Source: a virus
Virus record (IMG/VR): IMGVR_UViG_3300028712_000009
Location: 1 to 32,521 of that record
Direction: 5' to 3' (one strand)
Length of the DNA stretch: 32,521 bases
This document shows, in pieces, positions 1-32,521 of this stretch (the first letter of the stretch is position 1; every line of letters starts with the position of its first letter). The position numbers and the translations under genes are program-made. The notes under the pieces were generated by a model, which worked only from the letters and a program-made list of their open reading frames with translations, had not been told where the DNA came from and did no database searches.

Positions 1-2
1 AG

Positions 3-956
3 GTGGCGAGCGATACAGCCGCGATTCAGCCGCGCTCGCTGCCGGTCTACATCGGGGATTACTACGGGTTGCCGGACTACTACGGATGGAAAGGCGGGAT
101 TGATGACGTACGCATCTATGGGCGTGCGCTATCGCCTTCTGAGGTATTGACGCTCTATAACCAAGCGTCCAATGTCCGTCTACCTCCTGTGGTGATCAGC
201 GGGATGAAGTGTAAGGAATCGAGCTTCTTAGGCAAGGATACGCGGACCATGACCTGTGCGATGACCTCGCAGAATACTGCATGGCGCGGAAGCCTGCAGG
301 TCAAGCTCGAGCACGCGGACCCGAATATCATCCAGCCGCCTCTCAACTACTCCTGGCCGGTGCTGATGCAGCGCGACGGCAAGTACGCGGTGACTGGTGT
401 GGCTGTCTACGACAAGCCGGGCACAAAGCCCAGAGTGATGGGCGCGGACTTCTACGGAGACAGAGCTGCCGCCGAATGGTACAGCCATACCGAACCTCGA
501 GCCGTCCTAGTGCAGTCGCTCGATTCGCCCTGCCCGTCGCAGACACCGTGTGCCTCGGGGCTGTACCCGCCACCTCTGGTTGTCACCGAGATGCGGTGCG
601 AAGCGGCCGCGATGGATGCGAGTACGCAGAGTGTGACGTGTGGGATAGCCGCGAATCAGAACGTGTACTCGGGGACACTACGCATCACCTACAACGATGG
701 GACGAATGAAGACCAGCGGGTGACGCTCGAGCAGCCTACGATTGACGGGGCGTTGACGTACTGGGGTGTGACAGCCGTAGCAGCGAACAGCTCGCAGCCG
801 ATCGATCAGGTATCGTTCGGCGCGGAGAGCCCGATTGCGAATTGGACCCCGGAGTCGATTACGCCGTATCCGCCATCACCGGCACCGGAACGGCTGTATG
901 GCAGTTTCCATCGCTGGTTGTGCAAGGCGTTTGGCTGGTTCTGTAATACAAAGTAG
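3..956 (+). CDS. LamG-domain virion/fibre protein, 5' end cut by window
   Basis: The frame is open to the left edge, so only the C-terminal part is present. The first ~50 residues hold the last strands of a LamG/concanavalin-like jelly roll (GGIDDVRIYGRALSPSEV), which resembles the C-terminus of the fibre gene at 12106-14772 ([18 protein letters not shown]). Two related segments of ~90 residues follow, beginning PPVVISGMKCKES and PPLVVTEMRCEAA. Each has a Cys pair ~18 residues apart and a beta-rich pattern, so they look like a tandem Ig-like duplication. The tail is short and aromatic (FHRWLCKAFGWFC). LamG folds usually bind carbohydrate, so adsorption or virion decoration is inferred. It ends in TAG, 2 bp before the next ATG. 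Exact role is unknown. Confidence 0.7.
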   Translation: MASDTAAIQPRSLPVYIGDYYGLPDYYGWKGGIDDVRIYGRALSPSEVLTLYNQASNVRLPPVVISGMKCKESSFLGKDTRTMTCAMTSQNTAWRGSLQVKLEHADPNIIQPPLNYSWPVLMQRDGKYAVTGVAVYDKPGTKPRVMGADFYGDRAAAEWYSHTEPRAVLVQSLDSPCPSQTPCASGLYPPPLVVTEMRCEAAAMDASTQSVTCGIAANQNVYSGTLRITYNDGTNEDQRVTLEQPTIDGALTYWGVTAVAANSSQPIDQVSFGAESPIANWTPESITPYPPSPAPERLYGSFHRWLCKAFGWFCNTK

Positions 957-958
957 GG

Positions 959-1351
959 ATGGCGCAGTTATACGACGAACTCCTGGAGTTGTACTGCCGG
1001 CACGACCAACGAGTACTTGAGAGCTTGGCCGGAGACGTCAACCGCGAGGGTTTCGCTGAGTATGTCGACGAAAACGGCGATGCTGGCGTCGAGTTAGCGG
1101 ATGCAATTATCAGGATTGCCCAGCCGAAGACGGTACGCGACGCGATGGCGCTACCGGTCGATACACTGCGGACACAGGGGTTAGCCTACCTGATCGAAAG
1201 AGACGCTTCCGATCACTACGATCAAGTCGAAGGATTTCTCGACATCGTGTTCGAGGACCAAGTCGAAGCCGCCATTACCCCAGCGCAACACGGATTTGAC
1301 GGTCTTGAGCTATGCGAGTGGATTGATCAGACCTTTCCAGTTCCTGCGTAA
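959..1351 (+). CDS. hypothetical protein, acidic, 130 aa
   Basis: This ORF starts with an ATG two bases after the stop of the LamG gene and has no strong Shine-Dalgarno, so coupling to the upstream gene is likely. The product is strongly acidic and mostly helical by eye, with no recognised motif, membrane segment or Cys cluster (two isolated Cys). It is followed by a short intergenic gap that carries one copy of a motif repeated between virion genes (1353-1366). It lies in the late-gene orientation between a LamG virion protein and the portal. I do not recognise the family. Confidence 0.6.
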   Translation: MAQLYDELLELYCRHDQRVLESLAGDVNREGFAEYVDENGDAGVELADAIIRIAQPKTVRDAMALPVDTLRTQGLAYLIERDASDHYDQVEGFLDIVFEDQVEAAITPAQHGFDGLELCEWIDQTFPVPA

Positions 1352-1352
1352 G

Positions 1353-1366
1353 GCGCTAAAGCGAAG
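1353..1366. repeat. intergenic motif GCGCTAAAGCGAAG, copy 1
   Basis: It fills most of the 19-bp gap between the stop at 1351 and the ATG at 1371. The same core, direct or inverted, recurs at 11241-11272 (twice), 12083-12098 and 17395-17408, always between late genes. Confidence 0.55.
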
Positions 1367-1370
1367 CGTA

Positions 1371-1574
1371 ATGAGCGACGTGCTGGTTCGCGCAGCCAAG
1401 CGATGCGTACGGCGGGTACTTAAAGCGGAATGGTGCGAGGAGCGCGAATACTTCGTAGTGACTTTGGAGTGCGGCCATGTCATGCACGGCGGCGAGGACT
1501 TCCTGAAGTCCCCGCTGTTCTGCCTGACCTGCATGCGGGAAAAGACGTTCGGGGTTAGCGCAGAAAGTGGTTAA
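1371..1574 (+). CDS. small putative zinc-binding protein, 67 aa
   Basis: The ATG at 1371 is chosen because the upstream extension (from 1296) would overlap the previous gene by 56 bp and is not needed for the domain. The basic N-terminus (VRAAKRCVRRVLKAEW) is followed by VTLECGHVMHGG and then FCLTCMREK. This is a C-x-H ... C-x2-C arrangement typical of small metal-binding phage proteins. Function is unknown. Its 3' end overlaps the 3' end of the minus-strand ORF at 1555-1728 by 20 bp, so the two converge. Confidence 0.6.
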   Translation: MSDVLVRAAKRCVRRVLKAEWCEEREYFVVTLECGHVMHGGEDFLKSPLFCLTCMREKTFGVSAESG

Positions 1575-1728
1575 AGAGTAGGGTCCAGATCAGGATCAAA
1601 CTAGTGATGCTGCTGAACGTCAGCCAGTATAACTTCGTGGGAATACCCGCATAACGAATCAAGCACCCGATGACGGTTCCCATCGAAACAATGAAGCCAA
1701 TCATGAGCCAATCAATCGTGTAGAGCAT
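1555..1728 (-). CDS. 57-aa two-helix membrane peptide
   Basis: This minus-strand ORF is found by direct translation: ATG at 1728, TAA at 1555-1557. The product starts MLYTIDWLMIGFIVSMGTVI and contains two hydrophobic helices (about residues 8-25 and 36-52) around a short basic turn (RYAGIPTK). The start codon lies inside the last codons of the zinc-ribbon gene (overlap 1712-1728), which implies translational coupling. Small two-helix phage proteins are often holins or spanin-like lysis accessories, but there is no specific motif here. The N-in or N-out arrangement cannot be settled by eye. Membrane association is well supported; a lysis role is only a possibility. Confidence 0.5.
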   Translation of the reverse strand: MLYTIDWLMIGFIVSMGTVIGCLIRYAGIPTKLYWLTFSSITSLILIWTLLFNHFLR

Positions 1729-1945
1729 TCAGAGCCTCTCTCCAGGAGAGCGCAAAACCGATGATCTGATTGTGTCCCGTGTTGATACGGAAGTACTCCC
1801 AATACCCAGGCCTATACTTGCTCTTCTGAATCCGCCATTTGGGCATGAGGCCGAGATCTCGAAAACACCGCGGGCAGTACCAGAGGTCAGTGCCTGACAC
1901 ACGCTTTACTGTGTGTGATCTGACGCCGCACCGTGGACACTCCAT
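1712..1945 (-). CDS. zinc-ribbon protein, 77 aa
   Basis: The N-terminus has two CPRC knuckles (MECPRCGVRSHTV ... WYCPRCFRDLG), 20 residues apart, giving a classic four-Cys zinc ribbon. The C-terminal half (GYWEYFRINTGHNQ ... LSWREALNAL) is aromatic and helical and carries no catalytic motif. It runs against the surrounding virion genes and ends by overlapping the start of the 57-aa membrane peptide, so the two form a minus-strand cassette. DNA or RNA binding is possible from the fold but not shown. Confidence 0.6.
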   Translation of the reverse strand: MECPRCGVRSHTVKRVSGTDLWYCPRCFRDLGLMPKWRIQKSKYRPGYWEYFRINTGHNQIIGFALSWREALNALHD

Positions 1946-1973
1946 ACCACAGAGACTAGCTCACAGGGCGAGC

Positions 1974-2351
1974 CTGGTTAAAGAATTAGCCCGCTGCGAC
2001 CGCGAGATAGCGGAAGCGGAAGCCACGCTGCGATCCGGCTACACAGACATCGATGGCGCGTTGCTATGGCTGTACGACTGGAAGTGCGAGCGCAAACTGA
2101 TCGAGGACGAAATGAATATGGCACTAACGAAAACGGCAGTGACGGACGACGTCGTATCCCGCAAGGCAGGCCGGAAGAAGCCGGGGGACAAGGTAAGCAC
2201 GGTGATGCACGAGTTCAACACGGGCGACCTGAAGAGCAGTTCGGGAGACAAAGTGACGTCCCGAAAGCAGGCCGTCGCGATCGGGCTGTCAGAGGCACGT
2301 CGGGCTAAGAAGGCGTGCAATTGCGCGGATAAGAAGAGCTGCAACTGCTAG
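1974..2351 (+). CDS. DUF6496-like small protein with N-terminal helical region
   Basis: The C-terminal ~60 residues match the pattern of DUF6496 (VMHEFNTGDLKSSSGDK, then SRKQAVAIGLSEARRAKK) and end in an unusual CNCADKKSCNC tail. Upstream in frame is a plausible helical segment (ELARCDREIAEAEATL ... GALLWLYDWKCERKLI) that looks coding, but it has no ATG. In-frame ATGs are at 2112 or 2118 (preceded by GAGGA) and at 1839, which would lie antisense to the zinc-ribbon gene. The start is therefore uncertain. I extend to the CTG at 1974 to include the helical region; 2112 is the conservative choice. The next gene (portal) starts 5 bp after the stop. Confidence 0.55.
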   Translation: MVKELARCDREIAEAEATLRSGYTDIDGALLWLYDWKCERKLIEDEMNMALTKTAVTDDVVSRKAGRKKPGDKVSTVMHEFNTGDLKSSSGDKVTSRKQAVAIGLSEARRAKKACNCADKKSCNC

Positions 2352-2355
2352 CAAC

Positions 2356-4446
2356 ATGGCGTACAAGAAGACGAAGGACGAGGATGATTTCCTCTCCACG
2401 GCACGGGCACGCTTCAAGTTAAGCGCGGAGTCCGAGAACACACTGCGTAATAAATTTCTTGAGGACGTCCGCTTCTATTCCGGAGAGCAATGGCCGGATA
2501 ACGTCAAGCGCCAGCGCGAGATGGACAAGCGCCCATGCCTCACGCTGAACCGCATGCCGCAGTTCGTCCATCAGGTCACGAACGAGATCCGGCAGAACAA
2601 GCCCGCGCCGAACGTCAGCCCCGTAGACGATACCGGAGACAAAGAAACAGCAGAGATCTTCCAGGGCATCATCCGCCACATCGAGAGACAGAGCAAAGCC
2701 GATACCGCAAGATCCTATGCAGCCTTCTACGCGGTGGTGTGCGGACGAGGCTATTACCGCATAGTCACCGACTTCGCGGACCCGATGGGCTTCGATCAAG
2801 AGATCTACATCAAGCGCATCAAGAACCCGGCAACGGTGTACATGGACCCAGCGTGCCAAGAACCGGATTACTCGGATGCGCGGTACTGCTTCATTGTCGA
2901 AGACCTGACGGAGGACGAGTTCAAAGCGCAGTTCCCCGATAAGGACATGTACTCCGCGGAAGACTTCCGCAGCTTAGGCGACGACGCCCCGTTCTGGAGA
3001 TTCGAGAAGGGTGTACGAATTGCTGAGTATTTCAGCCGCGAAATGGTCCCCACCCCGATAGCGATGCTGGCCGATGGCACGGTGCTACCGCTCGAGCAGG
3101 TGCCCGAAGGCACCAACATCATCGCGCAGCGCACCACCGACATGCCCTTGGTCAAGTGGTGCAAGATCGACGGTTGCCAGGTCTTGGAGGAAGCAGACTG
3201 GCCCGGGCAATGGATACCCGTAATCGCCGTCCTAGGGGAAGAATACGACATCGACGGGGAGACGGAACTGAGCGGGATGGTGCGGAACGCCAAAGACCCG
3301 CAGAGAATGTTGAATTACTGGGAGTCCTGCAAGACCGAGACAATCGCGTTAGCCCCGAGAGCCCCGTACATGGTGGCCGAAGGACAGACTGAGAACCATG
3401 AGCAGGAATGGGCGCAGGCGAATACCCGCAACTATCCGTACCTGATCTACAAGCCGAAAGCCGTAGGCCAGGAACTGGTGCCCCCGCCACAAAGACAGGT
3501 GTACGAGCCCCCAGTGCAGGCGATCACGCAAGCCGAACAGGTAGCGGTGGACCACATGAAGGCGGCGACGGGCATTTATGATGCATCGTTAGGCAATCGA
3601 TCTAACGAGACATCCGGCATCGGCATCCGCGCCCGCAAGATGCAGGGCGATGTCGCGAATTATCACTACGTCGACAACCTCACCACGGCGATCACGCACG
3701 AAGGCAGGATACTCGTCGACCTGATACCGAAGATCTACGACCGGCCAGGCCGCGTGGTCCGCATCATCGGGGAAGATGGCACCGAGAAATCAGTACCCGT
3801 CAATGCGCCATTCCGGCAGCAGAACAGCGGGATGGAAAAATTCTACGACCTGTCCGCGGGCAGGTACGACGTCGCGGTAGCCGTCGGGCCAAGTTACGCA
3901 ACCAAGCGCCAGGAATCCGCCGAGAGCATGATGCAGTTCGCTCAGGTGGCCCCGGAGTTAGTCCCGCGGTATGCGGACCTGCTGGTGACCGCGATGGATT
4001 GGCCTGGTGCCGATGCGATTGCAGACCGCATCCGTCCGCCCGATATCCCGAAGGAAGGCGAGCCGCCGATCCCGCCGCAGGCCCAAGCCGCCATGCAGCA
4101 GATGCAGGCCCAGAACCAGGAACTGCAGCAAGCCGTGCAGCAGGCGCAAGAGATCATCCGAACCCAGAAACTGCAGATCGATTCGGCGGAACGGATGCAG
4201 ATGCGCGATATCGAATCGAAGCAGATGTTGGCTGAGATGAAGGCGCAGACGGACATCATGCGGGATGCCGGCAAGATCCACAGTGATGTATTGCAGACCG
4301 ATCAAAAGGTTGAGTCGCAGGAATCGATAGCGCAGTTGAATGCCGAGACGAAGGTCACCACGGAGCAGATGAAGTTGGGAGCGAAGAAAGAGCAACAGCA
4401 GCAGAAGCAGAAGCCGCCGAACGGATCGTTTGGCGGAGGGGACTAA
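2356..4446 (+). CDS. portal protein, P22 type
   Basis: This 696-aa product matches the P22-like portal family in length (P22 gp1 is 725 aa) and in sequence style. The N-terminal clip/wing region has FYSGEQWPDNVKRQREM, RPCLTLNRMPQFVHQV and NEIRQNKPAPNVSPVDD. The core has RIKNPATVYMDPACQEPDYSDA and DASLGNRSNETSGI. The C-terminal ~130 residues are Gln-rich and strongly coiled-coil (MQQMQAQNQELQQAVQQAQE), as expected for the P22-type barrel. The portal forms the dodecameric ring at the unique vertex through which the terminase pumps DNA. It is immediately downstream of the DUF6496-like gene, and scaffold and coat genes follow after one minus-strand gene. Confidence 0.93.
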   Translation: MAYKKTKDEDDFLSTARARFKLSAESENTLRNKFLEDVRFYSGEQWPDNVKRQREMDKRPCLTLNRMPQFVHQVTNEIRQNKPAPNVSPVDDTGDKETAEIFQGIIRHIERQSKADTARSYAAFYAVVCGRGYYRIVTDFADPMGFDQEIYIKRIKNPATVYMDPACQEPDYSDARYCFIVEDLTEDEFKAQFPDKDMYSAEDFRSLGDDAPFWRFEKGVRIAEYFSREMVPTPIAMLADGTVLPLEQVPEGTNIIAQRTTDMPLVKWCKIDGCQVLEEADWPGQWIPVIAVLGEEYDIDGETELSGMVRNAKDPQRMLNYWESCKTETIALAPRAPYMVAEGQTENHEQEWAQANTRNYPYLIYKPKAVGQELVPPPQRQVYEPPVQAITQAEQVAVDHMKAATGIYDASLGNRSNETSGIGIRARKMQGDVANYHYVDNLTTAITHEGRILVDLIPKIYDRPGRVVRIIGEDGTEKSVPVNAPFRQQNSGMEKFYDLSAGRYDVAVAVGPSYATKRQESAESMMQFAQVAPELVPRYADLLVTAMDWPGADAIADRIRPPDIPKEGEPPIPPQAQAAMQQMQAQNQELQQAVQQAQEIIRTQKLQIDSAERMQMRDIESKQMLAEMKAQTDIMRDAGKIHSDVLQTDQKVESQESIAQLNAETKVTTEQMKLGAKKEQQQQKQKPPNGSFGGGD

Positions 4447-4522
4447 AGCGGGCTTAACCTACCCGCGATGACAGGCGCGACCCTGAAGACTCAGCCTGCG
4501 CTAAGGAAACGCACAGCAGAGA

Positions 4523-4870
4523 TTAAGAGCGTGGGAGCGTATTCACGTATGCCTGCCACTGTCTCGCAAGTGAGGCTATCTGCTCGTCATGCGAGGCCAC
4601 ACTAGCAGCCACTGTCTCGACAACTCCCGCGAGACGATCGATGTTCTCCCTTGCCGCCAGCAAGCCGTTGGTCAATTGCGTTATGGCTTTGTTGTTCTCG
4701 GCGATCGTTTTGTTGATCTCAGCCATCGCTTTGTTGTGCTCAGCAATAGCTAACGTGTTTGCCGTGACGATGGGCGTCAGTTCTTTAGTGGTCAATTGAA
4801 GTTCCTTATATCGGATAGCATCCGACTCCTTCCATCGTAACAACCTAAACCCTACATATCTATAGCCCAA
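4523..4870 (-). CDS. coiled-coil protein, minus strand between portal and scaffold
   Basis: This 115-aa ORF opens with TTG at 4870; later in-frame TTG codons are alternatives, so the start is uncertain. It is rich in heptad-like repeats (AIAEHNKAMAEINKTIAENN, KAITQLTNGLLAAR, then VVETVAASVASHDEQIASL). This predicts one long coiled coil with no membrane helix, so it only loosely recalls XhlA-type phage proteins. The repeated structure and lack of a competing plus-strand ORF support a real gene. It lies antisense in an otherwise plus-strand late operon, filling the gap between portal and scaffold. Function is unknown. Confidence 0.5.
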   Translation of the reverse strand: MGYRYVGFRLLRWKESDAIRYKELQLTTKELTPIVTANTLAIAEHNKAMAEINKTIAENNKAITQLTNGLLAARENIDRLAGVVETVAASVASHDEQIASLARQWQAYVNTLPRS

Positions 4871-4878
4871 AGGTACCC

Positions 4879-5805
4879 ATGTCTCTTGTAGTTAGCAGCA
4901 CCACAGACAGCCAGGAAGCGGTCAACGCAGCCGCCGGCATCGAAGAAACCCCGGCAGAGCAACAGGAACAGGCAGTAAAAGCGCCAGCGCCGGCCAAGCC
5001 AGCAGAGCCTGACGAAGCGGAAGAAGAAACCGAAGAAGGCGACGACGGCGAGGAAGAGAAGGAAGGCGACGAGCCACCCAAGCCGAAACGCACTGGCGGC
5101 TTTCAAAGGAAGATTGAGAGGCTCGTCAGAGAGAACGAGTACTTAGCGCGCCGATTCCACGAACTCAGCTATCAGCAACAACAGCGACCACCGCAACAAC
5201 CGCAACAACCGCAACAGCAACCCGTAGCGCAAGACGGACGACCTAGACAGGACCAGTTCGATTCCTACGACGAGTACCTCGACAAGCTCACCGATTGGAA
5301 GCTAGAGGCACGACTGCAGCAGGAGCATGCGGCGCAGCAGCAGCGGCACCAGGCCGCGCAGCAGCAAGAGAGATTAACTGGCTGGCAGCAACGTGTTGGC
5401 CAATTTAAGAACGAAGCACCCGATTTCGAGGACGTGCTCGAATCGGTGGACCACATTAATTTACAGCCAATTTTGCAGCAGGCGATTATGGCGGATGCCC
5501 TCGGACCGAAGCTGGCCTACGAGCTGGCACGGCGACCGGAGGACTTCGCCAGGATCGCAAGTCTCGATCCCGTTGGCGCGTTAACCGCGCTGGGCGAATT
5601 CAAGGCGAGGCTGGAACCTGCAAAAACGGCAGCTCCGCAGCAGCACCAAAACGGAGTGAAGCCGGTCAGCCGCGCACCCAACCCGATAAGGCCTGTCGGG
5701 CAGGGCGCCGGCGCGACCTCTACCGTTCCCCCGGATCAGATGCCACTTGGCGACTACATCCGGTGGCGGGAACGGTCACTCAAAGCAGCGCGGGGAAAAC
5801 GTTAA
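4879..5805 (+). CDS. scaffolding protein candidate
   Basis: The gene lies between portal and coat, the P22 gene 8 position, and its 308 aa match the P22 scaffold (303 aa). The N-terminal ~75 residues are very acidic (EEETEEGDDGEEEKEGDE). A basic coiled coil follows (QRKIERLVRENEYLARRF), then a PQQ/Gln-rich low-complexity linker and a second helical region (DEYLDKLTDWKLEARLQQEH). The C-terminus is helical and basic (YIRWRERSLKAARGKR), consistent with a coat-binding helix-turn-helix tail. Scaffolds direct procapsid assembly and leave before packaging. The call rests on position, length and composition, since scaffolds diverge too fast for motif recognition. Confidence 0.75.
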   Translation: MSLVVSSTTDSQEAVNAAAGIEETPAEQQEQAVKAPAPAKPAEPDEAEEETEEGDDGEEEKEGDEPPKPKRTGGFQRKIERLVRENEYLARRFHELSYQQQQRPPQQPQQPQQQPVAQDGRPRQDQFDSYDEYLDKLTDWKLEARLQQEHAAQQQRHQAAQQQERLTGWQQRVGQFKNEAPDFEDVLESVDHINLQPILQQAIMADALGPKLAYELARRPEDFARIASLDPVGALTALGEFKARLEPAKTAAPQQHQNGVKPVSRAPNPIRPVGQGAGATSTVPPDQMPLGDYIRWRERSLKAARGKR

Positions 5806-5845
5806 CTCCTAACATCGCTGTAACCAGCTGAGAAGGAAAGACTTA

Positions 5846-7057
5846 ATGGCGGGCAATAGCCTCTTGACCATGAGTATGATAACGCGCGAAGCTGCGCGTA
5901 TCCTCACCAACAACCTCTGCTTTACCAAGCAGATCAACACCCAATATTCAGATCAGTTCGCCCGCAGCGGAGCGAAGATCGGCAGCGTACTGAATATCCG
6001 CAAGCCACCCAAGTACATCGGCCGCACGGGCCGTGTGTGCGCGGTTGAGGACGTGGTTGAAACGTCAGTACCGTTAGCCCTCACGACGCAATTCGGCGTG
6101 GACATGAGCTTCACCAGCGCCGAACTCGCGTTGAGCATCGACGACTTCAGCAACCGCATCCTGAAGCCCGCGGTCGCCGTAGTGGCGAATAAAATCGATT
6201 TCGACATGATGGGCCTGTACACATCGGTCCCGAACGTAGTCGGCACGGCCGGCGTGGTGCCGAATACGCTACTTACCTATCTGATGGCGGGAGTGGCTTT
6301 GGACGACAATATGGCTCCCAGAGACAATCAACGGGCTGTAGTCGTCAACCCGATTCAGCAGGCCACGATTGTCGACGCGCTCAAAGGATTGTTCCAAAGT
6401 GCGGATCAGATTGAGGATCAGTACGAAAAGGGCACGATGGGAATCACCGGCGGATTCAAGTGGTGCATGGATCAGAATACCCGCGTGCATACTGCAGGCG
6501 CGTACGGCGGCGCTCCTATCGTAGCCGGTGGCTCGCAAGTTGGCTCGACGCTCAACGTGTCAGGCTTCACCGCGGCCGCAGCGCCTCGCCTGAAGAAAGG
6601 CGACATGTTCACCCTTACCGGCGTTAACGCCGTCAATGGTCAGAACCGGCAGGATCTGGGCTATCTCCGCACCTTCACCGTAACCTCGGACGTCAGCTCC
6701 GATGCCGGCGGTCTGGCGGCGATCCCGATCTATCCGCCCATCACACCTACCGGCGCAAGCCAGACCGTGACCGCTTCCCCTGCAGCAGGCGCTCCGCTCA
6801 CCATGACGTTTGTCGCCAACTCCAAAACCGCGCAGGCGCTCGCATTCCACAAGGATGCCTTCACCTATGCCACGGCTGACCTACCCCTGCCCGATGGCGT
6901 GGACATGGCTTCCCGTGTCAGCGACTCGCAATTGGGTGTGTCGGTCAGGATGATTCGTCAATACACGATCTGCGACGACGCATGGCCCACGAGGCTCGAC
7001 GTGCTTTACGGGATAGCGCCCGTTTACCCAGAATTGGCATGCAGGATTATCAGTTGA
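5846..7057 (+). CDS. major capsid (coat) protein, P22 gp5 type
   Basis: This 403-aa protein fits the P22 coat family (P22 gp5 is 430 aa). The N-terminus (SLLTMSMITREAARILTNNL), the segment KIGSVLNIRKPPKYIGRTGR and the stretch SFTSAELALSIDDFSNRI are typical of the family. The middle region (GSTLNVSGFTAAAAPRLKKG, MFTLTGVNAVNGQNRQ) corresponds to the P22 inserted domain and its surroundings. A good Shine-Dalgarno (GAAGGAAAG) precedes the ATG. It forms the HK97-fold icosahedral shell. It follows the scaffold by 40 bp and precedes an unknown gene by 12 bp. Confidence 0.93.
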   Translation: MAGNSLLTMSMITREAARILTNNLCFTKQINTQYSDQFARSGAKIGSVLNIRKPPKYIGRTGRVCAVEDVVETSVPLALTTQFGVDMSFTSAELALSIDDFSNRILKPAVAVVANKIDFDMMGLYTSVPNVVGTAGVVPNTLLTYLMAGVALDDNMAPRDNQRAVVVNPIQQATIVDALKGLFQSADQIEDQYEKGTMGITGGFKWCMDQNTRVHTAGAYGGAPIVAGGSQVGSTLNVSGFTAAAAPRLKKGDMFTLTGVNAVNGQNRQDLGYLRTFTVTSDVSSDAGGLAAIPIYPPITPTGASQTVTASPAAGAPLTMTFVANSKTAQALAFHKDAFTYATADLPLPDGVDMASRVSDSQLGVSVRMIRQYTICDDAWPTRLDVLYGIAPVYPELACRIIS

Positions 7058-7069
7058 GGAGAGACTATT

Positions 7070-7678
7070 ATGCCACAAGATTTCGACGGCACATTGCAAC
7101 TAGATCAAACAGGATTTGCATACAGCACTCCGGGTGGGCCACTCCAAGTACAAGTGTGGCCGCGATACGCCTATCACGCCACGGAACCGCCGCGCGTAGT
7201 CAGTAATAACGACGAATTTCAGGCTTTGGGAGAAGGTTGGAGTTTGACCTACCAGCACAAGGACTACCCGAAGATGATGTTCGCCCCGAACGGCGATACG
7301 GCGGTAGTCAACACACCCGAAGAGGAAACGGCACAGGCAAGCGCCGAAGGTGGACCGTGGGCAACTGCGCCGCACGGCTCGACCGATCCGCAGTCAAGTA
7401 TCACCCGGCACAGCAACTTCACATTGCAGGAGAAGGCGGACGCGATCCGGGACAGCCGGCGGCTATCGCTCGATTACGTGCAGCTCAACCAGTCCCTCGA
7501 CTGCCATGCCGATAACGCGCCGATGCGGGCCATCAACCCGCAGGACGTGCCGCGCCCGCAATTCCATCCCGTCGAGACAGCGGATCAGATCCGGCAGCGA
7601 CGGGAGAAGGAAGACGAAGAACGTAAACAGCGCGGCGAACACGTCGAACATACTAAAGCAAAGAAGAACGACAAATAA
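7070..7678 (+). CDS. hypothetical virion-region protein, 202 aa
   Basis: The gene follows the coat gene with its own Shine-Dalgarno (GGAGAGA). The N-terminal half is beta-like (FDGTLQLDQTGFAYSTPGGP, RYAYHATEPPRVVSNNDEFQ). The last ~35 residues are highly charged (QRREKEDEERKQRGEHVEHT, KAKKNDK). Position between coat and the gp4-type tail accessory gene suggests a head-decoration or head-completion protein, but I recognise no family. No Cys cluster, signal peptide or membrane helix is seen. Confidence 0.7.
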   Translation: MPQDFDGTLQLDQTGFAYSTPGGPLQVQVWPRYAYHATEPPRVVSNNDEFQALGEGWSLTYQHKDYPKMMFAPNGDTAVVNTPEEETAQASAEGGPWATAPHGSTDPQSSITRHSNFTLQEKADAIRDSRRLSLDYVQLNQSLDCHADNAPMRAINPQDVPRPQFHPVETADQIRQRREKEDEERKQRGEHVEHTKAKKNDK

Positions 7679-7708
7679 CCGATTAGGGCACGCGAAAGGG
7701 GGATTCAT

Positions 7709-8359
7709 ATGCCTACAGTGCAGGAATTTATAAACAGTACTTTACGCCTCATTCGCGTGCTCGACTCGGGCGAGACGCCAACCGCGACCGAATCGGATAA
7801 CGCGCTCACCGCTCTGAACCAGATGATCGGAAGCTGGTCAGCGGCGGGCGTGCCGATCTATCAGGAGAGTAAGGATACGATAGCGCTTACCGGAGCATCC
7901 GTCTATCCGCTCCCCTCCCGCCCCATCAGGCTCACCGCGGCCCAGGTGAGCTATTCGGGCATCAGCTTTCCGGTGGCCATCGTTCCCTCGCAGCAATGGA
8001 TACTGCCGAAGGACCGCACCGCTACCTCGAAGTTTGCCAAAGAGCTTTACTACGACGGGACATTCCCCAACGGCAATGTCTACCTCTGGCCGATAGTCAC
8101 GTCCGGAAGCACGCTTGAGCTGTTCTCATTGAAGCCGCTCGCGCAGTTCGCTTCGCTTGGCGACACGATCAACCTGCCACCAGGCTATGAACAGGCATTG
8201 CGGTTCGGTCTTGCCGGCGTACTCGCGCCGGAATACGGCTCGGCCCTACCCGCGGAATACCAGCAGAATGCATCGCAGGCTATGTCGTCGATTGCTTCCA
8301 TGAACAGCGCTGTGCTCGGGCAAGGCCCGCCGGCAACCGCGGTCCCGGCAGCGTCCTAA
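7709..8359 (+). CDS. tail accessory factor, P22 gp4 type (copy 1)
   Basis: This 216-aa product carries the gp4-family N-terminus: EFINSTLRLIRVLDSGETPT, then ALTALNQMIGSWSAAGVPIY. In P22 this protein (166 aa) is the head-tail adaptor that binds under the portal ring. The strong Shine-Dalgarno AAAGGGGG lies 6-8 bp upstream of the ATG. A second, divergent copy is encoded at 11296-12081. The TAA stop at 8357-8359 overlaps the TAG stop of the convergent methyltransferase gene (8356-8358). Confidence 0.87.
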   Translation: MPTVQEFINSTLRLIRVLDSGETPTATESDNALTALNQMIGSWSAAGVPIYQESKDTIALTGASVYPLPSRPIRLTAAQVSYSGISFPVAIVPSQQWILPKDRTATSKFAKELYYDGTFPNGNVYLWPIVTSGSTLELFSLKPLAQFASLGDTINLPPGYEQALRFGLAGVLAPEYGSALPAEYQQNASQAMSSIASMNSAVLGQGPPATAVPAAS

Positions 8360-9102
8360 CGTCGCCTCGCAATTAGAGTACTGCGCTCTTCCCATACACC
8401 GTCCGGTTCAAAGAAAGCCGTGGACTTAGTAATGGATTCGATTTCAAAGCCCATGTTCTCGAGCACTCTTTTATACATCCCTCGCGATCCGATCCACCAG
8501 GTGAAGTCGCTAACCGGATCGGTCATCGGTATCGCCGCCTGCAGCAGGATCTCGTCACTGTCGAGGATTGGCGTGAACGCGACGACAAGCCGTTCCCTGG
8601 TTACGGTGGCAATGCTGGCCAGTGCGGAAACCGGGTCGCTGATGTGTTCGAGAATGGCCCCCGCAATCGTGACATCGAATCCATCGGGAAACATCTGCCG
8701 TAACTGAAAGATATCGCCGTAACGCGCCTCGGCTTTCGAGCCCAGGCAATCATGGGCTCGACGCCAGGCTGCTTTCAGCCCGGCCAGCCAGCTGCCATCG
8801 TTTTCCTCTACCCAGCGAGGCCAGTCCTTCCAGAAGAGGTTCTCTCGAAACGGAAGCCGGTACATTCTCGCGGTGGTGTCGGCATCGAAGGAAGTGACCG
8901 TCAAAGCGCCGGCGCGTTCTGCTTCGAAGCTCAGGAAGCCTGACGCTGTACCGACATCGAGCACGGACTTATTGCGGAGATCGATGCCGCCGACGTATTG
9001 CGGAAACTCCTCGATATACCACTCCCCCCGCACCAGCCCGATTTCCGGCAGCGTCATCGTGTGGTAGAAATAACAGCCTTCTAGCGCGGGCATTGTATCC
9101 AT
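8356..9102 (-). CDS. class I SAM-dependent methyltransferase
   Basis: This 248-aa product has motif I VLDVGTASGFLSFEAERAG (residues 47-65), an acidic residue at the end of the second strand (SFDAD, 71-75) and a post-motif AGAILEHISDP loop. The segment before motif I (YFYHTMTLPEIGL ... WYIEEFPQYVGGIDLRNK) resembles CmoB-like/DUF1698 methyltransferases, but the substrate cannot be deduced. It lies on the minus strand inside the late operon, between the two gp4-type genes, converging on copy 1. It diverges from the tailspike start, with only 45 bp between them. This looks like a moron or accessory insertion. Possible roles include modification of host surface glycans, RNA or virion parts. Confidence 0.82.
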   Translation of the reverse strand: MDTMPALEGCYFYHTMTLPEIGLVRGEWYIEEFPQYVGGIDLRNKSVLDVGTASGFLSFEAERAGALTVTSFDADTTARMYRLPFRENLFWKDWPRWVEENDGSWLAGLKAAWRRAHDCLGSKAEARYGDIFQLRQMFPDGFDVTIAGAILEHISDPVSALASIATVTRERLVVAFTPILDSDEILLQAAIPMTDPVSDFTWWIGSRGMYKRVLENMGFEIESITKSTAFFEPDGVWEERSTLIARRR

Positions 9103-9147
9103 CTGGCCGATTGTATCCCCTGTAGAAAAGAGAGAGGCGTATTGTAT

Positions 9148-11238
9148 ATGGCAGCTACCAACAGTTGTGTCGAGTTGATGAAGGGGACGCTCGTCCTTCC
9201 CGTGCCGCGCTATCCGGCAAGCGTAGTAACCGACGCCGCGCTAAAGATTGCCGCCAATCAAGTGGAGACTACGCTTATCGGGCGGGTGAGTTCGGCAGAC
9301 TGGCTCTTCCGGGTATCGGACACCTCGCGCCTGGTGGTGGATATGCTGCTCACGATTGACAGCGAGATTGTGAGCGTAGCGACCATCGACACCACCTCGA
9401 ACATTATCACGGTCACCCGCGGATTCGATGGAACGATCCCGTCGTCTCACAATGCCGGGAGCGCACTCCGGGCGTTCATCGACGCATGGCACCACAACGC
9501 GCTGGCCGCGGAGGTGAAGGCGATCGAAGCGGCACTCGGCCCCAATTTATCGAATATTCCCGGGTCGAGTTCGGGCGCTGCCTCGATTATTTCGACCGCC
9601 TATAACTTCCCGGCGCAAAGCCCCGGCGGCAACCTCATCGTCGGCAACAACGTGATTACACTGGCGCCGGTCCCGAGAGGCATCAACGGAACGAACACCA
9701 ACCACTATCTCTATGTCAGCGGGGGGACCGGAACGGCGGAAGCGGTACTCATTACCGGCGGGACGGCGGTATCGGGCGCACCATCGGGAACCCTGATCAT
9801 CAATTGCGCGAGCGCGCACAGCGGAGCCTGGACGATTCGGAGCGCAACGGCCGGAGTGCAGGAAGCCGTCTCGACGCTGATCCCTTCGGGCGGGGGGATG
9901 GTGGTCATTCCGGCAGGCACCCATAACTTCTACGGGCCGTTCACGGCTCCCCCCGTTCCGACGCTACTGGTTGGAGCGGGTGCCGGAACCCTGATCACAG
10001 TGAACCAGAAGACCGGATTCGTATTCGCGTTCGAGGGCGGTGCGGTGGATTGTGGAATTACCCAGCTGCAGATGCGAACGGCGGGCGGCACTCCGCAAAA
10101 TGTGATCGCCATCAAAGTCGGCGGCAACGGCAGTTTCCTCGCCCAGCGGCTCACGATGGCCGGATTCGCCGAGTATTTCCACATCAACGGCCCGTCTCAA
10201 CTGAACTACATCGACGGCAACGTAATGCTGGACCCGTTTCGTCCCGCCAAAGCTATTTATTTCCCGGGCGTGGTGCCGACCGGGAATACCGTCATTTCCA
10301 ATAACACGATTGCCTGCGGGGTTATCGGGGAGTTTCAGATGGCAATCGGCACCGACGGAAACGCCGGCGTCAGCGGCATCTGGATCATGAACAACAACAT
10401 ATTCCAGTGCGACTTCGGGATTTACGCGGCGGGCACATGCGGACAAATCTTTTCCCTCCACAACGCCTACCAAAGCTGTGGGCAGATCGGGGTGGCCTTT
10501 ATCCCTGCGGCAGTGGACCGTTTCCAGCGGGCGATTGTCTGTATCGGCGACAACTTCGAGACGGGCCAGGGGGTAGGAATCCAGATCGGCGGCGGGCCGG
10601 GAGGCAGCGTGGACTCGGTGGCGCTGGTTAACTGCAATGTCAATCTCGGCGCGAAAGCTGGGATTCTGCTGGCGCCGGGCGCGGTCAATACCACCGTGAA
10701 CAACTGCATCGCGGCTGATAACTCGCAATTGACCCCCGGCGGCTACCCTGGCCTGCGGGTTCTGGCTGGAACGTCGAAATGGCAGGTGGTCGGCGGGGTT
10801 TACGGGCCGGCGGAAGGGAGCCCGACGACGGTTAACTCGCAATCGTACGGTATCGAGGTGCAAGCGGGCGCATCGGATTACTACTCGATCACCGGGGCCT
10901 TTATCCCGATGAATACCACCGGGACGCTGTTTGACGGCGGGACGGGCGTTCATAAGGTGATCGCCAATAACCTCGGGGTCGATACGCAGGCATTCCTGAC
11001 AGTTGCCAGCGCTACGACGGTAGCGCTTCCGGCGAACGATTCTAATATTCTTTACGTGTCCGGCACTACGTCGATTGCGACGATTACGGGTGGTTGGATC
11101 GGCAGGAGAATCACGTTCATCAAGTCCGACGGGGGCACTCTCATAGTGGGCGCCGGTGGGAACGTCCTGTCATCGCGCTCCATAATTCAAGGAAATACGC
11201 TCACCCTGGTGTTTGACGGAGCTAACTGGTGGGCTTGA
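9148..11238 (+). CDS. tailspike/beta-helix virion protein
   Basis: The start is the ATG at 9148 with an upstream purine-rich AGAGAGAGG; a TTG at 9142 is an alternative. The first ~100 residues form a virion-attachment-like domain (LLTIDSEIVSVATIDTTSNI, ITVTRGFDGTIPSSHNAGS). A long right-handed beta-helix of the pectate-lyase type follows, with many N/G turns (VISNNTIACG, GIWIMNNNIFQCDFGIYAAG, ALVNCNVNLGAKAGILLAPG). The C-terminal ~90 residues (FLTVASATTVALPANDSNIL) resemble the cap of phage tail proteins. Beta-helix tailspikes usually recognise or cleave surface polysaccharide. Catalytic residues cannot be assigned by eye. Confidence 0.8.
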   Translation: MAATNSCVELMKGTLVLPVPRYPASVVTDAALKIAANQVETTLIGRVSSADWLFRVSDTSRLVVDMLLTIDSEIVSVATIDTTSNIITVTRGFDGTIPSSHNAGSALRAFIDAWHHNALAAEVKAIEAALGPNLSNIPGSSSGAASIISTAYNFPAQSPGGNLIVGNNVITLAPVPRGINGTNTNHYLYVSGGTGTAEAVLITGGTAVSGAPSGTLIINCASAHSGAWTIRSATAGVQEAVSTLIPSGGGMVVIPAGTHNFYGPFTAPPVPTLLVGAGAGTLITVNQKTGFVFAFEGGAVDCGITQLQMRTAGGTPQNVIAIKVGGNGSFLAQRLTMAGFAEYFHINGPSQLNYIDGNVMLDPFRPAKAIYFPGVVPTGNTVISNNTIACGVIGEFQMAIGTDGNAGVSGIWIMNNNIFQCDFGIYAAGTCGQIFSLHNAYQSCGQIGVAFIPAAVDRFQRAIVCIGDNFETGQGVGIQIGGGPGGSVDSVALVNCNVNLGAKAGILLAPGAVNTTVNNCIAADNSQLTPGGYPGLRVLAGTSKWQVVGGVYGPAEGSPTTVNSQSYGIEVQAGASDYYSITGAFIPMNTTGTLFDGGTGVHKVIANNLGVDTQAFLTVASATTVALPANDSNILYVSGTTSIATITGGWIGRRITFIKSDGGTLIVGAGGNVLSSRSIIQGNTLTLVFDGANWWA

Positions 11239-11240
11239 TA

Positions 11241-11272
11241 GCTCGCTTTAGCGCAAGCTCGCTTTAGCGCAA
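11241..11272. repeat. 16-bp tandem direct repeat carrying the intergenic motif
   Basis: Two perfect tandem copies of GCTCGCTTTAGCGCAA sit just after the tailspike stop. The core CGCTTTAGCGC is the reverse complement of the motif at 1353-1366. There is no T-run after it, so it is not a standard terminator. Confidence 0.7.
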
Positions 11273-11295
11273 GGTCTACCCGGAAATAAAACATT

Positions 11296-12081
11296 ATGTC
11301 TCTCTGGAACTCCGTTATCTGGAACTCGACACAGTGGGGCGGCAGCTCGTCCTCCGGTGGAGGGATGCGTCCCGTAACCGCGGGACGTCTGATCTACGAC
11401 GCGTATCGCGCCCTCGGTGTCTTGCGTCCCGGCCAGCTCACCAGTCCGGAAGGGCACGAAGATGCTTTCGGCCTGCTCAATGACATGGTCGATTCGTGGA
11501 ATACCGAATCGCTCATGATCCCGTCGTTGCAGCGAAGTGTCTATCCTCTGACCGCCGGCGTGGGCTCGTACACGCTGGGACCGGGCGGCTCACTGAGCGG
11601 GGATAGGCCGCAGCGGGTGATGAGCGCAGCGTTAGTCGCATGTGATTGCGGGTGCGGTTGCGCGGACGGCAACTGCCGGCAGTTGGTCTTGCGCTCCGGG
11701 TGGCTGGACTGCGGCTGCAATTGCGGCATCCATATCGACCGGGCGTTTCCGAACGCGAACGTTCGCATTAATCCCGCGCCGTCCGACGGGCAGTCGCTGG
11801 CCTTGCAGTCCTGGCAGACGCTTTCAGGCTTTGCGGATCTCGATTCGCAGTACGGCTTCCCTCCCGGCTATGCGTTGGCATTACGTTGGGGACTCGCGCT
11901 GCAGCTCGCGCCGGCGGCTCTCATCATGATGAAAATCCCGCAGAACCTGCTGCAAGTGATAGAACAACGCGCTATCGACGCCAAGGCTGCGGTTAAGTCG
12001 TTCAACTCCAGCCCGATCCCCGAGATGGATAGCGGGTTCGGCGGCTGCGGCTACGATATCTGCTCTGACAGCTATTGCTAA
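11296..12081 (+). CDS. second gp4-type tail accessory factor with Cys-rich insert
   Basis: The core AGRLIYDAYRALGVLRPGQL and AFGLLNDMVDSWNTESLMIP aligns with the same region of the 7709-8359 product, so both belong to the P22 gp4-like family. This copy has a Gly/Ser-rich N-terminal extension and an insert with eight Cys between residues 116 and 143 (CDCGCGCADGNC ... CGCNCG). Three more Cys lie in the last 11 residues (251, 256, 261). Such spacing suggests metal binding or disulfides and is not a known feature of P22 gp4. It lies between tailspike and collagen-type fibre genes, which suggests a tail-fibre adaptor. The start lacks a clear Shine-Dalgarno. Confidence 0.8.
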   Translation: MSLWNSVIWNSTQWGGSSSSGGGMRPVTAGRLIYDAYRALGVLRPGQLTSPEGHEDAFGLLNDMVDSWNTESLMIPSLQRSVYPLTAGVGSYTLGPGGSLSGDRPQRVMSAALVACDCGCGCADGNCRQLVLRSGWLDCGCNCGIHIDRAFPNANVRINPAPSDGQSLALQSWQTLSGFADLDSQYGFPPGYALALRWGLALQLAPAALIMMKIPQNLLQVIEQRAIDAKAAVKSFNSSPIPEMDSGFGGCGYDICSDSYC

Positions 12082-12082
12082 A

Positions 12083-12098
12083 TTGCGCTGAAGCGAAG
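12083..12098. repeat. intergenic motif, degenerate copy (TTGCGCTGAAGCGAAG)
   Basis: It lies in the 24-bp gap before the fibre ATG at 12106 and differs from the 1353-1366 core mainly by one A-to-G change. Confidence 0.5.
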
Positions 12099-12105
12099 AA
12101 ACGCC

Positions 12106-14772
12106 ATGTCTAACTGCGTACCGATTCCCGGACCTCCGGGGCCCCCCGGACCGACTGGGATTCCTGGGCCTATCGGGCCTATCGGACCCTCCGGCGGACC
12201 GATTGGACCGCAGGGGCCGAAGGGCGATACCGGAGCCACTGGAGCTACTGGAGCCACTGGAGCCACCGGCCCCGCGGGACCGCAGGGAAGCCCCGGACCC
12301 ACAGGCACAACCGGAGCCACCGGAAGCCCGGGACCGGCGGGAAACACCGGCACGCAGGGCGTCCCGGGACCTACCGGACCGGCTGGAATCGCGGGACCTG
12401 CGGGACCGGCAGGGCAGGGAATTCAGCTCAAGGGCAGCGTCCCCACGTTCGCGAGTTTACCGGCATCGGCCGCGCAAGGCGACTCCTGGACCACCACCGA
12501 TACGGGGCTTCTGTGGGTCTGGAATACCGGCACCGGCTGGGCGAACGCGGGCCAGATCCAGGGACCGGCAGGACCGCAGGGGAGCCCCGGATTGCAGGGT
12601 GTCCAGGGACCGGCCGGCGGCTTGGGGCCAGCCGGAGCGACTGGACCCGCTGGAGCGAAAGGAGATCCCGGACCCACCGGAGCAGCAGGGCCGAAGGGCG
12701 ATCCTGGGGCAACCGGGTCTACCGGAGCGACCGGAGCGACTGGATCGGCTGGCCCGAAGGGCGATCCCGGCAGTCCGGGCGCTACCGGGCCAACCGGACT
12801 CATCGGACCGCAAGGGCCCGCGGGGTCGGTCGGACCCGCGGGGCCGGCGGGGCCACCCGTCACGATGAAGGGCTCTATCCCCACGCTCGCCGAGTTGCCA
12901 ACCACAGGGGAACCCGGCGATGTGTGGTATGTCGAAGCCAACGGCAACCAGTACACCTGGGGCGATGCGGACGTCTCGCAGCAGATCGCTGCCGACATGA
13001 CGGGTACGCATGAAGGTATCCCGCATGGTGTGCCCGTAGACTACGAATGGCGGACCGCTCCATTTATAGTCATGGGGAATAACCCCGATGGAGCGACGGC
13101 TTGCAATCACTGGCTGAACGTCTACGCCGATACGACCAATGTCCACCCTGCCAACACCCGGGTACAGCTCCGCAACTGTCAGGTGTGGTGGAAGCGTGCA
13201 TCGACGGGTGTGTGGACGCGGGGAGTTCTCAGCAGCGCGCCTGAAGTCGAAGCGTATGCGGAGGATTACGTCTCCGGTGGGCCGTTCACCGCAGATCAGC
13301 GTACCGAGACGGACGGGAGCATCAGCGTCAAGCCCGCCACCGGACAGAATGTACACGGCTTTACGCCGTTCCCGCGAGTGCCGATCAGTGCAACCGATAT
13401 GGGCGGTATTGTGTCGGTGCTCGATGCCCGTCTCATCATGGCGAACACGGGGGGCACCGATGACCGTGCTTCGGCGCGGTATCTGGTCGAAGCGGGCGCG
13501 GATTATTACCCCGCGACCACGGGGCCGGGAATCGAAAATAACCCCGGCGTCGGCGGCGGCAAGTTCAAGTACGTTACGAATAACTGGCGTTCGTATTGCT
13601 TCAGCACGCTGAGCGCTGAAGAGCTTGAGGCGAATCCGCCGGCCATCACCTTAGCCACGGGCGGCACAGGCTGGATGGATGCAGGGCATATCCAAGGTCC
13701 CGCAGGCACTACCGGCCCGGCGGGGGCAGCAGGGTCCGCGGGGGCTGCTGGTGTGACGGCGCCGTTTCGCATGGGCTACGGCTGGACCGTCGTGGGTGCG
13801 GTGACCGCGGTGACGCTGCCGTCCCAGTTCGTACCGCTCAAAGCAGGTCAGTCAGCTTCTCTGGTCGGGCTGCGGTCGAAGCTTGCTTCCGGCACCAGCG
13901 TGGTTGCCCAGGTGCGGCGGAACGGGTCGAACCTCGGCAGCACGATCACGATCACATCGACCGCGGCGACCACTACGTTTAACCAGGCACTGACAGCGGA
14001 TGATGACCTCGGCATCGTGCTTACCTCGCCCACCGGGTCGCCCACCAGTCTCGGCTTGACGATGTACCTGGAGCTCACACCGGGCGCGCCGGCCAGCGGC
14101 TTTACGACGGATGCGGCAATGTGCGGCTACTGGTATATGGAAGAGGCAACGGCCGCTACCAGAAACGATGGCAGTGCGAAGCTGAACCACTTAACGCAAA
14201 CGAACGGTGTAGTGCAGAGCGCGACGAAGAAGCAGGGATCGTTCTCGGCAAGCTTTGCCAAGGCCTCTTCGATGAAGCTGGCGCGCACTGACGCCAATCT
14301 GTCAGCGGGTTTTCCAGGGAAGAGCGGAAGCGCGGCCCAGGACATGACGATGGGTTGCTGGGTGCAGATGGCAACCGTGGCTTCGAACATGTGGGCGATG
14401 GGTAAGGGCGAAAATTATGTTCTCTACTTCAACCCCACAAACAACAAGTTCCATGCGGAGTTATACGACGGCGGGACGTATAAGTCAGCGATCTCAAACG
14501 CGACACACAACCAGACGGCTACCTGGAAACACATTGTGCTTCGCTTCATGGGCACAACCACTAAGGAAATAGCCCTGTTCATGGATGGGGTGAAGCAATC
14601 GACGCCGCAAACAGCAGCAAGCGGTGTGCTTACTTCCGCTAACGATTTCTGTATCGGCTCGGCTTGGTACGGCGGAACTTATTGGGATGGATTGATAGAC
14701 GAGGCGTGGATCTTCAACCGGGCGTTGTCCGATGCCGAGATCCTGACTATTTTTACTTCGGGGCTGACATAA
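12106..14772 (+). CDS. collagen-like tail fibre with LamG C-terminal domain
   Basis: The 888-aa modular protein has collagen Gly-X-Y repeats at residues ~8-105 and ~152-251, with a short third run near 531-549. Between them is a compact module ([20 protein letters not shown] ... [15 protein letters not shown], 109-155). A second copy of that module (start [18 protein letters not shown] at 255) is interrupted by ~230 residues (~289-516) before it resumes at [16 protein letters not shown] beta domain follows (~552-660), then a LamG jelly roll (~670-888, ending [18 protein letters not shown]). Trimeric collagen stalks with C-terminal binding domains are typical of phage fibres. The inserted segment is probably another receptor-binding domain. 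Its family is unknown to me. Confidence 0.85.
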
Positions 14773-14775
14773 GCC

Positions 14776-16200
14776 ATGCCCATATCGCCTTTTAATCTCT
14801 GCGGTGGAACCGAGATCACCCGCGACTCGCTATGGTCCGCATCTCGGGTTTGCAATTGGTTCCCAATCGTAGACACCAGCGGCACCGCGCAGTCAAAAGT
14901 CGAACTCGCGCCGATTCCCGGCCTGCAAGTATTCACCACGTTGACCAACCCGCCGATACGCGGATTGTGGGCGGGGGATAACCGCTTATTTGCGGTAGCG
15001 CAAGGCGGCCTGTTTGAGATCTTTTCAAGCGGTGCAGCCACGGCGGTAACCGGTGGCGTCCTCAGCGCAGCAACGCCAGTGCAGTTTGCGGGCAACGGCC
15101 AGAGCCTGCTGATCGCGAGCGGCGATCAGATCTGGTTTGCAACCGGCGGCGTCAGTCACAAAACGTACGACGGGGCTTACTCGGTTGTCTACTTGGATGG
15201 GTATTACATCATCCTCCATGTGGACGGCCAGACCATTCAGATCTCGACCGATGGCTTGACCTGGGACCCGATCGATGTAGCGCAATCGCAGACCCAGATT
15301 GACCGCAAGGTACGTCTCGAGGCGCATGAGGGGCACCTGTGGATCTTCGGTCAACGCTCGATTAGTGTCTGGTACGACAGTGGGAACGCCGATTTCCCCT
15401 TCGCGCCGATCGACGGAGCCATGATCGATCAGGGCACGATGGCCCCGTGGAGTGTGACCCGAATCGACAGAAAGTTGTATTGGCTCGGGATGGACGAGCA
15501 CGGCTATGGACGCGTCTTTAGGACCGAAGGCTACACGCCGGTCCCGATCAGTAATCAGGCGATCGAATACCTGATTAAGGGCTACCTGGACTTGGGAACG
15601 GACCAGTGCATCACGGGTTCGGGATACACCGAGAACGGGCATACGTTCTATGTGCTGAGCTTCCCGAAGGCGAAAGCGTGCCTGGTTTATAACCTCTCGA
15701 CCAACATGTGGCACGAACGGGCACGGTGGAACGCGGATCACTGGGAGCACTGGCGAGGGGCTTCGTTCCATGCGTTCTGCTTCGGCAAGCATATCGTGGC
15801 GCGCACTTCCGAAGCACCGTTCCCGGATGGCGATCACACTAAGATCTACGAGCAGGGCCTGCACATCTACGGCGACGATGGGAATCGCATCCGCCGGTAT
15901 CGGGCCGCGCCTTACACGCAGGCGGATCAGCAGTGGTTGTTCCATCATTATCTGCGGTTATTGACCAGCGGCTCTAGTGCGGTGACGATGCGTTATCTCT
16001 ACGATGACAATACAACGTGGTCGAACGAACGGACAGTCGCACCGTTCAAGCACGAAATCAAGTACCGCAGATTAGGCAGGGCGCGGGACCGGATGTACGA
16101 GCTGTACCTGCTGGACTCCTTAACAGGATCTCAGGGCATCATCGAGGGCTATCTGCACCTAGCCGATCCCCCGCAGAATCCGGCGACTATCGCACGGTAG
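14776..16200 (+). CDS. packaged DNA stabilisation protein, P22 gp10 type
   Basis: This 474-aa product is almost the length of P22 gp10 (472 aa) and starts with the family-like CGGTEITRDSLWSASRVCNW. Beta-propeller-like repeats follow, such as GLWAGDNRLFAVAQGGLFEI, HEGHLWIFGQRSISVWYDSG and RIDRKLYWLGMDEHGYGRVF. In P22, gp10 is the hub that binds gp4 and closes the tail after packaging. It begins 4 bp after the fibre stop, so translational coupling is likely. Unlike P22, gp4 and gp10 are separated here by the methyltransferase, tailspike, second gp4 and fibre genes. Confidence 0.87.
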   Translation: MPISPFNLCGGTEITRDSLWSASRVCNWFPIVDTSGTAQSKVELAPIPGLQVFTTLTNPPIRGLWAGDNRLFAVAQGGLFEIFSSGAATAVTGGVLSAATPVQFAGNGQSLLIASGDQIWFATGGVSHKTYDGAYSVVYLDGYYIILHVDGQTIQISTDGLTWDPIDVAQSQTQIDRKVRLEAHEGHLWIFGQRSISVWYDSGNADFPFAPIDGAMIDQGTMAPWSVTRIDRKLYWLGMDEHGYGRVFRTEGYTPVPISNQAIEYLIKGYLDLGTDQCITGSGYTENGHTFYVLSFPKAKACLVYNLSTNMWHERARWNADHWEHWRGASFHAFCFGKHIVARTSEAPFPDGDHTKIYEQGLHIYGDDGNRIRRYRAAPYTQADQQWLFHHYLRLLTSGSSAVTMRYLYDDNTTWSNERTVAPFKHEIKYRRLGRARDRMYELYLLDSLTGSQGIIEGYLHLADPPQNPATIAR

Positions 16201-16234
16201 CTAACCTTCTTAGCTAACAACTTAGCCCTAACGA

Positions 16235-17386
16235 ATGAGACGATTCGGCGGAATGACCCGGCCTGAACGCTTTGCGGCGTCGACGGAACAGGTGTCCCCG
16301 CTGCCGATCCCGCTGCCGTTGCAGAACGAAGTGGTGGACGAGCGGCGCCTGCTGACCGTGCCATGGGTTTCGTTATTCCAGTGGATTCTGAATATCGGCA
16401 CCCGGACGTTTCTCACCGGAACGCACGCCGATCGGATCGACGAGAAGAACGACCCCGCGCAATACCGTCCCGGCACCTGGTTCTGGGAGACGGACCGCAC
16501 AGTGCTGTACCAAGTGCGGATAGTCCCTGTCGTGCCGGCCACAGTGCCGCCCACGGTAGCGCCGCAGTGGGTCTACGTCCTCGGGACGATGAAAGCTGCG
16601 AAAGCCTTAAGACCTGCGGACCTCGGCACGTACGACGCAGGCTTCCAGTTCGCGGCTACCGACACCGGGCAACTTTACCTCTGGAACGGAACGGCCTGGG
16701 TCGATATCACGGCCTATCCGGTTACCCGCTATGGCACACATGCCCAGCGAGTGGCGTATGCAACGGCCACTCTGACGGACGGGGCGTTATGGGCCGAGAC
16801 GGACCGCGGCAACGTGCTCTACCAGCTCCAGAACGGTGTCTGGTGGTACATCGCGGGGACGATGTTCGGGACGCTATCCCCGGATCAACGCCCCACGGAT
16901 CTGGGGGTGCGTGATGCGGGGTTCGACTTCCGCTCGAGCGTACCGCCACCCCAGGAGTTTCTGTGGTCGCAGACGGCCTGGGTCGAGGTGTCCTCGGCAT
17001 CCGGCGACGTCCAGCACGTCAACAGCACAGCTTCTCTGACCCTGACGGCTACGGCGACCGCGGTTCCCGGCACGACGATCACGTTGGCCCGGGCCGGCCG
17101 TTATCTGATCAGCGGCAACTTTACCTTTGTAGTGTTTGGCACGGGGGACTTCAACGTCGGATTGCGCGGGGATATGGCGGCAAATGGAGTGGCGCAGCCC
17201 GGCCAGGTACTGCTTACCTGCCCCACCGCGAACACGTATATCGCCACATCGCAGATGTGGGTCTACCAGGCGCCCGCCGCCGGCCACACCGTACTGCTGC
17301 GGGCCTGGAAAGACGCGGGGGCCACCGGAACGAGCCAGGCGCTGGGGGGATTTACCTCCATCACCGCGCTCTGGGTAAGTCCGTAA
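16235..17386 (+). CDS. repeat-containing tail fibre/needle-like protein
   Basis: The 383-aa product has an internal duplication. An A segment (WETDRTVLYQV ... WVYVLGTM, ~84-119; again WAETDRGNVLYQLQ ... YIAGTM, 186-210) is followed by a B segment (DLGTYDAGFQFAATDTGQLY, 129-148; again DLGVRDAGFDFRSS, 222-235). The last ~125 residues (STASLTLTATATAVPGTTIT ... FTSITALWVSP) look like a C1q/TNF-like jelly roll. This architecture fits a fibre or tail needle-tip protein. It occupies the P22 gp26 region after gp10, but homology to gp26 is not evident. ATG at 16253 is an alternative start; neither has a strong Shine-Dalgarno. Confidence 0.65.
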   Translation: MRRFGGMTRPERFAASTEQVSPLPIPLPLQNEVVDERRLLTVPWVSLFQWILNIGTRTFLTGTHADRIDEKNDPAQYRPGTWFWETDRTVLYQVRIVPVVPATVPPTVAPQWVYVLGTMKAAKALRPADLGTYDAGFQFAATDTGQLYLWNGTAWVDITAYPVTRYGTHAQRVAYATATLTDGALWAETDRGNVLYQLQNGVWWYIAGTMFGTLSPDQRPTDLGVRDAGFDFRSSVPPPQEFLWSQTAWVEVSSASGDVQHVNSTASLTLTATATAVPGTTITLARAGRYLISGNFTFVVFGTGDFNVGLRGDMAANGVAQPGQVLLTCPTANTYIATSQMWVYQAPAAGHTVLLRAWKDAGATGTSQALGGFTSITALWVSP

Positions 17387-17394
17387 TTCGCTGT

Positions 17395-17408
17395 CTTCGC
17401 TTTAGCGC
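17395..17408. repeat. intergenic motif CTTCGCTTTAGCGC, inverted copy
   Basis: It lies in the gap before the gene at 17452 and is the exact reverse complement of the 1353-1366 copy. A separate small inverted repeat, ACTACA-TT-TGTAGT, follows at 17424-17437 directly before the ribosome binding site. Confidence 0.6.
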
Positions 17409-17451
17409 GGTACTTAACGTATTACTACATTTGTAGTTGGAGGGTTTATCT

Positions 17452-18429
17452 ATGGCTGATCCGGTATCGATGGGTTTAATGGCTGGCGGTGCGCTGGTTA
17501 AGGGCCTGGGCTCCTTCTTCGGTGGACGGGCGCAGAAGAACGCGACCAAACGCGCCGGCACCATCCTGCAACAGGGCTACGGCAACGAAGCGGCGAATGC
17601 ATTGCTGATGCCGGAGACGGTCAACCCCGGAATCAGCGATGCCTACCAGAAGGCGCAGGGGTATGTAGGCGATGTCTATAACCGATCTGGCGATGACCTG
17701 ATCGGGGCGGGACGGACAGCAAACGAATACCTGAACCCCTATATCGATGCCGGCGGCAATGCGCTGACGACTCTGAGTAGCCTCGCGCAGGCCCCGGAGG
17801 AGCGCTTCACGGGGACGAACCTCGAAATGGACCCTGGATATCAATTCCGCCAGGCGGAAGCTCAGAAGGCCATCGAGCGCAGCGCCGCCGCGAAGGGGAT
17901 CGGGCAGACTGGAGGGACGCTGAAGGCTCTGACGCGGTACGGGCAGGACATGGCCTCGCAGGAATACCAGAATGCGTTTCAGCGGAGTCTGTCGGGATTC
18001 CAGGCGAATCAGCAGGCGCGGCAGCAACGGCTCGGCACCCTCAGCAGTCTGGTGAATACCGGCTATGGCGCATCGGGCGCGGCGGGCGGGAATCTCATCA
18101 ACACCCAGCAGACCGCCGGGAACTGGCGTAACACCGCAGCACAACTCCAGGGCGGCTATGGGATCGATTCCGCAAACCGTCAGGGCGATATCGCTATGCG
18201 GTACGGCGACATGGCGCGCAACTTAAGACTCGGCGGGGTGCAGTCGGAAGCGAACAGCATCCTCGGTGTCGGGCAGGCAACCGCGGACCAGTGGAGCGGA
18301 GGAGCCGGAGCTCTCGGTGGCGGCATGCAGACCGCGGGCTTGATGAATATGGGTGGATGGGGTGGCTCCAGTCCGCAATCGGGTGGCTACACCTATGACT
18401 GGGCGACCGGCACCTATAGGAAGAGCTAG
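17452..18429 (+). CDS. putative DNA ejection/internal virion protein 1
   Basis: The ATG at 17452 is preceded by TGGAGGG at a good distance; an upstream TTG at 17437 is less likely. The 325-aa product begins with a small hydrophobic Gly/Ala segment (MGLMAGGALVKGLGSFFGG). It contains a recognisable phage internal-protein pattern (MDPGYQFRQAEAQKAIERSA, AKGIGQTGGTLKALTRYGQD). The C-terminus is Gly/Gln-rich and disordered. Position after the gp10-type and fibre genes matches P22 ejection genes 7, 20 and 16. The next gene is in the same frame after the TAG but has its own GAGAGGA ribosome site. Confidence 0.6.
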   Translation: MADPVSMGLMAGGALVKGLGSFFGGRAQKNATKRAGTILQQGYGNEAANALLMPETVNPGISDAYQKAQGYVGDVYNRSGDDLIGAGRTANEYLNPYIDAGGNALTTLSSLAQAPEERFTGTNLEMDPGYQFRQAEAQKAIERSAAAKGIGQTGGTLKALTRYGQDMASQEYQNAFQRSLSGFQANQQARQQRLGTLSSLVNTGYGASGAAGGNLINTQQTAGNWRNTAAQLQGGYGIDSANRQGDIAMRYGDMARNLRLGGVQSEANSILGVGQATADQWSGGAGALGGGMQTAGLMNMGGWGGSSPQSGGYTYDWATGTYRKS

Positions 18430-18438
18430 AGAGGAACC

Positions 18439-19863
18439 ATGGACCCCTCCGTACTTCTCAAACTTCGCTCCCCGCAATGGAGCGATCCACTAGACGACTA
18501 CTCGAAGCTGCAGACCCTGCGCCAGATGATGGACCAGAGACGCATCCGGGAGCAGCAATATCAATTGCAGCAACAAGCGATGCAGGAGCACGTCCGTAAA
18601 GCACAGTATGAGCAGGAAGACCGCCAGCGGGCGATGACTATACGCGAGTTGTTCGCGAAGAATCCCAATCCCTCCTTCCAGGACATTGCCGCTGTTGATC
18701 CCGCGACCGCCATCAAGCTCGATACAGATCGCAGGCTGATGCAGAGCGCAGCGAGCCAACAGGCGAAGGCTGCCCTGGACCTTCAAGGGGAACGCGCTAA
18801 GCGGGAAGCGAACACGTACGCGGCCGTCACCGCCTTGCCACAGGATCAGCAGCAGGATTGGTGGGATACGAACGTGGGAGGCGGTCTACCGGTAGACCGT
18901 CCACCCTCCGCACTTGAAGAGCAGGCGAAGTACGCAGAAGCCTACGGAGGAGAGGCTCTGCAGAAACGCCGGGATGCCCAGGAGAAGGCTATTCGGGAAA
19001 ACGCTCTATACGCAATCGATATCCCTAAACATATAGCGGAAGCCAAAACGGCTCAGGATAAAGCAGAAGGCAAGGAACCGCCCACTGGCAATCTTGCGTA
19101 CTTCACAAAGACCTGGTATCCCAACTGGCTCGATACTAACAAGCTTCCGAAAACCGCAACGAATGAGATAGCCGCATACAAAGAGTTTCAGACCCTTGGT
19201 CAGCGTAGCGATGTGTTATCGCCGGAAGCAGAAGCACAAAAGATCCGGATGTCACAGGCAGGCAAGTCCGCCGCTGACACTTCCGGCTTGGTCGATGCAG
19301 TCATTCAGAATCCAGCCCTCTACGACAACCTGACACCGACAGCCAAAACGGCTATTGGTCCGAAGTTGGTGGAACGTGGATTTACCGGCTTCGGGAAGCC
19401 GCTCTCGGAAGGTGCGATTACCAAACTGTCAGAGTCGCGGTCCGCGATCGCCTCTCTCAAGGATCTGCGTGAGGTAGTTAAAGCCAACGAGCAGTACATC
19501 GGCCCCATCGCGGGATTTGCGGCTTTGAATCCCTACCATCCCGCCCGCAAAGCACAGGCCGATATTGACCGCGTCCGTCAGCGTGTGGGTAAAGCTCTCG
19601 AGGGGGGCGTGCTTCGGAAAGAGGACGAGGAGAAGTATAAGAAGATCCTCGCTACCTTGCAGGACGATCCCAAGACCGCAATTTACAAGATTGATCGGTT
19701 AGGCGAAGATCTCGCCCGCGATATCGAGATCTTCAGCAACGAGCAGAAGGCAGCAGGACGCCGCGTGGAATCGTCCGCGCAGCCGGCGCAATCTTCCAGT
19801 GTTCCCAAGGTGGGCGAGAGCTTCAACGGCAAGAAGGTGACCAAGGTAACGAAGGTCCAGTAA
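18439..19863 (+). CDS. putative DNA ejection/internal virion protein 2
   Basis: This 474-aa product is helix-rich, with a Gln-rich coiled coil at residues ~30-75 (QLQQQAMQEHVRKAQYEQED). It later has helical stretches such as LSESRSAIASLKDLREVVKA and ADIDRVRQRVGKALEGGVLR. The C-terminus ends in a Ser/Val/Lys-rich segment (PKVGESFNGKKVTKVTKVQ). No enzymatic motif is seen. Between two other candidate ejection genes, a role in genome delivery across the envelope is inferred. Start ATG follows GAGAGGAACC; stop TAA is 2 bp before the next ATG. Confidence 0.6.
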   Translation: MDPSVLLKLRSPQWSDPLDDYSKLQTLRQMMDQRRIREQQYQLQQQAMQEHVRKAQYEQEDRQRAMTIRELFAKNPNPSFQDIAAVDPATAIKLDTDRRLMQSAASQQAKAALDLQGERAKREANTYAAVTALPQDQQQDWWDTNVGGGLPVDRPPSALEEQAKYAEAYGGEALQKRRDAQEKAIRENALYAIDIPKHIAEAKTAQDKAEGKEPPTGNLAYFTKTWYPNWLDTNKLPKTATNEIAAYKEFQTLGQRSDVLSPEAEAQKIRMSQAGKSAADTSGLVDAVIQNPALYDNLTPTAKTAIGPKLVERGFTGFGKPLSEGAITKLSESRSAIASLKDLREVVKANEQYIGPIAGFAALNPYHPARKAQADIDRVRQRVGKALEGGVLRKEDEEKYKKILATLQDDPKTAIYKIDRLGEDLARDIEIFSNEQKAAGRRVESSAQPAQSSSVPKVGESFNGKKVTKVTKVQ

Positions 19864-19865
19864 CT

Positions 19866-20213
19866 ATGCCAAAGGAAAAGTACCGCATCGAGACAGACGA
19901 CGGCTCGGTCTACGAGATCGAAACGGACGATGCTCAGTCGCAACAACCCGCAGCAGTAGCCGCAGCGCCGCAACAGCAGTCATACCCGGAGATGGCTGGG
20001 CAATTCGCCACTGACGCACTCCAAGGGCTGAAGGCAGGCGCACTCTCGACGATCTACCACGGGGGCGACCTCGTACGCCGCGGAACGGAAGCGGTGGTGG
20101 GTCCGGAATGGGCCGCCAGACTTGGCATGGAGAACAAACTCGACAAGCCAGAGGTGCGTTCAGTTATCACTCCGCCCGAAAGCACCGCAGGACAACTCGG
20201 CTACGGTGCGTAG
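19866..20213 (+). CDS. N-terminal part of amber-split ejection protein
   Basis: The 115-aa product begins KYRIETDDGSVYEIETDD, continues through a Gln/Ala linker and ends at GQLGYGA followed by TAG (20211-20213). The frame is the same as the 402-aa ORF at 20217, with only TAG and one Lys codon between them. No ribosome binding site is visible before the second ATG, and the segment KMGEFFIPAGAVGKA reads as a direct continuation. The intact protein would be ~519 aa. Either a nonsense mutation, a sequencing error or amber readthrough is possible. It overlaps nothing else and follows ejection candidate 2 by 2 bp. Confidence 0.6.
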   Translation: MPKEKYRIETDDGSVYEIETDDAQSQQPAAVAAAPQQQSYPEMAGQFATDALQGLKAGALSTIYHGGDLVRRGTEAVVGPEWAARLGMENKLDKPEVRSVITPPESTAGQLGYGA

Positions 20214-20216
20214 AAG

Positions 20217-21425
20217 ATGGGCGAGTTCTTCATACCTGCGGGTGCAGTCGGTAAGGCGGCAAAGGCAGTCGAAGGAGCAACCGCTGGGATGCGTGGCGCT
20301 GGGGCTCTCAACTTAGCAGCACGCGCAGGACTCGAAGGAGCTGCAGCCGGTGGCGTGGCTGGTGTGCAGACGGCCGGCGATCCCAACGCCATGCGGGAAG
20401 CGGCCCTGACTGCAGGTGGCGTGACCGCAGGACTGGGCGCAGTAGGAATGGCAGCTAGGCCTGTGGCGGATTTGCTGAAGCGCTCTGCCTTGACGCAATA
20501 CGGCCGCGTGCTTAATCCGACAAAGCAGGCAACGAAGTATCTATCGCAGACTCAAGTCGCACCGGGGTTGCTGGAACGCGGCGTGATGGCCGGCAGCATG
20601 AAGACGCTGCAAGGCAAGGCAGGGGCGCAAGTTCAGAAGTGGGGTCAGGCCATCAGTGACGCCTGGTCTAACGTTCCCGCGGGAACCTCGATAGAACTAG
20701 GCCCGGTAATGAATAACCTCGATCAGTCATTGGATGATCTCTTTGTTACGACCTCACGCGGCAAGGCACCCAAAGGTCCGTTCGCAGAGCAGGCTGCACA
20801 AAATGTCGACAAACTCAAACAGACACTCTCGGATGTTGCCGAAGTCAACCCGGCAACGGGAGTTCCCGAAATCCCGGTAGATCGCTTGCGCGAAATGCGG
20901 CAATACTTCGATGACATCGCCGCGCAGGCTGGCCGCTATGACGGGAAGACGCTTGCAGAGAAGAGTATGGCTGAGGCTCACGGACGGGCCGCCGATGCGA
21001 TCCGCGAAGAGCTGGCGCAGCAGTTTCCGGATATCGCGAAGATCAACAAGGAATACAACTTTTGGAAGAACGCCAGGCAAGTTGTCGATGAAACCGTGCT
21101 GCGGAGAGAAGGACAAGCCAAGCCGCTCGGGCGAAAGCTGGTATCGGCGGCTGCTGCTGCCGGGGGAGCTGCACAGTATGGTCCCCTTGGAGTGCTGCTA
21201 GGGAAGGCCGCTGGCGATCAGTTTGAAGCTCTGGTAACCGGCCCAGCGTGGGGAACGGTCAGCGCGGTACTCAAAGACCGGCTGGCCAATGCTATGGCTA
21301 AAGGGAACAGCGGAGAGATCGAGTTCTATCTGCGGAAGATCCTGGGGGCAGCAGGAGGAGCGAAAGCCACGGTCCCGGCATCACTGCAATTCAGCCCACC
21401 CGCTAAGGTTTCTTCCGCTCGTTGA
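20217..21425 (+). CDS. C-terminal part of amber-split ejection protein
   Basis: This 402-aa ORF continues in frame after the TAG at 20211-20213. The N-terminal ~110 residues form Ala/Gly-rich hydrophobic helices (GAGALNLAARAGLEGAAAGG, VTAGLGAVGMAARPVADLL), compatible with membrane interaction during ejection. The middle (VDRLREMRQYFDDIAAQAGR, EELAQQFPDIAKINKEYNFW) is helical and resembles C-terminal regions of phage virion proteins described as internal or ejection proteins. The last part is Ala-rich (AAAAAGGAAQYGPLGVLLGK). Its 3' end overlaps the convergent membrane-protein gene by 23 bp. It is the last plus-strand late gene before the minus-strand block. Confidence 0.65.
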   Translation: MGEFFIPAGAVGKAAKAVEGATAGMRGAGALNLAARAGLEGAAAGGVAGVQTAGDPNAMREAALTAGGVTAGLGAVGMAARPVADLLKRSALTQYGRVLNPTKQATKYLSQTQVAPGLLERGVMAGSMKTLQGKAGAQVQKWGQAISDAWSNVPAGTSIELGPVMNNLDQSLDDLFVTTSRGKAPKGPFAEQAAQNVDKLKQTLSDVAEVNPATGVPEIPVDRLREMRQYFDDIAAQAGRYDGKTLAEKSMAEAHGRAADAIREELAQQFPDIAKINKEYNFWKNARQVVDETVLRREGQAKPLGRKLVSAAAAAGGAAQYGPLGVLLGKAAGDQFEALVTGPAWGTVSAVLKDRLANAMAKGNSGEIEFYLRKILGAAGGAKATVPASLQFSPPAKVSSAR

Positions 21426-21750
21426 CGAGGCAATACTTCACGCCCAGGAGCAGCGGCGTCATGGCATACCAGACAATGCTCTTGATCTGCGCGTCAGACC
21501 GCGGCGAGGGATCGAAGATACACCACGCAAAGTAGGTCATCATCCAACAGAAGCTCACGGCTAGATAGACCTGCCGGGACCACTCCTGACTCAGGATAAG
21601 TTCTGACAGCCTCCACAGACAAAAGCCTAAGATCAGCGCCCCGAGCACGGCCCCGTTATCGAACAAGCCCATCCGATTCGCTATGTAGAGACAGACAGTC
21701 AGGAACAGCGGATACCAGATGTACTCGAGTATCCGCAGGACGATCCGCAT
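21403..21750 (-). CDS. multi-pass membrane protein, holin candidate
   Basis: The 115-aa product has three or four hydrophobic helices: YIWYPLFLTVCLYIA, GAVLGALILGFCLWRLSELI, VYLAVSFCWMMTYFAWCIF and a shorter WYAMTPLLLGVKY. It ends in a basic tail (NERKKP), which fits a class I-like holin topology but is not diagnostic. Its ATG directly follows the stop of the secreted repeat protein (TAAATG on the minus strand), so the two are probably co-translated. It converges on the late operon. No endolysin was recognised nearby, so a lysis role is an inference. Confidence 0.6.
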   Translation of the reverse strand: MRIVLRILEYIWYPLFLTVCLYIANRMGLFDNGAVLGALILGFCLWRLSELILSQEWSRQVYLAVSFCWMMTYFAWCIFDPSPRSDAQIKSIVWYAMTPLLLGVKYCLVNERKKP

Positions 21751-22104
21751 TTACCAGGACCAGTCAGAACAGCATTTGGTGCTGAGAGACGGCAACGACG
21801 ACCAGGATGGCATGGTGGAATACGTCGACCGCGGCGCCACGATGACCGGTGCGGTGGTGGTGTAGGGATTGGTTGCGCTGTAGGACGAATAGGGCGAGCC
21901 ATACGTGCCGTACGGGTTGTTGATGGAGTTCTGGCTGTACGGGCTGCCGTACTTTCCGTAGGGGTTTGAGACGGAGTCCTGATCGTATGGATTAGCGGAC
22001 AGTTTGCCGAGATATACGCCTTTGCCATCGTTGGAATAAAGGCGTGGTGCCTGCTGCGCGAACGCAGCGGCGGTTAGTAATATTGCCGAAATGAGGAGTC
22101 GCAT
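21751..22104 (-). CDS. secreted NPYG/SPYS-repeat protein
   Basis: The start is the ATG at 22104, because it begins a clear signal peptide (MRLLISAILLTAAAFAQQ); an upstream in-frame extension to 22221 would bury it. The mature part has repeats of the type NPYGKYGSPYS, NPYGTYGSPYS and NPYTTT, as in small periplasmic or secreted proteins of Gram-negative bacteria. Two Cys lie near the C-terminus (KCCSDW). Length is 117 aa. A short Shine-Dalgarno (AGGAG) sits close to the ATG. It may be a host-derived passenger gene. It is followed without a gap by the membrane-protein gene. Confidence 0.65.
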   Translation of the reverse strand: MRLLISAILLTAAAFAQQAPRLYSNDGKGVYLGKLSANPYDQDSVSNPYGKYGSPYSQNSINNPYGTYGSPYSSYSATNPYTTTAPVIVAPRSTYSTMPSWSSLPSLSTKCCSDWSW

Positions 22105-22299
22105 GACTCCTATCGTGACAAGTGTGTCTACTCGTCGTCTATGGTCTTTTAGTACCCAAACCCCGCCGTTTCCCCATCCAAACACTCGCCTGATATCACT
22201 CCCCACATACCCCGCCGTCACACAGAAACACCCCTAGAACGCATCGCGTTGCCGATGAGTCCCAAACCCACGCGACCCGCAGGAGAATTGCGTCTTGGC
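22105..22299. other. non-coding gap upstream of the secreted-protein gene
   Basis: This 195-bp gap lies between two minus-strand gene blocks and probably carries the promoter of the 22104-21403 pair. It is C-rich on the plus strand. I see no convincing -10/-35 pair, terminator or structured RNA. Confidence 0.35.
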
Positions 22300-22518
22300 T
22301 TATTTCTGTCCGTTCACGGGCACTTTGGCGCAGCCCTTATGTGCGCATAGCGTGTCGTCTCGCTCGAGATACCACTGACCCGGTTCGATGTCGAGCGCAC
22401 AGAGCATGCAGTAGCGTTTGATCCGCACGCCGGCATGTTTCAAGTGGGCGTCCGCAAAGCTGGCTACGGTTTGCAGCCGGAGGAACCGCGTCAGTTTCTC
22501 GGCGTCGTCGCCATTCAC
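22300..22518 (-). CDS. small CxxC protein, 72 aa
   Basis: The start is GTG at 22518, sharing bases with the TGA stop of the preceding gene (GTGA overlap). The longer frame from 22779 is antisense noise against that gene. A helical N-terminus (DDAEKLTRFLRLQTVASFAD) is followed by a metal-site pattern YCMLCALDIEPGQWYLERDD and then CAHKGC. This parallels the upstream neighbour (CVLCGMPIRPGDTF ... HESC), so the two look like paralogues with C-x-L-C ... I-x-P-G. Function is unknown; it is the last gene of the early operon. Confidence 0.6.
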   Translation of the reverse strand: MNGDDAEKLTRFLRLQTVASFADAHLKHAGVRIKRYCMLCALDIEPGQWYLERDDTLCAHKGCAKVPVNGQK

Positions 22519-22745
22519 AGGCTGGTCTTCAGGCAGGATTCGTGGGAACGGTGGCGGTAGCCGGCATCCCGGAACGTGTCGCCGGGACGGATCGGCATGC
22601 CGCACAACACGCACTCGGCGGGTCGGGTCAGGCGGGTGGCGCGTTTCACGGCGCCGGATTCGAGTTTGGTGCGGAGGAGCTGTTTGTGGAGGGCGCGGTA
22701 CTGCTGGTAGGCCAGCTCCGCTTTCTTGTTGATCGGAATTACCAT
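22515..22745 (-). CDS. small CxxC protein, 76 aa
   Basis: The ATG at 22745 overlaps the stop of the upstream gene (7-bp overlap). The basic helical N-terminus (KKAELAYQQYRALHKQLL) is followed by CVLCGMPIRPGDTFRDAGYR and then HRSHESCL. This gives a C-x2-C ... H-x2-C zinc site of treble-clef type. Overlapping starts and stops on both sides place it firmly in the early operon. It is related to the next gene. Nucleic-acid binding is possible but not shown. Confidence 0.62.
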   Translation of the reverse strand: MVIPINKKAELAYQQYRALHKQLLRTKLESGAVKRATRLTRPAECVLCGMPIRPGDTFRDAGYRHRSHESCLKTSL

Positions 22746-22900
22746 CTCTGCGCTTTCGCCCACTCGACCAGGTCGGCATCGACAGGTTTGCCGTGCCTCA
22801 CGTCTGCGAGGATACAACGGACGGTCAGTTTCCGCCAGAAGATCCGCCGCTGTTCCTGCTCGTACTCACGGTGGCGTTGGGGTTGGATGGATTTGTTCAT
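22739..22900 (-). CDS. small helical protein, 53 aa
   Basis: The start chosen is the ATG at 22900, because the upstream extension to 22975 would overlap the preceding gene, whose stop is at 22905. The 53-aa product is basic and helical (PQRHREYEQEQRRIFWRKLT, then HGKPVDADLVEWAKAQRW). It has no recognised domain. It lies 4 bp after the preceding stop and overlaps the next gene by 7 bp, so it is very likely translated as part of the operon. Confidence 0.55.
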   Translation of the reverse strand: MNKSIQPQRHREYEQEQRRIFWRKLTVRCILADVRHGKPVDADLVEWAKAQRW

Positions 22901-22904
22901 ATTT

Positions 22905-23150
22905 TCACGCGTACGGCATAGGCCACGGAATCTCGCCGGCTTCCATGAGGTGGTAGCGGGCCTCGATGCGTTCAACTCCCAGCGACTCGACCAGGTACTC
23001 GGAGACAGCTTTCACGAACTCAGCTTCCGGCCGGCGCAGGTACTTCCGCTGAAGTTTCCGGATGTGTTGTGCATGCTCGCCGGTCAGCAGCGAGATCGCC
23101 GCCATGACACGGCACGGGTCGAGAAAGTAGTGCCCTACCTCCGGATCCAT
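22905..23150 (-). CDS. hypothetical early protein, 81 aa
   Basis: The ATG at 23150 follows GGGAAAGGT and gives a 16-bp overlap with the upstream gene. Longer starts at 23171 and 23246 are possible but overlap more. The product (DPEVGHYFLDPCRVMAAISL ... HIRKLQRKYLRRPEAEFVKA, then VERIEARYHLMEAGEIPWPM) is helical with a basic middle. No domain is recognised. Position within the replication operon suggests a DNA-metabolism accessory role. Confidence 0.55.
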   Translation of the reverse strand: MDPEVGHYFLDPCRVMAAISLLTGEHAQHIRKLQRKYLRRPEAEFVKAVSEYLVESLGVERIEARYHLMEAGEIPWPMPYA

Positions 23151-23344
23151 ACCTTTCCCGTCCCCTCGCATACCTGACACGGGTACCTCCCCGCCGTCGA
23201 GTTCGTGATTCCCGTCTGGCAATACCTGCAATTTGTTTCCTGCCATTTCGCTATTACCTCCAGTGCGTAGAGTTGTTCTTTGTCCCCGAACCGGGGACGC
23301 TCGGCTAGGACTCGTAAGGCTGCGGCGACTTCAGGAGGGGTCAT
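23135..23344 (-). CDS. zinc-ribbon protein, 69 aa (DnaJ-type CxxC)
   Basis: The ATG at 23344 lies inside the 3' end of the upstream gene (14-bp overlap). A short helical N-terminus (PPEVAAALRVLAERPRFGDK) precedes a zinc-knuckle pair: NCRYCQTGITN ... YPCQVCEGTGKV. The CxxCxxG spacing recalls one repeat of the DnaJ zinc domain. It is too small for an enzyme. It neighbours another protein with the same kind of motif (23331-23621). Confidence 0.6.
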   Translation of the reverse strand: MTPPEVAAALRVLAERPRFGDKEQLYALEVIAKWQETNCRYCQTGITNSTAGRYPCQVCEGTGKVWIRR

Positions 23345-23621
23345 GGTTTGTCCTTCGCCGCAGTAGATCTTCGAGGTCCGTCTGATTCCGAATCCGGCGC
23401 AGTCGGTCTTCTTCGGGATCGACCGGGGGGATCTGTGGTTTTTGGGGAACCGCTTTTTGCAAGGCATCCTTGCGGATCCGGCGGACACTGAATAACGGCC
23501 GGCAGTATTTCCAGGCCCACTCGCCGTTCGGACAGTCGCAGGGCTGGTAACCGGTGGGCGTCTCCTTGAGGCCGGTCCCGGCGCAAACACTGCAACGCTG
23601 TTTCCAGCGGTCGTCGCTCAC
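23331..23621 (-). CDS. zinc-ribbon protein, 96 aa
   Basis: The start is GTG at 23621, sharing the GTGA sequence with the stop of the upstream gene. The N-terminal ~35 residues carry RCSVCAGTGLKETPTGYQPC followed by DCPNGEW, a CxxCxG ... CxC zinc ribbon like those of DnaJ. The C-terminal half is charged and helical (EEDRLRRIRNQTDLEDLLRR). It may bind nucleic acid or a replication partner. It is a typical small early-operon phage gene. Confidence 0.6.
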   Translation of the reverse strand: MSDDRWKQRCSVCAGTGLKETPTGYQPCDCPNGEWAWKYCRPLFSVRRIRKDALQKAVPQKPQIPPVDPEEDRLRRIRNQTDLEDLLRRRTNHDPS

Positions 23622-24181
23622 TGGGTTTCCGTTAGCTTCTTTAATCCGAGTTGGAGTTCAAGGTCGGCAAGGAGGCGCGCTGTTTCCTCCTCTGAACGCC
23701 GTTTGTTCTGGGCGAGCTGCTCGTTGAGTTCAGCTTCCGCCTCACGCAAGGAAGGGATTCGCTTTATCGGCTTCGGTGGAGGCGTGGGATCCGTAGCCGG
23801 AGGAGGAGCAGGAGGGGCGTCGCCAGGTATGCGCTTGAACGCATCGGAGGGAATCGGGAAAGGCTCCGGATCGCCAGAGCCTAGGAGCTTCGCTTCTTTC
23901 TTCCACTCTCGAAGCTTGCGTTCCTGCTCGAGGGTTTCGCGTTCGTAAAAGAGGCGCTCGGAAACAGAGGTCCGGAGCAAGAGGAACTCCGGCAGCGACC
24001 AGCGGCGCATCGTATCGCAGGCGATCCGTACCAGGCTTCTCAACTCGTCAGTGCCGAAGACATGGCGTTCGATCGAATCCTGGACTACGTCGAGTCCCAG
24101 GGGGTCTGTCGGGAAGTAGTCGATACTTGCCCCCATCACGGCCAGGGCTCGCGCTATATCTTTCGGAGTCGCCCTGGTCAT
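23618..24181 (-). CDS. hypothetical early protein, 187 aa
   Basis: ATG at 24181 overlaps the stop of the replication-initiator-like gene by 4 bp (ATGA). The N-terminal half is helical (TPKDIARALAVMGASIDYFP, LRSLVRIACDTMRRWSLPEF). A Pro-rich linker (PPAPPPATDPTPPPKPIKR) is followed by a charged coiled coil (SEEETARLLADLELQLGLKK). The layout of a folded domain, linker and helix suggests a helper or adaptor for the upstream gene, perhaps a helicase-loader-like function. No motif supports an enzymatic call. Confidence 0.6.
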   Translation of the reverse strand: MTRATPKDIARALAVMGASIDYFPTDPLGLDVVQDSIERHVFGTDELRSLVRIACDTMRRWSLPEFLLLRTSVSERLFYERETLEQERKLREWKKEAKLLGSGDPEPFPIPSDAFKRIPGDAPPAPPPATDPTPPPKPIKRIPSLREAEAELNEQLAQNKRRSEEETARLLADLELQLGLKKLTETQ

Positions 24182-25395
24182 GGCTTCCCCTCTTCCCGGG
24201 CAAAGACGCGCTCGAGGTGAGCCTTCATCGCGGCATCGGCTTTTTCTTTTTGTGTCGGCGGCCGTGCGGGAGCAAACTTACGGGCTGTAATGGGCTCTGT
24301 ATCCCAAATCTGACTATTTAGGTATTTCAGCGGGTCCGTTACAAACGTGGGGTCATCCCACTTCTTCCCTTGGGACCGGATAGTGACGTCATCGATGATG
24401 CGCTGTTGCGTTTGGGGGGGGTAGCGAAAAAACGACTGACGACAGGCGGCAATGCGGGGTACGCTGACGGGCCGGCCGCAACCGTCCATGAGGAAACAGA
24501 AAACCTCAAAGAGTTTGTGCGCTGGGTCTTTGCTGACGACTACCGCTGTTACTGGTTCCGGTTGGGGTTTAGGGATAACTGCTGGAGGGGAGGGGGGGAA
24601 GTATTTGGGTTGTTCCGGTTCCTCTACACTACTAGTAGCTTTTACGCCCCCCTCTGTCACGCCGTATATATCTTCTAATTCTTCTAATTCTTCTTCAATA
24701 AGGATAGGCCCACTGAAAAGTGCATTTTCCGCTACCTGCTTGTAGCGACTTTGTAGCTCTGCCAGGTCTTTTTTATAGTCCTCGCTAAGGCTTTTCAGCC
24801 GTTCTACCGTTGTAGCGGAATTCGCTACATCCTGGCTTACATGTTCTGGGCTTTGGAGGATCTTACGGAGGAAAGGAGGGAGAAAAGTGTAAGCTAGATT
24901 GTAGCGAATTTTGCTACATGCTTGCTTACTCTTTGTCTCGGCGGCGAGCCGCTTTGGATCGAGAACAGGATACCAGACTTTTTCGGGATCGTGCTCCTCA
25001 AGACAACCTTGGCTGATCAGTTTGCGGATGGCTCGGGAGACATGGATGCGGTTATGGCCTGGAGTAAGCCCTAGGATCTGGAGTAGGTGCTTGACCCGCA
25101 GCGGGTATATCTGGCCCTTCTCGTCCGTTACCAGGCGCCCGAGGTCTTCCTTTCTGCCGCTTTCTTTACGCAGAAAGCAGCCCTCTCTAACGTCCGGGCC
25201 GCATGCGCTCGACAGGATCAGCGCCCAGTACACCCGGTCTGTCAAGCATGAGGCAGTAGCTATCTTGTGAAGTGCAAGCTCGCGGGATAGGACCGCGTAG
25301 GATTTAAAGTCATACTTTTTGCGGAGATCCACGTAACCGGGATCTGCTACGCTCTGCTGATTTTGTAAGATAACTGTCGTTCCCAACGCCAACAC
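24178..25395 (-). CDS. replication-initiator-like protein
   Basis: GTG at 25395 opens a 405-aa frame; no better start is visible upstream. Residues ~98-140 look like a winged helix (VKHLLQILGLTPGHNRIHVS, RAIRKLISQGCLEEHD), as in phage replisome organisers. A coiled coil (~195-230), an acidic segment (EEELEELEDIYG) and a Pro-rich linker precede a C-terminal domain (KLFEVFCFLMDGCGRPVSVP ... KKWDDPTFVTDPLKYLNSQ). The DNA of the middle part carries repeated TGTAGC sites in all reading frames and an AT-rich stretch, as expected for an origin inside the initiator gene. It heads the early operon after a 43-aa leader ORF. The protein family is inferred, not recognised by a signature. Confidence 0.6.
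   Translation of the reverse strand: MLALGTTVILQNQQSVADPGYVDLRKKYDFKSYAVLSRELALHKIATASCLTDRVYWALILSSACGPDVREGCFLRKESGRKEDLGRLVTDEKGQIYPLRVKHLLQILGLTPGHNRIHVSRAIRKLISQGCLEEHDPEKVWYPVLDPKRLAAETKSKQACSKIRYNLAYTFLPPFLRKILQSPEHVSQDVANSATTVERLKSLSEDYKKDLAELQSRYKQVAENALFSGPILIEEELEELEDIYGVTEGGVKATSSVEEPEQPKYFPPSPPAVIPKPQPEPVTAVVVSKDPAHKLFEVFCFLMDGCGRPVSVPRIAACRQSFFRYPPQTQQRIIDDVTIRSQGKKWDDPTFVTDPLKYLNSQIWDTEPITARKFAPARPPTQKEKADAAMKAHLERVFAREEGKP
24414..24421. repeat. homopolymer run of eight G within the initiator gene
   Basis: Eight consecutive G (plus strand) lie within codons near the 3' end of the 24178-25395 gene. The frame is intact in this copy. Such tracts are prone to slippage or base-calling error. 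Confidence 0.6.
24660..24930. other. candidate origin: TGTAGC repeats next to AT-rich stretch
   Basis: Inside the initiator-like gene are TGTAGCG-GAATT-CGCTACA (24811-24829) and TGTAGC-GAATTTT-GCTACA (24900-24918). Single copies lie at 24731 (GCTAC), 24741 and 24752. On the coding strand these repeats fall in different reading frames, so the conservation is at DNA level. An AT-rich run with tandem TTCTAATTC lies next to them at ~24664-24700. This matches the lambda O or replisome-organiser layout with the origin inside the initiator gene. Confidence 0.5.
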
Positions 25396-25534
25396 CCAAT
25401 CCGGCGCAAACGCGCCACCGCAGCTAAAAACTTGCAGTTGAGGATTGACTGGCTGGAAACTTATGTGAGAATAAAGCCAGTACTAGCTCAACTGGTACGT
25501 CCTCCCTTCTTTGGGCTCGTAACTTGTCGCTGCT

Positions 25535-25666
25535 CTAATGTTTTCCAGGCACAGGCAGCAACGAGTTATTTTCCATCGGAGGGGGCCTTTCTAGACCCTG
25601 CTGAACTGGCCGCCGCCGGTCCGGATTCAAAGTCGACATCTTTGCATTAGCCACAGTTGACCCCAT
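25535..25666 (-). CDS. 43-aa leader ORF upstream of the early operon
   Basis: ATG at 25666 is preceded on the minus strand by a perfect TTAGGAGG, ten bases away. The 43-aa product (GSTVANAKMSTLNPDRRRPV ... NNSLLPVPGKH) is Pro/Arg-rich and matches nothing I know. The stop is TAG at 25535-25537. It lies 140 bp upstream of the initiator start. The strong ribosome site is the main support. It could be a real small protein or a regulatory leader peptide. Confidence 0.4.
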   Translation of the reverse strand: MGSTVANAKMSTLNPDRRRPVQQGLERPPPMENNSLLPVPGKH

Positions 25667-25751
25667 AGTTTGTTAACCTCCTAACGAACGTTGTAGCCTT
25701 TTGGGTACTTTTAGGCGATTCCCCTTCGGCTTTGGAATTGTGATCCTGAAT

Positions 25752-25770
25752 GTTTGAGGCGTCCTCAAAC
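25752..25770. promoter_or_regulatory. inverted repeat GTTTGAGG-CGT-CCTCAAAC, operator candidate
   Basis: Perfect 8-bp arms with a 3-bp spacer lie between the divergent early operon and integrase 1, 4 bp before the integrase ATG at 25775. It may be a repressor site or a hairpin that blocks integrase translation. The symmetry is unusually good for chance. Confidence 0.5.
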
Positions 25771-25774
25771 GCTC

Positions 25775-26749
25775 ATGGAATTTCATCAGCAACAACTCCC
25801 CCTGTTCGCGGATGCTTTCACAAACGAGAATCATCTGCTGCGGGAAAGTCTGCACTTTGCGGAATCGATCCGCGCGCCCCGTACCTTGCAGGGCTATTTG
25901 AGCGATTGGAAAACCTTTTGCCTGTGGTGTGCCAAGGAAGGGAGGGAAGCCCTTCCCGCCACCACCGACACCGCGAAGCTCTACATAACGGACTCGCTGC
26001 TTCACAACAAACGCGTCAGCACCCTGCGGCACCATGTCTGCGCGATCATCCATCACCACCGGTTGGCGGGATGTATCGAGCCTTCGCGCCGGGAGATTCT
26101 GACGATCCTCACCGGAGCACAAAGGATTCGGGGCGAACAGATGCGGGGCAAGGCGGCGATCACCGTCGAGCAGCTCCGGATGATGGTGTGGAGCATCGAC
26201 CGCCCGGAGCCTGCGCGCACCCGCGACCAGGCCGTTCTGTTGGTCGGCTTTACGTCGGCTCTCCGGCGATCGAACCTCGCGACGTTCACACTCGAGGACG
26301 TGGACTTCCGGCCCCAGGGTTTTGTCATTCACATCCGGAAAGAGAAGCAGGACCAGACCGGGATCGGCCGCTATATCGGAGTCCCTAACGGCAAGCACGC
26401 AGACACTTGTCCCGTCCAAGCTTTGAGGGCTTGGCTGACCTACCGCGGCGTCACGCCGGGGCCGGTCTTCTGCGGAATGCGGGCGTCGAAAATCAACCAC
26501 GCGAAACCTATCCACACGAACACGCTGGCAATGATTGTCAAGAGAGGCGCAGAAGCGCTCGGCCTGGATACAGCCGAGTACGCGGCGCACAGCTTGCGAG
26601 CAGGATTTATAACAAGTGCTCTGGAGGGGGGCGTGGGAGAGATTGTGACCGCACGGCATAGCGGACACCGGTCGCTCGGGACGTTGAAACGCTACATGCG
26701 GTCGGAGGACCCGTTCCGGGCGAACGCCTGCTCTGCTCTGGAGCTTTAG
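25775..26749 (+). CDS. tyrosine recombinase/integrase 1
   Basis: The chosen ATG at 25775 gives 324 aa; a TTG at 25754 is an alternative. The N-terminal SAM-like domain (LLRESLHFAESIRAPRTLQG, YLSDWKTFCLWCAKEG) is followed by the catalytic domain. Catalytic residues are Arg164 (SALRRSNL), probable Lys191 (RKEKQDQ), His272-x-x-Arg275 (AHSLRAG), His298 (SGHRS) and Tyr307 (LKRYMR). All are in family order. The protein mediates site-specific integration or excision. It diverges from the early operon and is followed by a structured non-coding stretch that could hold its attachment site. No Shine-Dalgarno is visible. Confidence 0.9.
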   Translation: MEFHQQQLPLFADAFTNENHLLRESLHFAESIRAPRTLQGYLSDWKTFCLWCAKEGREALPATTDTAKLYITDSLLHNKRVSTLRHHVCAIIHHHRLAGCIEPSRREILTILTGAQRIRGEQMRGKAAITVEQLRMMVWSIDRPEPARTRDQAVLLVGFTSALRRSNLATFTLEDVDFRPQGFVIHIRKEKQDQTGIGRYIGVPNGKHADTCPVQALRAWLTYRGVTPGPVFCGMRASKINHAKPIHTNTLAMIVKRGAEALGLDTAEYAAHSLRAGFITSALEGGVGEIVTARHSGHRSLGTLKRYMRSEDPFRANACSALEL

Positions 26750-26774
26750 CCGGGATGGAGATTTTCTGGACATG

Positions 26775-26890
26775 GCCCTCGTTGCATCGAGGGGTTCGGT
26801 AGTTGGCGGCCGATGCAACTACCCGCCGGGAAGCGGGTACGGCCGCCATACTACGTATCTGCTGCCCGTTAGCAAGACGGGCATTTAAAT
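26775..26890. ncRNA. highly structured non-coding element (ncRNA or attachment site)
   Basis: Stem CCCTCG/CGAGGG is at 26776-26793. A two-part stem has an outer pair GGCGGCCG (26805-26812) with CGGCCGCC (26840-26847) and an inner pair ACCCGC (26821-26826) with GCGGGT (26833-26838). A third stem, TGCCCGT/ACGGGCA, is at 26863-26883 and is followed by TTTAAAT. The first stem's GTTGCATCG (26781-26789) also pairs with CGATGCAAC (26811-26819), which would allow a switch or pseudoknot. Location directly after an integrase makes an attP with arm sites an equal alternative. Strand and transcription are not known. Confidence 0.4.
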
Positions 26891-27078
26891 CGTAACACGG
26901 AGAAGACTGGTAACCAACGACGATTAGCCAAGCCGTGAAATACTGTGATAAAAAAGACACAACATAAAACCTTTACTGCGCTAGTACTGTTGCCAGCGCC
27001 CCTCCACGATAGACCTAACCGTAAATTGATGCAAGCGACAAATGCCATATCGGCAATCGGGAATATTACGGGTTTTCC
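26891..27078. other. non-coding gap, nothing convincing seen
   Basis: This AT-richer stretch lies between the structured element and the end of the minus-strand HNH gene. It holds a small TGCC-ATATC-GGCA inverted repeat (~27041-27053) but no ORF, promoter or clear terminator that I can support. Confidence 0.3.
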
Positions 27079-27429
27079 TTACCGACAAATACGGGTAGGA
27101 CAGTCAATCCACGTTTCATAACGGTGATTAAAATCTCGGATCACGTCGAAGCGATTTAGTTCGTGGAATATCCAGAAACGCTTCCCTAGACGGTGATGGG
27201 CATCGGCCCGATTCCGGTGATGCCCCGCGCATAATGGAATAGCTTCGCGATCGTGGCAGCGTACGCCGAACCCTCGAGGTCCGACATGCGCTGCTTCGAT
27301 GTAATGGGACGTGCATCCTGGAACCGCACACGGCTGATTGCGCAACCAAGCTAGATATTTCGGATCAAGCTCCCGGCCCCGGTAAGGCTTCAAAGCTTTC
27401 CGGCGCATCGGGAGATAGCGGGCAAGCAT
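27079..27429 (-). CDS. DUF968-like HNH nuclease, 116 aa
   Basis: The product has the DUF968-type pattern: DPKYLAWLRNQPCAVPGC, then EAAHVGPRGFGVRCHDREAI, PLCAGHHRNRADAHHRLGKR. This supplies a Cys4-like zinc site and the H/N/H residues of the nuclease core. DUF968 proteins occur in phage recombination modules and are thought to be structure-specific or recombination-associated nucleases. The ATG at 27429 shares one base with the TGA of the upstream HTH gene (TGATG). It is the last gene of the minus-strand operon. Confidence 0.75.
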   Translation of the reverse strand: MLARYLPMRRKALKPYRGRELDPKYLAWLRNQPCAVPGCTSHYIEAAHVGPRGFGVRCHDREAIPLCAGHHRNRADAHHRLGKRFWIFHELNRFDVIRDFNHRYETWIDCPTRICR

Positions 27430-27623
27430 CAGGCGGCAACTTTCAGCATCAACAGCGCAAGCTCGGTACGATTCGACGCGCCGGTCTTTTGGAACGCCCG
27501 TTGCAGCATGTTCTTCACTGACTGCTCGGAGATCTCGAGTTGCGCTGCGATCGCTTTGTTGGACATACCTGTGGCGACCAGGGCCGAGATTTCCATCTCC
27601 CGGCCCGTAAGTGGTTTGCGCAT
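27429..27623 (-). CDS. stand-alone LuxR-type HTH regulator, 64 aa
   Basis: The whole protein is a GerE/LuxR helix-turn-helix: LTGREMEISALVATGMSNKA, IAAQLEISEQSVKNMLQRAF and QKTGASNRTELALL. No receiver or ligand domain is present, so it is a minimal DNA-binding regulator. The start overlaps the TAA of the Gp157-like gene (TAATG). It may act on the phage's own late or lysogeny promoters. Such short LuxR-type proteins occur in phages, but the target cannot be deduced. Confidence 0.8.
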   Translation of the reverse strand: MRKPLTGREMEISALVATGMSNKAIAAQLEISEQSVKNMLQRAFQKTGASNRTELALLMLKVAA

Positions 27624-28153
27624 TACTTGCGGACCACCGTGTGCTTGTCCGTAACGAGCCGTAATCCCGGCACAGTGATTCCGTTCCGCAGGTCGATCTT
27701 GGCTACCTGCTTATCCACCGATTCGCTGACCGTGGTGCGGATATACTGCGCCGGCACTGCTGCCTGGTTGAGCACTTCCACGGATGGCGGAAGCTTCCGC
27801 AAGCTAAACGAGTAGAGACTGCCCTCGAGCCGTTGCCGGCCGGTCGCATCCATCGTCCGCAGGATGGCGTTGTCGATCCGCTCGAGGATTCCCGCTGCGC
27901 GTTTGTTGGCTCGCTCGAGGAGTTGTACCTGCTTCTTTCGCAGGGCGATTTGAAACTCCAGATGGTCGGCGTATTCCGCCATGTTGTCGACCTTGGCGAG
28001 CTGGCGGGAGAGAACATCTACTATCTCCTGCTCGCATTCGGCCCTGACGTCTGCGTCTTCGCACATATCGAGGGAATCGAGCAGTGCTTCAAGATGCTCT
28101 GTGATATCGAATAAAGATTGCGGACGCATCGTGATTACTGGGGCTACAGCCAT
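27623..28153 (-). CDS. Gp157-like phage protein
   Basis: ATG at 28153 is preceded by GGAGG at 8 bp and overlaps the upstream stop (TAATG); longer starts to 28201 are rejected. The 176-aa product fits Siphovirus Gp157: SLFDITEHLEALLDSLDMCE, a long coiled coil (ADHLEFQIALRKKQVQLLER, ANKRAAGILERIDNAILRTM) and a C-terminal beta part ending SVDKQVAKIDLRNGITVPGL. Gp157 was linked to Sfi phage resistance in Streptococcus; its role in phage biology is unclear. It is often in early or recombination modules, as here. Confidence 0.75.
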   Translation of the reverse strand: MAVAPVITMRPQSLFDITEHLEALLDSLDMCEDADVRAECEQEIVDVLSRQLAKVDNMAEYADHLEFQIALRKKQVQLLERANKRAAGILERIDNAILRTMDATGRQRLEGSLYSFSLRKLPPSVEVLNQAAVPAQYIRTTVSESVDKQVAKIDLRNGITVPGLRLVTDKHTVVRK

Positions 28154-28686
28154 TAGTAGCGACCTCCTTTGCTGGTTGCAATGAAAATGGAAAGGGCGCA
28201 CGATCTCAGTTCCATCGGGCTTATCTTGAAAGGCAAGCCCTTCGCTTCGGCATAATCCTGCGCGATCATCAACGCATCCATCGCACTGATGTAACTCGAC
28301 GCCATGATGCCGCTCATTGTGTTAGATTGCGGTTGCGAAGACGGAGCAGCGTTGTTCTGATTGGCATCGCGACCTTCCTCTGTCCTAGCTGAAGCGGCAG
28401 TCGGAGGAATCTTTGACGAGGTCCCCTCCGTCTGCTGCTCGATGCGACGTACGATGATCTGGCCGTTTCGCTTGATCAACTCAAACGACTCGTTCACAGC
28501 TAATCCCAGCGCGTGAATCTTCTGTGCGGCTTCGGGCCGCAGGAAGAACACCTGGTCCATGCTGGTCGAGAACATCACGTTCCCGTTGCTGATTACTTTG
28601 CCAGTGGGGTACTTCAGGACGATCTCGTAAACGACCTCGTTCTCGAAGGTCAGCGTATCTCTGCGTGTTGCGACCGAGCTAGCCAT
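28153..28686 (-). CDS. hypothetical early protein, 177 aa
   Basis: ATG at 28686 overlaps the stop of the preceding small gene (TAATG). The N-terminal half looks like a compact beta domain (YEIVLKYPTGKVISNGNVMF ... ELIKRNGQIIVRRIEQ). A Ser/Gln-rich linker is followed by a helical C-terminus (SYISAMDALMIAQDYAEAKG, MELRSCALSIFIATSKGG). A partner of the Gp157-like protein or a recombination accessory is suggested by position only. Confidence 0.55.
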   Translation of the reverse strand: MASSVATRRDTLTFENEVVYEIVLKYPTGKVISNGNVMFSTSMDQVFFLRPEAAQKIHALGLAVNESFELIKRNGQIIVRRIEQQTEGTSSKIPPTAASARTEEGRDANQNNAAPSSQPQSNTMSGIMASSYISAMDALMIAQDYAEAKGLPFKISPMELRSCALSIFIATSKGGRY

Positions 28687-28865
28687 TATGCAGCCTCCTT
28701 CTCGGCTTGCTCCTGCATAGCAATCTCAAGGTCATCAGACCAGATTTCATGCACGGGGCAGTAGATAGGCTTAATAGCACCGAAGGACGCCTCGCAGCTG
28801 CACTCTGGTTCCGGGTCTTCCACGAGGCCATCGTAGGGATGGGCTTCGTATTCGTTCATTTGCAT
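28686..28865 (-). CDS. small CxC protein, 59 aa, first gene of the operon
   Basis: ATG at 28865 is chosen for its AGGAG at 6 bp; the longer frame to 28928 would run through the promoter. The acidic product has ECSCEAS followed by YCPVHEIWSD, giving a C-x-C ... C-x2-H metal-site pattern, and ends in a charged helix (LEIAMQEQAEKEAA). No family is recognised. It is the first gene behind the strong promoter at 28899-28928, so it is probably produced early. Confidence 0.6.
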   Translation of the reverse strand: MQMNEYEAHPYDGLVEDPEPECSCEASFGAIKPIYCPVHEIWSDDLEIAMQEQAEKEAA

Positions 28866-28898
28866 CGTTTCTCCTGTGTACTTAATGGGTACATAAGT

Positions 28899-28928
28899 AA
28901 TATAGCGTAGCGCTACGCTATCAGTCAA
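28899..28928 (-). promoter_or_regulatory. sigma70-type promoter of the 28865-27079 operon
   Basis: On the minus strand TTGACT (28928-28923) and TATATT (28904-28899) are separated by 18 bp, one mismatch each from consensus. The start codon of the first gene lies 34 bp downstream of the -10. Confidence 0.7.
28902..28921. promoter_or_regulatory. 20-bp perfect palindrome inside the promoter spacer (operator)
   Basis: ATAGCGTAGC and its reverse complement GCTACGCTAT are fused at the centre. It covers the whole spacer and part of the -10, so bound repressor would block RNA polymerase. A 14-of-15 match (CGTAGCGCTAAGCTA) lies at 28959-28973. Confidence 0.75.
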
Positions 28929-28958
28929 GCAATGATGGAGATCTGAGGAAATATTTGT

Positions 28959-28973
28959 CGTAGCGCTAAGCTA
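28959..28973. promoter_or_regulatory. second operator half/variant near the divergent gene
   Basis: CGTAGCGCTAAGCTA matches 14 of 15 bases of the palindrome at 28906-28920. It lies 7 bp before the ATG at 28981, so it could repress the divergent plus-strand pair. Confidence 0.6.
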
Positions 28974-28980
28974 GTACCGA

Positions 28981-29148
28981 ATGGCTACAAAGAAAGATCC
29001 GGCAGCGGTGGCCTTGGGTAGACGAGGCGGGGAAGCTCGAGCAAAGAAACTGACGGCAGAGCAGCGGAGTGAAAGCGCACGGAAAGCGGGGATGGCCGGC
29101 GGCCGTGGAAGGAAGAAGACAGCAACTAAGAAGGCGAAGAAGCGATGA
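28981..29148 (+). CDS. small basic protein, 55 aa
   Basis: Translated directly from ATG at 28981 to TGA at 29146-29148. The product is very basic, with two Gly/Arg-rich segments (AVALGRRGGEARAKKLTAEQ; KAGMAGGRGRKKTATKKAKK). This pattern is common in small phage or bacterial proteins of unknown function, probably DNA or RNA binding. The stop overlaps the next ATG by 4 bp (ATGA). It is divergent from the 28865 operon and sits directly behind an operator copy. Confidence 0.55.
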   Translation: MATKKDPAAVALGRRGGEARAKKLTAEQRSESARKAGMAGGRGRKKTATKKAKKR

Positions 29149-29465
29149 TCGAAGCCCCATTTGAAATGTCGAACCTGTTTCCAAAGCACACCGGGCTGCC
29201 GTTTGTAGTCTGGATATCGGTACGCGGCGGCGCCCGCCATGATGTGCGCGTCAAAGTTTCGGCGAGCGCGAAAGCGATGCCAGGGGATATGGCTACAGTC
29301 GGTATCCGCCCGGATGTACAGGTCCTTGAAGGAGAAGTGGATTCTGCTTCGTTCGATCTGCTTAAGGCCTGGATCGAGTTGAACCGGGCAACGCTTATCT
29401 CCTACTGGGAAGGTGATATCGATACACAGGATGCTTTGGAAGCGCTGGCCAAGGTGAGGAAATAA
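29145..29465 (+). CDS. hypothetical protein, 106 aa
   Basis: ATG at 29145 overlaps the stop of the small basic gene (ATGA). The product has a beta-rich front (HTGLPFVVWISVRGGARHDV, RVKVSASAKAM) and a helical end (FDLLKAWIELNRATLISYWE). The end recalls the C-terminus of DUF4160-like proteins (WIELNR ... YWEG). The whole family is not recognised. It converges on the XRE gene: the stops are adjacent (29463-29468). Confidence 0.55.
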   Translation: MIEAPFEMSNLFPKHTGLPFVVWISVRGGARHDVRVKVSASAKAMPGDMATVGIRPDVQVLEGEVDSASFDLLKAWIELNRATLISYWEGDIDTQDALEALAKVRK

Positions 29466-29705
29466 CTAAACGGTCTGGCGCCGCAATCCCAGCAATCGCG
29501 CCGGCGAAATCTTCAACGCATCGGCAATCTTCAGCAGCGTACTCACCCGCGTATCCAGCAGGCCATCCTCGATCAGGTAGAGAGTAGACCGGCCGATCCC
29601 GGCCTGCCGGGCGAGCTCGGTTTGCGAAAGTCCAGCCGATTCCCGCCAGGTGCGGATCTGGCGATAGTCCAAGATATTGGATTCTACTGTACTTATTTGC
29701 GTCAC
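29466..29705 (-). CDS. XRE-family HTH regulator, repressor candidate
   Basis: GTG at 29705 gives 79 aa; a TTG a few codons later is possible. The HTH is clear: RTWRESAGLSQTELARQAGI, GRSTLYLIEDGLLDTRVSTL and LKIADALKISPARLLGL. No second domain is present. It is a good candidate for binding the palindrome at 28902-28921 and the 28959 copy. It is divergent from the 29727 gene, with only 21 bp between the start codons. Confidence 0.8.
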   Translation of the reverse strand: MTQISTVESNILDYRQIRTWRESAGLSQTELARQAGIGRSTLYLIEDGLLDTRVSTLLKIADALKISPARLLGLRRQTV

Positions 29706-29726
29706 CGTGATTTGATTTTAGTTTAA

Positions 29727-30224
29727 ATGGCGTCTCCCGCGGAACCTGGGCTCCGGTCCAAGCGCAAACCGCCGATGCATGCGGAGCCACAGGCCCCGCC
29801 GGCGACCATTCCATTTCCGCCCCCGTCCCGCTCCCCGGCTATCTCCCGTCCCAAGATCATCGACGAGTTCGGCGCATTGTCCCAGGAGATCGACAAGCTG
29901 CGATTACTCGAGCGGCGTCACGAGCAATTGCGACGGATGATCCTCACCTGGCACAGCGATGCCAGGCCGACAGAAGCGGTGGACGAAGAGGGCAAGACCT
30001 ACTCGGTACATATCAGCCCCTGCGCGGAGCAGCGCATGATCGGCGACATGGAAGCGGTAGCGAACCGTTTAGGCTACAAGACATTTTTTCAAAACTGTAC
30101 ATTCTCGCTTGAAAAGCTCGATGGTTTGATTCTCCCGAAAGACCAGGCGGCCTTCGTCCGCCGGGAATCGATTGGCCCCCGCATCGTCAAGGCGATTCCT
30201 AAGCACCAAGAGCCTGTTTCGTAA
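29727..30224 (+). CDS. hypothetical protein, 165 aa
   Basis: The ATG at 29727 lacks a ribosome site; ATG at 29775 is an alternative. A Pro-rich N-terminus (PPATIPFPPPSRSPAISRP) precedes a helical segment (LSQEIDKLRLLERRHEQLRR) and a mixed C-terminus (CAEQRMIGDMEAVANRLGYK, TFFQNCTFSLEKLDG). No family is recognised. It starts only 21 bp from the divergent XRE start, so promoter overlap is likely. A terminator-like hairpin follows. Confidence 0.55.
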   Translation: MASPAEPGLRSKRKPPMHAEPQAPPATIPFPPPSRSPAISRPKIIDEFGALSQEIDKLRLLERRHEQLRRMILTWHSDARPTEAVDEEGKTYSVHISPCAEQRMIGDMEAVANRLGYKTFFQNCTFSLEKLDGLILPKDQAAFVRRESIGPRIVKAIPKHQEPVS

Positions 30225-30240
30225 GCGGGCTCTATTTTCC
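30209..30240 (+). terminator. probable Rho-independent terminator
   Basis: Stem AGAGCCTG (30209-30216) pairs with CGGGCTCT (30226-30233), with one G-U pair and a 9-nt loop, followed by ATTTT. The stem includes the last codons and stop of the 29727-30224 gene. Confidence 0.55.
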
Positions 30241-30289
30241 GTTTCCGGGTGACCGATAAATCCGGGTTGCCACTCTCTCAGCCCGAACT

Positions 30290-30628
30290 ATGCTCATTCA
30301 CACAGAGCGCACAATTGCGCGGAAGACGCCGGTGTACGACCACGCCGATAAACTGCTGTACCAGGCGGACCGGGACAAGGCGCGTGAGTTATTAGCGCGG
30401 TCCGACGTCGATATCATCGGCACCAACACACGCATCAAGGCACTGCGCTACCGCGGCCCGGACCCAGCCCACAAAATGGGCGGCTCGCATCACAAACGGG
30501 GAGTCGGCGTACCCCACCGGAATGAGAATTATTACAACGTCCGCGGGTGCTGGCACCTCGACAGAATCCCGGTAGCGTACCACCCGCACTTCATTGCAAT
30601 TCTGACGGATAGATTGGTATTGGTATGA
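30290..30628 (+). CDS. hypothetical protein, 112 aa
   Basis: The product has a charged helical middle (YHEADKLL-like: YDHADKLLYQADRDKARELL) and His-rich stretches (DPAHKMGGSHHKRGVGVPHR). No recognised motif is present. It comes after the terminator and has no ribosome site in front. Its stop overlaps the ATG of integrase 2 by 4 bp (ATGA), so the two are probably co-translated. Confidence 0.5.
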   Translation: MLIHTERTIARKTPVYDHADKLLYQADRDKARELLARSDVDIIGTNTRIKALRYRGPDPAHKMGGSHHKRGVGVPHRNENYYNVRGCWHLDRIPVAYHPHFIAILTDRLVLV

Positions 30629-31467
30629 CTTCCTCCCAGCACTGGGACGAGCTCCAAAGGCAATGGCTACACGGCAGGGCCGAGAGCACGCAAGGCACAT
30701 ACGGGACAACGATGGCAGATTTCCGGGCCTTCATCAAAGACCGTCCGATCCGGAAGGTGGACCTGAAGTTATTGCAGGACTACGTCGACAGTACGCACAA
30801 GAAGCAGCGGACGGTACGCCGGCAGGTTTCGACCGTGCGTTCGATCTTCAAGTTCGCGGAAGAAATGGGCCTCATCAAGTACAATCCTGCGAGAGCGTTA
30901 CGCGCCCCGAAAGTGCCCAATGGTGTCGCGTCGAAGATCCTCGAGGCGAAGCAGATTCTTGCCATGATCGCGCAAGAGCCGAACAAGCGGAACGCGGTGC
31001 TGCTCCGGGTGCTGTACGCTGCGGGCCTCCGGGCCTCGGAAGCGGCGTCTCTCTGTTGGGAAGGGGTCCAGCCCCGCGGCGAGAAGGGGGGCCAGATCAC
31101 GGTACTCGGCAAGGGCTCAAAATCGAGGACAATTCTGCTCTCTCACAAGACCTGGGACGCAATATTATCGATAAAGCCCGCGGACGCAGACCCTAAATTG
31201 CCGGTCTTTTTATCCCGCGAGGGGGAAAAGAAACCGCTCAAGCGCACCACGATTAGCAATATTGTCGGGGCCGCAGCCCGAAGAGTGGGCATAACTTTAA
31301 ATGTCTCCGCACACTGGATGAGGCACGGACATGCAACGCACGCACTGGATAATGGCGTGCCATTACTGGTGATTTCCCAGACACTGGGGCATACCAACAT
31401 CGCAACCACCAACAGTTACCTGCACGTTCGGCCCAACGAATCCTCCGCGACAGGCCTAGGTGTCTAG
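30625..31467 (+). CDS. tyrosine recombinase 2, XerC/D-like
   Basis: This 280-aa protein has an N-terminal core-binding region (TQGTYGTTMADFRAFIKDRP, VSTVRSIFKFAEEMGLIKYN). The catalytic set is complete: Arg136 (GLRASEAASL), Lys163 (GKGSKSR), His230-x-x-Arg233 (AHWMRHGHA), His256 (LGHTN) and Tyr265 (NSYLHV). It is XerC/XerD-like in size and spacing. A dif-like inverted repeat with a 6-bp spacer follows at 31491-31516. It overlaps the upstream gene by 4 bp. It is a second recombinase beside integrase 1 and could act in integration, dimer resolution or inversion. Confidence 0.9.
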   Translation: MTSSQHWDELQRQWLHGRAESTQGTYGTTMADFRAFIKDRPIRKVDLKLLQDYVDSTHKKQRTVRRQVSTVRSIFKFAEEMGLIKYNPARALRAPKVPNGVASKILEAKQILAMIAQEPNKRNAVLLRVLYAAGLRASEAASLCWEGVQPRGEKGGQITVLGKGSKSRTILLSHKTWDAILSIKPADADPKLPVFLSREGEKKPLKRTTISNIVGAAARRVGITLNVSAHWMRHGHATHALDNGVPLLVISQTLGHTNIATTNSYLHVRPNESSATGLGV

Positions 31468-31472
31468 GTATT

Positions 31473-31516
31473 CCCAGTAAACAAAACCCAGTAAACAAAA
31501 CCAGGATTTTGTTTAC
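31473..31516. repeat. core-type recombination site candidate
   Basis: CCCAGTAAACAAAA occurs twice in tandem (31473-31486 and 31487-31500). The second copy forms a perfect 10-bp inverted repeat, GTAAACAAAA-CCAGGA-TTTTGTTTAC (31491-31516), with a 6-bp spacer. Perfect 10-bp arms with a 6-bp centre are close to the dif-type core-site layout of tyrosine recombinases. It lies 24 bp after integrase 2. The stem is AT-rich and has no U-tract, so a terminator is unlikely. Confidence 0.6.
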
Positions 31517-31646
31517 GCAAATTTTGTCAACTGTGTGGCACTCCAGAGAGAAAGTTTACATAATACGGCTAACCGGCCCCGGGGGGGCCGCTCCAGGCGC
31601 GACAATTACGACAGCTAAAAAGAACAGAATCTATTAGTTACGATGA
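31517..31646. other. gap before the terminase genes
   Basis: It holds a GC-rich palindrome CGGCCCC-GGG-GGGGCCG (~31574-31590) with a G-run but no T-tract. No ORF or strong promoter is seen. Late-gene transcription may start here, but I see no reliable -10/-35 pair. Confidence 0.3.
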
Positions 31647-32222
31647 ATGGTAACAAAGGATACACCTCCAAAACGGACTAAATACGCCCGGACGCTGCTA
31701 CGCGAACCAGACCAGAAGGCAAAGTTCCTAGAAGAGCTTTCCAAGTGTGGAATCATAGAGATAGCAGCTAAGAAGGCTGGAATCTACCGTGACCTCCATT
31801 ACAAATGGAAGGAAGATCCGGAGTACGTAAAACTATACGAGGCAGCACAACGGGAATCCGACGCCCTGCTAGAGGCTGAGATCCGGCGCCGCGGAGTGTT
31901 AGGTGTCAAACAGGCTGTATGGTATCAGGGCAAGAAGGTAGGGGAGGAGATCGTCTACTCCGATAACCTCCTGATGTTTCACGCCAAGAAGCGCATGCCC
32001 GAATACCGGGATGCGTTCAAGCAAGACATCAGCCTATCCGGAAGCGTAAACGCCAACGTCAGCGTTGACCTCAGTAAACTCACGCAGGATCAGTTAGATG
32101 CCCTCGACACTCTCTACCTCGCCGCCTCGAGTGACCGATCAGCAGCGGAAAGAAATGCTGCTATTGATTGCAGCGGAAAAGCAGAGACGTCAGAGGAACC
32201 GGATAGCGGAGTACTTCCCTGA
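31647..32222 (+). CDS. terminase small subunit
   Basis: The 191-aa product has an N-terminal helix-turn-helix (EELSKCGIIEIAAKKAGIYR, DLHYKWKEDPEYVKLYEAAQ). It continues with the terS-like core (QAVWYQGKKVGEEIVYSDNL, LMFHAKKRMPEYRDAF). A Ser/Glu-rich tail follows. TerS binds the pac/cos DNA and hands it to the large subunit. The stop lies 92 bp into the large-subunit gene if that starts at GTG 32131. The order terS-terL-(LamG protein)-portal fits a permuted P22-like layout. Confidence 0.8.
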   Translation: MVTKDTPPKRTKYARTLLREPDQKAKFLEELSKCGIIEIAAKKAGIYRDLHYKWKEDPEYVKLYEAAQRESDALLEAEIRRRGVLGVKQAVWYQGKKVGEEIVYSDNLLMFHAKKRMPEYRDAFKQDISLSGSVNANVSVDLSKLTQDQLDALDTLYLAASSDRSAAERNAAIDCSGKAETSEEPDSGVLP

Positions 32223-32521
32223 CACGGGTGCATGCCGCAGGGAGTTGTACCCGAAGCACATGCAGTTCTTTGCCGCCGGCGGGAGGCACACACCGTTCCC
32301 CTCCTGCCCGGAAGGCTGCGATGGGGCACCGCATCGGGAACGCTGCTTCATGGCGGCCAACCGCGTGGGCAAATCGGACGCTGGCGCGTACGAGACAACG
32401 CTGCACCTGACCGGAAACTACCCTAAGTGGTGGACAGGAAAGCGGTTCGACCGCGCCATCAAGGCATGGGCGTGCGGTGACACCAACAAGACTGTAAGGG
32501 AAGTGCTGCAGGAGAAACTGT
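32131..32521 (+). CDS. terminase large subunit, N-terminal part (runs off window)
   Basis: An open frame to the right edge starts at GTG 32131 (VTDQQRKEMLLLIAAEKQRR) or ATG 32155. It contains RRELYPKHMQFFAAGGRH and a Walker A-type loop AANRVGKS (residues ~75-82), followed by LTGNYPKWWTGKRFD. This is the ATPase N-terminal half of TerL, the packaging motor. Between the adenine-binding region and the P-loop there is a short Cys-containing stretch (SCPEGCDGAPHRERC), which may be an insertion relative to common phage TerLs. Downstream motifs and the nuclease domain lie outside the window. Confidence 0.85.
   Translation, partial: MTDQQRKEMLLLIAAEKQRRQRNRIAEYFPDTGACRRELYPKHMQFFAAGGRHTPFPSCPEGCDGAPHRERCFMAANRVGKSDAGAYETTLHLTGNYPKWWTGKRFDRAIKAWACGDTNKTVREVLQEKL

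Follow-up and report, generated by a model that had tools for sequence, protein, structure and literature searches.

IMGVR_UViG_3300028712_000009, a linear IMG/VR virus record of 32,521 bases that was analysed over its whole length (hereafter the window), carries a 115-aa and a 402-aa ORF that share a common frame and are separated only by TAG AAG, after which ATG at 20217 follows (Table 1). This arrangement raises the question of whether a single gene has been cut by an in-frame amber codon and, if so, whether that stop is a device of the phage or a private change of one contig. The initial annotation had described two ORFs in one frame with TAG plus one codon between them, which we confirm at 20211–20216. 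Its statement that the second ORF has no visible ribosome site also holds, as no Shine-Dalgarno motif stands ahead of ATG 20217, where the upstream letters read ...CTCGGCTACGGTGCGTAGAAGATG.

The gene content around the split frame places it in a recognizable setting. The window encodes a P22-type portal (2356–4446; Pfam PF16510, E=2.7e-185) and a P22-type coat (5846–7057; Pfam PF11651, E=1.5e-41), together with gp10-like (phrog_578) and DNA ejection (phrog_598) genes, and is therefore, by its gene content, a P22-like podovirus. The integrase (PF00589, 30625–31467) suggests that the phage is probably temperate, and two scans of genome contigs returned no prophage relative. Positions 12106–14772 encode a tail protein with collagen repeats and, at its C-terminus, a LamG-like domain (PF01391, PF13385). 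A three-gene cassette ends with the split gene, after which minus-strand ORFs come next in the ORF list of the window.

Table 1. Features of the window that bear on the interrupted frame
Feature	Position	Strand	Basis or mark
Head-closure gene, gp10-like, phrog_578	14776..16200	+	stop TAG
Cassette gene 1, DNA ejection protein, phrog_598, E=5.9e-18	17437..18429	+	PHROG match
Cassette gene 2, 474 aa, without family match	18439..19863	+	ORF list and PHROG/Pfam searches
Cassette gene 3 (gp16 position of P22-like phages), frame interrupted once	19866..21425	+	one open frame in relatives; gene order
5' fragment, 115 aa, ends in in-frame TAG	19866..20213	+	ORF list
Amber codon seen in the window alone; GAG (Glu) in every relative found	20211..20213	+	sister contig, nine loci
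3' fragment, 402 aa, stop TGA; ATG is an internal Met, no conserved start	20217..21425	+	ORF list; relatives
Second private window base in the split gene, residue 170: Ala in the window, Gly in 9/9 relatives	20374	+	relatives
Tyrosine integrase	30625-31467		PF00589

Relatives of the split gene were gathered by scans that used the neighbouring genes or a family alignment. One uninterrupted ORF of 496–570 aa is present in each of the nine relative loci, which encode eight distinct proteins with 29–99.6% identity to the window protein, in agreement with the original proposal of one gene cut by an in-frame amber. Alignment of both ORFs against full-length homologues, a check that had been suggested together with that proposal, runs unbroken across the stop, so the split frame is no product of chance. 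All nine loci have GAG at the site, a count that has to be read with the composition of the sample: one of the two family-scan patterns includes the Glu, so that scan favours sense-codon relatives, whereas five relatives were found independently, through genes nearby or through other regions of the protein. Neither CAG nor AAG, the sense codons put forward earlier, occurs at the site in these relatives. In alignment A1 of the family the Glu is invariant; in the relatives it is followed by KM, QM, QT or QG, the opening Met of the 402-aa ORF corresponding to Met, Thr or Gly. The stop is thus missing from all relatives and sits at an invariant Glu codon.

These comparisons bear directly on two readings in which the stop would have a function. 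In the first, two separate genes are present and translation of the second begins at ATG 20217 through coupling with the stop, an arrangement for which TAG AAG ATG, with its start three bases past the stop, would be suitable; yet both parts are fused into one ORF in all relatives, and the Met is neither conserved as a start nor preceded by a ribosome site, leaving this reading extremely improbable. In the second, programmed stop-codon readthrough lets one gene yield two products, one short and one long, as might be suggested by two long frames with just one in-frame stop between them. However, a programmed signal is expected to be conserved, and no stop is found at the site in any relative, not even in the one whose protein is 99.6% identical, so readthrough is unsupported. 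The local readthrough offered by the initial annotation, at odds also with the use of TAG as an ordinary stop, is accordingly given a similarly minute chance.

The closest comparison comes from a sister contig, IMGVR_UViG_3300027743_000075, located by a scan of IMG/VR. Across 18511–26543 (8.0 kb, split gene included), the window and the sister differ at five bases: 20211, 20374, 22342, 22381 and 24659. The sister reads GAG at 20211–20213, and its ORF is open for 519 aa. Within the split gene, 20211 and 20374 are the only differences; they lie 163 bases apart, both at positions that are otherwise constant. At 22381 the odd one is the sister rather than the window, and polarity could be assigned neither at 22342 nor at 24659. 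From sister to window, 3/5 changes are G-to-T (or C-to-A), a pattern that would fit oxidative damage, although five events, only some of them polarised, are too few for this to carry weight.

Beyond this stretch, the two contigs form a mosaic. From about 11.5 to 15.7 kb the window is essentially identical to the sister except for a gap at the collagen-repeat region, where the alignment breaks at 12634–12842 within the tail gene. Between 15.72 and 18.51 kb, which holds the end of the gp10-like gene, a minor tail gene and the first ejection gene, the two are clearly divergent, whereas from 18.51 to 26.54 kb they are five bases apart, making sharp mosaic boundaries. Recombination of co-occurring phages or assembly chimerism could account for this pattern.

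TAG is otherwise used as a terminator in the window. It is the terminal codon of several other ORFs, for instance the gp10-like gene at 14776–16200, whose homologous end, at one and the same place, is TAG in four relatives as in the window, and TAA or TGA in others; the homologues of the split gene in loci L079, L083 and L084/L085 also end in TAG. A globally amber-recoded genetic code, for which nothing beyond the single codon speaks, would be marked by many internal TAG codons and by avoidance of TAG as a terminator, but just one internal TAG is present and TAG is terminal in several ORFs; the chance of such a code is practically nil, as the initial annotation had anticipated from the normal use of TAG elsewhere. 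Given the one-ORF relatives with GAG and the role of TAG as terminator, the readthrough, recoding and two-gene readings were rejected. A stop-conflict scan against 169 non-overlapping relative ORFs, of which 121 match the window, found, apart from 20211, no conflict in the frame of a likely gene; the remaining conflicts lie, in our judgement, in antisense frames, in shadow frames or ahead of a start codon.

A further reading is suppression, in which the amber allele would be genuine and kept by a host amber-suppressor tRNA, the full-length protein being made by suppression. The host could carry such a suppressor, and past the stop the frame stays open with hardly a change relative to the sister, an observation for which a very recent stop accounts just as well. 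A look for a suppressor tRNA in phage or host had been suggested; ours, covering the phage side, found no tRNA gene either in seven relative loci or in the window, where part of the genome may be missing. Moreover, one gene alone is affected while TAG ends many others, and the near-identical sister has a sense codon. We therefore regard suppression as very unlikely, and its narrower form, a real TAG allele maintained in a phage or prophage of an amber-suppressing host with the ejection protein made only there, as slightly less likely still.

What the split gene encodes is suggested by its place. It is the third gene, after the phrog_598 gene and the 474-aa gene, as a gp16-like position requires, and the third of three consecutive genes is the place of gene 16 in P22 (order 7-20-16). 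Phage DSL-LC05 shows the same gene order, and its third gene is one ORF annotated as a putative DNA transfer protein. By contrast, the protein itself has no usable named homologue in Pfam, PHROGs, PDB or the INPHARED phage collection, its PHROG matches being weak, undescribed and to single family members only, and AlphaFold with six sequences gave a model (pLDDT 45, pTM 0.32) too poor for testing the fold. The label 'ejection protein' given initially thus follows from the place of the gene after one with a PHROG 'DNA ejection' match and not from similarity of the protein sequence; we refer to the product as a putative ejection-type (gp16-position) protein on the basis of that position. In IMGVR_UViG_3300048687_000060 (L036:10517-12031), the third ejection position holds a different protein of 504 aa with no detectable similarity, while identity is 94% in the gp10-like and 82% in the first ejection protein; a cassette swap is possible from this comparison.

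P22 offers a useful parallel. Like the split gene, P22 gp16 is encoded third in gp7-gp20-gp16, behind a gp10-like head-closure gene, and the sizes are similar, 519 aa for the split gene and 609 aa for gp16 (PMC8954989); the split protein, however, has no match in Pfam, PDB or the phage collection. In published accounts, P22 depends on its ejection proteins for infectivity (PMC8954989) and deleting any one of the E-protein genes is lethal (PMC4992974); earlier E-protein genetics worked with nonsense and ts mutants (PMC4992974). In the classical amber mutants of P22 ejection genes, a single stop codon likewise shortens an ejection-type protein, but those are laboratory mutants, whereas the stop in the window is known from a single contig of a metagenome and may reflect a base error.

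Taken together, the GAG codon in the relatives, the use of TAG as an ordinary terminator and the lack of tRNA genes or of any other stop conflict in the loci searched argue that the stop is private to this contig. With high confidence, we interpret TAG at 20211–20213 as a one-base change private to the contig, within a gene whose uninterrupted form codes for a protein of ~519 aa, and explain it by a nonsense mutation of recent origin or by an incorrect base in the consensus; of the options first listed for the stop, these two both stand and local readthrough falls away. The stop is neither programmed nor conserved. As written, translation would halt after residue 115, at the cost of 78% of the protein; the C-terminal fragment could at best arise via re-initiation at the ATG three bases past the stop, ahead of which no ribosome site is seen. 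Any effect on the virion is one that we infer.

Between the two forms of the private change, a consensus error or non-propagating variant has a slightly better than even chance, and a real nonsense allele in one phage or prophage lineage, for example a decaying prophage, a chance just short of even; this division is our judgement rather than a computed value. The slight lean to an error or dead variant arises because the second private change also falls at a residue for which all nine loci have Gly. In addition, a random wrong base gives a stop with fair ease (about 147/520 codons in the split-gene frame are one substitution short of one), while a selected phage should rarely carry one in such a gene, given the lethal deletions described for its P22 counterparts.

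For annotation, the locus calls for caution, as gene callers would list a pair of short proteins in place of the single ejection-type protein of ~500–570 aa that the phage group possesses. More broadly, the comparison outlines a small family, unmatched in the libraries searched, that occupies the third ejection position in environmental P22-like phages.
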